Shown here: positions 1 to 64,000 of the stretch, one piece after another | Layout of the letters: each line of letters opens with the position of its first letter | Numbering within the stretch: position 1 is the stretch's first letter | Source of the DNA: Frigoribacterium sp. PhB116 | Lineage (GTDB): Bacteria > Actinomycetota > Actinomycetes > Actinomycetales > Microbacteriaceae | DNA: 64,000 nucleotides | Assembly: GCF_004364285.1 (NCBI RefSeq) | Contig: NZ_SOBE01000005.1 | Location: 124,001 to 188,000 of the forward strand | Reading direction: 5' to 3' | The notes under the pieces: generated by a model | Database searches by the model: none | Told to the model about the DNA's origin: nothing | Seen by the model: the letters and a program-made list of their open reading frames with translations, nothing else | Translations under genes and position numbers: made by a program

Positions 1-1
1 G

Positions 2-190
2 GTCGACTTCTTCGAGAAGCACGACTACCTCGAGGTGGGCGACGAGGGCCTGGTGCCGCCCGAGGCCTACGCCGAGCTGGTGCGCTCGACGGACGAGGGC
101 GTCGCCGAGTTCCTCGACCTGGCACGGGTCAAGCCGAACACGCTCGGCAACTCGCGCATGCTGAAGGCCCTGCCGCGCCTCGAGGGGTGA
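2..190 (+). CDS. C-terminal fragment of an unidentified protein
   Basis: An open frame enters from the left edge and stops with TGA at 188-190, leaving 62 codons. The tail is acidic and well codon-biased (third positions almost all G or C), so it looks like real chromosomal coding sequence. It contains FFEKHDYLEVGDEG near the start and ends in LPRLEG. I do not recognise the family from this tail alone. The next gene starts about 120 bp downstream, so co-transcription is not evident. Confidence 0.6.
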   Translation, partial: VDFFEKHDYLEVGDEGLVPPEAYAELVRSTDEGVAEFLDLARVKPNTLGNSRMLKALPRLEG

Positions 191-312
191 ACGGGCAGGA
201 GGCGCCTGACCCGCAGGAGGCGCGGGCCGGCCAGAGCGCTCCACGGAAGTTCCCAGGCCCACACGCCGCCAGCGTCCGCCGCAGGGCGGTGGCCAGCACT
301 TAACCTGTGCGC

Positions 313-984
313 ATGTCGACGTTCACGAATCCGACCGGCCCGCAGCCGCCCTCGGTGTACTGGCGTCGCCGAGCCCTCGTCCTGCTCGGCCTGGTCGTCG
401 CGATCGTCGTCGTCGTGCTGATCGTCGTGCGGCCCGGCGCCTCGGGCGACGAGCCCGGTGCCGCCGCCACCAGCACCCCCGCCGCCGACCCGGCGCCTGC
501 CGCGAGCACGGGCGCGACCGCCCCTGCCGCCGACGCGACCCCCGATCCGTCGTCGACGGAGGCCACGGCCGAGGACGGGGCCCGCTGCGCCGCGACCGCC
601 ATCGAGCTCGTCCCCGTCGTCGACAAGCAGGTGTTCGCCCCCACCGAGCTGCCGCAGATCTCGATGTCGGTGACCAACACCGGCTCGTCGGACTGCGTGA
701 TCAACCTCGGCTCGGGCCAGCAGAAGCTCGTCGTGACCAGCGGCGAGGAGCAGTGGTGGTCGTCCGCCGACTGCCAGGTCGACCCCACCGACCAGGACGT
801 GACCCTCACCGCCGGTCAGACCCTCTCGACCCCGGCCATCGCCTGGGACAGGACACGGTCGACGACCGACACCTGCGACGCGGACTCCCGGCAGGCCGTG
901 CCCGCAGGAGGCGCGACGTACCGCCTGACCGTCAGCGTCGGCGACATCACGTCGGCCGACACCGCCCCCATGATCCTGAACTGA
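313..984 (+). CDS. membrane-anchored hypothetical protein with extracellular DUF4232-like domain
   Basis: The protein has a short basic N-terminus (WRRR), one strong transmembrane helix rich in Val/Ile/Leu at about residues 20-40, then a long Ala/Pro/Thr/Ser-rich linker and a folded C-terminal part with four cysteines. The C-terminal part resembles extracytoplasmic beta-sandwich domains of the DUF4232/DUF4352 kind: it has MSVTNTGSSDC and ends APMILN. ATG at 313 is preferred over the in-frame GTG two codons earlier because the helix signal follows normally. The gene is separated by only three bases from the next CDS, suggesting a two-gene unit. Function is unknown; a cell-surface role is inferred from topology. 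Confidence 0.7.
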   Translation: MSTFTNPTGPQPPSVYWRRRALVLLGLVVAIVVVVLIVVRPGASGDEPGAAATSTPAADPAPAASTGATAPAADATPDPSSTEATAEDGARCAATAIELVPVVDKQVFAPTELPQISMSVTNTGSSDCVINLGSGQQKLVVTSGEEQWWSSADCQVDPTDQDVTLTAGQTLSTPAIAWDRTRSTTDTCDADSRQAVPAGGATYRLTVSVGDITSADTAPMILN

Positions 985-987
985 GCG

Positions 988-1440
988 ATGACCGAAGCTG
1001 CTTCCCCCCGTTCCGAGGCGCTCGAGCTGGCCCTGGCCAGCCAGGACGTCGCCGCCGTCGCGTTCGCCCTGCGGCACGACGTGGTCGTCGTGCCGAAGCT
1101 CGTGGTTCCCCCTGCTGACGCCGAGGCCGACGGTGCTGACGAGGCCGACTCCGCAGCGGACGCGGACTCGGCCGAGCCCGTCTCCGTCGCCGCCGAGCAG
1201 GTGCGCGTCTTCGGCCGCGAGAACACCGACAAGCGCATCCTGCTGCTCTTCTCCTCGGCAGAGGCGTACGCCGCGATGGTCCCGGACGACCCCGACCTCG
1301 AGGTGATGCTCTACGACTCCGACGCGCTGCGGGCGTTCATGGAGGTGCACCTCGACGTGCTCGAGCAGGTCTTCTTCGACATCGCCGGGCCGCACACCAT
1401 GGCCGCCGCCCCCGAGGACCTGCTCAAGGCCCTGAAGTAG
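988..1440 (+). CDS. SseB-family-like protein
   Basis: This 150-residue soluble protein has an alpha/beta pattern typical of the SseB N-terminal domain family: DVVVVPKLVVP, an acidic low-complexity insertion (residues about 45-65), then VRVFGREN, RILLLFSSAEAYAAMVPDD, and a final helical LEQVFFDIAGPHTM. SseB-like proteins of actinobacteria are uncharacterised cytoplasmic proteins; the name comes from a Salmonella secretion chaperone domain and does not imply type III secretion here. It follows the membrane protein with a three-base gap and is convergent with radA. The family call is moderate; no catalytic residues are expected. Confidence 0.6.
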   Translation: MTEAASPRSEALELALASQDVAAVAFALRHDVVVVPKLVVPPADAEADGADEADSAADADSAEPVSVAAEQVRVFGRENTDKRILLLFSSAEAYAAMVPDDPDLEVMLYDSDALRAFMEVHLDVLEQVFFDIAGPHTMAAAPEDLLKALK

Positions 1441-1469
1441 CGGGAGCCCGTGATCGACCTGGCGGGCGC

Positions 1470-2834
1470 CTAGAAGGCGCCGTCGAGCTCGCGCTCGCGA
1501 GGCGTGCTGGCCGCGCTGAAGGCGCGGCGCAGCGCCTCGCGCAGGTTGCCCGACTCGGCGTCGACGAGCTGGCTGAAGCCCAGCCGGCCTGCCTCGCTGG
1601 CTCGTTGCCTCGGCGACGACACGGGCCGGATCTCGCCCGCGAGGCTGATCTCGCCGACCGCCGCCATCGTGTGCGGGTAGCTGACGTCGCGGCTGGCGCT
1701 CGCGAGGGCCAGCGCGATCGCCAGGTCGGCCCCCGGCTCGGTGATCTTGATGCCACCGACGGTCGACACGTAGACGTCGGCGTCGCCGAGGCGGATGCCC
1801 GCCCGCCGTTCGAGCACGGCGAGCAACATCGCCACTCGCGAGGAGTCGACGCCGTTGACGACCCGTCGGGGCTGCGGAGTGCTGCTGGCGACGATCAGCG
1901 CCTGGACCTCGACGGGCAGCGCACGCCGCCCCTCCATCGCGATCGTGATGCAGGTGCCGCTGACCGGGGCGCCGCTGCGCGACATGAAGAGCCCGCTGGG
2001 GTCGGCGACCTCGGCGATGCCGTCGCCCGTCATCTCGAAGCAGCCGACCTCGTCGGTGGGCCCGAAGCGGTTCTTGTGCGCCCGGATGAACCGGAGCGAG
2101 GTCTGCCGGTCGCCCTCGAACTGGCACACGACGTCGACCAGGTGCTCGAGGAGGCGCGGGCCGGCGATCGTGCCGTCCTTCGTGACGTGCCCCACCAGCA
2201 GCACCGGCAGGTTCCGGTCTTTGCTGACGCGGATGAGCGTCGACGCGACCTCGCGGACCTGTGACGTGCCGCCGGCGATGCCGTCGATCGACGACGACGA
2301 GACCGTCTGCACCGAGTCGACGATGACGAGCTGCGGGTCGACCTGCTCGATCTGCCCGAGGATCACGGCGAGGTCGACTTCTGCGGCGAGGAACAAGTCG
2401 TCGTGCATCGCCCCGGTGCGCTGTGCCCGCATCCGCACCTGCTGCGCGCTCTCCTCTGCGGTCACGTAGAGCACGCGGGCGCCGGTCGCGGCGGCACGCG
2501 AGGCGACCTCGAGCAGCAGCGTCGACTTGCCGACCCCGGGCTCGCCGCTGAGCAGGATGGCCGCGCCCGGCACGATGCCGCCGCCGAGGACGCGGTCGAA
2601 CTCGGCGATGCCGCTCGGCCACGAGGCGACGGCCCCGGCCTCGACCTGCGTGATGGGCCGGGCCACCCGGTCGCCGCCGACCGACACGGGGGCGGTGCCC
2701 CGGGTGCTCACGAGCGCCGACGTGACGTCGACCACGGTGCCCCAGCGCTGGCACTCGCCGCAGCGGCCGGCCCACTTGAGGCTGGTCCAGCCGCACTCGG
2801 TGCAGCGGAAGGGCGGGGTGGTGGGGCGAGGCAT
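1470..2834 (-). CDS. radA: DNA repair protein RadA (Sms)
   Basis: RadA is a DnaB-like branch-migration helicase that processes recombination intermediates in the cytoplasm. The 454-residue product has the full set of landmarks: an N-terminal four-cysteine zinc finger (CTECGWTSLKWAGRCGEC, residues about 10-27), Walker A GEPGVGKST near residue 97, a Walker B-type LVIVDS, the RadA-specific KNRFG motif in AHKNRFGPTDEVGCFEM, and a C-terminal Lon-like domain. Length matches the family. Transcription runs leftward, away from the hairpin array and the divergent protease gene. It looks intact and chromosomal in composition. Confidence 0.96.
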   Translation of the reverse strand: MPRPTTPPFRCTECGWTSLKWAGRCGECQRWGTVVDVTSALVSTRGTAPVSVGGDRVARPITQVEAGAVASWPSGIAEFDRVLGGGIVPGAAILLSGEPGVGKSTLLLEVASRAAATGARVLYVTAEESAQQVRMRAQRTGAMHDDLFLAAEVDLAVILGQIEQVDPQLVIVDSVQTVSSSSIDGIAGGTSQVREVASTLIRVSKDRNLPVLLVGHVTKDGTIAGPRLLEHLVDVVCQFEGDRQTSLRFIRAHKNRFGPTDEVGCFEMTGDGIAEVADPSGLFMSRSGAPVSGTCITIAMEGRRALPVEVQALIVASSTPQPRRVVNGVDSSRVAMLLAVLERRAGIRLGDADVYVSTVGGIKITEPGADLAIALALASASRDVSYPHTMAAVGEISLAGEIRPVSSPRQRASEAGRLGFSQLVDAESGNLREALRRAFSAASTPRERELDGAF

Positions 2835-3147
2835 GTTGCGAGCCTAGGTGGGACGTCCGACAGCGGGGGCGCCTCCTCGGCCCCGTTGTGGGGGCGCGCA
2901 CCGTGTCCGGAGAGCGAACTGGACCCGTTGTGGGGGGCTCGGGGGGTGAAGTCCCTGTGTTTGCATCGAAGTCGCGGTGAACGCACGGTCCCGACGACCG
3001 TGCGACGTGCGCGCGGTCCCGACGACCGCGCGACGTGCGCGGGGTCCCGACGACCCCGCGTCGACGAGCGCGCGGTCCCGACGACCCCGCGCTCACGAGC
3101 GTGCGGTCCCGACGACCGCGCAGCTCCCCGCACGACTGGAGTCCGCT
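2835..3147. other. divergent intergenic region radA / metalloprotease
   Basis: This 313-bp gap holds two divergent starts. It contains a 13-bp direct repeat CCCGTTGTGGGGG at 2882-2894 and 2924-2936, one GCGCCTCCT motif at 2869-2877, and the five-hairpin array listed separately. An open frame runs through it in phase with the protease, but the repeats and a good ribosome site (CTGGAG, 7 nt before GTG 3148) argue that it is untranslated leader. Confidence 0.7.
2983..3121. repeat. array of five short hairpins with a constant CCGAC loop
   Basis: Five copies of GGTC-CCGAC-GACC lie with loop starts at 2991, 3019, 3047, 3078 and 3109, spaced 28, 28, 31 and 31 bp. Each is flanked by complementary arms giving stems of about 8-12 bp. 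The stem sequences differ between copies but stay paired: copy 1 GCACGGTC/GACCGTGC, copy 2 CGCGCGGTC/GACCGCGCG, copy 3 CGCGGGGTC/GACCCCGCG. Copy 4 has a single mismatch and copy 5 one G-T pair. The covariation argues for selection on structure. The array sits immediately upstream of the protease start, probably in its leader or promoter. Confidence 0.85.
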
Positions 3148-5685
3148 GTGCCCACCCCTCGTTTCATCCGTGCGTCCGCCGTGCTCGTCGCGGCCGTCAT
3201 CGTCACCGGCGGCCTCGTCGACGGGCAGTCGGTGTACGCGGCCGTCGACCCGACCGGCGCCCCCACGGCGACGTCCGCGCCGACCGCCGTCCCCACGGAG
3301 ACGCCTGCGCCGACCGCCGCCCCCACGGCGACGTCCGCGCCGACCGCGTCCGACGCGCCGGTGGCGACGTCGGCGGCAGCGGTCCCGGACGTGCCCGCGG
3401 TCCCCGACGAGTCCGGTGCGCCGGCCGCCGGCGGCGGCACCCCCGCCGCGCCCGACCTCACCGAGGACATGATCGCCGTCCCCTCCACCCCCGTCACGGC
3501 GCCGCACCTGCACGCCGAGGCGGCGGAGGTCGAGGCGCGCGAGGCCGAGGTCGCGGAGCAGACGGCGGTCGAGGGAGGCGGCGCGCAGCAGCCGACGCAG
3601 TCGGCCCAGGCCGCTCCCGTCGCCGTCGTCCACCGTGTCTCGGTGAGCATCGCGACCGTCACGACGACCACCGCCGACGACGCCGCGACCCCGCCCGACG
3701 ACGCGTCCGTCACGACCGCGATCCAGCAGCTGCACGACTTCTGGTGGGAGGAGTCGGGCGGCACCGTCGACGTGCGTCTCGGCGGGATCGAGCGCACGTC
3801 GCTGTCGAGGAGCACGTGCGACCCGTCGGCCGTGCTCGACTCGGTGCACACGACCGCGTTCGGCGGCGCCTTCGCCTCGTACCGCTGGGCCGGTACGGAC
3901 AACCACCTCCTCGTCCTGACCCGCGAGACCTGCGGCTCGGCCGCGTTCGGCACCGTCGGCGGCGGCGGCGGCGAGATCTTCAGCTCGGTCGGCACCGACA
4001 CCGCGCTCGGCGTCCCCGTGCTGATGCACGAGTTCGGCCACAACCTCGGCTTCGGCCACGCCGGCGCCGGGATGTGCCGCAGCTCCACCACGGTCGACGC
4101 GCCCCTCTCGGACTTCGCGCACGCGGCGGACACCGACACCTCGGTGGCGTGCCCGGTCGAGGAGTACGCGGACTTCCTCGACATCATGGGCTACTCCGTC
4201 TCGGGTGCGCGACCGCACCTCTCGACGCCGCAGCGCCTCCGCGCCGGCTTCCAGGTCGACGCCACGACGCTCCGCGAGCCGGGCACCCGGCAGCAGGTGA
4301 CGGTCGGCGCGCTCGACGGCGCGGCGACCACGGCCGGTGGCCGGGCCGTGCAGGTCGTCGACCCGCTGAGCGGGGACACCTACTGGGTCGAGTACCGCAC
4401 CGCGAGCGGCCGTGACGCGACGAGCGCCGAGTTCCGGGGTGCGTCGCCGCGGTGCTCCTCCCTCGACACGACGCTGGTGCGCTGCGCACTCAACGGCGAC
4501 CGTGCCGTCGGCGAGGTGCGCGTGCTGCGCGCGATGCCGCTGTTCGGCTCGTCGGTCTCGACGGCCGTCGTGGCCGCCGGCCCCGTCAAGGCGGGCGACC
4601 TGACGCGCCGCGACACGCACCTCGACGCCGGCGAGAACTTCACCAGCACCGGCGGGGGCTTCACCGTGGCGGTCCGCTCGACCTCTCCGTCGGGCGGGGC
4701 CGTCATCGACGTGAGCCTCGCCGGCGGCAGGCCGACGGGGACCGCGCCCGTGGGCGACACCGCGGGCCGACCCGCGCCGAAGCAGGAGACGGCCGCGACG
4801 ACGACGACCCTCCGCACCGACCGTGCGCGCCAGACCTGGGCGTCGTCGACGACGGCGACCCTCACCGCGACCGTCGCGGTCGCAGGAGGAGCGAAGCCGT
4901 CCGGTTCGGTGGCGGTGCTCGACGGGACGACGACGCTCGCCACGGTGCCGGTCGCCCAGGACGGCACGGCGGCCTTCCGCCTCCCTGCCTCGCTGGAGCC
5001 GGGCGCCCACTCGCTCCGGGCCACGTTCACGCCGGCCGGGGCCGACCAGGCAGCCTCGACCTCGTCGACCGTCGTCGTCACGGTCGACAAGGCCTCCACC
5101 AGCACGACGCTCCGCCTCGACTCGGCCACCCAGGTGCACGCCTCGTCCGGCCGGGTGACGGCCACCGCCTCCGTCGACCCGATCGCCGGCAGCCCCGCGA
5201 CGGGCACGGTCGTGTTCCGCCTCGACGGCGTCGCCGCAGCCGAGGTGGCCCTGACCCGAGGATCGGCGTCGTGGGTCGCCCCGGCGAAGACGGCGGCCGG
5301 CTCGCACCGCCTCGTCGCCGACTTCACGCCGTCGGCCGCGGCGGCCCTGCCGTCCACGAGCGCCACGCAGTCGTTCTCGGTGACGAAGGCCCCCTCCGCG
5401 GCCGCCGTCTCGCTGCCGACGGCCCCCGTCTCGAAGGTGCTGACGTCTCGGGCGACCGTCACGGTCACGGTGCCGGGGGTGGCCGCCCCGACGGGCACGG
5501 TCGCCCTCAAGTCGGGCTCGACCACGATCGGCACGGCGACGCTGACCGCGGCCTCCGCGGGCAAGGTCACCCTCTCGGTGCCGGCGTTCCGAAAGCCGGG
5601 GAGCTACCCGATCGTCGTCGTGTACTCGGGCACCCCGAACGTCGGCGGGAGCACCTCGAAGGCCGCGACGCTGACGGTCCGGTAG
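3148..5685 (+). CDS. secreted metzincin-type zinc metalloprotease with Ig-like repeats
   Basis: The 845-residue product starts at GTG 3148 behind a GGAG site. It has a signal peptide (RFIRASAVLVAAVIVTGG), a Pro/Ala/Thr-rich linker with repeated TATSAPTA units, and a catalytic domain. The domain carries HEFGHNLGFGH (HExxHxxxxxH zinc site, about residue 294) followed by DIMGYS as a plausible Met-turn near residue 345, which is the metzincin arrangement. The C-terminal half has three tandem Ig-like domains of the Big_3_5 kind, beginning near residues 545, 648 and 747 with TTTLR, STTLRL and AAVSL. Such repeats usually mediate binding to surfaces or polymers. There is no sortase motif, so it is probably released. 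The substrate is unknown. Confidence 0.85.
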   Translation: MPTPRFIRASAVLVAAVIVTGGLVDGQSVYAAVDPTGAPTATSAPTAVPTETPAPTAAPTATSAPTASDAPVATSAAAVPDVPAVPDESGAPAAGGGTPAAPDLTEDMIAVPSTPVTAPHLHAEAAEVEAREAEVAEQTAVEGGGAQQPTQSAQAAPVAVVHRVSVSIATVTTTTADDAATPPDDASVTTAIQQLHDFWWEESGGTVDVRLGGIERTSLSRSTCDPSAVLDSVHTTAFGGAFASYRWAGTDNHLLVLTRETCGSAAFGTVGGGGGEIFSSVGTDTALGVPVLMHEFGHNLGFGHAGAGMCRSSTTVDAPLSDFAHAADTDTSVACPVEEYADFLDIMGYSVSGARPHLSTPQRLRAGFQVDATTLREPGTRQQVTVGALDGAATTAGGRAVQVVDPLSGDTYWVEYRTASGRDATSAEFRGASPRCSSLDTTLVRCALNGDRAVGEVRVLRAMPLFGSSVSTAVVAAGPVKAGDLTRRDTHLDAGENFTSTGGGFTVAVRSTSPSGGAVIDVSLAGGRPTGTAPVGDTAGRPAPKQETAATTTTLRTDRARQTWASSTTATLTATVAVAGGAKPSGSVAVLDGTTTLATVPVAQDGTAAFRLPASLEPGAHSLRATFTPAGADQAASTSSTVVVTVDKASTSTTLRLDSATQVHASSGRVTATASVDPIAGSPATGTVVFRLDGVAAAEVALTRGSASWVAPAKTAAGSHRLVADFTPSAAAALPSTSATQSFSVTKAPSAAAVSLPTAPVSKVLTSRATVTVTVPGVAAPTGTVALKSGSTTIGTATLTAASAGKVTLSVPAFRKPGSYPIVVVYSGTPNVGGSTSKAATLTVR

Positions 5686-5775
5686 GAGGCGCCTCCTCGG
5701 CTGCCGGGACCGGGCACGGCCTGACGGCGGGTCCGGTCCCGTCGCCTCGGGGCGCGGGGGTCGTCGCGATCCGGG

Positions 5776-6651
5776 TCAGCGGCGGGGCAGCGTCTCCGTG
5801 CCGCGGGCCGAGGCGCGGGCGGCCGCACGCTCGGCGGTGCGGGCCGTCGAGCCCGCGGTCGCGGCGTCGTGCACGCTGGCGTCGGCGTCCGTGACGGCGT
5901 GGTCGGCGGCGATCCGCGCGACGCGGGCGGCGATGGCCGGCTCGAAAGCGCTGGCCCAGACGCGGTACCCGCGGTCGTTCGGGTGGAACAGGTCGCCCGC
6001 CGAGTTGCGGAACGTCCGCACGAGCCCTTGCTTGCGAGTCGTGTCGTAGAGGGGTGCGACGGTCAAGCCGAGCTCGTCGGCGAGGCGTCGCACGATCGCG
6101 TTCGCCTCCGCGATGCGGTGCTCGCGCTCGGGGATCCACATCGTCGGCAGGTCGGCGACGATCGCATGGCTCGGCAGCGCCTCGTAGATGTGCCGCAGGT
6201 TGCGCTCGAACGTCTCGGCGTCGAAGTCGATGATGTCGTTCGCCCCGATGGCGACCGTGACGATGTCGGGCTGGTACTTCTCGAGCTTCGGCAGCTGGTC
6301 CTTGCGGCAGAGCCACGTGGTGGCCCCGCTGACGCTGAGGTTGACGACCCGGACGGAGGTGCGGGTCGCGTGCCGGACCCGCACCGACAGCCTGCCCACG
6401 TAGCTGCGTGCCGGGCTCGACGCCCCGATGCCCTGCGCGGTCGAGTCGCCGAGTGCGACGTAGAGCAGCTTGCCCTTGCGGTCGAAGCGGTCGCGCCACC
6501 AGGCGGAGTGCACCGGCAGCAGGTCGTTCAGGGTCGCGGCGGCGGAGCGCTGGCTGCGGAGGGCGCGACGCCAGACGGCGAAGAGGGCCCCGCCCGCGGC
6601 GAGGGTGACGCCGACTCCGGAGAAGAAGGCGAGGGGGTGACGGGTGGGCAT
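5776..6651 (-). CDS. SGNH/GDSL-family hydrolase, membrane-anchored
   Basis: The enzyme belongs to the SGNH superfamily of esterases/lipases. Block I is GDSTAQG, the oxyanion block shows VNLSVSGAT, block III is GANDI and block V is DLFHPND with the catalytic Asp and His. The N-terminus (MPTRHPLAFFSGVGVTLAAGGALFA) is a signal anchor, so the catalytic domain is probably outside the membrane. ATG 6651 is chosen over the upstream in-frame start because the extra 38 residues are low-complexity Arg/Ser-rich. It is convergent with the protease gene. The substrate cannot be told from sequence. Confidence 0.85.
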   Translation of the reverse strand: MPTRHPLAFFSGVGVTLAAGGALFAVWRRALRSQRSAAATLNDLLPVHSAWWRDRFDRKGKLLYVALGDSTAQGIGASSPARSYVGRLSVRVRHATRTSVRVVNLSVSGATTWLCRKDQLPKLEKYQPDIVTVAIGANDIIDFDAETFERNLRHIYEALPSHAIVADLPTMWIPEREHRIAEANAIVRRLADELGLTVAPLYDTTRKQGLVRTFRNSAGDLFHPNDRGYRVWASAFEPAIAARVARIAADHAVTDADASVHDAATAGSTARTAERAAARASARGTETLPRR

Positions 6652-6865
6652 GCGGGGAGCGTACGCCCGGCGGTCAGGTCGGAGCCGCGAGAGTCCCGAG
6701 ATCGACCTGGCGCGGCTCGCGGCGGTCGATCTGCGGCCTCTCGAGGAGGCGCGGCGAACCGTCACGTAGCGCTCTCTGCTGGCCTCGGGGCAGCACCCTG
6801 TGCCGGTTCACGGTGGTCGAAGGCGGGTTTCGACACGGGGGCGCGGATGTACTAAGCTCTCTCCC

Positions 6866-6956
6866 GGTACCGTGTCCGAGCGGCCGAAGGATCATGTCTC
6901 GAAAACATGTGTGGGGGTTGACTCCACCGTGGGTTCAAATCCCACCGGTACCGCCA
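6866..6956 (+). tRNA. tRNA-Ser (anticodon CGA)
   Basis: The acceptor stem GGTACCG pairs with CGGTACC at 6946-6952; discriminator G and an encoded CCA follow. The anticodon arm is CATGT-CTCGAAA-ACATG, giving anticodon CGA, which reads UCG serine codons. A long variable arm (GTGGGGGTTGACTCCAC region) is the class II feature expected for tRNA-Ser. The T-arm contains GGTTCAAATCC. It lies at the left edge of the inserted region and is a likely integration target, but I see no second copy of its 3' end in the window. Confidence 0.96.
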
Positions 6957-7004
6957 CGGGGTTGTTTGCGCATCAATCGGAATCCGTTTGCGGAACGCAG
7001 CCCA

Positions 7005-7039
7005 AGAAGAAAGCCCCCGAGTAGTTCGGGGGCTTTCTT
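7005..7039 (+). terminator. rho-independent terminator of tRNA-Ser
   Basis: AAGAAAGCCCCCGA, a short loop GTAGT, then TCGGGGGCTTTCTT form a perfect 14-bp stem that ends in a pyrimidine/T-rich tract. It lies about 50 bp behind the tRNA and would separate it from the inserted genes. Confidence 0.9.
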
Positions 7040-7227
7040 CCGTTTGAGGGCCGAGAATCGCTTCCCGGCGAGGGGTTCGGGATCTCTTGGCAGCTCCTTC
7101 GGGGCCACCGGCTGCACAGTCGGCTTAAACGACGAAGCGGCCCGCCCGTCTGGGCGCGCCGAATTGACTCGTGAGCGTTGGGGGAGAGCAGGAAGCTCGC
7201 GTGTCGTGTCTTGGAACGGGCGTGGGC

Positions 7228-9132
7228 CTACGTTCGCGGAGGCGGATCGACAGCGGGTCCACTCGTCGGGAACGGGGACAGTTCGGGCCGAACGTAGTCG
7301 GCGCGGTAGTTGCTCATGCCTTCGGCATCACGACGGCGGGTGCGCTGTGCAGGCACCGGCGTCAGGCCCTTCGCGACGCGGCGGTCGCGGTCCTTCGGCG
7401 CTCGGTGCTTGGCGGCGAGGAAGGTGACGATCTTGCGGATGTTCGCGGCCGTCGTGAGCATGGCGAGAAGGAACTGCTGAGCGGCGAGACCGCGCAGGCG
7501 CCGTGCGCTGGAGTCGGCGATGCGCTCGGGACCGGTCTTGATGAAGGCGTTGAAGCTCTCGATGCTGTTGCGGTCGCGGCGGTAGGTCTTGGACCACTCC
7601 TTGCTGCCATAAGGCAGCATCTGGTTCATCTTCTCGCCGTCCTCCGGGCGCACCGTGATCGAGGTCTGGCAGCAGACCTTGTCTGTCTGCTTGGGGACGT
7701 TGGCGCGCAGCACCTGCCGGCGTTCCTTGTCAGGCGATGCACGCTTGTCGAGCTTGCGGAGCGGGCACTCGACCGTCGCACTCGGGCCGAGGGCTGGGCA
7801 GCGCATCTTCACGTTGCCGTTGGCGTCGGGACCCTCCTTCTTGTGAAGTCGGTATGCGTCACGCTCGTCGATCTGCTGGGACCACTCGACGTTGTCGATC
7901 TCCTTGTTGTTGCGCCGCACCGTTGCATCGAGGAGCCGCTTCGGTGTACCGGGGCAGAACTGACCGCCTTCGACGAGCTTGGCTCCGCCGACCTGGCCCC
8001 GCACACCGGTCTGGTTCGCGCGGTTGTAGTCGAAGACGAGGCCGACGCCGAGCTCTCTCATCGGACGGTGGAAGTCCTCCATCGTGAGACCCGCGGAGTA
8101 CCCAAGGTCGGACGACAGGCGCGCGATGTCGTAGCCGCGTTCCTGGATGTTCTTCACGAGCTCGACGGTGTGGAAGCCGATGCCCTTGTTGGGCGTCGTC
8201 AGGCTCGCCCCGCGGATCAGCTGCGGTGCTTCGGTGGGGTCACCTGTCGGGTCCTCGTTGACGTCGATGATGAGGTTAGCCGTGTAGGCGAGCAGCCACC
8301 GGCTCCGTGCCTGCTTGACGCTCGCCTTGCCGTTCTCCTTGGTGTGCTTGCTGAAGACGCGTTCCTTCTCTCCCTTGTCGATCGGGTAGAGGTCAGCTTC
8401 GAGTTCCATCGCGTACTTCGGCTGTTCCTTGTCCGTGCCCGCGATGAACATGGGCTGCTCGACGCCGTTCTCCCGCGGCCAACGGTTCTTCTGGCTCGGT
8501 GCACGCAGCACTGTCTGGTCGACGGAGAGCGCGAGACGCTGACGTCGCACGGCTCGAGGCAGGTTCTGGGCCGTGGCTTCCAGCAGCGTGTTCGTGAAGG
8601 TCATGCTGCGCTCGTGTGCCCGGCGTTCGATGTTCTTGTCCCGGAGCGCGTCAAGGCTGCTCCGCTCGTCGCGGGTGAGCAGGCGGCGGGGCGCCGGCCA
8701 GGCATCCCAGAGGTCGATGATGCGGTGCATCGCCCGCCATGCCAGGAAGTACCAGTCGTTGGGCTTGTCGTTGTCGTACAGGTGAGCGATGCCGAGCTCG
8801 CGACGGGCTTCATCGTCGAGACGGTGTTCGAAGACGCGGCCCATCTCGCGCACGAAGATCATGGACTGCTCCGATAGGAGCATCATCACCACGGTCAGGA
8901 TGGCCAGGTCGTCGATCTTCGGTTTGACACCGCCCGGGGCTTTCTTCTCGCGGTCCTCCGCGCGCCAGGTCGCGAGGAGCTCGATGACGCCCGATGAACG
9001 GAGGAAGGTCATCCACTCACGGGCGTCGGCGCCGCGGAACCTGGTGGTCTTGGTCGACCCGCTGACGATCCGGTCGGCTGTGTAGATGCCGTTGAAGAAC
9101 TCCTCGTCGTGGAACGAGGGCTTGCCGGTCAC
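7228..9132 (-). CDS. DDE transposase (IS1182/IS4-like)
   Basis: The 634-residue protein carries a plausible DDE triad: LSVDQTVLRAP (first Asp), LSSDLGYSAG (second Asp, in the usual D-x-GY context) and NSIESFNAFIKTG (Glu, with downstream Lys). Four Cys-containing spots (FCPG, RCPAL, ECPLR, VCCQT) lie between the second and third acidic residues, as in IS1182-type transposases. The GTG start overlaps the stop of the upstream recombinase-like gene by four bases (GTGA), so the two are translationally coupled. No clear terminal inverted repeats were found by eye at 7.04-7.23 kb. The protein is long for a simple IS and its pairing with a recombinase-like gene is unusual. Confidence 0.75.
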   Translation of the reverse strand: MTGKPSFHDEEFFNGIYTADRIVSGSTKTTRFRGADAREWMTFLRSSGVIELLATWRAEDREKKAPGGVKPKIDDLAILTVVMMLLSEQSMIFVREMGRVFEHRLDDEARRELGIAHLYDNDKPNDWYFLAWRAMHRIIDLWDAWPAPRRLLTRDERSSLDALRDKNIERRAHERSMTFTNTLLEATAQNLPRAVRRQRLALSVDQTVLRAPSQKNRWPRENGVEQPMFIAGTDKEQPKYAMELEADLYPIDKGEKERVFSKHTKENGKASVKQARSRWLLAYTANLIIDVNEDPTGDPTEAPQLIRGASLTTPNKGIGFHTVELVKNIQERGYDIARLSSDLGYSAGLTMEDFHRPMRELGVGLVFDYNRANQTGVRGQVGGAKLVEGGQFCPGTPKRLLDATVRRNNKEIDNVEWSQQIDERDAYRLHKKEGPDANGNVKMRCPALGPSATVECPLRKLDKRASPDKERRQVLRANVPKQTDKVCCQTSITVRPEDGEKMNQMLPYGSKEWSKTYRRDRNSIESFNAFIKTGPERIADSSARRLRGLAAQQFLLAMLTTAANIRKIVTFLAAKHRAPKDRDRRVAKGLTPVPAQRTRRRDAEGMSNYRADYVRPELSPFPTSGPAVDPPPRT

Positions 9133-9998
9133 TGAGTCGCTCCCGTTGAGCGGAGAAGCGCGTGAAGCTCAACCTCGGGCATGACCTTGGCCAAGGGCGC
9201 GTAGCGAAGGAGGGACGAGACGTTCTTGAAGCCAGCCGCGTAGACGATGCTCGCCAGGGGCAAAACGTTGATCTGGTCCACGATCCAGGTGATGCGGAGG
9301 CGGCGAATAGCAGGACCGTCGTATCGGGCGCCGTAGTGCATGAGCGCGATCTCCCGGGAGGACTCCTTGCGGTGGGGGATGACCGCGTAGTCATCGTCGC
9401 CGAGTCCCTCGAAGGCGATGTCTGCGTACGAATCCCACCCGACACGGATGGGGATGCTTCGCGGCGCCTTTCCGGTCACACGGACGACCCAGCCAGCCGG
9501 AGTGCGCGTCAAGTCGCGGCCACGGACCGCGGCGATCTCGGTTGCGCCGAGGCCTGCACCACCGGCAAGCGCGAGAAGCCCGTAAGAATCCCGGCGGGCT
9601 CGGTCGGTGGACCTCGACGCGGCCCAGCTCTCGAAAGCGGGAAGCTCGGCGTGCGAGAAGGGTCGTATCTCCCGGCTCTGCTTGTTGAGGCGGTGAGGAG
9701 ACGGTTCGTAACCGAGCGCTTCAGCGAGGTTCAGGAGTCTGGTCTCGGCAAGCTGCTGCGTCTTGGCACTGGGGTAGGTGCGGGCGAAGCGGTAGATCAT
9801 GGACGGGTAGAAGAGGTCATCGCGGCGCAGCTCCGCACCGGCGTCGTGGAACGCCCACACGACGTACCGACTCGCGAAGGTCAGGAGGATCCTCGTGTAG
9901 AGCATGTCGTGGGGTTTGGCGTCGAGGATGCACGCGAGCGTGAAGTCCCGCACAGGCAACCACTTGGTCGGGGCGATACGGCGCGGGTGGTAGCGCAA
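9129..9998 (-). CDS. degenerate tyrosine-recombinase-like protein A
   Basis: The C-terminal half matches a tyrosine-recombinase fold: LLALAGGAGLGATEIAAVRG corresponds to the box I helix, VTGKAPRSIPI to the beta-hairpin Lys, IRRLRITWI to the HxxR region, and LLRYAPL to the final Tyr. The box I Arg and the His of HxxR are not at their usual places, so catalysis is doubtful. A start at TTG 9998 is preferred because AGGAGG lies five bases upstream, and an 18-bp palindrome then sits about 29 bp in front, as in the paralogue. An in-frame GTG at 10115 would give 39 more residues but put the palindrome inside the gene. It is coupled to the transposase. Confidence 0.65.
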   Translation of the reverse strand: MRYHPRRIAPTKWLPVRDFTLACILDAKPHDMLYTRILLTFASRYVVWAFHDAGAELRRDDLFYPSMIYRFARTYPSAKTQQLAETRLLNLAEALGYEPSPHRLNKQSREIRPFSHAELPAFESWAASRSTDRARRDSYGLLALAGGAGLGATEIAAVRGRDLTRTPAGWVVRVTGKAPRSIPIRVGWDSYADIAFEGLGDDDYAVIPHRKESSREIALMHYGARYDGPAIRRLRITWIVDQINVLPLASIVYAAGFKNVSSLLRYAPLAKVMPEVELHALLRSTGATQ

Positions 9999-10026
9999 GA
10001 TCGCCTCCTGAAGCTCCAGCGTGGCG

Positions 10027-10044
10027 TGGTCATTAGATTGACCA
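10027..10044. promoter_or_regulatory. palindrome A (shared operator candidate)
   Basis: TGGTCATTAGATTGACCA lies upstream of the recombinase-like gene A. It matches the palindrome in front of gene B at 16 of 18 positions, and a third similar site lies at 12508. The repetition in front of three leftward genes suggests a common repressor or recombinase-like DNA-binding protein. Confidence 0.7.
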
Positions 10045-10157
10045 AAGTGTGCTACGGCACGCTCGAGTTGGGAAGAGGGGGAGGTCGGAGGTTGTGTCTC
10101 GTCAGGGGTGGTCACGAGAGATGGACATGCGACAAGACAAGGCCATCACGCGGTCTG

Positions 10158-10174
10158 GTGCGCTTTCAGCGCAC
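10158..10174. promoter_or_regulatory. perfect palindrome upstream of HTH gene A
   Basis: GTGCGCT-TTC-AGCGCAC has perfect 7-bp arms and lies 16 bp before the GTG start of the small HTH gene at 10190. It could be an autoregulatory operator of that HTH protein. It is unrelated in sequence to the TGGTCATT palindromes. Confidence 0.55.
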
Positions 10175-10189
10175 ATCTAGACTGCGGAG

Positions 10190-10498
10190 GTGCCTGATCC
10201 ACGTTTCGAGCCGCGCTCCTACCTACGTGAGCCAGGCCGCTTCGGTCGCGACCCCGAAGCTCAGTGGGTCTCGGCGGTGTCGTTCTCGTCAGGCCAGCTC
10301 GACCAGTGGGGTGCTGCACGCATTCAGCATCGGCTGGCGTGCAGCATCCGAGTCGAGATAGCGAGACGGTTCCGCTCGGTCGGGACGTACGCGGCTGCCT
10401 CTGGGCAGAGTCCTGAGCGGCTGGGGCGTCTGCTCAGGGGTGAGGTCGTGATGCGTCTGGAAGACGTGGCAAATGCCCGTCGCCATTTGGGCGTCTGA
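10190..10498 (+). CDS. small helix-turn-helix (XRE-like) protein A
   Basis: The 102-residue product has a C-terminal HTH: IRVEIARRFRSVGTYAAASG, then SPERLGRLLRGEVVMRLEDV and NARRHLGV, which follows the XRE pattern (recognition helix in SPERLGRLLRG). The N-terminal 40 residues are not recognised. It is divergent from the recombinase-like/transposase pair and is paralogous in position and fold to the 11658 gene. A DNA-binding repressor for this module is inferred. The GTG start has GGAG directly abutting it, so translation may be leaderless or the start may be slightly different. Confidence 0.65.
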   Translation: MPDPRFEPRSYLREPGRFGRDPEAQWVSAVSFSSGQLDQWGAARIQHRLACSIRVEIARRFRSVGTYAAASGQSPERLGRLLRGEVVMRLEDVANARRHLGV

Positions 10499-10585
10499 GG
10501 GAACCTGGCCGACGCGGGAAGTGATCGTCCTGTCCCTATACGGACGTCATGGCCGCAGCCTCGGCTCGCGCCGGGGTGGTAGCTA

Positions 10586-11554
10586 TCACCGAAGTGAGTC
10601 CCGCCGGGGGTCGTCGTCCGCTCTGGCGACGTAGGGCAAGAGCCGGTCGAGCGCTTCGGCTGACTGCAAGCCGGCGACCTCCAGCAATAGGTCGAGGGGC
10701 GTCCCCCGCCGGAGGTGTTCCACGATCCAGGTCGCTCGCATGCGTCGGGACTGCAGCTCGACCGTGGGGCGCGGATTCCGACTGACGAAGTCAGTGACGA
10801 GATTGATGTTCCCGCCTCGCTGACCGCTCCGGAATGCCCACCGGGAGGCTGCCTTGGACGCCGTTCGGCACTGCAGGAGGGGGGCCCACTGGGCAAGAAC
10901 CGGGACGTCTCTCGCATCGTCACCCGACACGCGCACCATGACGCCCCGACTATCTGAGGTGATGTCCACGAGTTCTAGATCGATGATCTCCCGCCCCGTC
11001 AGTCCTGCCCCGAGTCCGAGCGCGAGGAGTGCGCCGGCGCTGGTCGTCCGTTCCTCGTCGTGCTGGCTACCGGCCCACGACAACAACGAAGCCACCTCGC
11101 TCGGGGTGTACGGACGTGACGCCTCAGCCTTGCCCAGGGCCCGGAATGTACCCGCAGCTTCGTCGCCCAGGAGCGCCTCCGACGTGCGTCTCAACCGAGC
11201 GCGCAGGGTGTTCTTGCCGGCCCTGCTGTACTGCCCGAGGTGATGTTGCACGAAGCGGTTGATGAACCGCGGGTCGAAGACGTTGTCATCTTCGAGGGGA
11301 ACGCTCGCTGTCGCCCAGGCGAATAAAGCGAGACGGGAAACGGCCGGGTAGAGCTCCTTCTCGGAGTACGGCGTTCTGTGGGCTGTGTCTCGGACGACGC
11401 GCTGCACGTAGGGGCGGATGGCGGCCCACTGATCAGCAGGCATCTTCGGCGTGTACTGGTAATGAGCCGCAGCCGGCACCTCAGGCTCCCTCTCGGCCAT
11501 GCGCCTCACCGCGTCGAGCTGCCGTTCGCGGCGTTCGTCAGCTTCATCGCTCAC
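10586..11554 (-). CDS. degenerate tyrosine-recombinase-like protein B
   Basis: The 322-residue protein aligns with protein A along its length. Shared blocks are YTPKMP near the N-terminus, FDPRFINRFV, ALGLGAGLTGREIIDLELVDI (box I region), VRVSGDDARDVPV (beta-hairpin, Lys replaced), RRMRATWIVEHL (HxxR region without His) and LLPYVARA (possible Tyr). Several catalytic positions are lost, so it probably acts as a DNA-binding or structural paralogue and not as an active recombinase. It is preceded by the best of the 18-bp palindromes (11580-11597) and is divergent from a small HTH gene, duplicating the arrangement of module A but without a transposase. Confidence 0.6.
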   Translation of the reverse strand: MSDEADERRERQLDAVRRMAEREPEVPAAAHYQYTPKMPADQWAAIRPYVQRVVRDTAHRTPYSEKELYPAVSRLALFAWATASVPLEDDNVFDPRFINRFVQHHLGQYSRAGKNTLRARLRRTSEALLGDEAAGTFRALGKAEASRPYTPSEVASLLSWAGSQHDEERTTSAGALLALGLGAGLTGREIIDLELVDITSDSRGVMVRVSGDDARDVPVLAQWAPLLQCRTASKAASRWAFRSGQRGGNINLVTDFVSRNPRPTVELQSRRMRATWIVEHLRRGTPLDLLLEVAGLQSAEALDRLLPYVARADDDPRRDSLR

Positions 11555-11579
11555 CAGCGCTCATCTCCAAGCTCGAAGG

Positions 11580-11597
11580 TGGTCATTACAATGACCA
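11580..11597. promoter_or_regulatory. palindrome B (shared operator candidate)
   Basis: TGGTCATTACAATGACCA is a perfect palindrome with 8-bp arms around AC. It lies 26 bp upstream of the recombinase-like gene B and about 60 bp upstream of the divergent HTH gene, so it could control both. Confidence 0.75.
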
Positions 11598-11657
11598 ATT
11601 TGTGATACGTTCGACGGGGCGGCCGTGCGTGCGAGCTGGCGCGCCTAGCCTTGCGGC

Positions 11658-11933
11658 ATGGGTAGAACTGCGCGCGCGAAACCAGCCGCGTTGGCCCCGT
11701 CCCCGTGGCCAGACGTTCGCTCGAACGACCCGATCGGGGAAGTGGCTCGCAGATTCGCGCAGAACCTTCGTCAGGCCGTCGGCAGTCGCAGCATCCGGTC
11801 GGTAGCCGAAGCTTCAGGTGTCACCCATACGACCCTGCTGAGCGTCCTTGCGGGCCAGGTGTGGCCGGACCTCGAAACGATCGCGAAGCTCGAGCGGGGG
11901 CTCGGCGTATCCCTCTGGCCGCGCCACAGCTGA
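11658..11933 (+). CDS. small helix-turn-helix (XRE) protein B
   Basis: The 91-residue protein has an XRE-type HTH: VARRFAQNLRQAVGSRSIRS, VAEASGVTHTTLLSVLAGQV and DLETIAKLERGLGVSLWP, with THTTLLSVLAG as recognition helix. The order helix-turn-helix-DLETIAKLE is the classic Cro/CI-like layout. It is divergent from the recombinase-like gene B with palindrome B between them. A repressor of the adjacent module is inferred; binding to the palindrome is unproven. Confidence 0.75.
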   Translation: MGRTARAKPAALAPSPWPDVRSNDPIGEVARRFAQNLRQAVGSRSIRSVAEASGVTHTTLLSVLAGQVWPDLETIAKLERGLGVSLWPRHS

Positions 11934-11956
11934 TCGTTCCAACGTGGCGGTCTCGG

Positions 11957-12508
11957 TCATGTCGATTCATCAGGCCTTTGCCCGCCCCCGGGGGCTGTCT
12001 GCGGCGAGGCTCTGTCGGGAACGTCCACCATGGTCACCTCGTCGGCCCTGGGGATTGGTGCGAACCGTTGCTGGTCGGCAGTGGGAAGTTCGTCGAGCCA
12101 GACTGCTCCTCGCTCTACCAGCCGGGCTCGAAGTGACGTTCCGGTGATGTTCTCTGCGGCGTCAGTGACCGGAGTTGCCTCGAGTTGGAACTCGCCGAGC
12201 CTGAGGCACAGCTCGAGATAGGTCAGATAGGTCTGTCGCACATGGGCCAAGAGCTCGTCGGGGGCATCTTCGGTACTCGTCTCGCGGAGCACGTCCGACG
12301 TCGGTGCCCAGCTGATCGACGCCTCGTGCTCATCTGTGGCTGCTGTGAGGCCCGAGAGTGGGCCGGCAGGATGAGCTCTCCATGTGACGCTGCTGCTTGG
12401 CCGGGCTAGGAGCGAGTCGCTCAGGTCCAGGACTAGCCCTTGAATGGTGATGATGCCGAAGGCCTTGCGCTGCCCCGAGGTCGGCTTCGCTTGTTTGCTT
12501 GCATTCAT
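11957..12508 (-). CDS. hypothetical protein with shared-palindrome promoter
   Basis: I do not recognise this 183-residue protein. It begins MNASKQAKPTSGQRKAF, has a beta-rich N-terminal part (FGIITIQGLVLDLSD), a helical middle (LLAHVRQTYLTYLELCLRLGE) and a Pro/Asp-rich tail. No transmembrane segment is seen. The start overlaps palindrome C, so a promoter inside or just before the palindrome would give a leaderless or near-leaderless message. Sharing a palindrome with the two recombinase-like genes places it in the same regulon, its best functional clue. Confidence 0.5.
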   Translation of the reverse strand: MNASKQAKPTSGQRKAFGIITIQGLVLDLSDSLLARPSSSVTWRAHPAGPLSGLTAATDEHEASISWAPTSDVLRETSTEDAPDELLAHVRQTYLTYLELCLRLGEFQLEATPVTDAAENITGTSLRARLVERGAVWLDELPTADQQRFAPIPRADEVTMVDVPDRASPQTAPGGGQRPDEST

Positions 12509-12525
12509 GGTCATTACTATTACCA
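12508..12525. promoter_or_regulatory. palindrome C (shared operator candidate)
   Basis: TGGTCATTACTATTACCA matches palindrome B at 16 of 18 positions, with the first ten bases identical. It is an imperfect dyad located between the divergent starts at 12508 (leftward) and 12532 (rightward). Confidence 0.65.
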
Positions 12526-12531
12526 CCATCC

Positions 12532-13002
12532 ATGCGAAGGGTCCAGGATCACGAAAAGTTAGAAGGTGGCGGGGTGGCCGAGGGCGAGCAGGCTGGAGGG
12601 CAACACGCGATTGTCGGATTAGGCGCGAGCCCGCCGCGCGTGGTCGTGTGGGGGGCGGATGTCTCGCGCGAGGCTCCAGGCTGGCGACTTGTTGGAGTCG
12701 ATCTGGGAATGAGGGACGGGAGGCCCTTCGGGTCTCTCCACTTCGAGGCGGTTGACGGATCGCGCCGCGCTCGGGTCGCTGTCCGGTGGGACCACGTGTA
12801 CGACCAGTTGCAGTGCTTCGTCACGGATCGGAGCTTTGCGGCGGAGGGTGAGCGCCTCGAGCGAGATGCTCGGCACCGTGTCGGCACGCTGATGGCCGCG
12901 TACGCGCAGATCGGGCTTGCAATCGTCGCTGGAACTGTCGCAGAAGGCTCACTGAGGGCCGCTTCGAACCTCGTGCCGATCGGTCCGAGGCATCCCGATT
13001 GA
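12532..13002 (+). CDS. hypothetical protein
   Basis: The 156-residue frame has no recognised motif. Its middle reads as a beta-rich domain (PGWRLVGVDLGMRDGRPFGS, ARVAVRWDHVYDQLQCFVTD) followed by an amphipathic helix (ERLERDARHRVGTLMAAYAQ). It is divergent from the 12508 gene across palindrome C. ATG 12532 is preferred to the longer frame at 12499, which would cross the palindrome. Reality as a gene is likely but not certain. Confidence 0.45.
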   Translation: MRRVQDHEKLEGGGVAEGEQAGGQHAIVGLGASPPRVVVWGADVSREAPGWRLVGVDLGMRDGRPFGSLHFEAVDGSRRARVAVRWDHVYDQLQCFVTDRSFAAEGERLERDARHRVGTLMAAYAQIGLAIVAGTVAEGSLRAASNLVPIGPRHPD

Positions 13003-13064
13003 TTGCCACTCGGGGGGTGGCGCGGTGAGCCCAGAACCCTTCGCAGAGCATCGGCCCAAGGTGA

Positions 13065-13580
13065 TCACTCCTCGTAGTCGACTGCGCCTTCGATGACGAG
13101 AAACAGCATGAATAGCTGTTCTGCGAGCACTGCCAGGTCATAGGCGACGTCTTCCACCTGTGCCACGGTCAATGTGCGGTCCACCGTCCCTTTGGCCCTG
13201 ACCCGGCTCGCCGAAGCTGGTCCTTTACCCGGTGTGGTCCACGCCCCGTGCAGCAGGTGGTTCCGGCTCTCCATCGCAACCCTCGAGTCGGCGGACAATC
13301 GCGTGAACATGTCGCGGACCTGCCCCTCGAAGCGGTGCAGCTTCACGAGCTTTGCGCCCAACTCGAGCAGGCCGCTGAAGGAGGCTCCCCGAGTCACCAC
13401 AATTCCTATTTCGTTTGTCTCGCGGTCATCGTCGCTGACGAGGGGCATGACTGTGAACGCCAGCGTGCGCTCCAATCGAGCAGACCAGTACGCGACCTCG
13501 CCCATCGCGACCAGGTGCTCTCGATCGAGGCTGGTGGCGCGTACTCGGGCACGGTGTTCGGGAGAGGGGCGCTCGATCAT
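13065..13580 (-). CDS. hypothetical helical protein with HEPN-like motif
   Basis: This 171-residue all-helical protein has VAYWSARLERTLAFTVMPL near the N-terminus and MESRNHLLHGAW in the middle. The second contains R-x4-H (RNHLLH), the signature of HEPN ribonuclease domains found in toxin, abortive-infection and CRISPR systems. The C-terminal helix AVLAEQLFMLFLVIEGAVDY is hydrophobic. No adjacent MNT nucleotidyltransferase antitoxin is seen. The HEPN call rests on one motif and the helical pattern and should be treated as a lead only. Confidence 0.45.
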   Translation of the reverse strand: MIERPSPEHRARVRATSLDREHLVAMGEVAYWSARLERTLAFTVMPLVSDDDRETNEIGIVVTRGASFSGLLELGAKLVKLHRFEGQVRDMFTRLSADSRVAMESRNHLLHGAWTTPGKGPASASRVRAKGTVDRTLTVAQVEDVAYDLAVLAEQLFMLFLVIEGAVDYEE

Positions 13581-13947
13581 GCATCAGCTCCGAGGGAGGC
13601 GGGCACCGATGCTAACGGGGTGACCGTCAACGGCTTGACTGGCGATAGGTGCCCAGGAGCCGACCGGGTGGCCAGGTTTCTTCCTGGCCCGCCCTCGCTT
13701 TTCTGCATCGGCTGGGCCGACCCTCCAAGACCTGCCTGGGCGTCATGCGGGGCTGTGAGGTAGGGAGCGACGATCGGCGAACAGGCGCATTCGAGGAGGG
13801 GCGACGAGGTCATTTCGGCAGTGTCACATAGGGGCCCGTCACCGGAATCTGTTTCGGACCACCTATCTGCGACAGTCGGATCAGTGCAGCTCTGAGGAAA
13901 TGGTCGAGGTTGGCGATCGTCCGGTGGACGATCGCTAAGCCGCTTCT
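13581..13947. other. gap without a supported gene
   Basis: No frame here has a convincing start, ribosome site or protein-like sequence. It separates the transposase/recombinase module from the metal-resistance genes and shows no clear repeat or terminator. Confidence 0.6.
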
Positions 13948-14850
13948 CTACTCGTTCTGCTTGAGCGTCAAAGGCACGGGGGTCCAGGTGCGGCCGTTGT
14001 CGTGACTGACGACAATGGCTCGATCATCGACGGCGAATTGAACGGTCTTGTCGCCTATGTCGATGATGTCGAAGGCTTGCGGTTGGCCTTCGAGCTGTCC
14101 GACCTGTGACCAGGTTGCGCTCCCTGGATCGAGAGACCATACGGTGCCGTCAATGGTTGCGCCAGCGATCGAATATGCAGATGAGGCGACGTGCACAAGT
14201 GGCGGCGCCTCGGGGCTAGGGGTCAGGGTGGCGCCGCGGTCGGTGCTGCGTTCCAGACCATCGGGACCTGCGGCCCAAAGGATCTCGGGGTTGGCCGAGT
14301 CGACGGCCAGTGACAGGGCCGTTGTTGTTGCTTCCGTTGTCCAGGTCGCACCGTCATCGTCGCTCCGAAGGATGGCCTGGGTGGTCGAGTTCAGCCCAAG
14401 GACGCTATCGGCGGCCGTCGTCAGGTCGTGAAAGTCGGCTTTGCCCTCCAGGCTGATGGTCTGCCACGTTGTCCCCGAGTCCTCACTGCGAAGCAGCCCC
14501 CGGTTGGACGGCGCTGTCGTCGGAGCGGTGACTGCGGGGTGGCCTGAGGCGATGAGTACGTCTTGCGGCGTGGTCGTGAGCCCCATGACGTCGAACCGGT
14601 CGTCACCGACCGGGATCAACGGTGCCTCTCGGGGGCGATCAGGGTCGACCGCGGTCAGGGCGAACTTCCACAGGCCGGTGTGTGTGCCCACGAGGACAAC
14701 GGGGGAGTTGTCCACGTGAGCAAACGCGTGGACGTGTTCCAGGGATGCGTCAGCCGTCGGAGGGGCGGTGGTGGCGTTCGTGCACGCGGCCATGCCGAGG
14801 ATCACTGCAGTCGTAGCGGCGAGTCCGGCGAGGGCTTTCGTGGGGCGCAT
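13948..14850 (-). CDS. F510_1955-type beta-propeller lipoprotein
   Basis: The 300-residue product has a lipoprotein signal (LAATTAVILGMAAC, Cys at about residue 22). It continues with BNR/sialidase-like repeats: LLRSEDSGTTWQTI, ILRSDDDGATWTTE, LERSTDRGATLTP and VSHDNGRTWTPV, i.e. several S-x-D-x-G-x-T-W Asp boxes. These build a beta-propeller at the cell surface. Proteins of this kind are annotated F510_1955 family glycosylhydrolase and recur beside copper genes in actinobacteria, but no enzymatic activity is established. It lies directly downstream of the M23 peptidase genes, in the same direction. Confidence 0.75.
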   Translation of the reverse strand: MRPTKALAGLAATTAVILGMAACTNATTAPPTADASLEHVHAFAHVDNSPVVLVGTHTGLWKFALTAVDPDRPREAPLIPVGDDRFDVMGLTTTPQDVLIASGHPAVTAPTTAPSNRGLLRSEDSGTTWQTISLEGKADFHDLTTAADSVLGLNSTTQAILRSDDDGATWTTEATTTALSLAVDSANPEILWAAGPDGLERSTDRGATLTPSPEAPPLVHVASSAYSIAGATIDGTVWSLDPGSATWSQVGQLEGQPQAFDIIDIGDKTVQFAVDDRAIVVSHDNGRTWTPVPLTLKQNE

Positions 14851-14889
14851 GTGTGACGTGGTGATGGTGGTTTCCTGTCGGGCGGGCGG

Positions 14890-16173
14890 TCAGCCGAGTC
14901 GAATGCCGCGGGCGGACATGAAGGGCGCGGGGTCCGTGGAGGTACCTCCTGGTCGCACTTCGTAGTGCAGATGGCAGCCGGTGGACCCGCCTGTCGAACC
15001 GGCACGAGCGATCAGTTGCCCGGCTTCGACCCGCTGGCCGCGGCTGACGAGCAGCCCACCGTTTTCGATGTGGGCGTAGCCGGTCTGAATGCCGTTAGCG
15101 TGTTCGAGGAGGATCCAGTTGCCGTAGCTGCCGTAGACCCCTGAGTAGGCCACGGTGCCGGCCGAAGCGGCGTAGATCGGTACCCCGCATCCCCCAGCGA
15201 TGTCGATCCCGGAGTGCAACTTCCAGACCCGTTGAATGGGGTGAATTCGGTACCCGTAGGCGCTGACCATTCGACCGGTGGTGGGGTTGGCCCATCCGCT
15301 CCCGGCTACTTGACCGGCAGACGTTGCAGCCGCGGCCGCAGCGGCAGCCCGGGCGGCTGCTTCCGCCTGGATGCGTGCCCGTTCTGCGGCGCGGGCAGCT
15401 TCGCCGGCGGCGAAGTCCTGCTCGGTCGCGGCACGCTGATCCGTGAGCACGGCAAGCTGCGCTTGCAGCTCAGCTTGCTTGTCGACTTGCACTGCCAGTG
15501 CCTCATCGGCTGCCGCGGAGGCAGCCTCGGCGTCCCGGCGGGCGTCATCGGCTTCCTGGCGGAGAGCGTCGCGGGCGTCCCGGGCGAGGGCCGCCTGATC
15601 ACCGAGGCCCTGAGCGATGTTCTGATCCTGGCTTGCGTCGACGTAGATGCCTTGGCTTGTTTCAGCGAGCTTGTCGGCAAACCCCAGCTGAGAGAGAAAA
15701 TCGTCCGGGTCCTGGGCGCCGGTGAGCAGGGTGCTGGTCAAGTCCTGGCCGCCGCTGCGTGCTTGCGACGCGATGATCTGAGCTGCCCGGTCTCGAGACT
15801 GGGTGGCGGTGGCCTCGGCTGTGCGGGCCTGCTCCTGGAGTGTGTCTGCTTGGTACGCCGCGTCGAGGAACTGAGCGTCTGCTTCCTCGTACTCGGCGCC
15901 ACGGGTCAGAGCGAGCTCAGCGCTGGCAGTGGCCGCGGAGTCGAGTTCTGCGATCTGCGTCGTGATCTGCGCCACGAGGGCCTGGCCTTCCGTTTCGGAG
16001 GCACGAGCTGCTTCGACCTCGGCCCACGTCGGGTACTCAACTGCGGACGCCTGCCCCACCGGGGTGAGGACGGCAACAACCATCGCCACCACCGTGATGC
16101 TCCCCAGAACGAGCCTCACCCGGAAGGGACGGATGATGTGGCCACGACCGGGTGGCTGTTGTGCGGGCGTCAT
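14890..16173 (-). CDS. M23-family peptidase with coiled coil (secreted)
   Basis: Secreted murein endopeptidase-like protein of 427 residues. It has a signal peptide (VVAMVVAVLTPVGQASA), a long Ala/Glu/Gln-rich coiled coil (residues about 50-290), and a C-terminal M23 (LytM) domain with HSGID and GCHLHYEV giving the H-x3-D and HxH zinc ligands. ATG 16173 starts one base after the stop of the upstream M23 gene, so they are coupled; the longer frame would overlap that gene. Its closest relative in the window is the peptidase at 35686, with the same signal-coiled coil-M23 design and YPTWxxV after the signal. The role is probably wall cleavage or activation of other hydrolases. Confidence 0.9.
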   Translation of the reverse strand: MTPAQQPPGRGHIIRPFRVRLVLGSITVVAMVVAVLTPVGQASAVEYPTWAEVEAARASETEGQALVAQITTQIAELDSAATASAELALTRGAEYEEADAQFLDAAYQADTLQEQARTAEATATQSRDRAAQIIASQARSGGQDLTSTLLTGAQDPDDFLSQLGFADKLAETSQGIYVDASQDQNIAQGLGDQAALARDARDALRQEADDARRDAEAASAAADEALAVQVDKQAELQAQLAVLTDQRAATEQDFAAGEAARAAERARIQAEAAARAAAAAAAATSAGQVAGSGWANPTTGRMVSAYGYRIHPIQRVWKLHSGIDIAGGCGVPIYAASAGTVAYSGVYGSYGNWILLEHANGIQTGYAHIENGGLLVSRGQRVEAGQLIARAGSTGGSTGCHLHYEVRPGGTSTDPAPFMSARGIRLG

Positions 16174-16174
16174 G

Positions 16175-17197
16175 TCAGAGCACCCGGCCGGCGTTGGTTT
16201 CGAGCCACAGCTGCGGGTCGATCTGAAGTGTGCCGCCAAGCAAGATGCTCAGGTGCAGGTGCGCACCGGTGCTGACCCCGCTGTTGCCTACCCGGCCCAC
16301 CAGGTCCCCGACATTGACACGGTCTCCGACCCGCAGGGGGCTGGAACCGAGGACCATGTGGGCGTAGAGGCTGCTGACGGTCTGGCCATCGATCTGGTGG
16401 TCGATGATGGCGTACTGCCCGTACGCCCCGCCCATCCCCGACACACGAACGGTGCCGGCAGCGATCGCCCCGATGGGGGTGTTCTTGCCCGGGACCATGT
16501 CGATTCCCTCGTGCATGGCCGAACACGCACCGCACGGCCGCGCCCGGGGCCCGAAGTCCGAGCTGAGGGGGGTTACCCCAGGGAAGGGCCACCGAATGTC
16601 CCCGGTCCCGGTATTGACCTGGGCTGCTGCTCCGGCACCTCCCGAGGTAGCACTTTGTGTGGTGGCGAGTGCTTGCTCGGTCACGGCGTAGCCGTCTCGA
16701 CCGTCAACGGACAATGCCACCACGGAGGCGGCAAGGGATTGTCCACTGATCGGGGCAACAACACTCGTCGGGGTGGCCCCGCCCGCCAGATCAGAGGCAG
16801 TAGCCGGGGTCGTGTTCGCGGTGAAGAACATCGCCACCGCCAGCGCCCCGATAACAGGACCCAGGGTGCGGAGCTTGCGGGGACGAGCCGGTACCGACCA
16901 GGCGCTCTCGGGGAGCTGCTCCACAGCCCACGGCCGGGCTCGAGGTGCTGCTCCGGGAAGTGTTGCTCGAAGCTTGGTTCGGGCGGTGGATGGGAGCGGT
17001 TCTGCTGCTTGGTAGGTGCGTCGGCGGGGGGCCGACGGTGAGGAGGAGGGGCCGGCGGTGCGTTCGCGGGCGAGCGCTTCCCGGCGAGTGAGGGCGGCAG
17101 GAGGCACGGGGGCAGAAAGATTTTGGGGCACCAGGAAGCTTTCGATGGTGTGAGAAGTACGACGGGTGCGCGGGCACAGGGCACCGCCCAGGGGCAA
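16175..17197 (-). CDS. M23-family peptidase, membrane-anchored
   Basis: The 340-residue protein has a long basic, Pro/Ala-rich cytoplasmic N-terminus, one hydrophobic segment (LGPVIGALAVAMFFTANTTPA) and a C-terminal M23 domain with MHEGIDM and GAHLHLSI as zinc-binding motifs. It is encoded upstream of and coupled to the 16173 peptidase. The exact start is uncertain: the first ATG is used here, but a GTG about 22 codons later is also possible. Two M23 enzymes in tandem in a metal island suggest wall remodelling tied to envelope copper handling or to passage of the element, but that is inference. Confidence 0.85.
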   Translation of the reverse strand: MPLGGALCPRTRRTSHTIESFLVPQNLSAPVPPAALTRREALARERTAGPSSSPSAPRRRTYQAAEPLPSTARTKLRATLPGAAPRARPWAVEQLPESAWSVPARPRKLRTLGPVIGALAVAMFFTANTTPATASDLAGGATPTSVVAPISGQSLAASVVALSVDGRDGYAVTEQALATTQSATSGGAGAAAQVNTGTGDIRWPFPGVTPLSSDFGPRARPCGACSAMHEGIDMVPGKNTPIGAIAAGTVRVSGMGGAYGQYAIIDHQIDGQTVSSLYAHMVLGSSPLRVGDRVNVGDLVGRVGNSGVSTGAHLHLSILLGGTLQIDPQLWLETNAGRVL

Positions 17198-17230
17198 GGC
17201 ACCGGCTGGGTGCCTCGCCCCGTGGAAGGG

Positions 17231-17812
17231 TCAGAGGGAGCTGAGAAGGCTGTCCATCTGGTCGATCTGTGCCGTCTGAGATTCGACGATGTTCTTCGCC
17301 ATCTCGACTGCGTCGGGGTTTTCCCCGCCGTCGACTTCCTGCTGCGCCATGTCCACGGCGCCCTTGTGGTGCTCGGTCATCTGCTCCAAGAACAGGCGTG
17401 ACGCCTCCGTGCCCGAGGCATCCTCGAGGGAGGTCATGTCGGATTCGCTCATCATGCCGTCCATGGAGTGATCCATCGACGCAGACGTGTCCTGACCCCA
17501 GTCACCCAGCCACGTGGTGAGCTGATCGATCTCAGGCCCCTGCTCGTCCTTGATGGTTTCTGCCAGCGCGAGGACGTCGGAGTCGACGGTGTCGCCCTTG
17601 CTGATGAGGGTGTCGCTCATCTCGACGGCCTGCTCGTGGTGGGGCAGCATCATCTGGGCGAACATGACGTCCTGGTCGTTGAACACCGCCGCCTCAGAGG
17701 CAGCGGACGATCCCGAGGACGTGTCGGAGGTGGAAGTGTCGGCGCAGCCAGCGAGGGCCAGCGCGGCGATGACGGCGGTGGCGCCAACGAAGAAAGTTTT
17801 GGTGCGGTTCAT
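17231..17812 (-). CDS. DUF305 lipoprotein (copy 1)
   Basis: A 193-residue lipoprotein with lipobox LALAGC (Cys at about residue 23), a Ser/Thr-rich linker, then two DUF305 halves marked by MLPHHEQAVEM and EHHKGAVDMAQ. It also has a Met/His/Asp-rich central stretch (SMDHSMDGMMSESDM) that could bind copper. DUF305 proteins are ferritin-like helical bundles commonly next to copper genes. ATG 17812 has AAGGGA in front. It is nearly the same protein as the one at 25939; a 67-base run (17322-17388) is identical in inverted orientation to 26360-26426. It lies downstream of a DUF6153 gene, as its twin does. Confidence 0.85.
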   Translation of the reverse strand: MNRTKTFFVGATAVIAALALAGCADTSTSDTSSGSSAASEAAVFNDQDVMFAQMMLPHHEQAVEMSDTLISKGDTVDSDVLALAETIKDEQGPEIDQLTTWLGDWGQDTSASMDHSMDGMMSESDMTSLEDASGTEASRLFLEQMTEHHKGAVDMAQQEVDGGENPDAVEMAKNIVESQTAQIDQMDSLLSSL

Positions 17813-17899
17813 GGTGTGTGTCCCTTGGGGTGAGAAAGTGTGCGGCACGCTGAACGGCCGCGGGTCTCGTATCGGGGAGCTGGTCCCCAAGGGGCAGGT

Positions 17900-18361
17900 T
17901 TAGACGCGGAGAATGCTGAGCTGCGCCAGATTCGGAGCAGGGCGCAGGACGGTGATTGTCGGCAGTGCCGGCATCTCGCCCAGGGTCTTAGACAGGATGA
18001 ACAAGGCGCGGGCTCCCCGGCGTCGCAGGAGCGCCCAAGTGGACACGATCAACACCATCAGGCAGGCCATGCCCATGATCGCGCAGAGCATCGCGCAGAG
18101 CCCGCCGCAATCATCAGCGCCCGCCACGGTGACGTCGCCTGTGCCCGCAGGCGCAGCCGAGAACGCCGTGGTGGTCGCGGTGGTGTCGTGGGCTGTTGCG
18201 GCGTCGTGTTCGTGACTGGCGGTTGTGGTGGCCGTGTGGGTTCCGGTGTGACCGGCGAGCGTGTGCATCAACAGGGCACTACCGACCAGAAGGAGAATCA
18301 GCACCACCGCAGTCGCCAGACGCCCCAACCCCGTAGGGATGCGCGTCGGGTGGCCGGTCAT
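17900..18361 (-). CDS. DUF6153-family membrane protein (copy 1)
   Basis: The 153-residue protein has two transmembrane helices (LATAVVLILLLVGSALLMHTL and CAMLCAIMGMACLMVLIV) separated by a His/Thr-rich extracytoplasmic loop, and a second helix full of Cys and Met. It ends in NLAQLSILRV. These features match the DUF6153 family, found near copper genes. The Cys/Met-rich helix and His-rich loop suggest metal contact, but no function is known. Paralogues at 25438 and 37021 share the layout and the C-terminal tail. Confidence 0.75.
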   Translation of the reverse strand: MTGHPTRIPTGLGRLATAVVLILLLVGSALLMHTLAGHTGTHTATTTASHEHDAATAHDTTATTTAFSAAPAGTGDVTVAGADDCGGLCAMLCAIMGMACLMVLIVSTWALLRRRGARALFILSKTLGEMPALPTITVLRPAPNLAQLSILRV

Positions 18362-18454
18362 GACTCTCCTTTGGTGTAGTCGGTCAGAGTGTACAAGTCG
18401 AAGACGAGTGCACCCAGTGGGTTCCGGGCGTTGCGAGCTGAGGTGAGACGCCGG

Positions 18455-20554
18455 TCAGCGGTGGCGGTGCAGGACCGTCTCGACGCTCGCTTTGGGGCTG
18501 AGATCCAAGCGTCGAAGCAGTTGAGCATTGAGGGCGACAACGATCGTGGACACCGACATCAGGAGCGCGCCGATCGACATGGGGAGGATGAACCCGACAG
18601 GGGCGAGCACCCCGGCAGCGAGAGGCACGGAGAGCAAGTTGTAGCCAGCAGCCCACCAGAGGTTCTGGGTCATCTTCCGATAGCTGCTGCGGGACAGTTC
18701 GATGACGGACAGCACCGACCGTGGGTCATCCGAGGCCAGGATCACCCCTGCGGAGGCAATGGCGACGTCTGTTCCCGCACCGATCGCAATCCCGACGTCG
18801 GCCTGCGCGAGGGCCGGGGCATCGTTCACCCCGTCACCCACCATCGCCACTTTGTGACCCTCCGTCTGGAGCTGTTTGACCTTGGAGGATTTGTCCTCGG
18901 GGCGGACGCCGGCGAAGTACCGGCTGATGCCCAGCTCCCGGGCAACGGTCGAGGCGACAGCGTCGGCGTCGCCGGTGATCATCACCGGCTCCACACCGAG
19001 CGCTTTTAGCGCGTCGATCGCGTCGCGGGACTCCGGGCGCACCTCATCAGCCAGCGCAAGCGCGCCCGCCACATGCCCGTCGATCACGATGTGCAGAATG
19101 ATCGAACCGTCCTCCCGCCACGTGTTCGCGATCTCAAGTTCGGTCCCGTGTTCCTGGGTCAGCAGGGCAGGGCCACCCACCTGCACGTGCCGGCCGGTCA
19201 CCGTGGCGCTGACACCGACCGCGGGGGATGAGGTGAAGTCAGTTGCCGGCGCCAGGGCCAGGTGTCGTTCGCGGGCGGCAGTCACGATCGCTTTCGCGAG
19301 GGGATGCTCGGAATCGTTCTCCGCGGACGCCGCGAGGGCGAGGAGTTCGTCCGCGGACATCGTGCCAACAGGTTCGATGGCGGTCACGGCCGGGGTGCCT
19401 CGGGTCAGGGTGCCGGTCTTGTCGAACAGGACAACGCTGACGGTCCGCATGCTCTCCAACGCCAGGCGGTCCTTGACGAGTACCCCGCCCCGGGCGGCGC
19501 GCTCGGTCGCGATCGACACGACCAGGGGAATCGCCAATCCCAACGCGTGAGGGCACGCGATCACCAGCACGGTGATCGTCCGAATGACGGCCTCGTCGGG
19601 TTGTCCCACCAAGCTCCACACGATCGCGGTGATGATTCCCGCACCCAGGGCGAACCAGAACAACCAGCCCGCCGCGGTGTCGGCGATCCTCTGCGCGCGG
19701 GAGGAAGAGTTCTGTGCGTCTGTGACGAGGCGTTGAATGCCGGCCAGGGCGGTGTCGTGCCCGACTGCGGCGACGGTGACTCGGATACCGGAATCGGTGG
19801 CCACGGTTCCCGCGATGACCTGGTCGCCAGCCGCCCGGCGAACGGGGCGAGATTCCCCGGTGATCATCGACTCATCCATGCTCGCCGATCCGTCCGTGAT
19901 GACCCCGTCAGCGGGCACTCGGCCCCCAGGACGGACGACGATCACATCCCCTACGACAAGAGATTCCGGCGGCACGGTTTCGGTGGTGTCCCCAGTGACA
20001 CGTTCGGCTTCGTCGGGGAGGAGGGCGGCGAGAGAGTCAAGGGCTGACGTGGTCTGGGCAAGGGAGCGCATCTCGACCCAGTGACCCAGGAGCATGATCA
20101 CGATCAGGAGCGCCAGCTCCCACCAGAAATCGAGCGCCGCATCCAGAAGCGACAGGCTTGCCCCAAGGGATGCGATGAACGCCACCGTGATCGCCAACCC
20201 GATGAGGAGCATCATCCCCGGTTTCCGTGCCCGCAGCTCCGACACTGCCCCGACGAGGAACGGCTTCCCGCCCCACACGTACATCACGGCTCCCAGGAGC
20301 GGCGAGACCCAGGGAACCCAACCTGCGTCGGGGAGGCCATAGCCCAAGAGCATCGAGAACATGCTCGAGAACCCCACGACTGGGACTGCGATGACGAGCA
20401 TGATCCAGAACAGTCGGCGGAACTGCGCCACATGGTCGCCGTGCCCACCGTGACCTGAGCCGTGGTCATGACTGGAGGTGTGCCCCGATTCCTCAGAGGC
20501 TGCGGCGTCAGCCTCGAGAGTGCCGTGATCGTGCTGGTGTCCGGACTGCGCCAT
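18455..20554 (-). CDS. copB: copper-exporting P1B-type ATPase, CopB-like
   Basis: This 699-residue heavy-metal ATPase exports copper (likely Cu(II) or Ag/Cu in the P1B-3 class) across the membrane. The N-terminus is His-rich (HQHDHG, HDHGSGHGGHGDH) and has no CxxC metal domain. The sixth-helix ion site is CPH (IACPHALGLAIP) and not CPC, which marks the CopB class. Phosphorylation site DKTGTLTRG, TGES in the actuator domain and GDGVNDA are intact. ATG 20554 has AGGAGG ahead; the longer frame is rejected. Two CsoR-type boxes lie in the divergent promoter shared with csoR. Confidence 0.93.
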   Translation of the reverse strand: MAQSGHQHDHGTLEADAAASEESGHTSSHDHGSGHGGHGDHVAQFRRLFWIMLVIAVPVVGFSSMFSMLLGYGLPDAGWVPWVSPLLGAVMYVWGGKPFLVGAVSELRARKPGMMLLIGLAITVAFIASLGASLSLLDAALDFWWELALLIVIMLLGHWVEMRSLAQTTSALDSLAALLPDEAERVTGDTTETVPPESLVVGDVIVVRPGGRVPADGVITDGSASMDESMITGESRPVRRAAGDQVIAGTVATDSGIRVTVAAVGHDTALAGIQRLVTDAQNSSSRAQRIADTAAGWLFWFALGAGIITAIVWSLVGQPDEAVIRTITVLVIACPHALGLAIPLVVSIATERAARGGVLVKDRLALESMRTVSVVLFDKTGTLTRGTPAVTAIEPVGTMSADELLALAASAENDSEHPLAKAIVTAARERHLALAPATDFTSSPAVGVSATVTGRHVQVGGPALLTQEHGTELEIANTWREDGSIILHIVIDGHVAGALALADEVRPESRDAIDALKALGVEPVMITGDADAVASTVARELGISRYFAGVRPEDKSSKVKQLQTEGHKVAMVGDGVNDAPALAQADVGIAIGAGTDVAIASAGVILASDDPRSVLSVIELSRSSYRKMTQNLWWAAGYNLLSVPLAAGVLAPVGFILPMSIGALLMSVSTIVVALNAQLLRRLDLSPKASVETVLHRHR

Positions 20555-20637
20555 GAGCGTGCCTCCTAGATGCTCACAGTTGAGCACTCGTTGTCTGCCG
20601 CCAAGCGAAGTCGCGTGGCGGCTACCAGGCCTAACGC

Positions 20638-20656
20638 TATACCCCCCTGGGGTATA
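20638..20656. promoter_or_regulatory. CsoR-type operator, copB-proximal
   Basis: TATACCCCCCTGGGGTATA is a near-perfect inverted repeat with the G/C tract flanked by TA that CsoR recognises. It is about 84 bp from the copB start. Confidence 0.85.
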
Positions 20657-20694
20657 TTCCCATTTCACTGCCTGCATTCTCAGAAGCAAGCAAG

Positions 20695-20711
20695 ATACCC
20701 CCTGGGGGTAT
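20695..20711. promoter_or_regulatory. CsoR-type operator, csoR-proximal
   Basis: ATACCCCCTGGGGGTAT is a perfect palindrome 34 bp before the csoR ATG. With the first box it gives each divergent transcription unit its own copper-responsive site. Confidence 0.88.
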
Positions 20712-20744
20712 GCTTTGGGCAGCAGACGTTTTCGGAGGGATTCC

Positions 20745-21035
20745 ATGACAACCCATGTCGGCTACATCGATGACAAAGCGGACCTCGTCAAGAGGCTTCG
20801 ACGGGCCGAGGGGCAGGTGCGCGGGATCGCTCGCATGGTCGAGGAGGACACGTACTGCATTGACGTCCTCACTCAGGTGTCGGCAGCTACCAAAGCCCTT
20901 GAGCGCGTCGCCCTGACCCTCCTTGAGGATCACCTCGCGCACTGCGTCGCCCAAGCGGCGGCGGAGGGCGGAGACGTCGCGGCAGCAAAAATTCGTGAAG
21001 CCAGCGACGCCATTGCCCGGCTCGTTCGTTCTTGA
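20745..21035 (+). CDS. csoR: copper-sensing repressor CsoR
   Basis: The 96-residue protein is a DUF156/CsoR all-helical repressor that leaves DNA when it binds Cu(I). The conserved C-H-C ligand set is present as Cys38 (DTYC), His63 (EDHLAHC) and Cys67, with the spacing known for CsoR. RRAEGQVRGIARM is the conserved N-terminal helix that contacts DNA. ATG 20745 is preceded by GGAGGG. It heads the rightward csoR-copZ-copA unit and faces copB across two operators, so it probably regulates both and itself. Confidence 0.95.
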   Translation: MTTHVGYIDDKADLVKRLRRAEGQVRGIARMVEEDTYCIDVLTQVSAATKALERVALTLLEDHLAHCVAQAAAEGGDVAAAKIREASDAIARLVRS

Positions 21036-21059
21036 CCCCTCATCAGAAAGCGACACACC

Positions 21060-21383
21060 ATGACGACTGACCGCCCCGAGCTGCCCCTCACCTCAGCCGG
21101 CTCCTGCTCGTGCTGTTCACTCCCCACGAGCGACAGTGAAGTCGCTGCCAAGCCCGCTGACAGTGATGCGTCACGAGTCATCCTTGTTGGCGGCATGACG
21201 TGCGGACACTGTGTCTCCAGCGTGACTGAGGAGGTCCAAGACGTTGCAGGGGTCACAAAGGTCTCGGTAGAGCTTGTGGCGGGAGGAGCGTCGAAGGTGT
21301 CAGTCAGCACTCAAGGGCACGTTTCTGACGCTGCCCTTCAGTCAGCCATCGAGGAAGCCGGATACGAGGTTGTGTCCCGATGA
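21060..21383 (+). CDS. copZ: CopZ-like copper chaperone with Cys-rich N-terminus
   Basis: The 107-residue protein ends in a heavy-metal-associated domain with GGMTCGHC as the Cu(I)-binding loop and a typical beta-alpha-beta pattern. The N-terminal 35 residues are unusual: CSCCSLP gives three extra cysteines close together, perhaps an additional metal site. The stop overlaps the start of copA (21380-21383), so chaperone and ATPase are made together and probably act together. Confidence 0.88.
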
Positions 21384-23602
21384 GCACCCCGGCTGCCATC
21401 GAGCTCGACATCACCGGTATGACGTGTGCGTCATGCGCCAACCGGATCGAACGCAAGCTCAACAAGATGCCGGGCGTGAGCGCGACCGTGAACTACGCCA
21501 CCGAGAAAGCACAGGTGCAGGTCGAGGACGACGTCGACAGCAGCGCCCTGATCGCCACCGTGAACGCGGCCGGATACGGAGCTGTCATCCCGGCTCCCCC
21601 CGAAGAATCGGGCACGACCAACGAGAACACATCCACCCGCAGTGACGACGGCCTGCGTCACCGTCTGATGATCTCGACCGTTCTGGCGCTGCCGGTGGTG
21701 GCGCTGTCGATGATCCCCGCTGCCCAGTTCACAAACTGGCAGTGGCTAGCCCTGACGTTGGCCGCACCGGTCGCTGTTTGGGGGGCGTGGCCGTTCCACC
21801 GCGCCGCAGCGATCAATGCGCGACACGGGGCCGCCACAATGGACACCCTGATCAGCATTGGAGTGCTCGCAGCGTTCACCTGGTCCCTCTACGCTCTCTT
21901 CATCGGCGACGCCGGCAAACCGGGCATGCACATGTCCTTCACGCTCCTCGCGACACAACCCGGGGCCACCGACCTCTACCTCGAGGTTGCTGTTGCGGTC
22001 ACCGTGTTTCTCCTCGCGGGCCGCTACATGGAGGCTCGCGCCAAGCGACAATCGGGGGCAGCGCTTCGCGCTCTACTTGAACTTGGCGCCAAAGACGCAT
22101 CCCTGCTCCGTGGGGGCAGCGAACTGCGAGTACCTGCCGCATCCCTCGTGCCGGGCGATCTAATCGTCGTTCGTCCCGGAGAAAAGATCGCCAGTGACGG
22201 GCTGGTCCGAGAGGGCGCCTCAGCCCTAGACCTGAGCATGCTCACCGGAGAATCCGTCCCACTAGAGATCGGAGTTGGGGACCGCGTGGCTGGTGCGACG
22301 CTCAATGTCACTGGCCGGCTCGTCGTCGAGATCACCAGAGTGGGCGCGGACACCGAGCTTGCCCGCCTGGCAAAAATGGTGGAAGAAGCCCAAACCGGCA
22401 AAGCCCAGGTGCAGCGCCTTGCTGACCGGGTCTCAGGCGTTTTCGTACCGGTCGTGATTGTGCTGGCAATCGCCACATTCCTGGCTTGGCTGGTCTTTAA
22501 CAGTTCCGTCGAAGTTGCCTTTACCGCGGCGGTGGCGACACTGATCATCGCCTGTCCCTGCGCTCTTGGGCTGGCCACGCCCACGGCACTACTCGTGGGC
22601 ACCGGGCGCGGCTCCCAACTCGGCATCCTCATCAAGGGTCCGCAAGTTCTCGAACGAACCCGCACCGTGGACACCATCGTGCTCGACAAAACCGGCACCC
22701 TCACCACGGGAAATATGGCCATTCGTGATGTCATCCCGACCCCTGGCGCGGACGCCGACGACTTGCTCAGATTCGCCGCGGCCGCAGAAGCAGGATCAGA
22801 GCACCCAGTGGCCCGTGCGATCGCCTCTGCGGCAACGCCCGCCCATGGGGTTGGGGTGACGGAGGACTTCACTTCCTATGCCGGCGCCGGCGTCCAAGCG
22901 ACAATCGACGGCACACGGGTGCTCGTCGGCAAGTCCTCGTGGTTGACCTCCACCTGGTCCATCGCCATTCCCCAAGATCTCATCGAAGCGACCCGCAGCG
23001 CTGAGTCGGTTGGCAATACAGCCATCACTGTCGCCTGGGACGGTCTTGCCCGCGGAGTCATCACAGTTGGCGACACCATCAAGGCAGAGGCCCCAGAAGC
23101 ACTGAAGAGCTTTCGCGCCCAGGGCATGACGCCGGTCCTCCTTACCGGTGATAACAACGGCGCCGCACGCCACGTCGCCTCTCAGCTGGGTATCGACCTC
23201 GTTTTCTCCGGAGTGACTCCTCAGGGGAAGCTCGAGACGATCCGCGACCTGCAAGCTGATGGCCGCACAGTAGCCATGGTCGGCGACGGCATCAACGACT
23301 CAGCAGCCCTCGCTGCGGCCGATCTTGGCATCGCCATGGGCGCCGGAACCGATGCGGCAATCGCCGCCAGCGACCTCACCATCGTCAGCGGCAACCTCAT
23401 GGTCGTCGTTGACGCGGTCCGTCTGTCGCGGGCGACGCTCCGCACGATCAAGGGCAATCTGTTCTGGGCCTTCGCCTACAACGTGGCTGCGCTCCCTGTC
23501 GCAATGTTCGGGCTTCTGAACCCAGTACTTGCAGGCGCTGCGATGGCTCTCTCCTCCGTCTTCGTCGTGACCAACAGCCTCCGCCTCCGGCGCTTCTCCT
23601 GA
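21380..23602 (+). CDS. copA: Cu(I)-exporting P1B-1 ATPase CopA
   Basis: The 740-residue ATPase exports Cu(I). In order it shows one N-terminal HMA domain (GMTCASC), the transmembrane domain, the actuator motif MLTGESVP, the ion-binding CPC ([13 protein letters not shown]), [10 protein letters not shown] and GDGINDS, all intact. It is coupled to copZ and under the csoR promoter. Together with CopB the island has ATPases of both copper classes. Confidence 0.95.
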
Positions 23603-23652
23603 ACCAAACACGAGTCCCCGAATGGGCTAAGGGGTCCGGACAGCTATTCCAT

Positions 23653-23666
23653 TAGACGGTCGTCTA
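23653..23666. promoter_or_regulatory. operator candidate of the CmtR-like sensor
   Basis: TAGACG-GT-CGTCTA is a perfect 6-bp-armed dyad 46 bp upstream of the ArsR-family gene at 23712, where an autoregulatory site would be expected. Confidence 0.6.
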
Positions 23667-23711
23667 TCGAGACAGTAAAAGCACATCGACGGCAAGGGAT
23701 ATCATCGGCTT

Positions 23712-24044
23712 GTGCCGATCATAGAAGAACTAGCTGCAGCGGTCTCGCTGTTCCATTCGCTGGCAGACCCGAGCCGTCTGCTCATCCTGCGCCGACTCAG
23801 CCAGAGCGAAGCGCGTGTCCGGGATCTCACTGACGAACTCGGTTTAGCCCAGTCCACTGTTTCTGAGCATGTTGCCTGCCTTCGAGACTGTGGCCTTGTC
23901 ACCGCTCGCGCCGAGGGGCGGCAGAACTTCTACTCAGTGGCCACACCGGAAGTCCTCGACGTCCTCGAATCCGCCGAGCAGCTCCTTGCCTCTACCGGGC
24001 ACAAGGTCGACTTGTGCACGACTTACGGAAGTCAGACCCGATGA
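23712..24044 (+). CDS. ArsR/SmtB-family metal sensor, CmtR-like
   Basis: The 110-residue winged-helix repressor has the recognition region LGLAQSTVSEHVACLRDCGL. The Cys pair in the recognition helix (ACLRDC) and a C-terminal Cys (KVDLCTTYG) reproduce the Cd/Pb-binding set known for CmtR and its relatives. It starts at GTG and its TGA overlaps the ATG of cadD by four bases, so it is the local sensor of the cadmium exporter. Confidence 0.85.
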   Translation: MPIIEELAAAVSLFHSLADPSRLLILRRLSQSEARVRDLTDELGLAQSTVSEHVACLRDCGLVTARAEGRQNFYSVATPEVLDVLESAEQLLASTGHKVDLCTTYGSQTR

Positions 24045-24652
24045 TCGGCACCATCGTCGCCGCGGTCGGTCTCTTCGCGGCCACCAACATCGACGACCTC
24101 GTCGTCCTGACCGTTCTCTTCGTTGCCTCGGCACGAGGCGCTCTGCCCGGGTGGAAGGTCGTTGCCGGCCAATACGCCGGGTTCGTGACCCTCGTCGCCA
24201 TCAGCGTGGTGGCCGCGGCCGGGCTCACCATCGTGCCGGATAAATGGGTCGGCTTCCTAGGCCTCATTCCACTCGCCATCGGCATCTACGGTCTCGTTCG
24301 CACCCTTCGGCGCCGAGGCGATGACGACGACGACGATGACGACGCGATTTCCGCAGTTGGTCTCCTCGGAGTTGCCGGCATCACAATCGCCAACGGTGCC
24401 GACAACATCTCGCTCTACACGCCCGTGTTCCGGACAAACCCCGTGCAGGACACCGTCGTCACAATCATCGTGTTCCTTGTCCTGGTGGCGGTGTGGTGCC
24501 TCATCGCTCGCTTCATCGGAACGAGCAAAACCGTCAGTGAGCTGCTCGAAAGAGTCGAGCACTGGCTCGTGCCCGCAGTGTTCATTGGCCTCGGGCTCTA
24601 CATCCTGATCGAGTCCGGCGTGCTCATCCGGCTCGTCGAGGCCCTGTCGTGA
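24041..24652 (+). CDS. cadD: CadD-family cadmium resistance transporter
   Basis: The 203-residue membrane protein has about six transmembrane helices and begins with the family motif GLFAATNIDDLVVLTVLF. A run of eight Asp (RGDDDDDDDDAIS) forms a cytoplasmic loop. The later motif ITIANGADNISLYTPVF is also typical of CadD. The start ATG 24041 overlaps the upstream sensor and its GTGA end overlaps lspA. It likely confers cadmium (perhaps zinc) resistance under the CmtR-like regulator. Confidence 0.9.
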   Translation: MIGTIVAAVGLFAATNIDDLVVLTVLFVASARGALPGWKVVAGQYAGFVTLVAISVVAAAGLTIVPDKWVGFLGLIPLAIGIYGLVRTLRRRGDDDDDDDDAISAVGLLGVAGITIANGADNISLYTPVFRTNPVQDTVVTIIVFLVLVAVWCLIARFIGTSKTVSELLERVEHWLVPAVFIGLGLYILIESGVLIRLVEALS

Positions 24653-25170
24653 CGGCCGGAGGGCGGGTCATTGGTGCAGTCGTGATCAGTGCGGCTGCGT
24701 TCGTTCTTGATCAGGTGTCGAAGGCGTGGGCGCTGTCGTATCTCGGCGCAGAGCGTCAAATCCATTTAGGACTCGGCGCAAGTCTCCGACTCGTGTTCAA
24801 CCCCGGTGTCGCGTTTGGTCTCGGGGGCGAGTTCGGCCCAGCCCTGACCGTTGGCATCATCGTGATCGTTGCGGCCCTCGCCGCCTGGGTCCTTGTTCGG
24901 GCGCTGAAGGAAAGTGGGACGTTTGCGACGTTCCTTCTCGCGGTCGTTCTCGGCGGAGCCATGGGCAACGTTTGGGACCGCATCTCGCGAGCGGACAAAG
25001 GCCCCTTGTCTGGTGAGGTCGTCGACTTCATCGCGATCGACTGGTTTGCCATCTTCAATGTCGCCGACATCTTCACCACAGTCGGTCTCATCAGCTTCGC
25101 GGTTGTATCCGTGGCGTCCGGTTCAAAGCCCACCTCTCATCGAGCGTCTGGCACACCTCCGACGGTCTAA
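24649..25170 (+). CDS. lspA: lipoprotein signal peptidase LspA
   Basis: The 173-residue integral membrane aspartic peptidase removes signal peptides from prolipoproteins. Four helices are visible, and both catalytic aspartates are in place: GNVWDRISR and FNVADIF. LDQVSKAW and FNPGVAFGL are the other conserved blocks. It is coupled to cadD through GTGA at 24649. An extra lspA in a metal operon is a known pattern; here it sits near several island-encoded lipoproteins. Confidence 0.94.
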   Translation: MTAGGRVIGAVVISAAAFVLDQVSKAWALSYLGAERQIHLGLGASLRLVFNPGVAFGLGGEFGPALTVGIIVIVAALAAWVLVRALKESGTFATFLLAVVLGGAMGNVWDRISRADKGPLSGEVVDFIAIDWFAIFNVADIFTTVGLISFAVVSVASGSKPTSHRASGTPPTV

Positions 25171-25437
25171 GAGGCAGGCGAGCACACGCCGACCATGTGC
25201 AATGCGCGAAGAGCAGCACGAGTCGCCAGGCGAGGTGTGGTCGCACCTATGCGTCAGCCTTGGCATCCAGGCGTCGCTGTACCGATCAGGTACCTCCCCT
25301 TGTGCCAGGTGCCAAATGCTGCCAGGGCCAGGGCGAACCTCGGAGACTGCCACCAAGAGTTTCAACGCTTCCAGGTTTCCCGAAGCAGGAAGCACACGAC
25401 TTGTAAACTCCCGAACGAACTAACCTCAGGAGATCGC

Positions 25438-25857
25438 ATGCCCGCCGTCCACGCCCGATCCCCGCTGGGCCTTGGGCGTTTGGGCATGGCTGTCCTCTTG
25501 ATTCTTGTGCTTATCGGTAGCGCATTACTGATGCATACGCTCGCGGGCCCTGCCGAGGGGTGCCCTCCTTCCATGGCCAGCCATCACACCGAGACCGAGA
25601 GCGCGCATACTGCCTATGCAGAAGCTGCCCCCGTCGCTTCCTCTGCGATGCAGGACGACTGCGCGATGCTCTGCGCAATCATGGGCATGGCCTGCCTCGT
25701 GGTCCTCGTCCTGTTCGCTTGGTCAGCAACCTGGCGACGTCAGACACGTGCGTTGTTCACCCTCTCCAAGACCCTCAACACACGCCCGATTGCCCCGTCC
25801 TTCACGCTTCCACGTCTGACACCAGACTTGACACAGCTGAACATTCTCCGCATCTAA
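25438..25857 (+). CDS. DUF6153-family membrane protein (copy 2)
   Basis: The 139-residue paralogue of the 17900 protein has helices LGMAVLLILVLIGSALLMHTL and CAMLCAIMGMACLVVLVLF, a His-containing extracytoplasmic loop and the tail LTQLNILRI. AGGAGA lies six bases before ATG 25438; the longer frame (25195) is rejected because it lacks a site and reads as low-quality protein. It is followed by a DUF305 gene, repeating the order of copy 1 in inverted orientation. Confidence 0.78.
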   Translation: MPAVHARSPLGLGRLGMAVLLILVLIGSALLMHTLAGPAEGCPPSMASHHTETESAHTAYAEAAPVASSAMQDDCAMLCAIMGMACLVVLVLFAWSATWRRQTRALFTLSKTLNTRPIAPSFTLPRLTPDLTQLNILRI

Positions 25858-25938
25858 ACGACCCTTGGGGATCGCTCCCCGCATGAGACCCGCGATCGCG
25901 TCACCGCGTCGTCACTTTTCTCACCCCAAGGGACAACT

Positions 25939-26517
25939 ATGAACCGCACCAAAACTCTGCTCATCAGCGCCACGGCCATCGTCGCCACCCTCACTCTGGC
26001 TGGTTGCGCCGACACTGCCGGCAACACTTCCTCCGATAGCTCTTCGTCGTCGGAGTCAGCTGTCTTCAACGACCAGGACGTCATGTTCGCCCAGATGATG
26101 CTCCCGCACCACGAGCAGGCCGTGGAGATGAGCGACATGTTCATCGCCAAGGGCGACAGCGTCGACTCCGACGTTCTCGCTTTGGCGGAAACGATCAAGG
26201 ACGAGCAAGGCCCCGAGATCGACCAGCTCACCACGTGGCTGGATGACTGGGGTCAGGACACGTCCGCGTCGATGGATCACTCCATGGACGGCATGATGAG
26301 CGAATCCGACATGACGGCTCTGGACGACGCCGAGGGTGCTGAGGCGTCACGGCTGTTCCTGGAGCAGATGACCGAGCACCACAAGGGCGCCGTGGACATG
26401 GCGCAGCAGGAAGTCGACGGCGGGGAGAACCCGGACGCAGTCGAGATGGCGAAGAACATCGTCGAGACCCAGACGGCACAGATCGATCAGATGGATGCCC
26501 TCCTCAGCTCTCGTTAA
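25939..26517 (+). CDS. DUF305 lipoprotein (copy 2)
   Basis: The 192-residue lipoprotein has lipobox LTLAGC, two DUF305 halves (MLPHHEQAVEM and EHHKGAVDMAQ) and the Met/His/Asp stretch SMDHSMDGMMSESDM. It is very similar to the 17231 protein, differing mostly in the linker and at scattered positions. Nucleotide identity is also high. The Met-rich, His-rich composition suggests copper binding outside the membrane. Confidence 0.86.
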   Translation: MNRTKTLLISATAIVATLTLAGCADTAGNTSSDSSSSSESAVFNDQDVMFAQMMLPHHEQAVEMSDMFIAKGDSVDSDVLALAETIKDEQGPEIDQLTTWLDDWGQDTSASMDHSMDGMMSESDMTALDDAEGAEASRLFLEQMTEHHKGAVDMAQQEVDGGENPDAVEMAKNIVETQTAQIDQMDALLSSR

Positions 26518-26698
26518 AGCCGGCAAAAAACGGCGCACTAGGCGACTCACATTGCGACCGCATAGGTGGCTTACGAGCCTCCGAGAAGCGGTTCGTTGAC
26601 CTTGTTCCGGTTTGACGAAGCCCTCATTTGGCCGTGCCTTGGCGCGTGATCTTTGAGGCACCCCTAATTCTCACCCCTTTACAGAAAGACCTTTAGTC

Positions 26699-27403
26699 AT
26701 GAATGGTGACATGTCCTCTATGGATCCCCTTTTCCCCGCCTGGGTGACACCCGTTTCCTGGTTCTTCGTTGGCCTCGGGGTGATCAGCGCAGCCGTTGTG
26801 CTGCTGCAGATCATCACCCGAGGGCGCCACCAGCGAAAGCAAGACCTAGCCATGAACGTCGTCTGGCCGGTAGCTGCTCTGTTCTTGGGCCCAGTTGCAA
26901 TCTGGGCCTATAACCGATGGGGTACGACCAACCCTGCGCGGCCGAACTCAGGGCCGAGCGATGACCAAGAGGCCGCACAGACGATTGCAGGTAGCGCACC
27001 TGGGGGAGCAGCAGCAACTGTCGGTCACTTCATTGGCGTGCCACTTGTGGTCGCTAGCGGCCTCACCATTGCCGGCTCCAACCTCTGGGTGCTCATCATC
27101 GTCATCGCCGCCCTAGCGATCGGCCTCCTCTTCGTTTTCGAATACGCCGTTAGCTCCAGTGCTTCCGGAGGAGCCGGGAAGAGAAACATCGGCGTCATGG
27201 TCATCACCGCCACCCTCACCGTTTTGGCATTCGACATCGGAATGGGGGGATGGATGCTTTTCATGCACTTCGGAAACTTCATGCCTTCTCCGACCGACGT
27301 CCGGTTCTTTTTCCTCATGCAGGTCGGTTTGATCCTCGGACTTGTCACCGCCTACCCAATGGTCAAAGCGCTCCTCCGTCGACGGGCGGCAGCCACCTCA
27401 TAA
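26699..27403 (+). CDS. DUF4396-family multi-pass membrane protein
   Basis: The 234-residue protein has five to six hydrophobic helices and a His/Met-containing helix FDIGMGGWMLFMHFGNFMPS, as in the DUF4396 family. Family members occur near copper and cytochrome genes. MNGDMSSMDPLFPAWVTPVSWF opens the protein. It follows the DUF305 gene after a 181-bp gap and is convergent with lnt. The function is unknown; the Met/His placement suggests a metal-related role. Confidence 0.7.
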   Translation: MNGDMSSMDPLFPAWVTPVSWFFVGLGVISAAVVLLQIITRGRHQRKQDLAMNVVWPVAALFLGPVAIWAYNRWGTTNPARPNSGPSDDQEAAQTIAGSAPGGAAATVGHFIGVPLVVASGLTIAGSNLWVLIIVIAALAIGLLFVFEYAVSSSASGGAGKRNIGVMVITATLTVLAFDIGMGGWMLFMHFGNFMPSPTDVRFFFLMQVGLILGLVTAYPMVKALLRRRAAATS

Positions 27404-27483
27404 CTCTGGGACGGAACTGACGCCCCACCAGGAGCTGTCACAGGAAACGCAACCGTTGCTCACGGATAGACACCTTGGTGTGT

Positions 27484-29049
27484 TTAGGGCACCTTTCTGT
27501 GGCAGCTCCGCGAGGTTAAGCGCGGTCTATGGAGCACGAGAAACGCGCCGATAAGTGACCCAAAGCCCAGAACGGCAAGAGCCGTTTCGATTTCTCCACC
27601 CCAGCGTGCGGCGGGTGTTACCGAGTTTGCAAGCGGCACATCAGCGATGAGGGCGCCAGGAGCGTGCCACGGCAACTCCTTCGAGATTGACCCGTCGGGA
27701 GCGATCACCGCGCTGCGCCCCACGGTGGAGATGTTGACGACGCTTCGCCCCAGTTCGATGGCACGGATCTGGGCGATAGCGAGTTGCTGGGCGCTTTGGT
27801 CGGAGCGTCCGAAGTCGGCGTTGTTGGACGACGAGAACAGCACCTGGGCCCCTTCGGTGACGGACTGGCGGAGTACGTCGTCGTCGACGATGTCGAAGCA
27901 GATGCTTATGCCTACGGGAACTCCAGAGATGTCGAAGATGGGGTCGGTTGTCCCTGGGGTGTAGTCGCGAGCGACCATGTCGACCAGGTCAGGTGCCAGG
28001 GATCGCCAGAACGCCCGGTCGGGGACATACTCCCCGAACGGGACGGGGTGCTTCTTGTCGTAGAAGTCGACAGGGCCGGCGCCTGGCTCCCATTGGATCT
28101 CCGTGTTGTAGGTCTTTCCGTCACGTTCCGTGATGGCCCATCCGATCAGGGGCGCAGCGGTTGCCTGGGCGATCGCATCGAATGTTGCAGCCGTGTCGTT
28201 GTCATCGAGGGGGCTTCGGTCCGTGGCGCCTTCGGGCCAGAGAACAGCATCGAGACGTTCATCGAGAAGGGGCGTGGTGGCGTCTACTTGGGCCTGGGTG
28301 AGGTCCCCGGGGTTGCTGTCGTCGAAGTAGCCCGCTGGGCCATTCCCTTGTACAGCGCCCACCCGCATTGTCCCTGTCTGCGCGAGGGGCCACGCCGGCA
28401 GACCCACGAGCATGGCGGCCGCGGCCACCGGTGCGATCCATTGGCCGGGGTGTCGCAGCGTTCTGGTGCTGACGATCTGCAGAATCATCGCGACAACGAG
28501 GACCATGACGAACCCGACACCAGATATCCCTAGCCACGCGAAGGACTCTCGGAGAGGGCTGGTGGATTGTGACATCGCGGCCCGACCCCAGGAGAACCCG
28601 CCGTACGGCCAGGTGCTCGATACCTCCTCACGGGCACACCACACCGCCGCCACCACGGCAGGGACTCCGAGGCAGGCTCCCCACGGGCCTGGCCACAGTT
28701 GGGGGAGCCATCGATACGCCAGGGTGATTGCCGTGCATCCCGCAGCGAACAGCAATGCCTGCAAGAGAACTAGCGCGGTGATCGGGACGGGCCCGAGGAA
28801 GAGCGCTACCCACTGAATGTGGAAGCCGTAGAACGAAACGCCTGCGACAAGCCCGACAGAGAACGCTGCCCCTGCGCGTCGTCCGGGTAGGGCCGCCAGG
28901 ATCAACCCGATCCCCAGGAAGGCTAGAGGCCACCAGTTCTTGTCGGGAAAGGCGCCATCAAGAACGGCTCCACCTGCCGCCGCGGCCGCGAAAGCAGCAG
29001 GCAACGGCATGACCGCGGGAGCCGTCGATACCTCGACTGGCGGCCTCAT
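27484..29049 (-). CDS. lnt: apolipoprotein N-acyltransferase Lnt
   Basis: The 521-residue enzyme adds a third acyl chain to lipoproteins. It has about seven N-terminal helices and a nitrilase-type catalytic domain with the E-K-C triad visible as VLWPEGATD, DKKHPVPFGEYVP and SICFDIVDDD. The gene ends the long leftward operon and its start overlaps the small membrane gene by four bases. With LspA it gives the island two of the three lipoprotein-maturation steps; no lgt is present in the window. Confidence 0.92.
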   Translation of the reverse strand: MRPPVEVSTAPAVMPLPAAFAAAAAGGAVLDGAFPDKNWWPLAFLGIGLILAALPGRRAGAAFSVGLVAGVSFYGFHIQWVALFLGPVPITALVLLQALLFAAGCTAITLAYRWLPQLWPGPWGACLGVPAVVAAVWCAREEVSSTWPYGGFSWGRAAMSQSTSPLRESFAWLGISGVGFVMVLVVAMILQIVSTRTLRHPGQWIAPVAAAAMLVGLPAWPLAQTGTMRVGAVQGNGPAGYFDDSNPGDLTQAQVDATTPLLDERLDAVLWPEGATDRSPLDDNDTAATFDAIAQATAAPLIGWAITERDGKTYNTEIQWEPGAGPVDFYDKKHPVPFGEYVPDRAFWRSLAPDLVDMVARDYTPGTTDPIFDISGVPVGISICFDIVDDDVLRQSVTEGAQVLFSSSNNADFGRSDQSAQQLAIAQIRAIELGRSVVNISTVGRSAVIAPDGSISKELPWHAPGALIADVPLANSVTPAARWGGEIETALAVLGFGSLIGAFLVLHRPRLTSRSCHRKVP

Positions 29050-29246
29050 GTGCCGTCGGGGTTTTCTGGCGCGTCGCCACGTCGCTGCGCGGCCCGCTCG
29101 CGTTCTTCTTTGTCGATCGCTGCGTAGGCCTGCCGTTCGTTGCGGTCGGCGCGCACGAGTGCCCGGACAACGAACCAGAAGATGAGCCCCACCACCAGGC
29201 TCGGGACGACGGAGAAGATAGCTGAGCCCCAGAACGATTCAGGCAT
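29046..29246 (-). CDS. small single-pass membrane protein
   Basis: A 66-residue protein with one helix (AIFSVVPSLVVGLIFWFVVRAL) followed by a charged cytoplasmic tail (RADRNERQAYAAIDKEERER). It overlaps lnt by four bases, so the gene is likely real and co-translated. It could be a partner or stabiliser of Lnt; this is inference from coupling. Confidence 0.65.
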   Translation of the reverse strand: MPESFWGSAIFSVVPSLVVGLIFWFVVRALVRADRNERQAYAAIDKEERERAAQRRGDAPENPDGT

Positions 29247-29314
29247 GAGTGGCGTCCTTCGTTGTGACGGTTGGATGAGGGAGGCACAGGGCCCTTGCCG
29301 GTGGCGGAAGCGTT

Positions 29315-30262
29315 CTAGTCATCTCGGCCACCACGGTTGATAGTCCTGAGGTAGGCGTTGTAGTCGTCGAGCTCGGTGTCGCCCTCGACGTCGGCCCGTC
29401 TCGCCGCTCGTGCGGCTTTTCGGGTGTCCTGGCGCTGCCAGCGGGCAAGGCTGACGAGAAGGATCGCCACGACGGGGAGTTCCCCGTACGTCCACACCAG
29501 GGCACCGGCGAGCTGCTGATCGCGGAGGGCATCAATGCCAAGGCTGGGGGAAGGGGAGCTGAACGCTGCAACGAGGGGGCTGCTGCTGAAGATGAGGGTG
29601 AGGCCGAAGGCGGCGTGGATCTGCATCTCGAGGAACGCGTCGAAGACCCGAATGACGTAGGACGTCTGTCGAGGCAGCGGGTCTGTGGACACCAGGGGAA
29701 CCATGATCACCACGCCCACAGCGACGAAGCCGATTTGCAGGGCCGCTCGTCCCACTTCCGTGGCGAGGAGCGCGTCGATGGCGCCGGTCAGGTAGAGCCC
29801 GAACAGCGGAACCAGCAGCAGAGGGAACACGGCGATCGGGTTCACGACTGCACGGGCGAAGCTCGATCTGAGCGACCCGACAGCTGCCCGAAGTGCGACA
29901 AGTCCTACGCCGTGCCGGGGCAGGCCGCGCAGGAGCACCGTTCCTGGTCGTCCGAGGATGAGCAGCGGCGGCACGATCATCAGCAGCGTCAGCTGCTGGA
30001 ACATGAACGCCGAGAACAGTTCCAGGCTGTAGGTCTGCACCCCCGTTGCGGTGACCAGGACGATGAGTACGCAACCCAGAACGAACACCGCTGCCTGTCC
30101 GACACCAGGGCCACGCCGGCCAGGAGCAAGGGCCCGGTCTCGGCGTCGCGCCCGGCGAAACAGGAGCACGTAGCCGGCTGCCAACAGGGTGGCGCCGATC
30201 GCGACGGGGGACACTGGTCCCTGGGCCCAGCCCAGCAGAACGGCGAGGTCAAGTGCCGGCAT
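29315..30262 (-). CDS. ctaG: CtaG/caa3-type cytochrome oxidase assembly protein
   Basis: The 315-residue membrane protein has about seven helices and the pattern of caa3-type CtaG: FSAFMFQQLTLLMIVPPLLI, LGRPGTVLLRGLP, and DAFLEMQIHAAFGLTLI, ending in a basic cytoplasmic tail. CtaG-like proteins deliver or handle copper for cytochrome oxidase. Its start lies one base from the stop of the upstream DUF3093 gene. Confidence 0.85.
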   Translation of the reverse strand: MPALDLAVLLGWAQGPVSPVAIGATLLAAGYVLLFRRARRRDRALAPGRRGPGVGQAAVFVLGCVLIVLVTATGVQTYSLELFSAFMFQQLTLLMIVPPLLILGRPGTVLLRGLPRHGVGLVALRAAVGSLRSSFARAVVNPIAVFPLLLVPLFGLYLTGAIDALLATEVGRAALQIGFVAVGVVIMVPLVSTDPLPRQTSYVIRVFDAFLEMQIHAAFGLTLIFSSSPLVAAFSSPSPSLGIDALRDQQLAGALVWTYGELPVVAILLVSLARWQRQDTRKAARAARRADVEGDTELDDYNAYLRTINRGGRDD

Positions 30263-30263
30263 C

Positions 30264-30728
30264 TCAGGCGCCCTCGTTCGAGCGGGTCACCGTGGCCAGG
30301 GCTGCTGCGAGTTCGTCGGGGTGCCGGGTGGATACGAGCCAGTACGGTGCCGGGTCTGTCTCGTCGAGAAGCTCGATCTTCACCACCGGATGCACCCATC
30401 CCCGGAATAGCGTCCACGCCCGGGCGTCCAAGCGGGGCCCGCGTTGTTGTGTGGCGTCTCCGCCGGTGTAGGTGGTGACTGTCCCGATCTCGTCGGGTGT
30501 GAGGCGGGCGGCGCCGGCGAAGAACCCATCTGGGGTGACCTGGACGACGGGCGAGGTGCCGATGAAGGCGGCGACAGAGCCGAGGTAGAGGACGGCCGCG
30601 ACGATGATTCCGGCGGTGATGTTGATGGGGAGGAATACCAAGAAGGTGGCGGGGATCACCAGCACGATCGCGAGGTAAAACGCCGGCGAGGGGGTGAGTC
30701 GTTCGCGGTGCAGAGGAAGGGAAGTCAT
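30264..30728 (-). CDS. DUF3093-like membrane protein
   Basis: The 154-residue protein has two closely spaced N-terminal helices (AFYLAIVLVIPATFLVFLPI and ITAGIIVAAVLYLGSVAAFI) and a C-terminal domain with PYWLVSTRHPDELAAAL, which is the DUF3093 pattern. It sits between ccdA and ctaG in a leftward operon. ATG 30728 fits the protein best; the longer frame overlaps ccdA in another phase. The function is unknown. Confidence 0.7.
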   Translation of the reverse strand: MTSLPLHRERLTPSPAFYLAIVLVIPATFLVFLPINITAGIIVAAVLYLGSVAAFIGTSPVVQVTPDGFFAGAARLTPDEIGTVTTYTGGDATQQRGPRLDARAWTLFRGWVHPVVKIELLDETDPAPYWLVSTRHPDELAAALATVTRSNEGA

Positions 30729-30742
30729 GGGTTCCTGGTCGG

Positions 30743-31480
30743 TCAGAGGGGCAGGACGAAGCCGTTGATGAGGCCTTGGAGCTGGTAGACCAGGGCGGTC
30801 CAGATGCCGGTGGCCATGGCGATGCCGACGGCGATGAGGACGGCGCCGCCGGCGAGGTTGATGGTCCGGATGTGGCGTTTGACGAACGCCACAGATCCGG
30901 TCACCCAGGACAGGCCCAGGGCGACCAGCACGAAGGGCAACCCGAGACCTAAGCAGTACGCCAACCCGAGGAGGGCCCCGCGTCCTGCGGAGCCACTGCT
31001 GAGGCTGAGAGCCGAGATCGCGGCAAGGGTCGGCCCGAAACACGGGGTCCATCCCAAGCCGAAGACGACTCCGAGAAGCGGTGCGCCGGCAAGGCCGGTT
31101 ACTGGCCGCCACCGCGGAGTCAAGGAGCGTTGCAGGAAGCTGACCTGTCCGATGAACACCAGCCCCATCAGGATCACGACGATTCCGAGGATGCGGGTGA
31201 CGAGGCCCTGCCACTGGATCAGCCACACACTCAGCGCCCCAAACAGGGCCCCGTAGGCGATGAACACTGCAGCGAACCCCGCCACAAACAGGCCCACTCC
31301 GATCAGGAGCCGTCTTTTACCTGTCTTCGCGGTGGGGTCGGCGAGCCCCCCGACGTAGCCGAGGTAGCCAGGGACCAGGGGCAGAACGCAGGGGCTCACG
31401 AAAGAGACCAGCCCGGCCAGGAGGGCGATCGGGACGGCAAGGAGGAGCTGGCCGTCGAAGACGGTGTCGGCGAGGTTCAC
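30743..31480 (-). CDS. ccdA: CcdA-type thiol-reductant transporter
   Basis: The 245-residue protein has six helices and the family Cys residues in [19 protein letters not shown] and [11 protein letters not shown]. CcdA passes electrons from cytoplasmic thioredoxin to extracytoplasmic thiol proteins. It starts at GTG 31480 overlapping the stop of the TlpA gene, its obvious redox partner. In this setting it probably keeps copper-handling cysteines reduced. Confidence 0.93.
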
Positions 31481-32082
31481 GGGGTCTCGTCGAGGACGGT
31501 GGTGATGAGGGAGTTGAGGATGGATTTCTCGGCTCGGCCGGTAATCCGGGCGGCTGCCCGGCCCTCTCGGTCGACGACGATCGTGGTGGGAACGGCGTTC
31601 GGGGACACCTGGCCGGCGAAGGCCAGCTGCACGGCGCCGTCGTTCGCGTCGATAACGGACGGGTAGGTGATGTCGAACCGCTTGGCAAAAGCAACCGCGG
31701 TGTCCGCTTGATCGCGGATGTTCACTCCGATGAAGGAGACGTCTTGGTCCTGGTACTGCTGGTGCAACGCTTCAAGATCGGGTGCTTCGGCTCGGCACGG
31801 GGGACAAGCGGCGTACCAGAAATTGACCACCATCACGTCGCCGTCGTAGTCGGCTGAGTCCAGCGGTTCGCCGAGGTCCGTGGTGCTGGTGAAGGAGATC
31901 GGTTCACCCCTGTTGGCCGGAGGGATCTCCACCACGGTGCCGTCGCCGCCGATGTAGTTCTTCGCGGACCCGTCCGCGTACTGTTCCGCGACAGAATCGC
32001 TCGAGCCGCAACCCGACGTGACGATGGCCACCGTGGCGACCAGCGCGGCGGCGACAAAGGTTCGGATGGTGTGATGTGTCAT
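31477..32082 (-). CDS. TlpA/ResA-family thiol-disulfide lipoprotein
   Basis: The 201-residue protein has a lipobox (VTSGC, Cys at about residue 25) and a thioredoxin-like domain with the active site CPPC in [17 protein letters not shown]. The cis-Pro loop reads AVPTTIVVD. It is coupled on both sides to copD and ccdA. Its role is reduction of extracytoplasmic disulfides, such as those of copper proteins or oxidase subunits. Confidence 0.92.
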
Positions 32083-34001
32083 GAATGTGAGTCCTCCGAA
32101 GTAAGGGACGGGGTGGCGGCGCGGGGCCCGGTGAGAGCACGGAGGGCCAGGACTGCCGCGGTGAGAGCTGTGGTGGCGGCGCTGATGAGGAGGATGACGC
32201 TCCCGAGGCGCTGATCGGCGTCGGCGGCGGGGTGTCCGCCGGGGTTCATCGTCTTAAACCAGTCGAGCATCACGGTCGACCCCAAAAGAGTCACCGCGGT
32301 ACCCGCAAGAGCACCCGCGGCGAGGCCGCCGATCAGGGCGATGTCGCCAGCTCTGCGGCCGGTCAGTGCCCGTCGGAGAGCGGACCCCAGCACGGCGCCA
32401 GCGACAACGACAGCCGTCAGGACGACGACACGTCCGAGGGGCTCGGTCACCGCCCAGCGCATGCCCGCCGGGATCATGGCCAGCACCACGGTCACCAGCA
32501 CGACCAGGCCGACCCCGAGCGGGCTGTCGTCGAACAGGCCCAGGGGCCGGCGAAGGAGGAACGTGGCCCACTCTCGGGGGCCTCTCGTCCCGTCTTCTCT
32601 GAGTCTGAGGGTCGCTAGAGCAAGATGCCCCGGGCGTCCCTGAGCGATGCAGGCCCCCGCGAGCAGAAGCGCCACGATCGTCAGTACGTAGGAGCTGAGG
32701 AGGTACGTGGCGTAGATCGACAGCGGACCACACGTCACCCACAGGACGACGAGCAGGCCCGCTAGGAAGGGCGCACTGCGATGCCACGGCCAGGGCGTCC
32801 CGGCCCGGCGTTGCGCACGGGTGGCGAGGAGGTAGGTCGCTGCGGAGAAGATGATGAGGAGGAGCCAGAAGGGATCTGGTTGACCTTGGAACACGGTGAC
32901 CCAGCTCGGCGGTGCAGGGAAGACCGACCCGGTGAGGGATTCAGCCGCGGTCACTGGACCCGTCTCGTAGATCTCTTGCTCAGCGCCAGGAGGCGCGGTG
33001 CGGGCGAGGACGCCGGCAAGACCGGACGCGACACCCATGAACGTGACCTCCACGGCAGCTAGAGCCCAGAAGAGACGCGTTCGGCCGGTGTGGATGTGCG
33101 GCAGCAGCCACGTGCGGAAGAGGGCAGCGAGGATGCCGGCGAGGACCAATACAACGACCTTGCCGAGGACGATGAGGCCGTAGGAGGTGGTGGTGAGCGT
33201 TGCGGGGTCGGTGATGCGGATGGTGGCACTGACGAGGCCCGAGAGTGCCACGGCGACGAAGGCCGCGAACGCGATTGCCGAGTAGCGGCGGAGGACGACG
33301 GGGAACAGGTGGCCGGGGAGGGTTCGTCTGAGCCAGACGAGGGCGACGAGGCCGCCGACCCAGGTGGATGCGAATAGGACGTGCATCAGGATCGACACAA
33401 CCGCGAGGTTGTGGGACGCCGAACCCGCTGCATGCCCTTGCTGGGCCAGAGGTATCAGGGCCAAGGCGCTCACCCCCGCGAGGGCTGCTGCGTGTCCGGG
33501 GGATTGGGTGAGTGACGCCCACACGGTGACGAGGACTGCTGCGGCAATGGTGGTCGTCCACGCCTGGCCGAGCTCGATGCCGGTGCTGTAGAAGGAGAAT
33601 TGCGACCAGAAAGCGGCAGTTCCTGCTTCGTTAAGGGGAACGCCGCTGATGTTGGCGAACGTGAACACGCTGGCAACGAAGCCCGCGATGGCCCAGACAG
33701 CAGCTGAGCTGCGCAGCAGGCGGAACAGGCTTCGCCGTGAGGGCTCGTGAACGGGGACGGCGGCGGCCAGGAGGAACGCAGTACCCAACGCGATCGCGGC
33801 CGCACTGTTGCTGATGGTCTTGCTGACCGCATACCCAGACCTGACGATTTCTCCTGGGTCCACGATCAGCACGATTTCGCTTGATTTCACCGCCACCAGC
33901 AAAACCGCGACGGTCGCCAGGGCCGCAATCGCGGCCACAACCAGGGTGATTCCTGGTCGGGGATTGCTCGTGATGCGGCGAGCATGAAGTGGCGTGCTCA
34001 C
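32079..34001 (-). CDS. copD: CopD / cytochrome oxidase assembly fusion membrane protein
   Basis: The 640-residue protein has about 14-16 helices. The first half contains the CopD-type copper-import/handling domain (HVLFASTWVGGLVALVWLRR, FAAFVAVALSGLVSATIRI). The second half resembles CtaG in broad layout but without the usual well-conserved His/Met blocks, so it may be degenerate. Start and stop overlap copC and the TlpA gene by four bases each. CopC-CopD pairs move copper across the cytoplasmic membrane. Confidence 0.85.
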   Translation of the reverse strand: MSTPLHARRITSNPRPGITLVVAAIAALATVAVLLVAVKSSEIVLIVDPGEIVRSGYAVSKTISNSAAAIALGTAFLLAAAVPVHEPSRRSLFRLLRSSAAVWAIAGFVASVFTFANISGVPLNEAGTAAFWSQFSFYSTGIELGQAWTTTIAAAVLVTVWASLTQSPGHAAALAGVSALALIPLAQQGHAAGSASHNLAVVSILMHVLFASTWVGGLVALVWLRRTLPGHLFPVVLRRYSAIAFAAFVAVALSGLVSATIRITDPATLTTTSYGLIVLGKVVVLVLAGILAALFRTWLLPHIHTGRTRLFWALAAVEVTFMGVASGLAGVLARTAPPGAEQEIYETGPVTAAESLTGSVFPAPPSWVTVFQGQPDPFWLLLIIFSAATYLLATRAQRRAGTPWPWHRSAPFLAGLLVVLWVTCGPLSIYATYLLSSYVLTIVALLLAGACIAQGRPGHLALATLRLREDGTRGPREWATFLLRRPLGLFDDSPLGVGLVVLVTVVLAMIPAGMRWAVTEPLGRVVVLTAVVVAGAVLGSALRRALTGRRAGDIALIGGLAAGALAGTAVTLLGSTVMLDWFKTMNPGGHPAADADQRLGSVILLISAATTALTAAVLALRALTGPRAATPSLTSEDSHS

Positions 34002-34669
34002 TCCTCAGTGCCAGCTGTCTCCGGGGCCGCTATCTCGGCCTTCTTCCGGCGGCGGGCTCGAAGGAGGCGGACCACGATCAAGGGAATCAACATCAACGCA
34101 GCGAATGTCGTCACCCCAATGATGAGTGGAATGCTGTTGGTCGAGGCGGGCCCAGCGGCCGTCTGAGTCGGATCTGGTGCCGTCGGTTCTGCCGTGGCGG
34201 AGGGCGAAGCGGCGGGTGTGCTCGCGGCGGGGGCCGGTGTCGTAGGGGCAGCTGCGGCGACGGGGCCGGCGTAGGTAAAGGTGTAGGTGCCGGAGATGGT
34301 GTGTCCGTCACTCGACACGCTCTGCCACGTCACGGTGTGGAGACCTGCCTCGGTGACCTCGACGGGAACAGAGAGGGTTGTTCCTTCCGCCACGGGGGCG
34401 CCTGTGGTGATGGAAGTCCCGGCGGGGTCGGTGACGTTCAACGCGATGGCGTTCGCGAACTCAGCCAACGGTGTTTCCGAGAATGTCAGGGTCACCGAGG
34501 ACAGTTCGGTCGTCACGGTCTCATCAGCCGCGGGAACTGCTTGGGCGAGTGCGTCATGGGCGGCAGCGGGCCGAGCGTCCAGGACGGCGAGGCCAGCAGC
34601 GAGGCCAGCAGCGAGGGCGAGCATGACGAACAGTGCCGTCACGAGGTTTCGAAGAGGGGGGAAGGTCAT
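33998..34669 (-). CDS. copC: CopC-family copper-binding protein, membrane-anchored
   Basis: The 223-residue protein has a signal peptide ending AAAHDALAQAVP, so the mature N-terminus would begin with His, a known Cu(II) ligand in CopC. The second ligand region is SVSSDGHTISGTYTFTY. A Pro/Ala/Thr linker and a C-terminal helix (NSIPLIIGVTTFAALMLIPLI) anchor it, with an Arg-rich tail. It is coupled to copD and likely hands copper to it. Confidence 0.92.
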   Translation of the reverse strand: MTFPPLRNLVTALFVMLALAAGLAAGLAVLDARPAAAHDALAQAVPAADETVTTELSSVTLTFSETPLAEFANAIALNVTDPAGTSITTGAPVAEGTTLSVPVEVTEAGLHTVTWQSVSSDGHTISGTYTFTYAGPVAAAAPTTPAPAASTPAASPSATAEPTAPDPTQTAAGPASTNSIPLIIGVTTFAALMLIPLIVVRLLRARRRKKAEIAAPETAGTEE

Positions 34670-34677
34670 GGGCTTTC

Positions 34678-35016
34678 TCAGTTCTCGGGGCAGGTGAAGG
34701 TGCCGAAGGCGCCGTCGTGGTCGCCGGGGCCGAGCTCGGCGCAGACACCGGTCTGGCCGGCAAAGACGGCTTGGAAGTAGATGACCCCAGCGACGAACGC
34801 CGCAGTCGTGGCCAGGCCAACGATCATCCCGACCAAAGCGACCGTGTTCTTTTCACCTGCTCGACGCGAGCGGATGAACGCGACAAGGCTGACGACGAAA
34901 CCGACCGGGCCTGCGATGCAGGCCAGCAGCAGCCCGAGGACGGCCAGCGTGCGGAGGTTCGGCGGGGGAGCAGCGACGGGTTGCGCTTTCCGGGCGCGCC
35001 CGCGGTTCCTAGCCAC
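34678..35016 (-). CDS. DUF4190-like small membrane protein
   Basis: The 112-residue protein has two helices (LAVLGLLLACIAGPVGFVVS and VALVGMIVGLATTAAFVAGV), a cytoplasmic basic N-terminus, and a short outside tail with two Cys (VCAELGPG and FTCPEN). It overlaps the end of the DsbA-like gene by eight bases. The two Cys could form a disulfide made by that neighbour. The function is unknown. Confidence 0.65.
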   Translation of the reverse strand: MARNRGRARKAQPVAAPPPNLRTLAVLGLLLACIAGPVGFVVSLVAFIRSRRAGEKNTVALVGMIVGLATTAAFVAGVIYFQAVFAGQTGVCAELGPGDHDGAFGTFTCPEN

Positions 35017-35683
35017 CGGCGACTGCGCTTTCCACTGCCTTGTCGAGGTCGTCGACGGCGGTGAGTTCGATCATCTGACCGTCGACAAAGAACGTCGGGG
35101 TGCCGGTGACTCCGAGCGCGGTGCCCTCCGCCCGGTCGGCGACCACACGCTCCAGGGTCGCCGGGTCGGCCACCGCCTCGTCGAACGCCGCCATGTCGAG
35201 CCCAAGGTCCTCAGCGAACGTACGGAACAGGGCTGCTTCTGATTCCTGCTTCTCGCCCCATTCGGCCTGGGTCTCGTACATGCGGCCGTACATCGCCTCG
35301 AGCTGGCCCTGCTCGGCAGCGGCCTCGACGGCAACGGCCGCGTTCTCAGAGTTCCGGTGCGACGGGATCGGGAAGTAGCGGACCGCGACGTTGATCTGCC
35401 CGGCGTACTTCTCCCGGACCTGCTCCACGTACGGGTACATGGCCGCGCACGACTCGCACTCGAAGTCCAGGAACTCCACGACGGTGACGGCATCACCCTC
35501 CACCTGGTCGAGGTAGCGGGTGTCATCACGAACGACCTCCGCATTGGCCGGTGCGATCGTGGGGTCGGCCGCGAGGGGTTGCGCGGTGTCGGTGCGGGTG
35601 CTGTTAAAGATGATGACCGTGACAACGACAGCGGCTGTGACGATGAGCGCGATGACGGCGACGATGAACTGGTTTTTGACCAT
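35009..35683 (-). CDS. DsbA-family thioredoxin-fold protein, membrane-anchored
   Basis: The 224-residue protein has a signal anchor (FIVAVIALIVTAAVVVTVII) and a DsbA-like domain with active site CESC in EFLDFECESCAAMYPYV and cis-Pro loop VTGTPTFFVDG. It would oxidise or isomerise disulfides outside the membrane. ATG 35683 follows two bases after the stop of the M23 gene. Together with TlpA and CcdA it gives the operon oxidising and reducing thiol branches. Confidence 0.88.
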   Translation of the reverse strand: MVKNQFIVAVIALIVTAAVVVTVIIFNSTRTDTAQPLAADPTIAPANAEVVRDDTRYLDQVEGDAVTVVEFLDFECESCAAMYPYVEQVREKYAGQINVAVRYFPIPSHRNSENAAVAVEAAAEQGQLEAMYGRMYETQAEWGEKQESEAALFRTFAEDLGLDMAAFDEAVADPATLERVVADRAEGTALGVTGTPTFFVDGQMIELTAVDDLDKAVESAVAGG

Positions 35684-35685
35684 GG

Positions 35686-36927
35686 TCAGACTCCCTTGGT
35701 TCTGAGGTAGGCGATGGGGTCGGTGGCGGCTCCGCTCTGGCGGAGCTCGAAGTGGAGGTGGCAACCCGTCGACAGGCCGGCATTGCCGACCTGGGCGATC
35801 TGCTGACCGACGGTGACCTGCTGGCCGACACGGACTTGAACGCCAGAGGAATACATGTGGCCGTAGTTGGTCGACACCCCGCCGGCAGATGTGACGGTGA
35901 TGAGGTTCCCGAATCCGCCGTAGGCGCCGGCATAGGTGACGGTGCCCGAGGTGGCGGCGTAGATCGCGTTTCCGCAGGAGGCCCCGAAGTCAGCCCCAGC
36001 GTGCAGTTTCGGGTAGCCCAGGACCGGGTGGATGCGCATGCCGTAGGCCTGATAGCTCGAGTACGCCGTGATCGGCATCGTCCATCCCGAAGGCGACACG
36101 GCAGAGGATGTGGGGGCTGCAGGCGCAGGTGTCGCCGCTGATGCTGCGCGGGCGGCGGCGACGCGAGCTGCCGCCTCGGCGGCCGCCTTGGCTCGCGCGG
36201 CTTCGGCCGCTGCGTACCCTTGTTCGGCGGTGGCAGTCTCTTGCTTCAACACGGCCAACTGAGCCTCGAGCTCGATGCTCCGTGTCTCTTGTTCCGCGAC
36301 GGCGGCTTGCGCGGTGGTCGCCGCGGCAAGCGCGTCGTCGCGGGCTGTCTGCGCGAGACCCTGGAGTCGGTCCCGTTCGGTCGTTGCGACTTGAGCTTGA
36401 TCGCGAAGGCTGCTGACGGTGTTCGCTTTCGCGGTCGCGTTTTCTAGCATCCGGTTCGAGGTTTTCGTCAGCTGCGAGGCCGTTCCGAGCCGGGAAAGCA
36501 GGTCATCGGCGTCGCCGCCGGCGACGGCGATGTTCATCGACACATCGGTCCCGCCGGCACGGCTCAGCGACGCAGCCCACTGGCTGATCTGCCGTTCTGC
36601 ATTGTCGGCGTCCTGCTCGGCGCGGGCAACGTCGTCAGAAAGGGAACGAAGGGCTTCCGTTGCAGCGTCAGCGGCATCCTGAGCCTCTTGAAGCTCAAGG
36701 CCACGCTGATCGGCTGCAGTGGTCAGCGTCTCGGCTTGTTGCCGGAGGCCATCCAGTAGGCCGGTCAATTCGGTGATCTTGTCGGCGGTCGCCGCCTCGT
36801 TTGAGCGGGCGGCGATGACGTCATCCCAGGTTGGATAGGCCGCAGCGCGAGAAGGGGTGGCGGTAAGAAAGGTGGCGGCGAGAACGGCTACAAGGGCCGG
36901 CGCAGTCACCCTGACGATGCGAAGCAT
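35686..36927 (-). CDS. M23-family peptidase with coiled coil (secreted), paralogue
   Basis: The 413-residue protein has a signal peptide (PALVAVLAATFLTATPSRAAA), a long coiled coil (residues about 40-275) and an M23 domain with KLHAGADFG and GCHLHFEL. It parallels the 14890 enzyme in every segment, including YPTWDDV after the signal. It is the first or second gene of the leftward copper/thiol operon. A role in wall opening is inferred. Confidence 0.9.
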   Translation of the reverse strand: MLRIVRVTAPALVAVLAATFLTATPSRAAAYPTWDDVIAARSNEAATADKITELTGLLDGLRQQAETLTTAADQRGLELQEAQDAADAATEALRSLSDDVARAEQDADNAERQISQWAASLSRAGGTDVSMNIAVAGGDADDLLSRLGTASQLTKTSNRMLENATAKANTVSSLRDQAQVATTERDRLQGLAQTARDDALAAATTAQAAVAEQETRSIELEAQLAVLKQETATAEQGYAAAEAARAKAAAEAAARVAAARAASAATPAPAAPTSSAVSPSGWTMPITAYSSYQAYGMRIHPVLGYPKLHAGADFGASCGNAIYAATSGTVTYAGAYGGFGNLITVTSAGGVSTNYGHMYSSGVQVRVGQQVTVGQQIAQVGNAGLSTGCHLHFELRQSGAATDPIAYLRTKGV

Positions 36928-36969
36928 GTAAGGGGTGTCCTCGGTCTCGAAGGAGCACGCCGAACGCCT

Positions 36970-36986
36970 GATGACTGATCGTCATC
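36970..36986. promoter_or_regulatory. inverted repeat before the M23/thiol/copper operon
   Basis: GATGAC-TGATC-GTCATC has perfect 6-bp arms, 43 bp upstream of the M23 start and 35 bp downstream of the DUF6153-like gene. It could be an operator or a weak terminator hairpin; there is no T-run. Confidence 0.45.
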
Positions 36987-37020
36987 GTCCGCCGACGCGC
37001 AGGTCGCGATCGGGGAGTGT

Positions 37021-37473
37021 CTAGATTCGGGAGATGCCCAGCACGGTAAGGCTCACGATCGCCGGGCGTCGCGCATCCGGGACGGAGGGCACTGTTGAGT
37101 CGGGGCCGGCGAGTGGATCGAGCGTTCGGGCGGCTGCGCCCCGCATCCGCACCAGGGCAACAGCGAGAGTCACCACGCAGAGGAGGGCCAGGAGGGTACA
37201 GGCCAGAACTCCACCGCTGTCAGTGAGCCCGGTCATGGCCTCGTCGCCGACTGACAGTGGAGGGAGGGAAGAGTCTCGAGGGGCCGGGTCGTCGACCGAC
37301 ACGGCCTGCGTCACGCTCGACGCGGCTTGCACCCCGCCGGAGAAGGCGTTGTCGCCGAGGGTGTGGATGCCCAGAACTGCTGCGAGGGTCGCGGCTGTGA
37401 TGGACAGCAACAGTGCCCAGACCCCGACGGACCACCGTGAACGGGAGGCGCCGGACGTAGTTCTGAACATCAC
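37021..37473 (-). CDS. DUF6153-like membrane protein (third paralogue)
   Basis: The 150-residue protein has two helices (VWALLLSITAATLAAVLGIH and LACTLLALLCVVTLAVALV), an extracytoplasmic loop and the tail LTVLGISRI. The two-helix layout and the C-terminal ending resemble the DUF6153 proteins at 17900 and 25438, but the second helix has fewer Met. It is divergent from the ArsR gene at 37586 and leads into the M23 gene. Confidence 0.6.
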   Translation of the reverse strand: MMFRTTSGASRSRWSVGVWALLLSITAATLAAVLGIHTLGDNAFSGGVQAASSVTQAVSVDDPAPRDSSLPPLSVGDEAMTGLTDSGGVLACTLLALLCVVTLAVALVRMRGAAARTLDPLAGPDSTVPSVPDARRPAIVSLTVLGISRI

Positions 37474-37585
37474 GCCTCCTTCCAGGGCTAGGTCTGATCA
37501 AAGGCTAATCAACAACAGGGGTACGTCGCTGCAGAACTGCCCCAAGACTCTAGACATCGAGGCAACGTCGTGTGACCATCTTCGC

Positions 37586-37939
37586 ATGCACGAAGATACG
37601 CATCAAGAGGAGCTTCACCCGGATGACGCGTTCGTGGAACTCGCCGTCGAAGTGTTCTCCATGCTTGCCGACGCAACCCGTGTCCGGATGATCCTTGCTC
37701 TCCGCGACGAAGAGCTATCGGTGAACCACTTGGCCGACATCGTCGACAAGTCGCCGACGGCTGTATCTCAGCACCTCGCCAAGCTCCGGATGGCCCGGAT
37801 GGTCTCGACGCGTCAGGCCGGCAACCGTGTCTTCTACAGGCTCGTCAACGATCACGCCAGCAAGCTCGTGCAAGACGCCATCTTCCAAGCCGAGCACTCC
37901 GTCGGCGCCGCTTACCGTCACCACCACGAAGGACACTGA
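37586..37939 (+). CDS. ArsR/SmtB-family metal sensor with His-rich tail
   Basis: The 117-residue winged-helix protein has the recognition helix SPTAVSQHLAKLRMARMVS and the N-terminal EVFSMLADATRVRMILAL. It lacks Cys in the recognition helix. The acidic N-terminus has His (MHEDTHQEELHPDD) and the tail is YRHHHEGH, so the metal site is probably His/Asp-based at alpha-5, as in Zn or Ni/Co sensors such as CzrA, NmtR or KmtR. It is one base from the CDF gene, its likely target. Confidence 0.88.
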   Translation: MHEDTHQEELHPDDAFVELAVEVFSMLADATRVRMILALRDEELSVNHLADIVDKSPTAVSQHLAKLRMARMVSTRQAGNRVFYRLVNDHASKLVQDAIFQAEHSVGAAYRHHHEGH

Positions 37940-37940
37940 C

Positions 37941-38861
37941 ATGGGCGCAGGCCACGATCACGCGGCACCCGGCGGCACCGACCACCGCCGCCGCCTCGCC
38001 ATCGCTTTCGGGATCACCACCTCGATCCTGATCGTCGAAGTCATCGGCTCGATCATCACGGGAAGCCTGTCGCTCCTGGTCGACGCAGCCCACATGCTCA
38101 CCGATGCCGGCGGCCTCTTCATGGCGCTTCTCGCAGCCACCCTCATGAAGCGAGCCGCAACGTCCAAAAGAACATGGGGCTTTCAGCGAGCGGAAGTCCT
38201 CGCCGCTACGGCCCAAGCCACGGTGCTCCTTGCAGTCGGCCTCTTCGCTCTCGTTGAAGGCGTCCGGCGCCTGTTCGAGCCTCCTGCTGTGCCCTCTTCT
38301 GAGCTGCTGATCTTCGGCATCATCGGACTTGTGGGGAACATCGTGTCCATCACTGTTCTCACTGCCGGCCGCTCGGCCAACATGAACATGCGGGCAGCGT
38401 TCCTCGAGGTCGTCAACGACGCCCTCGGCTCAGTGGCCGTTATCGCCAGCGCCCTGATCATCATGACCACCGGATGGGGCCAAGCCGACGCACTCGCCGG
38501 AATGCTCATCGCCGTGCTCATCATTCCCCGCACCATCAAGCTGCTCCGCGAGACAACGGGGGTGCTGATGGAATCGACCCCCATCGGCCTTGACCTCGAC
38601 GACGTTCGGGCTCACATGCTCGAGCTGCCACACGTCACCGAGGTCCACGACCTGCACGCTTCGCTCGTGGCAACGGGGCTGCCGATCCTGAGTGCGCACG
38701 TCACCGTCGAGGATTCCTGCTTCCAAGACGGGCACGCACCTCAGATCCTCGACGACCTCCAGAAGTGCGTCGCTGAACACTTCTCGATCAAGGTCGAGCA
38801 CTCGACCTTCCAGATCGAGCCCGCCCAGCACGCTCAGCACGAGCACCACACCCACGTCTGA
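37941..38861 (+). CDS. cation diffusion facilitator (CzcD/ZitB-like)
   Basis: The 306-residue exporter has six helices, His-rich termini (MGAGHDHAAPGGTDHRRR and HAQHEHHTHV), and the site motifs DAAHMLTDAGG in helix 2 and EVVNDALGS in helix 5, followed by a cytoplasmic domain (HVTEVHDLHA). The pattern fits Zn/Co/Cd antiporters. It is the partner of the ArsR sensor immediately upstream. Confidence 0.92.
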   Translation: MGAGHDHAAPGGTDHRRRLAIAFGITTSILIVEVIGSIITGSLSLLVDAAHMLTDAGGLFMALLAATLMKRAATSKRTWGFQRAEVLAATAQATVLLAVGLFALVEGVRRLFEPPAVPSSELLIFGIIGLVGNIVSITVLTAGRSANMNMRAAFLEVVNDALGSVAVIASALIIMTTGWGQADALAGMLIAVLIIPRTIKLLRETTGVLMESTPIGLDLDDVRAHMLELPHVTEVHDLHASLVATGLPILSAHVTVEDSCFQDGHAPQILDDLQKCVAEHFSIKVEHSTFQIEPAQHAQHEHHTHV

Positions 38862-38873
38862 GCTTCCCCAGGG

Positions 38874-39554
38874 TCAGCAGCAATCGCAGGCCTCGACCTG
38901 GCGCTCGCCCGTCAGGGCCGACACGGGTGTCTTGCACGCGTCACCGCGCCAAGCCTCGAGGCCCTCCCGGACGGCGAACACGACGATGACGAGTCCCGCC
39001 ACTGGATCAGCCCAGGTCCAGCCGAACGCGAGGTTGAGCACGAGGCCGACGAGGACCGCCGCCGACAGGTACGAGCAGATCAGGGTCTGCTTCGAGTCGG
39101 CCACGGCGGACGCCGAGCCAAGCTCAGTGCCGGTGCGGCGCTCGACCAGGCTGAGGAACGGCATGATCGCGAGACTGACCGCGGCGAGCACGATGCCGAC
39201 GGGGGAGTGGTCGGGCTCGCGGATGCCGGTGAGGGCCAGCACCGCGTCGACGGACACGTACGCGGCGAGGCCGAAGAACGACACGGCGATGACGCGCAGC
39301 GCGACCCGTTCCCGCTTCTCCGGGTCGGGGGCGGTGAATTGCCACGCGATCGCGGCGGCCGAGAGCACCTCCACGATCGAGTCGAGGCCGAACCCGATCA
39401 GGGCCGTCGAGGAGGCGACGGTGCCGGCGGCGATCGCGACGATCGCCTCGATCACGTTGTACGTGATCGTGATGGCGACGATGATCCGAATGCGGCGCTG
39501 CAGTAGGAGCCGGCGGGCCGGGGCGAGCAGGGCAGGAAGCGCGGCCGTGGTCAT
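38874..39554 (-). CDS. cation transporter (CDF-like, short) with Cys-rich tail
   Basis: The 226-residue protein has six helices with LIGFGLDSIVEVLSAAAIAW and SAVADSKQTLICSYLSAAVL as the D-containing site helices of the CDF superfamily. It lacks the usual C-terminal cytoplasmic domain and instead ends in EACDCC, a likely soft-metal ligand. Its start overlaps cmtR by four bases. Cd or Pb export under CmtR is inferred. Confidence 0.82.
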   Translation of the reverse strand: MTTAALPALLAPARRLLLQRRIRIIVAITITYNVIEAIVAIAAGTVASSTALIGFGLDSIVEVLSAAAIAWQFTAPDPEKRERVALRVIAVSFFGLAAYVSVDAVLALTGIREPDHSPVGIVLAAVSLAIMPFLSLVERRTGTELGSASAVADSKQTLICSYLSAAVLVGLVLNLAFGWTWADPVAGLVIVVFAVREGLEAWRGDACKTPVSALTGERQVEACDCC

Positions 39555-39904
39555 GCGCCGGTTCCGCAGCAGAGGGGGACGTCGCAGCTGTCGTCGGTGC
39601 AGGGCTCTCCGTCGTCGACAGCGAGCACAACGTCTACGAGCGCGGTGAGTGCTTTGGTGAGGTGAGCGTCAGCGATCTCGTAGCGGGTCGACCGGCCCTC
39701 GGGGACGGCAACGACGATGCCGCAACCGCGGAGGCACGACAGGTGGTTCGACACGTTGGACCGTGTGAGATCGAGCTGCTCTGCCAGAGCGCCGGGGTAG
39801 CCGGGCTGGTTAAGGAGGTGCAGCAGGATGCGCGATCGCGTCGGATCGGCCATGGCCCGCCCGAGGCGGTTCATGACGTCGACACGCGAAGAAAGAGTCA
39901 GCAT
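39551..39904 (-). CDS. cmtR: Cd/Pb-sensing repressor CmtR
   Basis: The 117-residue protein closely follows mycobacterial CmtR: LGRAMADPTRSRILLHLLN, then LTRSNVSNHLSCLRGCGIVV with the Cys pair in the recognition helix (SCLRGC) and Cys in the C-terminal region (EPCTDDSCDVPLCCG). These cysteines bind Cd(II) or Pb(II). It is coupled to the short cation transporter and has a dyad directly upstream. Confidence 0.92.
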   Translation of the reverse strand: MLTLSSRVDVMNRLGRAMADPTRSRILLHLLNQPGYPGALAEQLDLTRSNVSNHLSCLRGCGIVVAVPEGRSTRYEIADAHLTKALTALVDVVLAVDDGEPCTDDSCDVPLCCGTGA

Positions 39905-39908
39905 GCAC

Positions 39909-39922
39909 TGACTATACAGTCA
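39909..39922. promoter_or_regulatory. CmtR operator candidate
   Basis: TGACT-ATAC-AGTCA has perfect 5-bp arms and lies five bases upstream of the cmtR start, suited for autorepression. Confidence 0.6.
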
Positions 39923-39978
39923 CTGCTGACGCGATGGTTTGGCCACTCATCGTTTGCCAGGCAGTGGGTCTCGGTGCG

Positions 39979-40296
39979 CTAACTACCAGCCGTGCGCGCG
40001 AATGAAGAGATGGCAGCGCGAAGCTGATCAGAAGAGGGAGAACCAGCAAGCCCGTCGGGCGTGAGGTAGACCCGGCACGCTAAGCCGGGTGGGGCATCCG
40101 GGACAGGGAAAAGTGGCGTGCCGTCGATGAGTACTGTCGGTGATCCGCGGAAGTCTGACGCTTCTGCGTCCGCCTGTGTCTCGATGACCTGCCGGATCAC
40201 GGTCAAGTCCTCCCGTTCGGACTCGATGGCGGCGAGCCGTTCGGCTGTGGTTTCCCAGTTCGGGCACCCATCGAAAAACTGCAAGGTGATCTGCAT
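39979..40296 (-). CDS. small thioredoxin-like protein
   Basis: The 105-residue protein starts MQITLQFFDGCPNW, with a single Cys at the position of a thioredoxin active site (CPNW in place of CxxC). It continues with GSPTVLIDGTPLF and GLACRVYLTPDG. Proteins of this kind occur beside mercury and arsenic resistance genes. It probably binds a metal or acts as a monothiol carrier; the gene lies just behind the arsenic permease in the same direction. Confidence 0.7.
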   Translation of the reverse strand: MQITLQFFDGCPNWETTAERLAAIESEREDLTVIRQVIETQADAEASDFRGSPTVLIDGTPLFPVPDAPPGLACRVYLTPDGLAGSPSSDQLRAAISSFARTAGS

Positions 40297-40336
40297 TCCT
40301 AGACGATAAACGCAGATCGAATATCCGGGACCTATG

Positions 40337-41329
40337 TCACCGACGTGCTCGTTCCTGCGGGGGTGGATGACGTCGGCTTGGCACGAGGCGAGGGATGAGT
40401 CGGACGAAGATCACCATGCCGATGAGTTCGACGAGTGTCTGCGTCACGACAACCACCGGAGCAAGCGATAGTGACGCCGGCAGGGCCAGTGCGAGCGGCA
40501 AGACCACGAGCGAGTTCCTGGTCGCACCGCTGAACACGAGGGCTCGGGTGGCTGGCACGTCGAGTCGGAAGATGCGGCCGGCGCCGATGCCGAGGCCTGC
40601 CATGACGACGAGGAACCCGGCGTAGATCGGCACCAGCACGAGCAGCTGCCCCAGGGAGTCTCCGACAGCTCCGGCTTGCGAGGCCACGACGGTGAACAGG
40701 GTCGCCATCATCAGCGGCACCATCAGGCCCAGCATCGTCCGCTCGATGACGACCCCGGATCGGTGTCGCCGGGCGAGTGCCTGCACGAGTGCGGCCGCGG
40801 TGAGCGGGACGACGATCAAGAGGAGGAACGCGCGGGCGAAGGGGCCGATCTCGACCGCGGCGACGCCCTGGGGGCCGATGAACAACAGCAGGTACAACGG
40901 CAGGAGCAGGATCTGCGCCAGCATCAGCAGCGGTGCAGCGGCGAGGAGTCGTTCTGACGCGCCGCCGGCAAGGCCGGCGAACACGATCACGTAATCGATG
41001 CATGGGGTCAGCAGCACCAGCAGCACCCCGAACAGCAGTGCCGGCTCGTGCGCGACGAACCGGGACAGCCCGTACGCGACGAGGGGGACGACGACGAAGT
41101 TCAGCACCCCTACCGCGGCGAGGAACCGTCCGTCGCGGAGGGACTTCCCGATCGCGGCGAACGGGACCCCGAGGAACGTCGCGAACAGCAGCAGCGCGAG
41201 CACGGGCTCGATCGCTCCTTCTAGGTGGTGTGCTCCCGGCACGGTGAGGCCGACGACGCCGGCAGCCAGGATCGCCACCAGGTAGAGGCCGATCTGCCGG
41301 TGTTCGAGCCAGGAGACGATGGCGTTCAC
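40337..41329 (-). CDS. arsenic resistance permease, ACR3/BASS-type
   Basis: The 330-residue protein has ten helices. The motif LLTPCIDYVIVFAGL holds the conserved Pro-Cys of the ACR3/arsenic branch of the bile-acid symporter superfamily, and ALVFSGATRNSLVVLPLALA is the second signature. It likely expels arsenite or another metalloid anion. It is divergent from a MerR regulator across a 95-bp region with an operator-like dyad. Confidence 0.82.
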   Translation of the reverse strand: MNAIVSWLEHRQIGLYLVAILAAGVVGLTVPGAHHLEGAIEPVLALLLFATFLGVPFAAIGKSLRDGRFLAAVGVLNFVVVPLVAYGLSRFVAHEPALLFGVLLVLLTPCIDYVIVFAGLAGGASERLLAAAPLLMLAQILLLPLYLLLFIGPQGVAAVEIGPFARAFLLLIVVPLTAAALVQALARRHRSGVVIERTMLGLMVPLMMATLFTVVASQAGAVGDSLGQLLVLVPIYAGFLVVMAGLGIGAGRIFRLDVPATRALVFSGATRNSLVVLPLALALPASLSLAPVVVVTQTLVELIGMVIFVRLIPRLVPSRRHPPPQERARR

Positions 41330-41375
41330 AGCTGGACTGGTGTGGAGGAGGAAGGCACGTCAGTGACCGTAGAGG

Positions 41376-41390
41376 TTCGAGCCGCTCGAA
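41376..41390. promoter_or_regulatory. MerR-type operator candidate
   Basis: TTCGAG-CCG-CTCGAA has perfect 6-bp arms and lies 35 bp upstream of the MerR gene and 47 bp from the permease start. MerR regulators bind dyads in the divergent promoter spacer. Confidence 0.55.
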
Positions 41391-41424
41391 GGCCAAGCGG
41401 CGCCAGCAGCTCTAGGGTCGCGGT

Positions 41425-41826
41425 GTGCGAATCTCCGAGGTCAGCAAGCGCAGCGGCGTCCCCGCCACGGCGCTCCGCTACTACGAGTCCATCGGGCTTT
41501 TGACCCCTGCCAGGGCCCACAACGGGTACCGCGACTACAGCCCGGACGTTCTCAGTCGGCTCGACCTGATCGAAGCCAGCAAAGAACTCGGCCTGCCCCT
41601 CGACCAGATCGGCGCGCACCTCAACACCATGGAATCGACGTCCTGCACCGACGTCCGAGAAGCGCTGCGCCCACTTCTGGCTGAGCAGGTGCGTCAGATC
41701 GAGGAGAAGCAGGCCCGGCTCGACCGGCTCCGGTCGCGCCTTGCTCGTGCCGAGCACGACCTGGCCGAGTGTCCCGACCGGGAGGCGCGTTGCTCAACTG
41801 AGTGCGTTCTCCGCGGTATGAGGTGA
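41425..41826 (+). CDS. MerR-family metal-responsive regulator
   Basis: The 133-residue regulator has the N-terminal winged HTH (RISEVSKRSGVPATALRYYE, SIGLLTPARAHNGYRDY), the dimerisation coiled coil (VRQIEEKQARLDRLRSRLA) and a C-terminal Cys cluster CPDREARCSTEC plus a Cys in TSCTDVRE. This Cys set suggests a soft metal or metalloid inducer. It is divergent from the arsenic permease, its probable target. Confidence 0.87.
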   Translation: MRISEVSKRSGVPATALRYYESIGLLTPARAHNGYRDYSPDVLSRLDLIEASKELGLPLDQIGAHLNTMESTSCTDVREALRPLLAEQVRQIEEKQARLDRLRSRLARAEHDLAECPDREARCSTECVLRGMR

Positions 41827-41895
41827 TCGGGGACTCACGCAGTCGCGTGTAGTCCCAGGCGAACGCGGCGACGGCCGGTCAGTGACTGGCAGCTG

Positions 41896-42225
41896 TCAAT
41901 CGCGAGAGGAGGTGGAGCTTAGGAGGCCTGCAAGGGAATCGAGCGCGCCAGGATTCAAAGAGAAATATGCCCGTGTGCCACGCTTCTCACGGTGGAGCGT
42001 GCCCGCATCGACAAAAACCTTGAGATGGTGCGAGACGGTGGGTTGGGAAGGTCCGAGTGGATCCATCAAGTCGCACACGCACGCCTCCGCGCCGGGTTGA
42101 GATGCCACCATCGAGAGCAGTCTGAGCGGCGCCGGGTCAGCGACAGCTTTGAGGGCCTGGACGACTGATGCGGTCCGTCCGCTCCGAGGGGCCGTGGATG
42201 CTCGAATCGCCTCGGAGCCCCTCAC
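41896..42225 (-). CDS. arsR: ArsR arsenite-responsive repressor
   Basis: The 109-residue winged-helix repressor carries EACVCDLMDPLG, the CxC motif used by classical ArsR for As(III), and the recognition helix SQPTVSHHLKVFVDAGTL. It lies convergent with merR and near the permease, but transcribed separately. The exact start is uncertain because the first 15-20 residues are low in similarity to the family. Confidence 0.85.
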   Translation of the reverse strand: MRGSEAIRASTAPRSGRTASVVQALKAVADPAPLRLLSMVASQPGAEACVCDLMDPLGPSQPTVSHHLKVFVDAGTLHREKRGTRAYFSLNPGALDSLAGLLSSTSSRD

Positions 42226-42279
42226 TTGCTAGGAGTTGCTCTGGTCCAGCTGTCGGCATCCGAGGAATTTTCAGGCTGC

Positions 42280-42296
42280 GTGATAAGTTAGATCAC
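42280..42296. promoter_or_regulatory. inverted repeat upstream of arsR
   Basis: GTGAT-AAGTTAG-ATCAC has 5-bp arms, 54 bp upstream of the arsR start and about 100 bp behind the DUF3800 gene. An ArsR operator is likely, a weak terminator possible. Confidence 0.45.
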
Positions 42297-42395
42297 ACGA
42301 ACGGTCAAGAGGCCACGGGGACAACGCCAGGTTTGCTGTCAAACCCTTCTGGACATCCAGTTGAGGTGCCCCGGGCTCCTTGGCCGTTCGTCGTC

Positions 42396-43193
42396 TTACA
42401 GACCTCCAGCGGGCCACCAGGGGTAGCTCTGCAGGGTCACCTGCTGTGTCATGGTCTTGAAGCCGTAGCCCGCGCTCGAGCCCGACGAGGATCGTCGGAT
42501 CTGCGGTCTGATGGACAGCAAGTGCTGCGCCTCGTAGCCGCCGAATCGGTCCACGTTCATGGCGGCACTGAGCATGCCGGCGTACTGGTCGGCCGCTTGC
42601 ATCCCGGAGTTCGTCGACATCGCGAGGAACCTCGGAGTCCCCTCCAGGAGCGACCACCGGGCCGGGCCCTGGCCTTGCTCCTTCTTGATGCGGAAGTAGT
42701 CGAGTGTCTTGTCGTGATCGAAACCTCGGACGTGACCGAACGAGACGCGAACATCCCGAGTCTGGCCGGGCCAATACTGGCCAGTGAGCAGCAGTCGCTC
42801 CATCATCAGCCCTGCCGTGTAGTTGTAGAACGTCGACTGATCCGAGCGCATGCCGGCCGTGTGGGGGATGGCGGCCTTCTCGAAGATGACGTAGTTGACG
42901 ATGAGCCCTGGGATGCTGCTCAGCTCACGCGTGACGAACTGGCGGCGATCGAAGGTCTTGACGTGATCTTTCCAGTGGAGGGGCTTGGCCTTCTCGACCC
43001 CGAAGCGGGCTTTGATCCCGATGATGGCCGCTGACAGGGCTGCGTAGTCCTCCTCGGCTACGACCACGCCGGCCATGCTGAAGAACCGTGATGCGTTCGG
43101 TCCGGTGCCACGGTCACCTGTCTCGTCGACGAACGCGAGCGCCTTCTTGCGCGGTGTCGCCGGCGCTGTCCTAGGCGTGAATGAGTGCGGCAT
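42396..43193 (-). CDS. DUF3800-domain protein
   Basis: The 265-residue protein begins with KALAFVDETGDRG, the acidic start motif of DUF3800 (RNase H-like fold), and has MQAADQYAGMLSAAMN near the C-terminus, the other family signature. DUF3800 proteins are common in mobile and defence islands and are thought to be nucleases. It is the last gene of the inserted region before the chromosomal aldo/keto reductase. No partner is adjacent. Confidence 0.75.
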   Translation of the reverse strand: MPHSFTPRTAPATPRKKALAFVDETGDRGTGPNASRFFSMAGVVVAEEDYAALSAAIIGIKARFGVEKAKPLHWKDHVKTFDRRQFVTRELSSIPGLIVNYVIFEKAAIPHTAGMRSDQSTFYNYTAGLMMERLLLTGQYWPGQTRDVRVSFGHVRGFDHDKTLDYFRIKKEQGQGPARWSLLEGTPRFLAMSTNSGMQAADQYAGMLSAAMNVDRFGGYEAQHLLSIRPQIRRSSSGSSAGYGFKTMTQQVTLQSYPWWPAGGL

Positions 43194-43599
43194 CGATCTC
43201 CCCGGTCGGTCGTAGAACCAACCCCCGGGGCAGCTCCAAGCAGATCGATTTTACTTGAAGGGTTGTCACTTGCGTGGCGGACGTCCCTCGTGTCGGCGTC
43301 TCAGTCAAGGTGTGCCACGAGTTCACGCAGGTCTCCGCAGTCGAGCCGCGCATGGCATGGCCATGAACAGGAGCAAGCACGAGGCGGGAGTTGCGTTGAC
43401 ACACGACGGGACCTTCAGCGCGGGCAGGCCCGAACTCGACGCCAACACGGTCGCCCGCGGGCGACGCGTTCAGCAGGCCTCAGAGCGACGCAGTACCTGG
43501 CCGGGGGAAAATGGCGAGGTGCTCGGGGGAAACTCAGCCTGCCGCTTCGCGAGCAAGCCCGAGTTCAGAGGGATCGCGAGGTTGTGCAAACAACCCGCC
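43194..43599. other. gap at the probable right edge of the inserted region
   Basis: No supported gene. Base composition moves back to the chromosomal type towards the right. A perfect dyad GGTTGT-GCAA-ACAACC lies at 43580-43595. I find no copy of the tRNA-Ser 3' end here, so the right attachment site, if any, is not visible. Confidence 0.5.
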
Positions 43600-43650
43600 A
43601 CGAGAAAGCCCCGCGAACCCAGCCTCACTGGGTTCCGGGGCTTTTCTCGT
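43600..43650. terminator. long bidirectional terminator
   Basis: ACGAGAAAGCCCC and GAACCCAG on the left pair with CTGGGTTC and GGGGCTTTTCTCGT on the right across a CCTCA loop, with one bulge. It lies 39 bp behind the aldo/keto reductase stop and has a T-run on the plus strand, so it can end transcription from both sides. Confidence 0.85.
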
Positions 43651-43688
43651 CTCGCGTGCTCCGGAGGGATCCGAGACGCAGTCTCGGG

Positions 43689-44564
43689 TCAGCTCACCGC
43701 GTCCGTCAGCGCGTCGAACTCGGCGTCGGTGAGCTCGATGGTCGCGCCGGCGAGGTTGTCCTCGAGGTGGGCGATGCTCGACGTGCCGGGGATCGGCAGC
43801 ATCGCGGGCGAGCGCTTGAGGAGCCAGGCGAGGGCCAGCTGCGCCGGGGTGGCCTCGTGCTGCTCGGCGAGCTTCGTGAGCGGGCTGTCCGAACCGGTGA
43901 GGCCGCCGGTGGCGAGCGGGAACCAGGGGATGAAGGCCAGGCCGTTCTCGGTCGCCCAGTCGAGCAGCGGCTCGGCGGAGCGGTCGGTCAGGTTGAAGAG
44001 GTTCTGCACGGAGACGATCGGGGCGACCGCCTGTGCCGCCTTCACCTCGTCGATGCTGACCTCGCTGAGGCCGATGTGGCGGATCTTGCCCTCGTCGCGC
44101 AGTGCGCCCAGCTCGCCGATCTGGTCCTCGAGGGGGACGTTCGGGTCGATGCGGTGCAGCTGGAGGAGGTCGATGCGCTCCACGTGGAGGTGGCGGAGGT
44201 TCATCTCGACCTGCTGACGGAGGTAGGCCGGGACGCCGAGGGGAGTCCACTGGTCGGGGCCCTGGCGGGTGTTGCCGACCTTGGTGGCGATGACGATGTC
44301 GTCGGCGTAGGGGTGGAGGGCCTCGCGGAGGAGGCCGTCGGTGACGGCAGGACCGTAGGCGTCGGCGCTGTCGAAGAACGTCACGCCGAGCTCGACGGCG
44401 CGGCGGATGACGCGGACGGCTTCGTCGCGGTCGCTCGGCTCGCCCCAGACCCCGGGGCCGGTGAGCTGCATGGTGCCGTAGCCGAGGCGGGTGGTGGGCA
44501 GGTCCCCACCGATGCTGAAGGTGCCGGAGGCGGTGGCGGGACGGTTCGTGGTGGTGTCGGTCAT
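43689..44564 (-). CDS. aldo/keto reductase
   Basis: The 291-residue NADPH-dependent oxidoreductase has the TIM-barrel landmarks: RLGYGTMQLTGPGVWG, FFDSADAYG (Asp/Tyr catalytic pair), ATKVG (Lys), LLQLHRIDP (His) and LPIPGTSSIAHLEDNL (cofactor loop). It belongs to the AKR family that acts on small aldehydes and ketones. The gene has a dedicated terminator. The substrate is unknown. Confidence 0.93.
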   Translation of the reverse strand: MTDTTTNRPATASGTFSIGGDLPTTRLGYGTMQLTGPGVWGEPSDRDEAVRVIRRAVELGVTFFDSADAYGPAVTDGLLREALHPYADDIVIATKVGNTRQGPDQWTPLGVPAYLRQQVEMNLRHLHVERIDLLQLHRIDPNVPLEDQIGELGALRDEGKIRHIGLSEVSIDEVKAAQAVAPIVSVQNLFNLTDRSAEPLLDWATENGLAFIPWFPLATGGLTGSDSPLTKLAEQHEATPAQLALAWLLKRSPAMLPIPGTSSIAHLEDNLAGATIELTDAEFDALTDAVS

Positions 44565-44611
44565 GGACGCAGTCTGCTCCTCGACGTTCTTCCCGGGATC
44601 AGACGGGGAAG

Positions 44612-44854
44612 CTACGCCGAGCCAGTGAACAGGTCGGTGAAGGTCGCAAGCAGGACGACGACCGACCCAGCGACGAAGAAGAGGCCGACCACGAGCAGCA
44701 TGCCCGGCTGGCTCTCCGAGCCGAGGTGGAGGCCGAGCCGCTTGCGTTCACGCTGCATCTGCCGCGCCACCGGGTGACGGAACAGCACGAGGCCGAGTCC
44801 CACCACCATGAAGAGGACGGCGCCCACCGCGGCCGCTGTCGCCTCCACCGTCAC
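44612..44854 (-). CDS. small two-helix membrane protein
   Basis: The 80-residue protein has two helices (ATAAAVGAVLFMVVGLGLVL and PGMLLVVGLFFVAGSVVVLL) around a basic loop (RHPVARQMQRERKRLG). GTG 44854 has AGGAGGG just upstream; the longer open frame to 45043 reads as Arg/Gly/Pro-rich shadow sequence. The family is not recognised. Confidence 0.6.
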   Translation of the reverse strand: MTVEATAAAVGAVLFMVVGLGLVLFRHPVARQMQRERKRLGLHLGSESQPGMLLVVGLFFVAGSVVVLLATFTDLFTGSA

Positions 44855-45046
44855 CGGTCCCTCCTCCGGACAGGAGCCGCCAGGCGCGTCCGACTGCACA
44901 GAGGGGACGAGAGGGGAGCTGTCCAGATCACCCGTCCATCCAACGCCACTGTGCCGAGTCGGCGCCCCGGCGCCCGCCGCCCCGCCGAGCGGCCGGGCCC
45001 TCGGCGACGCCCGGCACGGCCCCGCACCCTCACCGGCCCGCACCGC

Positions 45047-45904
45047 TCACCGGTACGAGTAGAAGCCCTCGCCCGACTCGACCCCGAGCTTGCCCTGGTC
45101 GAGGTAGTTGGTCTTGAGGTGGTCCGCCCAGAGCTGGGCCCCCTCCTCGTCGCTGGCCGCCGAGATCGCGTAGGCGGTCCGCAGGCCGACGACGTCGAAG
45201 ATCTGGAACGGCCCCATCGGGGCACCCGTGCCGATGCGCCAGGTGGCGTCGATCGTCTCCGGGTCCGCGACGCCGCGCAGGACGAGCTCGGACGCGGCGC
45301 CGAGGAACGGCACGAGCAGCGAGTTGAGCACGTAGCCGGGCTGCTCCTTGTGGAGGGGGATCGGCACCATCCCGATCTCGCCCGCGAAGGCCACGACCTG
45401 GTCGAAGACGGCAGGGTCGGTCCGCGGGCTGCCCATGATCTCGGCCGTGTTCTGCCGCCAGATGTGGTTGGCGAAGTGCAACGCGAGGAACTTCTCGGGG
45501 CGGCCCGTCGCGTCGGCCAGCTGGCTCGGCAGCAGGGTCGACGAGTTCGTCGCGAAGATCGTGCGCTCGGGCGCCGCGGCGGCGAGCCGCGCGTAGACGC
45601 CCTGCTTGAGCTCGAGCGCCTCCGGCACGGCCTCGACCACGAGGTCGGCGTCGGCGACCGCCTCGGCGAGGTCGGTGGTGAAGGCGATCCCGGCCACCGC
45701 CTCCTCGGCTGCCTGCCGGTGCTCGTCGCCGAGGTCGCCGACGTACTGCTCGACGATCGACCGGAGACGCGCCTGGGCGGCCGTGACGGCGTCGTCGTCG
45801 ACGTCCCAGGCGCGGACCGCGACGCCGTGGCTCGCGATCTGGAAGGCGATCTGGGCGCCGAGGACGCCGGCGCCGACGACGGTGACGTGGCTGAAGGTGG
45901 TCAT
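45047..45904 (-). CDS. 3-hydroxyacyl/3-hydroxybutyryl-CoA dehydrogenase
   Basis: The 285-residue NAD-dependent enzyme has the Rossmann motif VTVVGAGVLGAQIAFQIA, the catalytic His-containing region LHFANHIWRQNTAEIM with upstream ATNSSTLLPSQLA, and the C-terminal helical domain (NSLLVPFLGAASELVLRGVA). It oxidises 3-hydroxyacyl-CoA in fatty-acid or butyrate-type metabolism. ATG 45904 is chosen as the Rossmann fold follows directly. It precedes a TetR gene in the same direction. Confidence 0.88.
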   Translation of the reverse strand: MTTFSHVTVVGAGVLGAQIAFQIASHGVAVRAWDVDDDAVTAAQARLRSIVEQYVGDLGDEHRQAAEEAVAGIAFTTDLAEAVADADLVVEAVPEALELKQGVYARLAAAAPERTIFATNSSTLLPSQLADATGRPEKFLALHFANHIWRQNTAEIMGSPRTDPAVFDQVVAFAGEIGMVPIPLHKEQPGYVLNSLLVPFLGAASELVLRGVADPETIDATWRIGTGAPMGPFQIFDVVGLRTAYAISAASDEEGAQLWADHLKTNYLDQGKLGVESGEGFYSYR

Positions 45905-46007
45905 GGGGTTCCTGTCTCTCGAGGGGGCGCGCGTCGTGGCGCCCTGCCTCATCGAGGTGTACTCCTCCGCGACCGGACGGGAGCTGTCGGTAGACAGCCG
46001 CCGACGA

Positions 46008-46652
46008 TCAGCTGTCGAGGTCCCAGATCTGCTCGACGTAGTCCTGCGACCAGCCGGCGCGGAGGCGCGTCACGGCCCGGTCGTACGAGGCCGGCAGGTC
46101 CATCTCGGGCCGCACCATCGACTGCATCTGGAGCCCCTCGTAGAGGGCGATGAGCTGCTCGGCCCCGCGGACCGGGTCCATCGTCTCCGGCTCGCGCCCG
46201 ACCTCGACGTCGACGGTGAGGCCGCCGAGGATCAGGGCGTGGAACTTGCGCCACTCGTGCTGCAGGGTCGGCGCCATGGGGTGCCCCGGCGTCGCGGCGA
46301 CGTTCAGGAGCGAGGTGAGGAGGCGCATCAGCGACGGGTCGTGGACGTTGCGCTCCACGATCCCGCGGAGGAACCGCACGGTGCCGTGCGCGTGCATGAG
46401 GGGGATGACCGGCCGCATGCGCTCGGCGTTCCACCGGTCGACGGCGGCCATGACGAGGCCGTTCCAGCTCGGGAAGAGCCCGCGCACCGTCTCGACGGGC
46501 ACGTCGGCCAGCTCGGAGACCACGTCGACGTCGGTCTCGTGGAACGCCCGGCTGCGGAACGCGACGATCACCGCCTCGACGACGCGGACCCGCAGCTCGG
46601 TGTCCTCGTCGAGGGGGGAGGCAGGGCGGGGGAGCGAGGGCACGTCGGTCAC
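46008..46652 (-). CDS. TetR-family transcriptional regulator
   Basis: The 214-residue protein has an N-terminal HTH: RVRVVEAVIVAFRSRAFHET, DVDVVSELADVPVETVRGLF and PSWNGLVMAAVDRW, with a helical ligand domain behind. It lies between the dehydrogenase downstream and a divergent epoxide hydrolase. A dyad at 46657-46672 abuts its start, so autoregulation and control of the hydrolase are likely. Confidence 0.88.
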   Translation of the reverse strand: MTDVPSLPRPASPLDEDTELRVRVVEAVIVAFRSRAFHETDVDVVSELADVPVETVRGLFPSWNGLVMAAVDRWNAERMRPVIPLMHAHGTVRFLRGIVERNVHDPSLMRLLTSLLNVAATPGHPMAPTLQHEWRKFHALILGGLTVDVEVGREPETMDPVRGAEQLIALYEGLQMQSMVRPEMDLPASYDRAVTRLRAGWSQDYVEQIWDLDS

Positions 46653-46656
46653 TGAT

Positions 46657-46672
46657 CCACCTCACCAGGTGG
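46657..46672. promoter_or_regulatory. TetR operator candidate
   Basis: CCACCT-CACC-AGGTGG has perfect 6-bp arms and lies 4 bp upstream of the TetR start in the divergent promoter region. Confidence 0.6.
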
Positions 46673-46743
46673 TGGCGTCCGCGGCCAGACCCCGTTCTGG
46701 TGGCGCGGAGCGCGGTGTCGGCCCGTGGTCGTAGGGTGCGGCC

Positions 46744-47865
46744 GTGCAGACGAACGCGCAGAGCGCAGCCCCGGAACGCGTCCCCGAGGAGGCGGTGGCC
46801 GACCTCCGGGAACGCCTCGCCCGCCGACGACGCGTCGATCTGCCCGCGGGGCTCGAGCCGCGGCACGGCGTGGACGCCGCGTGGCTCGAGCGGCTGCTCG
46901 CGCGCTGGGCCGACGGATACGACTGGCGGGTGCACGAGCAGCGGGTCCTCGACCTGCCGTGGGAGGTGGTCGACGGCCCGACGCCGCTCCGCGTCGTGCA
47001 CCGCCGCGGTGCGCCCGACGCCCCGGTGGTCGTGCTGCTGCACGGCTGGCCCGACTCGGTGCTGCGCTTCGAGAAGGTCCTGCCGCTGCTCGGCGACGCG
47101 ACGGTCGTGGTGCCGGCCCTGCCCGGGTACCCGTTCAGCGCCTCCTCGGCTGCCGGGGGCATGTCGGGCGTCGACATGGCCGACGTGGTCGCGGCCGCGA
47201 TGCAGCAGCTGGGGCACGACCGGTACGTGGTCAGCGGCGGCGACATCGGGGCCGGCGTCGCCGAGGCGCTGCTGCGCCGGCACGGCTACGCGGTCTCGGC
47301 CGTGCACCTGACCGACGTGCCGCAGGGGCACCTCGCCGCCGAGCTGCCCGACGACCTCACCGACGAGGAGCGCGCCTACGCCGACCGCCGCGAGCAGTGG
47401 CAGGCGACCGAGGGCGGCTACGCCCACGAGCACGCGACCAAGCCGGGCACGCTCGCCGTCGCTCTCGGAGACTCCCCGGCGGGGTTGCTCGCGTGGATCG
47501 GCGAGAAGCTCTGGTCGTGGAGCGACCGCTCGGTCGAGGGCGGCATGGAGGCGGTCTTCAGCGACGACGACGTGCTCACGTGGGTCTCTGCCTACTGGTT
47601 CACGGGCACGATCGGCACGTCGTTCGGCGCCTACGCGCTGCGCGAGCCCTCCACCAACGAGCGGGTCGAGGCGCCGGTGCCGGCCGTGCTGTCGATCTTC
47701 CCCGGCGACCTGGCGAACGCCCCGCGGTCGTTCGCCGAGCGGCTCTTCGACGTGCGCGCGTTCCACGAGCACTCGGCGGGCGGGCACTTCGCCGCGTGGG
47801 AGCGGCCGGAGCAGTTCGCCGCCGACCTGCGCGAGGCGATCGCGCTCGGCTCGGCGGGGGCCTAG
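46744..47865 (+). CDS. epoxide hydrolase-family alpha/beta hydrolase
   Basis: The 373-residue enzyme has an N-terminal EHN-type lid segment (LRERLARRRRVDLPAGLEPR) and an alpha/beta hydrolase core with HGWPDSVLRF (oxyanion HGxP), SGGDIGAGVAEAL (nucleophile Asp in G-G-D-I-G) and SAGGHFAAWERP (catalytic His). This D-H arrangement fits epoxide hydrolases. It starts at GTG 46744 and is divergent from TetR. The substrate is unknown. Confidence 0.9.
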   Translation: MQTNAQSAAPERVPEEAVADLRERLARRRRVDLPAGLEPRHGVDAAWLERLLARWADGYDWRVHEQRVLDLPWEVVDGPTPLRVVHRRGAPDAPVVVLLHGWPDSVLRFEKVLPLLGDATVVVPALPGYPFSASSAAGGMSGVDMADVVAAAMQQLGHDRYVVSGGDIGAGVAEALLRRHGYAVSAVHLTDVPQGHLAAELPDDLTDEERAYADRREQWQATEGGYAHEHATKPGTLAVALGDSPAGLLAWIGEKLWSWSDRSVEGGMEAVFSDDDVLTWVSAYWFTGTIGTSFGAYALREPSTNERVEAPVPAVLSIFPGDLANAPRSFAERLFDVRAFHEHSAGGHFAAWERPEQFAADLREAIALGSAGA

Positions 47866-47898
47866 CCCGAGCCGGCCGTTGCCTGTCGCCGAGACGCG

Positions 47899-48384
47899 TC
47901 AGGCGGCCGCGACCGCGGTGGCCGCGAGGCCGAGGACGGCGCAGACGCCCGTCAGCGTGCGGACGCTGTTCCAGCGGGTCCACGGCGGCTCGAACGCACG
48001 GCGCGCGGCGCTCGCCGAGGTCGGTCCGGACACGTCAGCCCGAGCGAGCGCCTCGTTCAGCGGCACGTTGCGCGCGACCGTGACGACGAAGGTGGCGACC
48101 GAGGCGGCCGCCGCCCCGACGGCCCACGCGCTCGCCGAGCTGCCGTCCACGACGTGCAGCACCGCGAGCAGCACCGCGGTGGCGGGTGCCGCGACGAACA
48201 CGACGAGGAACGCCGGGCGCAGGATCGCCGCGTTGATCGCGCGGAACGCCCCGGTGAAGGCGACGTCGTCGACCCGGCGCAGCCCCGGCGACACCGCGAC
48301 CACGAAGGCGAAGAAGAGGCCCGCCACGAGACCGTTCGTGAGCAGCGCGACGACGGCGACGAGGTCAGGCACGAGTCCGCTCAT
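47899..48384 (-). CDS. DUF1772-like membrane protein
   Basis: The 161-residue protein has four helices: LVAVVALLTNGLVAGLFFAF, AFLVVFVAAPATAVLLAVL, AASVATFVVTVARNVPLNEA and the C-terminal VRTLTGVCAVLGLAATAV. The VPLNxA and WxxWNxVRT patterns are typical of the DUF1772 (anthrone-oxygenase-like) family. No physiological role is known. Its upstream region holds the nested-hairpin repeat. Confidence 0.8.
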   Translation of the reverse strand: MSGLVPDLVAVVALLTNGLVAGLFFAFVVAVSPGLRRVDDVAFTGAFRAINAAILRPAFLVVFVAAPATAVLLAVLHVVDGSSASAWAVGAAAASVATFVVTVARNVPLNEALARADVSGPTSASAARRAFEPPWTRWNSVRTLTGVCAVLGLAATAVAAA

Positions 48385-48421
48385 GGCCGGAGGCTAGCGA
48401 GCCGACGTGAACAGCCGTCGA

Positions 48422-48512
48422 CGGCGGGTCTCGTACGCCGAGGGCGGGCCTCGTACGCCGAGGGCGGGTCCGCGGCGACCCGCCCTCGAGCGGGAAGACC
48501 CGCCCTCGGCAG
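48422..48512. repeat. nested-hairpin dispersed repeat, copy 1
   Basis: A 20-bp unit (GGCGGGTCTCGTACGCCGAG) is repeated in tandem and leads into GCCGAGGGCGGGTC-CGCGGC-GACCCGCCCTCGAG. This is an inner hairpin, followed by GAAGACCCGCCCTCGGC, which can pair with the outer left arm. The last about 55 bases match copy 2 at 56957-57030 almost exactly. Confidence 0.85.
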
Positions 48513-48570
48513 CACAGGTGGATCCGAATAACCGACGCGTCAGGCGCGCCTGCTAGGGTCCCGACCGACA

Positions 48571-48671
48571 GCGCCTAGGGTTCCGGGATCTCGCGATCCG
48601 ACTGGTCCGAGCGGCGCCACGGCCGGGCGCCACCGCCCCGCCGTCATCTGAACGGACAAAAGCCTGGAGGA
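48571..48671 (+). promoter_or_regulatory. ykkC-family riboswitch (guanidine-I likely)
   Basis: The conserved ykkC blocks occur in order: CTAGGGTTCCG (48576-48586), ACTGGTCCGAG (48601-48611), a hairpin region with GCCACGGCC, then ACGGACAAAAGCCTGGAGGA ending at 48671. These are the near-universal segments of the ykkC aptamer. The subtype (guanidine, ppGpp or PRPP) is judged from the transporter behind it; guanidine-I is the most likely. Downstream a perfect hairpin CCGACGC-GCCCT-GCGTCGG (48677-48695) and AGGATC/GATCCT pairing near the start codon provide an expression platform. Confidence 0.88.
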
Positions 48672-48713
48672 TCCTGCCGACGCGCCCTGCGTCGGGTCGA
48701 AGGGTCCGATCCT

Positions 48714-49685
48714 ATGTCCGGCACAGCTCTCCTCCTCGTGCTCGCCGCGGCCGTCTGCCACGCCTCGTGGAACGTCGTCGCCCACGGGGTCAGCCGCATC
48801 GGCACGCCGTTCCTCTGGTGGGGCGCCGTCGCCAGCGCCGTGCTCTGGCTGCCCGTCGTCCCGTTCACGGGCGGGCTCGGGGGCAGCGTCGGGGGCCTCG
48901 CCCTCGGCGCGGGAGTCTCGGCGGTGCTGCACGTCGTCTACATGGTCGTGCTGCAGCGCGGCTACGCCGCCGGGTCGCTCTCCACGGTCTACGCGACCGC
49001 CCGCGGTACCGGCCCGGCCGTCAGCGCCGTGCTCGCCGTCCTCCTGCTCGGCGAGCGGCTGTCGGCGCTCGCCGCGATCGGCATCGCGGTCGTCGTCGCC
49101 GGCGTCGTCGCGACGGGCCTGGTCGACCGTCGCCCCCGGCAGGCACCCGCGCCGGTCGACGGTGCTGCCGCGATCGCTGACGACACCGCCCTTGCAGCGT
49201 CGATCGGCGGGTCCGCCGAGGCACCCGCGCCGAGCGCGGACGCGGCACCCCGCAGGAGGCGGTGGCTCGACCCCGGCATCGCCTGGGGCCTCCTGACCGG
49301 CCTGGCCATCGCCTCCTACACGATCTGGGACGCCCACGCCCTGCGCACCTGGGAGCTCTCGCCGGTGTCGTTCATGGTCGGGGTGACGGCCGTCGAGGTC
49401 CTGTTCTACACGGCGACGCTCGGCCGTCGACGCCGCGAGCTGCTCGACGTCGTCAGGGCGCACTGGCCGCGCGTGCTCGCCTTCGGGGTGCTGTCGCCGA
49501 TGTCGTACATCCTCGTGCTCGTCGCGATCCAGACGACGCCGGTCGCGCTCGTCGCCCCCGCCCGCGAGACGAGCGTCGTGATGGTCGCGGTGTTCGGGGC
49601 CCTGGTGCTGCGCGAGGGGTCCGTGGCGAAGCGGCTCACGGCGTCGGTCGTCGTGCTGGGCGGCATCGCGCTGCTCGCCCTCTGA
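48714..49685 (+). CDS. EamA-family (DMT superfamily) transporter
   Basis: The 323-residue protein has ten helices arranged as two EamA repeats with a hydrophilic linker (residues about 140-180) between them: LLVLAAAVCHASWNVVAHGV opens repeat 1 and GIAWGLLTGLAIASYTIWDA repeat 2. EamA proteins export amino acids or metabolites. The ykkC riboswitch in its leader suggests it exports guanidine or a related cation, although known guanidine exporters are the smaller SMR proteins. Confidence 0.92.
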   Translation: MSGTALLLVLAAAVCHASWNVVAHGVSRIGTPFLWWGAVASAVLWLPVVPFTGGLGGSVGGLALGAGVSAVLHVVYMVVLQRGYAAGSLSTVYATARGTGPAVSAVLAVLLLGERLSALAAIGIAVVVAGVVATGLVDRRPRQAPAPVDGAAAIADDTALAASIGGSAEAPAPSADAAPRRRRWLDPGIAWGLLTGLAIASYTIWDAHALRTWELSPVSFMVGVTAVEVLFYTATLGRRRRELLDVVRAHWPRVLAFGVLSPMSYILVLVAIQTTPVALVAPARETSVVMVAVFGALVLREGSVAKRLTASVVVLGGIALLAL

Positions 49686-49820
49686 GCGGCGCCGCATCGC
49701 ATCGCGGCGATCCAGGTGACGCGTCGGGGGCATCGTGCCCCGCCCGACGCCTCCGGAGCGTCATCTCGACGATCCGTCCGCGCGCAGCGGGCACCTGCGC
49801 GCCAGGTTCGGCATACAAGA

Positions 49821-49838
49821 GGTGAACTCTGCCTGAAC
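49821..49838. promoter_or_regulatory. PHO box-like direct repeat upstream of phnD
   Basis: GGTGAAC-TCTG-CCTGAAC gives two 7-bp units 11 bp apart; on the other strand this is GTTCAGG-CAGA-GTTCACC. The 11-bp spacing and GTTCACC core match PhoP boxes of actinomycetes. It lies 78 bp before phnD. A further dyad ATAGG-TT-CCTAT (49849-49860) lies between it and the gene and may be a site for the GntR regulator. Confidence 0.6.
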
Positions 49839-49915
49839 TAGCCCCGAGATAGGTTCCTATGTCGGCCGACCGCGTGTCAGCATCGTGACGTCCAGCTCCC
49901 CTCCGAAAGGCCGTC

Positions 49916-50848
49916 ATGACCCTCCGCCGCTCCCGCGCCGCGATCGCCCTCGCCGGCACCGCGCTGCTCGCCACCGCCCTCGCCGGCTGCTCGACCGCCG
50001 CCTCCTCCGCGGAGGGCACCGGGTCGCCCGACGACGCCGCCGGCTACGCGGTCGACTCGAGCACCCTCGTCTTCGGCGTCGTTCCCGACTCGGTCGACAC
50101 CGAGACCAACTACCAGCCGCTGATGGACTACATCGCGCAGGAGACCGGCAAGACCGTCGAGTACCACGAGTCGACCGACTACGCTGCGCTGATCGAGGCG
50201 AGCATCGCCGGCCAGATCGACGTCGCGTCGTTCTCGGGCTTCACCTACGTGACCGCCACGAACAACGGCGCCGAGCTGACCCCGATCTCGTCGATCACCA
50301 CGGCCGAGGGCCAGGAGCCCGGCTACTACTCGCAGGCCATCGTGCCGAAGGGCAGCGACATCACGTCGATCGACGACATGGCAGGCAAGAAGATCTGCTT
50401 CGTCGACCCGTCGTCGACCTCGGGCTACCTGTTCCCGAGCTACGCGCTGCTCGAGGCGGGCATCGACCCGGAGAAGGACATCACCCCCGTCTTCGCGGGC
50501 AAGCACGACGTCAGCGTGCAGAAGGTCGGCGAGGGCACCGAGTGCGACGCCGGCTTCGCGGAGGACAGCGAGGTCGAGAAGAGCGACGCCGTCGAGGTCA
50601 TCGACGAGCAGATGGTGCCCGGCGCCCCGATCGTCGAGTCGGACACCCTGCCCGACGACGTCAAGCAGCAGCTGAAGGACATCCTCTCGGACGTCACCGC
50701 CGACGACATGGTCGCCGCGGGCATCGAGAGCGCCGACAGCGAGGGCTTCCGTGCCGTGTTCTTCCAGACCACGCCGGTCGACGACGCGTACTACGACCAG
50801 ATCCGCGACATCTGCGAGGCGACGAACGCCACGCAGTGCCAGGCCTGA
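49916..50848 (+). CDS. phnD: phosphonate ABC transporter substrate-binding lipoprotein PhnD
   Basis: The 310-residue lipoprotein (lipobox LATALAGC) is a PhnD/PtxB-type binding protein. It shows FGVVPDSVDTETNYQPLMDY, YAALIEASIAGQIDVASFSG, GKKICFVDPSSTSGYLFPSY (the S-T-S-G ligand loop) and FFQTTPVDDAYYDQIR. It captures phosphonate or phosphate-like oxyanions outside the cell and feeds PhnC/PhnE. It is the first gene of the operon. Confidence 0.93.
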   Translation: MTLRRSRAAIALAGTALLATALAGCSTAASSAEGTGSPDDAAGYAVDSSTLVFGVVPDSVDTETNYQPLMDYIAQETGKTVEYHESTDYAALIEASIAGQIDVASFSGFTYVTATNNGAELTPISSITTAEGQEPGYYSQAIVPKGSDITSIDDMAGKKICFVDPSSTSGYLFPSYALLEAGIDPEKDITPVFAGKHDVSVQKVGEGTECDAGFAEDSEVEKSDAVEVIDEQMVPGAPIVESDTLPDDVKQQLKDILSDVTADDMVAAGIESADSEGFRAVFFQTTPVDDAYYDQIRDICEATNATQCQA

Positions 50849-50979
50849 CGGCCTCTGCCTGAAGGAGGCGCGGTGACGGTCCCGACCGTCGCCGCGCCTC
50901 CCGCGATCCGCACTTCCCGCACCGCACCGCGCACCTCGCATGCCGCGCCGCCCGCACCGCCCAGCCCCCTGGAGACGTC

Positions 50980-51896
<917 letters not shown>

Positions 51897-51900
<4 letters not shown>

Positions 51901-53636
51901 CCGCCGTGACCGAGCGCCCGCGCACGACCGACTCGGTCCTCGCGCCCGTCGCCGCGCCTCCTCGTCGTCGGGTCTCGCCCGAGCGGGTCGCCGCCGGCCT
52001 CACGATCGTCGCCCTGCTGGGGCTGAGCGTCGTGGCGCTCCGCAGCGTCGAGATCGACCCGGCCCGCATGCTGCAGAGCTGGTCGAACGCGGAGCGCTTC
52101 TTCGGCAGGGTCGGGGCGATCGAGTTCCCGCCGCTCGGCGAGCTGCTGCAGCTCACGGCGCTGACGCTCGGCCTCGTGATCTGCGGCACGCTGCTCGCCG
52201 CCGTGCTGTCTGTCCCGGTCGCGGTGCTCGCCGCCTCGAACACCACGCCCGGGCCCGTCTGGCGTGCCGCCGCCCGCTTCGTGACGGTGCTCGCCCGCGC
52301 CGTGCCCGACGTCGTGCTCGCGATGGTGTTCGTGCTGCTCTTCTCGCTCGGCACGCTGCCGGGCATCCTGGCGATCGGCCTGCACTCGGTCGGCATGATC
52401 TCGAAGCTCTTCGCCGACGCGATCGAGCAGATCGACGAGGGGCCGCGCACCGCCGTCCGCGCCGCCGGCGGCACCCGCCTGCAGCAGTTCACCGCGGGGG
52501 TGCTGCCCCAGGTGCTGCCCTCGTGGGTGGCGACCGTGCTGCACCGCAACGACATCAACCTGCGCGGCAGCGTGATCCTCGGCTACGTCGGCGTGGTCGG
52601 CCTCGGCATGGAGATGTCGTTCGCCTTCAAGTCGCTCGACTACGGACTGGGGCTCGGCTACGCGCTCGTCATCTTCGTGCTCTGCGTCGTCATGGAGATC
52701 GTCTCCAGCTCGGTGCGCGCCGCCATGCTCGGCGTCGCGCCCACCGGTCGCGGCCTCGGGGACCGCGTCGTGCGACGCGCCACGAGGAGGCGCACGCCCG
52801 GGGCGTCCGCCGCGGTCGTCCCCGACGCCGCTGCGCCGGTCTCGGTCGACAGCATGCTGCGCCGCCCCTGGGACCGCACCCGCGTCCGGAACACGTCGTG
52901 GGGCGCGATCGCGGTGGCGGTCGTCGTCGCGAGCGTGCTCGTCTGCGACGTCGCCTGGTCCGACCTCGTCACCGTGTGGGGCGGCGTGCCCGCCGTCGCC
53001 GTCCAGTTCTGGCCGCCCTCCTTCGGCAGCTACGAGACGTCGACCATGGTCGCCGCGATGGGCGAGACGATCGCCATCGCGCTCGCCGCGACGCTGCTCA
53101 CCCTGGTCGCCTCCGTCGTGATCGGTTCGCTCGCCGCCCGCAACGTCGCGCCGAGCCGGGGGATGCGCAGCGGCATGCGCCTGCTGCTCGTCGGGATCCG
53201 AGGCGTCCCCGAGGTGATCCTCGCCATCGTGCTGATCGTCGTCACCGGCCTCGGCACGCAGGCGGGCACCCTCGCCCTCGCGCTCGGCGGCGTCGGCCTG
53301 CTCGGCAAGCTGATCGCGGACTCGTTCGAGGAGGTGTCGGCCGGCCCCGAGCGCGCGCTCGCCGCCACCGGCGCCACCCGCCTGCAGGTCTACGCCGGCG
53401 CGACCCTGCCGCAGGGCACCCGTGCGCTCGTGGGCCACACCTTCTACATGCTCGACACGAACATCCGTGCGGCGACGCTGCTCGGCATCGTCGGGGCCGG
53501 GGGAGTCGGCTACTACCTGCTCAACGCCAGCCAGGGGTCGAACTACGGCGCCGTGACCGCGATCGTGCTGATGATCCTCGTCACCGTGCTCGCCGTCGAG
53601 GGGCTCGCGATGTGGATGCGGAAGGTGCTGCGATGA
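51897..53636 (+). CDS. phnE: fused phosphonate ABC permease PhnE-PhnE
   Basis: The 579-residue protein joins two PhnE-type permease domains, where most operons have one or two separate genes. The EAA loops are GGTRLQQFTAGVLPQVLP in the first half and TGATRLQVYAGATLPQGTRA in the second. The two halves are joined by an Ala/Arg/Pro-rich linker around residues 285-320. A single chain can supply both transmembrane domains of the transporter. Both ends overlap neighbours by four bases. Confidence 0.93.
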
Positions 53637-54934
53637 GCGCCCGGCACGACCTGCACGCCGCGCCTGGGGTACCCGCCGCGCACGCGGCGCCTGCCCACGA
53701 CGTCGTCGTCGTCGGCTCGGGCATCGTCGGCCTGGGGGCGGCGCTCGCCGCCGTCGACCGCGGCCTGTCGGTGCTGGTGGTCGACCGCTCGGTCGTGATC
53801 GGCGGCTCGACGATCCGCAACTTCGGCCACCTCTGCCTGACCCCGCAGAGCGGCGAGGCCCGCCGGCACGCGCTCACGGCCCGCGGGCTGTGGCTGCGGC
53901 TCGCCCGCGACGCCGGGTTCTGGGCCTCCGAGCGCGGCACGCTCGTCGCCGCCCGGCACGCCGACGAGCTCGCGCTGCTCGACGAGCTCGCCGCCGCGCG
54001 CACCGAGCGCGTGCTCGGCGACCGGCCCGAGATCGAGCCGCTCGACGAGCGCGAGCTCCGGGCGCTCGCGCCCGTCTCGCCGGGCGTCACGCTCGGCGGC
54101 GCGCTGCTGCCGTACGACCTGCAGGTCGATCCGAGGGAGGCGGCGGACGCGATCCGCAGGCACCTCGAGTCGCGAGGGGTGCGCTTCCTGACCCGCACCT
54201 CCGTCGGGTCGGTCCGCAGCGGGCGCGTCGAGACGAGCCGCGGACCCATCGACGCCGGCACCGTGGTCGTCGCGACGAACCACGACCTCGACCAGCTGCT
54301 GCCCGACCTCGCCGAGCGCGCCGAGCTGCAGCGCTGCGGACTCGACATGCTCCGCGTGCGGGCCGACCTCGCGCGGCCGCTCGTCGCGCCGCTGCTGACC
54401 GGGTGGTCGCTGATCCGCTACAGCGCGTTCGCCGGCACGGCCGCGGCCGACCAGGTGCGGGCGAGGCTGCACGCCGACCGGCCCGACCTCGCCGCGCTCG
54501 ACCTCAACCAGATGTACACGCAGCTGCCCGACGGCTCGGTCGTCGTCGGCGACAGCCACCAGAAGGGCGCGGCGATCTCGCCGTTCCAGGACGAGCGCGC
54601 CTCCGTGGCGTTCCTCGACGAGTTCCGGGCGCTGTTCGGCGCCGAGCCCGTCGTCACCGAGCGCTGGCAGGGCGTCTACGCCTCGGGCCGCGACGAGTTC
54701 GTCGTCGACGAGGTCGAGCCGGGCGTGCTCGTGACCGTCGTCGCCACGGGGATCGGCATGACCACCGGCCTCGGGCTCGCCGAGCACATCGTCGGCAACC
54801 ACCTCGACGGCGGGCGCGACGCGGCGCTCTCGCCCATCGCCTCGCCTGCCGCCTCGTCCGCCCTCCCGTCCGCCGCTTCGTCCTCCGGCGACTCCGCACC
54901 TCTCCCCTCCGTCCTGACAGGAAGCCGCTCATGA
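53633..54934 (+). CDS. FAD-dependent oxidoreductase of phosphonate catabolism (TIGR03364-like)
   Basis: The 433-residue flavoprotein has an N-terminal dinucleotide-binding motif VVVVGSGIVGLGAALAAVDR and a DAO-type fold (VVVDRSVVIGGSTIRNFGHL, VVVATNHDLDQLL, VVVATGIGMTTGLGLAEHI). Members of this family are found beside PhnX-like hydrolases and oxidise aminoalkyl-phosphonates such as 2-aminoethylphosphonate or its N-methyl form. It is coupled to the permease and the hydrolase. The Ala/Ser-rich tail after residue about 400 is not conserved. The exact substrate is inferred. Confidence 0.85.
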   Translation: MSARHDLHAAPGVPAAHAAPAHDVVVVGSGIVGLGAALAAVDRGLSVLVVDRSVVIGGSTIRNFGHLCLTPQSGEARRHALTARGLWLRLARDAGFWASERGTLVAARHADELALLDELAAARTERVLGDRPEIEPLDERELRALAPVSPGVTLGGALLPYDLQVDPREAADAIRRHLESRGVRFLTRTSVGSVRSGRVETSRGPIDAGTVVVATNHDLDQLLPDLAERAELQRCGLDMLRVRADLARPLVAPLLTGWSLIRYSAFAGTAAADQVRARLHADRPDLAALDLNQMYTQLPDGSVVVGDSHQKGAAISPFQDERASVAFLDEFRALFGAEPVVTERWQGVYASGRDEFVVDEVEPGVLVTVVATGIGMTTGLGLAEHIVGNHLDGGRDAALSPIASPAASSALPSAASSSGDSAPLPSVLTGSRS

Positions 54935-55698
54935 GCACGACCACCACCTCCTCTCGTCCCGCTGCGCCCGCCGTCGAGCTCGTCGAGCTCGTCGTGCTCG
55001 ACATGGCCGGCACGACCGTCGTCGACGACGGCATCGTCGAGCAGGCCTTCGTCCGCACCGCCGACCGGGTCGACCTCGGCCCGTCGCTGACCCGCGAGGA
55101 GGCGCTGAAGCACGTCCGCGACACGATGGGGCAGTCGAAGATCGACGTGTTCCGGCACCTGGCCGGCGGCGACGAGCAGGTCGCGCAGCGCGCCGCCGAG
55201 CAGTTCGAGGTCGCCTACGGAGAGCTCGTCGACGAGCTCGGCGTCGACCCGATCGAGGGGGCGGGCGACCTGATCGACGCGCTGCGTGCCTGCGGTGTCG
55301 CCGTCGTCCTCACGACCGGCTTCGCCCCCGCCACGCGCGACCGCCTGCTCGACGCCCTCGGCTGGCAGGTCGACGCGGCGCTGTCGCCCGTCGACGCGGG
55401 TCGTGGGCGCCCCGCGCCCGACCTCGTGCTCACGGCGCTGCTCCGCACGCGCGCGTCGTCGGTCGCCTCGGTCGTCGTCGTCGGCGACACGGCGAGCGAT
55501 GTGCTCTCGGGTCGTGCCGCGGGCGCCGGCCTCGTCGTCGGCGTCACGACGGGTGCGCACACGCGCGAGCAGCTGCTCGTGGCGGGCGCCGACGTCGTGC
55601 TCGACAGCGTGCGCGAGCTGGCGGGGCTGCCGCAGCTCGCGGGCCTGCTCACGACCGCGACGGCGACGGCGACCGCGAGCCCGGTCCTGGTCTCGTGA
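54931..55698 (+). CDS. phosphonatase-like HAD hydrolase (TIGR03351/PhnX-like)
   Basis: The 255-residue HAD enzyme has motif I VVLDMAGTTVVDDG, motif II VVLTTGFAP, a conserved Arg/Lys region (DAGRGRPAPDLVLTAL) and motif IV VVVVGDTASDVLSG. DMAGTT is the phosphonatase version of the DxDGT motif. It would cleave the C-P bond of phosphonoacetaldehyde or a relative to give an aldehyde and phosphate. It is coupled to genes on both sides. Confidence 0.9.
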   Translation: MSTTTTSSRPAAPAVELVELVVLDMAGTTVVDDGIVEQAFVRTADRVDLGPSLTREEALKHVRDTMGQSKIDVFRHLAGGDEQVAQRAAEQFEVAYGELVDELGVDPIEGAGDLIDALRACGVAVVLTTGFAPATRDRLLDALGWQVDAALSPVDAGRGRPAPDLVLTALLRTRASSVASVVVVGDTASDVLSGRAAGAGLVVGVTTGAHTREQLLVAGADVVLDSVRELAGLPQLAGLLTTATATATASPVLVS

Positions 55699-56912
55699 CG
55701 ACCGCCTCCTCGCGCTCGGCACGCACGACGCGCCCGCCGCGCTCGGTGGCCCTGGCCGGCGAGGAGGCGCGGGCCGCGTCGACGGGAGCGCCGTCCGGAC
55801 GCGTCGACCTGCGTCTCGACCCGGCGCCCACGGCGATGGTCTGGACGCAGCCCGGTCGCCCGCACGACGCGGTCGCGGTGCCGAGCGTGCACCTGGCCCC
55901 GGGGGACCTGCTCGTCGAGGTGGAGCTGGCCACGATCTGCGGCTCCGACGTGCACACGACCCGCGGCGACCGCGGGGCCCCGGCGCCGCTCGTGCTCGGC
56001 CACGAGCAGGTCGGCCGGGTCGTCGCGGTCGGCGCGGGGGCGGTGGCCGTCGACGGGACGCCCCTCGTGCCCGGGCAGCGGGTCGTCTGGTCGCTCACCG
56101 TCAGCTGCGGGCGCTGCTCGACCTGCGGGCGGGGCCTGCCCCAGAAGTGCGAGTCGGTGCTCAAGTACGGGCACGAACGGCTCATCACGGGCTGGGAGCT
56201 CAGCGGCGGCTTCGCCACGCACGTCCACGTCCGCGCCGGCACCGCAGTCGTCCCCGTCGCCGACGACCTCGACGCCGCGCTGCTCGCCCCCGTCTCGTGC
56301 GGCACGGCGACCGCGCGGGCCGCCCTCGACTCGGCGGCGCAGGTCGTCGACCTCGCCGGGGCCGTCGTGCTCGTGCTCGGAGCGGGGCTCATCGGGCTCA
56401 CGGCCGCCGCGATGGCGACGGACGCCGGGGCACGCGTCGTCGTCGTCGACCCCGATGCGTCTCGTCGTGCGCTCGCCGTCCGCTTCGGGGCCGTCGCCAC
56501 GGCGTCGCCCACCGTCGCGCCCGGATCGGACGACAGCGTCGAGCACGCGCTCCGCACCGCAGGAGGCGCCCCCCTCGTGGCCGTGGAGGCGTCCGGATCG
56601 CCGCACGCCGTCGCTTCCGCGCTCGCCCTGCTCGGGACAGGAGGGGTCGCCGTGCTCGTCGGCAGCGTGTTCCCCGCGCCGGCCGTGCCGCTCGACGCCG
56701 AGAGCGTGGTGCGGCGGCTCGTGACGATCCGGGGCGTGCACAACTACGCGCCGCGGCACTTGGTCGCGGCGGCCCGCTTCGTCGAGGAGCGGCACGCGGC
56801 CTGGCCGCTCGCCGAGCTCGTGGGCGAGACCGTGGCGCTGGCCGACCTCGACGCCGGCATCACGGCTGCCGCGGCGGGCGGCTCGGTGCGGGTGGGCGTT
56901 CGCCCGGCCTGA
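55695..56912 (+). CDS. zinc alcohol dehydrogenase of phosphonate catabolism (TIGR03366-like)
   Basis: The 405-residue MDR dehydrogenase has the catalytic-zinc block ATICGSDVHTTRGD with GHEQVGRVVAVG, the structural zinc Cys set SCGRCSTCGRGLPQKC, and the NAD site VLVLGAGLIGLTAAAMATDA. It would oxidise or reduce the aldehyde/alcohol released by the HAD hydrolase. GTGA overlap at 55695 couples it to that gene. A 50-residue Ala/Ser/Arg-rich N-terminal extension is unusual and the start might lie later. Confidence 0.88.
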   Translation: MTTASSRSARTTRPPRSVALAGEEARAASTGAPSGRVDLRLDPAPTAMVWTQPGRPHDAVAVPSVHLAPGDLLVEVELATICGSDVHTTRGDRGAPAPLVLGHEQVGRVVAVGAGAVAVDGTPLVPGQRVVWSLTVSCGRCSTCGRGLPQKCESVLKYGHERLITGWELSGGFATHVHVRAGTAVVPVADDLDAALLAPVSCGTATARAALDSAAQVVDLAGAVVLVLGAGLIGLTAAAMATDAGARVVVVDPDASRRALAVRFGAVATASPTVAPGSDDSVEHALRTAGGAPLVAVEASGSPHAVASALALLGTGGVAVLVGSVFPAPAVPLDAESVVRRLVTIRGVHNYAPRHLVAAARFVEERHAAWPLAELVGETVALADLDAGITAAAAGGSVRVGVRPA

Positions 56913-56956
56913 CCGGGCTCTCCCGCGCGGTCGCGCCGCCGCCTCCTCGTGTTCAT

Positions 56957-57030
56957 CGAGGGCGGGTCTTCCGGGCCGAGGGCGGGTCCGCAGCGACCCG
57001 CCCTCGAGCCAGAAGACCCGCCCTCGGCAG
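56957..57030. repeat. nested-hairpin dispersed repeat, copy 2
   Basis: CGAGGGCGGGTCTT and AAGACCCGCCCTCG form an outer stem around GCCGAGGGCGGGTC-CGCAGC-GACCCGCCCTCGAG, the inner hairpin. It lies between convergent genes and could end both transcripts. It shares the inner hairpin and right arm with 48457-48512. Confidence 0.88.
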
Positions 57031-57091
57031 GTGCGCAGCCTAGAGGAGGCGGCGCACGCCTCCTCGGGTCACGCGCCGGTCGAGCAGGTGC

Positions 57092-57841
57092 TCAGGCGCC
57101 GATCGCGCGGATGAAGTGGCCGCCCTCGCGGGCCCGGCCCGACGCCGCGACCGTGAAGCGGACGATGTCGCTGCGGTAGCGGTCGTCGGAGGCCTCGAAG
57201 GTGCGGCCGTCGCGGCCTCGGGTCACGCGGTGCAGCCGCAGGATCGGCGTCCCGAGGTCGACGCCCAGCAGCTCGGCGTCGAGCTCGTCGGCCGCCACCG
57301 CGTCGATCTCGTGGTCGATGTCGTCGTAGCCGAACCCCCGCGAGTCGAGGTACTCGGTGATCGAGACCGTGTCGAGGTCGACGTCGAAGAGCACCCGGCC
57401 GACCTCCTCGATGAAGGTGAGGCGCTCGAGCATGGTGGGGCGCCCGTCGACGAACCGCAGGCGCACGACGTCGACGACGAGGTCTCCGGGCTCGATGCCC
57501 AGCGCCCTCGCCTTCTCGTCGTCCGCTCGCCGCAGCGACACCTCCTGGGTGCGGGCGCCCGGCTCGCCGCCCACGTCGCGCACCCACTTCGTGAACGGGA
57601 TCGACACGTCGACGGGGTGGTGCGCCTTGCGGGCGACGACGCGGGCGGGCCGGCCGCGCCGGGTCTCGACGAGGCCCTCGCTGCGCAGTGCCGCGAGGGC
57701 GTTGCGGATGGGACCGCGGGAGGTGCGCCACTGCTCCGCGAGCTCGCCCTCGCTGGGCACGTCGTCGCCGACCGCGAGGTCGCCGCTGAGGATGCGGCGA
57801 CGCAGGTCGTCGGCGATCTGGTCGTACAGGGAGCTGGCCAC
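57092..57841 (-). CDS. GntR/HutC-family regulator with UTRA domain
   Basis: The 249-residue regulator has an N-terminal GntR winged HTH (YDQIADDLRRRILSGDL, PSEGELAEQWRTSRGPIRNA, LRSEGLVETRRGRPARVV) and a C-terminal UTRA ligand domain (GDLVVDVVRLRFVDGRPTML, ILRLHRVTRGRDG). Position next to the phosphonate operon suggests that it senses a phosphonate and controls that operon. Confidence 0.9.
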   Translation of the reverse strand: MASSLYDQIADDLRRRILSGDLAVGDDVPSEGELAEQWRTSRGPIRNALAALRSEGLVETRRGRPARVVARKAHHPVDVSIPFTKWVRDVGGEPGARTQEVSLRRADDEKARALGIEPGDLVVDVVRLRFVDGRPTMLERLTFIEEVGRVLFDVDLDTVSITEYLDSRGFGYDDIDHEIDAVAADELDAELLGVDLGTPILRLHRVTRGRDGRTFEASDDRYRSDIVRFTVAASGRAREGGHFIRAIGA

Positions 57842-57931
57842 GCTCGGAGCCTACCGATCGCGCCCGTCGTGCCCCGGCCCGCTCGGCCCTCGGATGCTCG
57901 CCCTCCGCGGCGCGGGCGCGCCGCCGCCGCC

Positions 57932-60142
57932 TCACCCGCGCGGCGAGAGCTCGCCGTCGGGCCCGATCAGCGGCGCCGTCGTCGGCAGGTCGCGCTCGCC
58001 GAACTCGCGCACGAGGGCGGCTGCCTTCCCCGCGGGGTCGGGCACGGGCCGGCCGTCCGCGAAGTCGAACCGTGCCGACCTCAGCTGCCCCCGCACGAAC
58101 GACCCGTCCGCGTCGAGCACGACGTCCAGGTACACGCCGTGCCGCGTCGCCTCCTCTGCCCCGAAGACGCCCCCGCCGCCGAAGTTCCCGAGGCTGTAGG
58201 CGATGAGCTTCCCGTCGCGGAACTCGGCCCCCCGCAGCGAGTGCGGCCCGTGCCCGACCACGAGGTCCGCGCCGGCGTCGACGGCGGCGTGCGCGAAGGC
58301 CACGGGGTCGCCGCGGTCCTCGCCGAACATCTGCTCGGGGCCGGGACGGACGACGTTCGCGTCCGGCCCCTCGGCGCCCATGTGGGCGTGGACCACCACG
58401 ACGTCGGCGGCCCTCTGCGCCGCGGACACGAGCTTCCGCACGTGCCTGAGGTCGGTGACCCGGTTCGTGCCCGCGTAGGGGGCGAAGCCGACGACGGCGA
58501 CGACCGTGCTGCCGATCCGGGTGCAGACGATCTCGTCGCGCTCGCCGACGGCGGCGATGCCCTGGCCGGCCAGGGCCTCCCTCGTCTCGCGGTACCCGAC
58601 CGGGCCGAAGTCGCCGGTGTGGTTGTTCGCCATGTTCATCAGGTCGAAGCCGGCGAGGTGCGCCGCCGTCCCCGGGTCGCTGCGGAACGCCAGGCAGTCG
58701 CTGCCGGCGGCGCACTTGTCGAACCCGGTGTCGTCGGCGACGACCTGCTCGAGGTTGCCCGTGACGAGGTCCTCGGTGAACCAGGGGCGCACCTCGTCGA
58801 AATGGCTCGCGCCTCCGTCGGCCGGCACGCGGTGCCCGACGTCGTGCATCAGGACGTCGCCGACGACACCGATGCTGACCTGCCCGTCGACGGCGGCCGG
58901 CCGCGCGGGCAGGTCGACCGTGCAGCCGGCGAGCTGCTGGGCACGGATGCCGGCGACACCGCCGAGCACGAGCAGCAGCACGGCCGCGCCGGCGCGCCAG
59001 GGCGCCCGGCCCGACCGTCGCGGCGTCCGATCCGAGCGACCCGCTGGCGGGTGCGGCCGGTCGACCTCGACCGCCCGGGACGTGCGCCGCCCCGGCAGGT
59101 CCCAGAGCCAGCCCAGACCGTCGCGGGCCGCGAGCCGGCCGATCACGAGGCAGATCCCGACGAGCGCCGCCGTCAGCGCCACGGGCAGCGCGGTGGCGGC
59201 GACCAGCTTCGCGCCCACCCGCGCCCCCGAGAGCGGCTCGGCGAGCAGGTGGTCGGCGAGGGCGAGGAGGGGCATGTGCAGCAGGTAGATCGGCAGGCTC
59301 CGCCGTCCGAGCCGCACCAGCACGGGGCCGACGCCCCGGAGCCGCGCCAGCCACGGCGACGCCGCGAGGACCGCGCTCGACCCCAGCAGCGACAGGGCCA
59401 GCCAGGCACCCGGCACCGTCGCGGAGCCGGTGACGCGCACGGCCGCGAACGCCGCGGCGTACACGGCCACCAGCCCGAGGACGACCCGGAGGCGCGCGCC
59501 GGGCACGACCCGGCGGAGCCACGGCGCGAGGGAGGCGCCGAGCACGAAGAAGACGAGGTCGCCGAGCAGCTGCCCCCGGTTCGACACCACCTCGACGAGC
59601 CCGGACGAGACGACGACGGACAGCGCGGCGGCGGCCGCGACGACGACGACCGGCGGAACCCGGCGCAGCGCCTTCGCCACGACGAAGTAGAGCACGAGGG
59701 CGTGGAGGTACCAGGTGCTCATCGGGCTGATCGTGACGGCCTCGACGAACTCGGCCACGCTGCGGGGCACGAAGGTCGGGAACTCGGGGAACGCCCAGAG
59801 GGCGGCCGTGTGGATCAGCGACCACAGCAGGTACAGCCAGGCGAAGCGCATCACCCGCGGCCGGAGGACCGCCGACCACGGCCGGGCCAGCGCACCCGCG
59901 GCGAAGACGCCCGAGACCAGCACGAACGCCGGCATGAGGAACGGCCAGACGGCGTCGACGGCGAGGCCCCAGGCGCCGGGCACCGGCAGGCCGAGCTGCC
60001 AGTCGACCTGCAACGTGCTCTTCAGGACGACGTGCCAGAGCACCACCAACACGATGAGCAGCCCCTTGAGCGCGTCGGCCCAGCCCTCGCGCGACGCGGG
60101 CGACGAGGCCGACGCCGGGGCGCTCGCGGCCGCGACGCTCAC
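57932..60142 (-). CDS. fusion of acyltransferase-3 and CapA-like metallophosphatase
   Basis: The 736-residue protein starts at GTG 60142, overlapping the ligase stop. Residues about 15-350 are an acyltransferase-3 membrane domain with about ten helices (LLIVLVVLWHVVLKSTL, MSTWYLHALVLYFVVAKAL, LPIYLLHMPLLALADHLL). A linker and one more helix (APWRAGAAVLLLVLGGVAGI) lead to a CapA domain (about 415-736) with GDVLMHDVGHR, MANNHTGDFG, VVVHAHMGAEG and VGHGPHSLRG. CapA domains occur in polyglutamate synthesis, and AT3 enzymes acylate surface glycans. The fusion suggests surface-polymer modification linked to the van-like genes. Confidence 0.88.
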   Translation of the reverse strand: MSVAAASAPASASSPASREGWADALKGLLIVLVVLWHVVLKSTLQVDWQLGLPVPGAWGLAVDAVWPFLMPAFVLVSGVFAAGALARPWSAVLRPRVMRFAWLYLLWSLIHTAALWAFPEFPTFVPRSVAEFVEAVTISPMSTWYLHALVLYFVVAKALRRVPPVVVVAAAAALSVVVSSGLVEVVSNRGQLLGDLVFFVLGASLAPWLRRVVPGARLRVVLGLVAVYAAAFAAVRVTGSATVPGAWLALSLLGSSAVLAASPWLARLRGVGPVLVRLGRRSLPIYLLHMPLLALADHLLAEPLSGARVGAKLVAATALPVALTAALVGICLVIGRLAARDGLGWLWDLPGRRTSRAVEVDRPHPPAGRSDRTPRRSGRAPWRAGAAVLLLVLGGVAGIRAQQLAGCTVDLPARPAAVDGQVSIGVVGDVLMHDVGHRVPADGGASHFDEVRPWFTEDLVTGNLEQVVADDTGFDKCAAGSDCLAFRSDPGTAAHLAGFDLMNMANNHTGDFGPVGYRETREALAGQGIAAVGERDEIVCTRIGSTVVAVVGFAPYAGTNRVTDLRHVRKLVSAAQRAADVVVVHAHMGAEGPDANVVRPGPEQMFGEDRGDPVAFAHAAVDAGADLVVGHGPHSLRGAEFRDGKLIAYSLGNFGGGGVFGAEEATRHGVYLDVVLDADGSFVRGQLRSARFDFADGRPVPDPAGKAAALVREFGERDLPTTAPLIGPDGELSPRG

Positions 60143-61155
60143 GCGCGACCGCCGGCCAGCGCGGCGTCGACGAGCGCCCCGACGAGCTCGACGTAGCCGA
60201 GGCCGACGGCCTCGAACATCCGGGGGACCTGCGACCGCTCCGTGAACCCCGGCGACGTGTTCACCTCGTTGAGCACGACGCCGGCGTCCGTGACGAAGAA
60301 GTCGAAGCGGGCGACGCCGTCGCAGCCGAGCGCGTCGTAGAGCAGGCGGGCCGCCCGCTCGACCGCGGTGTGCTCGGAGAGCGTGAGGCGGGCCGGCAGC
60401 GTGAACTCCGCGCTCCCGTCGTACTTGCTGTCGCGGTCGAAGACCCCGCGCGGGTCGACGCCGATCTCGAGGGTCGACCCAGCGCGCAGCACGCCTCCCG
60501 CGTCGCGGAACAGGGCGATGTCGACCTCGCTGCCCTCGACGAACGACTCGACGAGCACCAGCTCGCCGGCGGTCCGGGCGTGGGCCACCGCAGCGGGCAG
60601 CTCGGCGAGGTCGGCGACGACCGACACCCCGTCGCTCGACCCGGCTGACGTCGGCTTGACCACGAGGGGCGGCGCGAGCGTGATGCCGTGCGGCCCGTGG
60701 CCGCCGCCGCGGCAGACGCCGTCGCCGGCCCGCACGAGCACGCCCGGTGCGGTGGCCACGCCGACCGCCTCGGCGACGAGCTTCGTGGCCCACTTGTCGG
60801 CGGCGAGGGCGCCTGCCCGCACCGGCGAGCCGACGAAGGGCACCCCGGTCATCACGAGCAGCCCCGCCACGGCGCCGTCCTCGCCGTCGACGCCGTGCAG
60901 CACCGGGAAGGCGACGGCGCAGTCCGTCAGCACGGCCACGGCCTGCGCGGGCGTGAGGGCGCCCTCGCCCTCGAGGTGCCAGCCGCCCTCGCGGTCGACG
61001 GTGAGCGCGACGGCATCGGCGCCGAGCTCGCGCACCGCCCGCGTGACCGCCGCCGCCGAGGCGAGCGACACCTCGTGCTCGCCGTTCGCCCCGCCTCCGA
61101 TCACGGCCACGCGCCGGCTCTCCCGGTCGGTCGTCACGGCGTTCTGTCCTGTCAT
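60139..61155 (-). CDS. D-alanine ligase of Ddl/Van type
   Basis: The 338-residue ATP-grasp ligase has NGEHEVSLASA near the N-terminus (Ddl signature), FPVLHGVDGEDGAVAGLL, VKPTSAGSSDGVSVV, LVESFVEGSEVDIALF and VLNEVNTSPGFTERSQ (metal-binding end). The omega-loop reads GVFDRDSKYDGSAEF where typical Ddl has YDYxAKY, so the second-substrate pocket may differ (D-Ser or other). It is coupled to the racemase and the AT3-CapA gene. Either a second D-Ala-D-Ala ligase or a resistance ligase is possible. Confidence 0.88.
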   Translation of the reverse strand: MTGQNAVTTDRESRRVAVIGGGANGEHEVSLASAAAVTRAVRELGADAVALTVDREGGWHLEGEGALTPAQAVAVLTDCAVAFPVLHGVDGEDGAVAGLLVMTGVPFVGSPVRAGALAADKWATKLVAEAVGVATAPGVLVRAGDGVCRGGGHGPHGITLAPPLVVKPTSAGSSDGVSVVADLAELPAAVAHARTAGELVLVESFVEGSEVDIALFRDAGGVLRAGSTLEIGVDPRGVFDRDSKYDGSAEFTLPARLTLSEHTAVERAARLLYDALGCDGVARFDFFVTDAGVVLNEVNTSPGFTERSQVPRMFEAVGLGYVELVGALVDAALAGGRA

Positions 61156-62372
61156 GCGAGGGTTCCTGCTTCGTCGGAGGGGAGGGGGATCGAGGAGGCG
61201 CGGGGCGCGGAGGAAGGGCGGGGCGCGGAGGAGGCGCCGGGCGCGGAGGCAGCGGTCGTGCGGTGCACCCGCGCGACACGGCTGCCGATCCGCGTGACGA
61301 TCTCGTGCGGCACGGTGTCGGCCCAGCGGGCCCAGTCGGCCACCGTGGGCTCGCCGTCCTCTCCCGGGCCGAACAGGACGGCGGACTCGCCCGGCCGAAC
61401 GAGGTCGTCCCCCGTGTCGACGACGACCATGTCCATCGAGAAGAGGCCGACCACGCGTCGTCGGCGGCCGTGGACCAGGACCTCGGCGCGGTGCGAGGCC
61501 GCCCGGGGCAGGCCGTCGCCGTAGCCGATCGGGAGCAGGGCGAGGTTCGTGCGTCGCGGCAGCACGTGCGCCAGGCCGTACCCGACGCCGGTCCCCGCCT
61601 CGGCCTCGCGGGACGACACCACGTGCGACGTGAGCGTCAGGGCCGGACGTAGGGCCGAGGAGGTGCCCGACGGGTCGATCCCGAAGAGCCCCGCCCCGAT
61701 CCGGTGCAGGTCGAAGCCGGCTCCCGCACCCGTCACGGTGGCCGCCGTCGCCGCGAGGTGGGCGACCGCGGGGGCCAGCCCGCGCCTCCTCGCCGTCCGC
61801 AGAGCCGCATCGAAGACGAAGCGCTCCCGCTCGTTCTGCTCGTCGCCCGGGCGGTCGGCGCACGACATGTGCCCCATCACCCCGACGACGCGCACCTGGC
61901 CGGTCGCGCGCAGCTCCCGGGCGAGGTCGCACAGGGCGCGCCACGCTGTCGGGGGGCAGCCGTCCCGCGCCATGCCGACGTCGACGTGCAGGTGCAGGCG
62001 GGCCGGCCGCCCGGCGGAGCGGGCCGCGCGGGCGACCGTGTGCAGCAGCTCGGGCCCGGGGACGGCCAGGTCGACGTCGGCGCGGATCGCGGCCTCGAAG
62101 TCGGCGTCCGGCGGATTGAGCCAGCTGAGGACGGGCACGCGCACGCCCTCGGCGCGCAGGGCCAGCGCCTCCTCGACCGACGTCACGCCGACGGACCGCG
62201 CGCCGCTCTCGACCACCGACGCCGCCACCGAGCCGTGGCCGAAGCCGTCGGCCTTGAGCACGGCCATCAGCCGGCCGCCGGTCAGCGCGGCGAAGTGCGC
62301 CGTGTTGGCCCGGACGGCGTCGTCGTGCACGCGCAGGGAGGAGGGCACGCGCAGGGCGGACGCCGCGCTCAC
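61152..62372 (-). CDS. PLP-dependent alanine (or serine) racemase
   Basis: The 406-residue fold-type III PLP enzyme has the Lys motif LMAVLKADGFGHGSVAAS, LHLHVDVGMARDGC, GVGYGLAHVL, LLPIGYGDGLPR and FSMDMVVVDTG. In van clusters of the vanC/vanG type a racemase makes D-Ser; in normal cells Alr makes D-Ala. The Ala/Ser/Pro-rich C-terminal tail is not conserved. The GTG start overlaps the stop of the VanY-like gene by four bases. Confidence 0.9.
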   Translation of the reverse strand: MSAASALRVPSSLRVHDDAVRANTAHFAALTGGRLMAVLKADGFGHGSVAASVVESGARSVGVTSVEEALALRAEGVRVPVLSWLNPPDADFEAAIRADVDLAVPGPELLHTVARAARSAGRPARLHLHVDVGMARDGCPPTAWRALCDLARELRATGQVRVVGVMGHMSCADRPGDEQNERERFVFDAALRTARRRGLAPAVAHLAATAATVTGAGAGFDLHRIGAGLFGIDPSGTSSALRPALTLTSHVVSSREAEAGTGVGYGLAHVLPRRTNLALLPIGYGDGLPRAASHRAEVLVHGRRRRVVGLFSMDMVVVDTGDDLVRPGESAVLFGPGEDGEPTVADWARWADTVPHEIVTRIGSRVARVHRTTAASAPGASSAPRPSSAPRASSIPLPSDEAGTLA

Positions 62373-63142
62373 GCGCGCATCCTCGGGTCCTCGGTCGGGT
62401 CGCGGTACATCGGCGGGCAGCCGTTCCGCGAGGCGCCGTCCCGCAGCTCGTAGTGCCAAGTCTCGTTCTCGTAGACCTGGCAGAGGTCGTAGGAGGCGCC
62501 GTTCCGGGAGAACCAGTCGGTCGCGTCCCACGAGCCGATGTCGACGGCGTCGCCGCTCACGTGCGCGGAGGTGGCCGGCGTGGCCACCCAGCGCGCCGCC
62601 TCCCGGGCCGACCCGTACTGCGCGACCGCGTCCCGCAGCAGCTGTTCCTGGTGGGCCGCGGAGCGCCAGCCGCTGTTGACGACGACGTCCACGCCGTCGG
62701 AGGAGGCGTCGGTCGCGGCGCGCTGCAGGGCGTCGAGGAGGCGCGGGTCGAGCCCCGCGAGCCCCGGCACGTCGACGTCGAAGGCCGAGGTGCCGTCGGG
62801 GACGACCCCGCCCGCCACCCCGGTCGCGTCCTGGTCGCGGGACGGATCGCCGTCGCCGGCGAGGACCGCGCCGTCGACCGGCCCGGCGGCGCCGCTGTCG
62901 CCCGCACGGCCGCCGATGCTGCCGCCGCCGACCGGGGTGCCACCGGAGAACGCGACGCCCGCCCAGGCGGCGGCCACGAGCGCGGCCACGAGGAGCACGG
63001 CAGCGGCCACCATCAGCGTGAGGTCGCGGGCGCCGAGCCGCCGACGGCCGGGAGCGGATGCGTCGGCGGGAGCAGGTGCCTCGGCGGGAGCCGCGAGGGG
63101 CGCACGGGGCGCCGGGATCGGGAGCGGGGCGGTGTCGGACAT
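62369..63142 (-). CDS. VanY-like M15 D,D-carboxypeptidase, membrane-anchored
   Basis: The 257-residue protein has a Pro/Ala-rich cytoplasmic start, one helix (LTLMVAAAVLLVAALVAAAW), a Gly/Asp-rich linker and an M15B domain. The domain has VNSGWRSAAHQEQLL, TSAHVSGDAVDIG (His and Asp zinc ligands), and YENETWHYEL (catalytic Glu and third His). It removes the terminal D-residue of peptidoglycan precursors. It is first in the leftward operon and divergent from the response regulator. Confidence 0.92.
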   Translation of the reverse strand: MSDTAPLPIPAPRAPLAAPAEAPAPADASAPGRRRLGARDLTLMVAAAVLLVAALVAAAWAGVAFSGGTPVGGGSIGGRAGDSGAAGPVDGAVLAGDGDPSRDQDATGVAGGVVPDGTSAFDVDVPGLAGLDPRLLDALQRAATDASSDGVDVVVNSGWRSAAHQEQLLRDAVAQYGSAREAARWVATPATSAHVSGDAVDIGSWDATDWFSRNGASYDLCQVYENETWHYELRDGASRNGCPPMYRDPTEDPRMRA

Positions 63143-63229
63143 GGTCCCAGTGCACGGCAGGGGCCGTTGCCGTGACGTTGAGCATTTCTGATACGCGGCG
63201 GATACCTCCCGGCTCGTACCATCGAGCGC

Positions 63230-63934
63230 ATGCGCGTGTTGATCCTCGAGGACGAGCCCCTGATGGCCCAGGCGATCCACGACGGCCTGCGGCTGGAGGC
63301 GATCGCCTCCGACGTGGCCGGCGACGGCGACACGGCACTCGAGCTGCTCGACCTCAACAGCTACGACGTCGCCGTGCTCGACCGCGACGTGCCCGGCCCC
63401 TCGGGCGACGAGGTCGCGGAGCGCATCGTCGCCTCGGGCAGCGGCGTCCGCGTGCTCATGCTCACGGCGGCGGACCGCCTCGACGACAAGTCGGCCGGCT
63501 TCGAGGCCGGCGCCGACGACTACCTCACGAAGCCGTTCGACCTGCGCGAGCTCGTGCTCCGGCTGAGGGCGCTCGACCGGAGGCGCACCCACCACCGCCC
63601 GCCGGTCACCGAGCTCGCCGGGCTGCGGATCGACCCGTTCCGTCGCGAGGTGCACCGCGACGGGCGACACGTCGCCCTCACCCGCAAGCAGTTCGCCGTG
63701 CTCGAGGTGCTCGTCGGGGCGGGCGGCGGGGTGGTCAGCGCCGAGCAGCTGCTCGAGCGGGCCTGGGACGAGAACGCGGACCCCTTCACGAACGCCGTCC
63801 GGATCACGATGTCGGCCCTGCGCAAGCGCCTGGGCGAGCCGTGGGTGATCGCGACGGTGCCGGGCGTCGGGTACCGGATCGACACCGGGTCCGCTCCGGC
63901 CGGTGACCGTGCGGAGGCCCCCGACCGTGCCTAG
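63230..63934 (+). CDS. OmpR-family response regulator (VanR-like)
   Basis: The 234-residue regulator has a receiver domain with acidic pocket LEDEP, phospho-acceptor Asp in VAVLDRDVPG, Thr in MLTAAD and Lys in YLTKPF, then an OmpR winged helix (LTRKQFAVLEVLVGAGG, NAVRITMSALRKRLGEP, TVPGVGYRI). It is divergent from the VanY-like operon by 87 bp and followed by a histidine kinase gene overlapping its end, so it likely controls that operon. Confidence 0.94.
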   Translation: MRVLILEDEPLMAQAIHDGLRLEAIASDVAGDGDTALELLDLNSYDVAVLDRDVPGPSGDEVAERIVASGSGVRVLMLTAADRLDDKSAGFEAGADDYLTKPFDLRELVLRLRALDRRRTHHRPPVTELAGLRIDPFRREVHRDGRHVALTRKQFAVLEVLVGAGGGVVSAEQLLERAWDENADPFTNAVRITMSALRKRLGEPWVIATVPGVGYRIDTGSAPAGDRAEAPDRA

Positions 63935-64000
63935 GCCCCCCGTGGCGCCGAGGCCCCGCGGCGTCAGCGTCCGCGTGCGCCTCGCGCTCAGCTACGCGGG
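63927..64000 (+). CDS. sensor histidine kinase, N-terminal fragment
   Basis: A GTG at 63927 overlaps the stop of the response regulator by eight bases and opens a frame reading to the window end: basic start, then GVSVRVRLALSYAG, which is the usual beginning of actinobacterial kinases just before the first transmembrane helix. The rest lies outside the window, so no catalytic domain can be seen; the call rests on position and this short motif. Confidence 0.7.
   Translation, partial: MPRPPVAPRPRGVSVRVRLALSYA

Follow-up and report, generated by a model that had tools for sequence, protein, structure and literature searches.

A 36.6-kb island behind a tRNA-Ser gene: a probable DDE transposon homing to tRNA 3' ends, with decayed tyrosine recombinases as candidate target selector

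The genes at positions 7228-12532 of the window, by which we mean the whole 64,000-nucleotide stretch of DNA that was analysed, raise the question of what kind of element encodes a DDE transposase next to two decayed tyrosine recombinases. A first-pass annotation had described this gene layout, including the coupling of recombinase A to the transposase, and both are as claimed, with a 4-bp overlap between the A gene and that of the 634-aa DDE protein. It had not recognised that a tRNA gene adjoins, that the element has ends and a target duplication, or that it extends over 36.6 kb. The genes mark one edge of an island of 36.6 kb (6960-43595), which is inserted immediately behind a tRNA-Ser gene of a Frigoribacterium-type genome (Table 1). 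Our overall reading is that the island is probably a site-specific DDE transposon that homes to tRNA 3' ends and uses decayed tyrosine recombinases as its target selector.

The island carries the terminal inverted repeat GGTTGTTTGCRCA and is flanked by a target duplication of 8 bp, CGCCAnnn, in which the 3' end of the tRNA supplies the first five bases; the insertion point lies about 3 bp past the CCA, in a genome with 45 tRNAs. By eye, a terminator-like hairpin follows the right copy of the duplication. The two 10-bp direct repeats at the left end are probably, by prediction, transposase-binding sites, and the hairpin just inside that end (folding energy of the 44 bases around it, -28.9) is probably a replacement terminator for the tRNA. 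The cargo includes metal-related genes (two heavy-metal-type P-ATPases, a metal-sensitive repressor, a Cad transporter, cation efflux and CopD/CtaG) as well as DsbA- and DsbD-like proteins, M23 peptidases, lipoprotein enzymes, DUF305 and DUF3800. Pfam scans of 28 island ORFs revealed no TnsB-, TnsC- or TniQ-type (Tn7-type) protein, and neither the tyrosine nor the serine recombinase model (PF00589, PF00239) had a match at E <=1 anywhere on the window's contig. An ordinary integrase was considered as the island's mobility enzyme and rejected, since none was found on the contig.

Table 1. Features of the island and its target site (positions in the window)
Feature	Position	Strand	Basis or remark
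tRNA-Ser (CGA), target gene, left intact	6866..6956	+	ARAGORN
Left target-duplication copy CGCCACGG	6952..6959	+	bases 1-5 = tRNA 3' end
Left terminal inverted repeat GGTTGTTTGCGCAT	6960..6973	+	end scan
Two 10-bp direct repeats TGTTTGCGCA, CGTTTGCGGA	6963..6994	+	22 bp apart, 8/10 alike
Strong hairpin AAAGCCCCCGAGTAGTTCGGGGGCTTT	7010..7036	+	just inside left end
DDE transposase, 634 aa, distantly IS1182-like	7228..9132	-	ORF, profile, structure
Decayed tyrosine recombinase A	9129..10115	-	overlaps DDE start by 4 bp
Palindrome TGGTCATTAGATTGACCA, operator-like	10027..10044		window and genome scan
Small divergent protein	10190..10498	+	homologues in L020 and L021
Decayed tyrosine recombinase B	10586..11554	-	ORF, structure prediction, residue table
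Palindrome TGGTCATTACAATGACCA, operator-like	11580..11597		window and genome scan
XRE-type HTH protein	11658..11933	+	HTH_3, E 1.8e-7
190-aa protein, no assigned function	11957..12529	-	behind third palindrome
Palindrome TGGTCATTACTATTACCA, operator-like	12508..12525		window and genome scan
Cargo	13948..43193		20 ORFs scanned with Pfam
Right terminal inverted repeat, reverse complement GGTTGTTTGCACAA	43582..43595	-	end scan
Right target-duplication copy CGCCACGA	43596..43603	+	end comparison

The DDE protein retains an intact triad: D205, D342 and E525 were invariant in 10 of 10 aligned relatives and then in 22 of 22. The IS1182 model NF033551 is matched by 14 of the 22 members at E <=0.01 (best 5.2e-16), and the window protein scores 23 of the 270 bits required by the curated cut-off. 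The leading PDB matches of its structure model (pLDDT 70.7) are ISCth4 (prob 0.99, E 3.4e-3) and Tn5 (prob 0.97, E 1.4e-2), none falling below E 0.001, and its fold identity is less certain than that of recombinase B. In viral contigs, neither the DDE protein nor recombinase B led to a confirmed relative.

For B, the expectation of a recombinase fold was borne out by structure prediction, which of the two recombinase-like proteins covered B: the model (pLDDT 83) has 50 listed PDB matches, all tyrosine recombinases at prob 1.00 (best E 2e-7), among them Xer, Cre/Tre, Tn1549 Int, integron and lambda integrases, and this supports a fold with core-binding and catalytic domains. Neither A nor B matches PF00589 at E <=1; 3 of 31 recombinase-like members match it at E <=0.01. 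No zinc-finger was found among the recombinase-like proteins with Pfam. With catalytic columns mapped through a weak hhalign match to the genome's own XerD (probability 32%), Arg II is the one catalytic residue left in B. In A, Arg I and the two His are gone, but the catalytic column still shows a Tyr, and a hairpin Lys may correspond to the beta-Lys. The motif loss described for the two proteins is partial. Across 31 aligned recombinase-like rows, Arg II is present in 30, Tyr in 10, the beta-hairpin Lys in 6, Arg I in 4, the His of HxxR in 1 and the last His in 0. Because 10 keep the Tyr, 4 Arg I and 6 the hairpin Lys, and two rows (L020 and one copy of L063) keep both Arg and Tyr, some relatives may not be fully dead. 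The true start of A is probably near 9998, which is plausible because a palindrome lies upstream of that position. Against four related copies, dN/dS is 0.07-0.10 for A and 0.10-0.28 for B, which shows that both are maintained under purifying selection. A defence or phage role for the gene pair was dropped, PADLOC and PHROGs having given nothing useful (one weak PADLOC match of B, E 0.045).

tRNA 3' ends are the classical sites of tyrosine integrases, and the recombinase-like proteins might therefore be the integrating enzymes, in a divergent tyrosine integrase island at a tRNA attachment site with the DDE protein as an accessory or passenger. Formally, the junctions, with inverted arms on either side of a shared 8-bp core, could make up such an attachment site, and A retains the Tyr and possibly the Lys; yet Arg I and both His are missing from both window copies, and the full set R-K-H-R-H-Y occurs in 0 of the 31 rows while the DDE triad is complete in 22 of 22. 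A cluster inserting downstream of tRNA genes is named in PMC8138268.

Relatives of the DDE/recombinase-like pair are found across Actinomycetota, several of them fragments. The first-pass annotation had staked its proposal on the two kinds of gene recurring side by side elsewhere, and they do: a recombinase-like gene adjoins 40 of 43 near-full-length DDE ORFs (those covering at least 60% of the model), directly upstream and often with an overlap of a few bases. Its paired modules, in which two recombinase-like genes are direct or close neighbours, are present in seven loci of one locus set and represent one sub-architecture among the relatives. A convergent tRNA or tmRNA gene lies within 300 bp of the DDE stop for 30 of the 43, compared with 8 of 868 other ORFs of at least 300 aa in the same loci, and the targets include Ser, Leu, Lys, Met, Val, Gly and Ala tRNAs and tmRNA. 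For the 13 ORFs where the program placed no tRNA within 300 bp, contig ends, a tandem insertion, a frameshift and one tRNA end missed by ARAGORN account for a part, leaving L077, L126, L127 and L211 unexplained.

Direct repeats at least 9/10 alike with a spacing of 22-23 bp occur at the tRNA-side end of 18 of 42 loci; 0.07% of shuffles have them, and all other spacings from 14 to 31 bp combined yield one locus. Paired spaced repeats at element ends are typical of transposase sites, which argues against the integrase alternative. Near-identical copies of the element are carried by seven same-genus genomes, the window's included, and a scan of genome contigs yielded only six same-genus copies. 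In the separate genome searches 3-4 candidates were scored per genome, and their tallies are lower bounds. Both ends were located in five of the same-genus genomes, again with the window, where the two duplication copies match at 8/8 (G695 and G685), 7/8 (window and G692) and 6/8 bases (G682, whose two ends are on separate stretches). The host-specific bases of the duplication vary between genomes whose DDE proteins are 96.8-99.8% identical, as expected for a target-derived duplication. Such variation in an 8-bp repeat counts further against integration by the recombinase-like proteins, which we consider improbable.

The end assignments differ in strength. Scored for inverted repeat and duplication against a null of mismatched pairs, G537 and G810, from two further lineages, pass (19 of 22), and in all 3 of 17 end scans (these two and the window) exceed the null, compared with 1 of 270 cross pairs. 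In the other 14 the best score fails to exceed the null, and the value of 20 reached by one mismatched pair is higher than that of every true pair; the ends outside the window, G537 and G810 therefore rest on reading by eye. Right ends proposed for G910, G725 and G400 were rejected, their scores being within the null, and no right end of G688, G690 or G691 could be located within the stretches examined. Read by eye, the right flank continues with the duplication and then a hairpin in G000, G537, G810, G094 and G543a. Visual comparison also set right flanks against tRNA-Ser loci from same-genus genomes without the island's left end. In some other relatives the duplication is perhaps 9 bp.

tRNA loci collect debris, and several relatives are fragmentary, so the pair could have come together by chance, with an old IS-type transposase and some pseudo-integrases remaining in a tRNA-side island hot spot. 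Order, distance and end structure are nevertheless alike in many genera, A and B are under purifying selection, and seven same-genus genomes, including the window's, carry near-identical copies. This explanation is already contradicted by the island, family and selection data, and we regard it as extremely improbable. That a targeted DDE transposon lies next to the tRNA is very likely.

The part played by the recombinase-like proteins is a separate matter. The T-arm could be recognised by the DDE protein itself, and on one account by it alone, the recombinase-like proteins binding the ends, giving immunity, regulating or resolving cointegrates. Three DDE ORFs lack an adjoining recombinase-like gene (L058, L077 and L065, the last cut by a contig end), and L058, a near-full-length gene with no detectable partner, stands at a tRNA; should it be active, siting would not strictly need the recombinase. 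In the Tn3 family, DDE transposases are accompanied by tyrosine recombinases that carry out resolution, but resolution requires an active recombinase and the key residues are gone from the window copies. The 40/43 adjacency suggests a tight partner, and TnsF of Tn6022, an inactivated tyrosine recombinase shown to select the target for a DDE transposon (PMC10293859, in its available portion), is a direct precedent for targeting. We judge recognition by the DDE protein alone to be unlikely, though less so than integration by the recombinase-like proteins, and lean towards the decayed recombinase as target selector, a role that, like the mobility itself, is inferred from sequence. The first-pass suggestion that a crippled recombinase might target or regulate the transposase fits this evidence.

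At the sequence level, the targeted-transposon reading is supported by the inverted repeats, the duplication, which joins the tRNA 3' end to three bases of the host, the spaced repeats on the tRNA side, the kept gene pair and the tRNA/tmRNA adjacency in many lineages. In the mechanism that we propose, the DDE protein would catalyse DNA joining, while the decayed tyrosine recombinase or recombinases would no longer cut DNA but would still bind it. They would recognise the tRNA gene by its T-arm (B-box-like) DNA and hold the transposase about 20 bp further downstream, in the interval separating the tRNA from its terminator, and the element end would then provide a new terminator to the tRNA.

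Expression may be under the element's own control. Near-identical palindromes had been noted ahead of three leftward genes, and three exact copies of the palindrome TGGTCATTANNNTKACCA lie in the window, where 0.01 matches with at most two mismatches are expected; no further site was found at up to one mismatch in the 3.37-Mb genome. Of the two small divergent genes annotated as XRE-type, the one at 11658 is supported by its profile match and has a homologue in L020 (59% identical); the 10190 gene had no match to an XRE/HTH or other relevant family in the library searches. The 10190-10498 protein is probably a regulator and the XRE-type protein probably a repressor, and we think it fairly likely that the palindrome is the predicted operator of the latter, so that protein and palindromes would form an autoregulatory switch. 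A palindrome candidate in L020 was discarded; the best one falls within a coding gene. In distant relatives, BLAST found nothing homologous to the 190-aa gene.

Copies on Streptomyces plasmids, where six records annotate the pair's genes as hypothetical proteins, occupy non-tRNA sites. Of 12 such sites (excluding L255, L261 and L266, near-copies of L254, L260 and L265), 7 have GAANCC or AAATCC at -20 to -22, against a background of 0.7%, at the same offset as the T-loop in tRNA-Ala copies. This motif was picked after three plasmid sites had been viewed and was later loosened; of the nine sites that joined the set afterwards, 1 has the motif in its strict form (GAATCC or AAATCC) and 4 have it in its loose form. 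The element end at three plasmid sites is a weak match (23-27 of 44 bases). A similar end is present in 18 plasmid records, with H10, H18 and H19 outside the set examined, and copies L014-L016 have no inverted right end within about 17 kb. A wider proposal is tentative, and we give it slightly less than an even chance: a class of homing transposons free of a Tn7-type AAA+ regulator, in which DDE protein and decayed recombinases read the T-arm of any tRNA or tmRNA throughout the phylum and place the insertion at a constant position behind it, with a relaxed T-loop mode on plasmids, and thus a two-route lifestyle of an origin independent of Tn7.

If the reading is true, some integrase-less "tRNA islands" of Actinomycetota are DDE transposons whose mobility genes are filed as hypothetical, and another decayed tyrosine recombinase has turned target selector after TnsF. 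The system would have apparently far fewer parts than Tn7 or CASTs, making it a possible compact means of inserting large cargo behind tRNA genes and a model for tying a transposase to a fixed point without an AAA+ ATPase. It might work in many bacteria because its apparent target determinant is the widely shared tRNA T-arm.

We found no prior description of the DDE/recombinase-like pair in the open-access literature searched. The first-pass statement that no described element is comparable does not hold, given the published TnsF. In the available text of PMC10293859, which together with the Tsy element is the source of our closest comparison, the Tn7-like Tn6022 shares with our element a decayed protein of tyrosine-recombinase fold and a DDE transposition system, but it has TniQ and Tn7-type machinery and targets comM, whereas the island has an IS1182-like DDE protein and tRNA/tmRNA 3' ends as targets. 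TnsF, set beside A and B by description, has an N-terminal zinc-finger, tandem core-binding domains and a partial catalytic domain. Tn7-like elements and CASTs at tRNA genes (I-B2, I-D, V-K) likewise place a DDE transposon at a fixed tRNA-side position; as far as the available portions of PMC10293859 and PMC11406308 describe them, they are targeted by TnsD/TniQ or a guide RNA, CyCAST inserts 30-33 nt downstream of the tRNA rather than about 3 bp after the CCA, and Tn7-type duplications are 5 bp rather than the 8 bp seen here (G695, G685). The nearest named transposase family is IS1182, from which the island differs in its large size, recombinase-like partner and fixed target. Dada DNA transposons of fish and protists also target tRNA genes specifically, but they are a eukaryotic superfamily that inserts inside those genes, and the available part of PMC8869645 mentions no recombinase-like partner. 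Tyrosine-integrase islands and ICEs share the tRNA site, a mobility gene at the tRNA-side edge and the recombinase fold; our element differs from them in its decayed catalytic residues, in having only an 8-bp direct repeat and in carrying a DDE gene in the integrase position.

The island in the window is a new, widespread form of targeted DDE transposon. The first relatives that we matched lie on Streptomyces plasmids, where a small HTH gene and a gene of ~320 aa are transcribed divergently and the ~320-aa gene is followed by one of ~520-610 aa; the two larger genes are both annotated 'hypothetical'. Relatives were present in 12 of 297 order-level, 23 of 396 phylum-level and 30 of 374 class-level genomes and in 8 of 66 of another class; the samples overlap, thresholds differ, and the tallies are lower bounds because few candidates were scored per genome. 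Among 63 loci examined, nearly all recruited through DDE matches, we counted 43 DDE ORFs that covered at least 60% of the model. The first-pass annotation had proposed a transposition system in which the recombinase-like protein targets or regulates the transposase, and the pair does recur: a recombinase-like ORF adjoins the DDE ORF in 40 of the 43 cases (34 of 37 without six near-identical same-genus copies), the exceptions being L058, L065 (contig end) and L077. Two recombinase-like genes lie close by in seven loci (the window, L022, L063, L064, L069, L071 and L072), and six close matches in a named genome collection are all from Frigoribacterium.

In the window, the gene coordinates, the overlap of recombinase-like gene A with the DDE gene and the divergent layout reported at first pass are all correct. 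The palindrome said to precede A, B and a third leftward gene occurs three times there and, at one mismatch or fewer, nowhere else in the genome; the original observation is confirmed, and the reading first put on it is right in part. Sequence libraries barely detect the proteins: against IS1182 the DDE protein scores 23 of 270 bits, A has no relevant match, and B has weak XerD matches alone (E 0.011). The predicted structure of B, the copy that was modelled, supports the proposed tyrosine-recombinase fold; the DDE model is less certain, with transposases as its leading matches.

Features of the window, in window coordinates
Feature	Position	Strand	Remarks
tRNA-Ser(CGA)	6866-6956		low-GC block starts directly behind and ends near 44 kb
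Element (island)	6960-43595
DDE gene	7228-9132	-	634 aa, distantly IS1182-like
Recombinase-like A	9129-10115	-
Recombinase-like B	10586-11554	-
Two small ORFs	12499-13580		167 and 171 aa, no relevant family matches; matched in 6/6 and 5/6 same-genus copies, respectively
Long inverted repeat	17238-17815 and 25936-26510		88% over 487 nt, with a further 84 nt; overlaps two copies of a DUF305-type gene
AT-skewed stretch	59001-60000		outside the island; strong AT skew, 0.50

The recombinase-like and DDE genes form the tRNA-side margin of the low-GC block (60-68% GC per kb versus 69-78% outside), and the DDE gene points at the tRNA-Ser, its stop codon 272 bp away. The 20 island ORFs scanned include heavy-metal-type P-ATPases, a metal-sensitive repressor, cadmium and cation efflux proteins and CopD/CtaG, along with thioredoxin-like proteins, M23 peptidases, lipoprotein-processing enzymes, DUF305 and DUF3800; the cargo is metal resistance of an ordinary kind.

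The DDE triad is kept in all 22 aligned relatives, and no PF00589 or PF00239 recombinase was found on the window's contig, so that the DDE protein is, judging from sequence, the likely catalyst. The recombinase-like proteins (31 rows) have decayed: Arg I is present in 4, the Tyr in 10, the last His in none, Arg II in 30 and a Lys in the hairpin in 6, the residue columns being assigned by a profile match that is itself weak (32% probability in hhalign). None of the 31 has the complete catalytic set; both Arg and the Tyr are still held in L020 and one copy of L063. Purifying selection acts on A (dN/dS 0.07-0.10) and B (0.10-0.28). A DNA-binding, non-cutting role fits these proteins.

The window junctions (CGCCACGG/GGTTGTTTGCGCAT on the left, tRNA side, TTGTGCAAACAACC/CGCCACGA on the right) delimit the element. 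In 6 of 15 same-genus genomes the DDE protein is 96.8-99.8% identical and lies at the same tRNA. The junction duplication, CGCCAnnn, is identical at 8 of 8 bases in G695 (CGCCAGAG) and G685 (CGCCAAAG), at 7 of 8 in G692 and at 6 of 8 in G682, where the left and right ends come from different stretches. Its variable bases differ among nearly identical elements, and the duplication is therefore most simply host-derived. Because several genomes carry near-identical copies at one site, we infer that the element is mobile. A stretch of G692 (L125, about 1105-11650) has both ends and no DDE or recombinase-like gene, possibly a non-autonomous form.

For other lineages, we scanned with each element's own left end, taking mismatched pairs as the null. 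Three of 17 elements (window, G537, G810) score 19 of 22, a level reached by 1 of 270 mismatched pairs (scoring 20), while the remaining 14 are not above the null. Inspection by eye adds G094 and G543a, whose right flanks run on into the tRNA end and a hairpin resembling a terminator, and tandem second left ends in G543b, G521, G887 and G685. In L120, G543b, G521 and G887 the second left end, or a close copy, lies beyond the first element, which suggests that insertion recurs at one tRNA. The G537 duplication may be 9 bp. Two 10-bp repeats spaced by 22-23 bp mark the tRNA-side end, matching at 9 or more positions in 18 of 42 loci and at 8 or more in 28 (shuffled controls, 0.07% and 0.7%); other spacings of 14-31 bp, pooled, gave one locus at 9 or more. 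The window's own repeats match at 8 of 10.

Homing to tRNA genes is strongly supported. A convergent tRNA or tmRNA lies no more than 300 bp from the DDE stop in 30 of 43 cases (24 of 37 without the same-genus copies), compared with 8 of 868 other ORFs of at least 300 aa in the same loci, a rough control because these ran stop to stop and included antisense ORFs. DDE gene fragments beside tRNAs were also found and left out of this count. The 13 misses include three plasmid copies; L060, where the tRNA 3' end is visible though uncalled; L064, with a tmRNA 1,610 bp off; L199 and L210, at contig ends; and L202, whose DDE gene is frameshifted, its C-terminal piece 244 bp from a tRNA-Ala. L197 has CGCCA without a tRNA in its left flank and a second copy on the contig, and is thus probably a tandem insertion. 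We have no explanation for L077, L126, L127 and L211. L126 (G684) and L127 (G694), from same-genus genomes, carry distant DDE and recombinase-like pairs in this tRNA-Ser locus, but directed away from the tRNA; the sequence behind their DDE stops showed no clear left end.

The recombinase-like proteins would read the T-arm of the tRNA gene, and their role as target selector is moderately supported; the main rival is that the DDE protein itself reads the T-arm. Twelve Streptomyces plasmid sites have a similar left end and no tRNA in the adjoining stretch (in L254, L265 and L267 just 23-27 of 44 bases match the reference end). At 7 of the 12, a T-loop-like GAANCC or AAATCC occurs in the scanned flank at one place alone, -20 to -22 from the element end (background 0.7%; binomial p 5e-13, post hoc because the idea was drawn from L014-L016 and the motif loosened afterwards). 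The nine sites besides L014-L016 have the loose motif in 4 and the strict motif in 1. In the tRNA-Ala copies L256 and L257 the T-loop lies in the same register, within one base. In the plasmid copy L014 (NZ_CP108257.1 215621-232700), the element end near 9.3 kb directly adjoins sequence with CRISPR-like repeats, and type I-E cas genes lie upstream of the copy. Left-end matches on NZ_CP120991.1, NZ_CP139046.1, NZ_CP109253.1 and other Streptomyces plasmids (L258-L267) have no annotated transposase gene beneath and may represent solo ends or shortened derivatives.

Our searches of an open-access library gave no description of the recombinase-like/DDE pair; heavy-metal islands and tRNAs are mentioned in a paper on genomic islands of Frigoribacterium, whose main text does not contain the term 'transposase' (PMC12823222). 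The selector idea raised at first pass is not itself without precedent, however: TnsF, the inactivated tyrosine recombinase of the Tn7-like Tn6022, is a proven parallel for a non-cutting recombinase in that role (PMC10293859). Use of tRNA genes is common to Tn7-like elements and the present one, whereas targeting through TnsD/TniQ or guide RNAs and 5-bp duplications are, in the published accounts drawn on here, Tn7-like traits (PMC11406308, PMC10293859).
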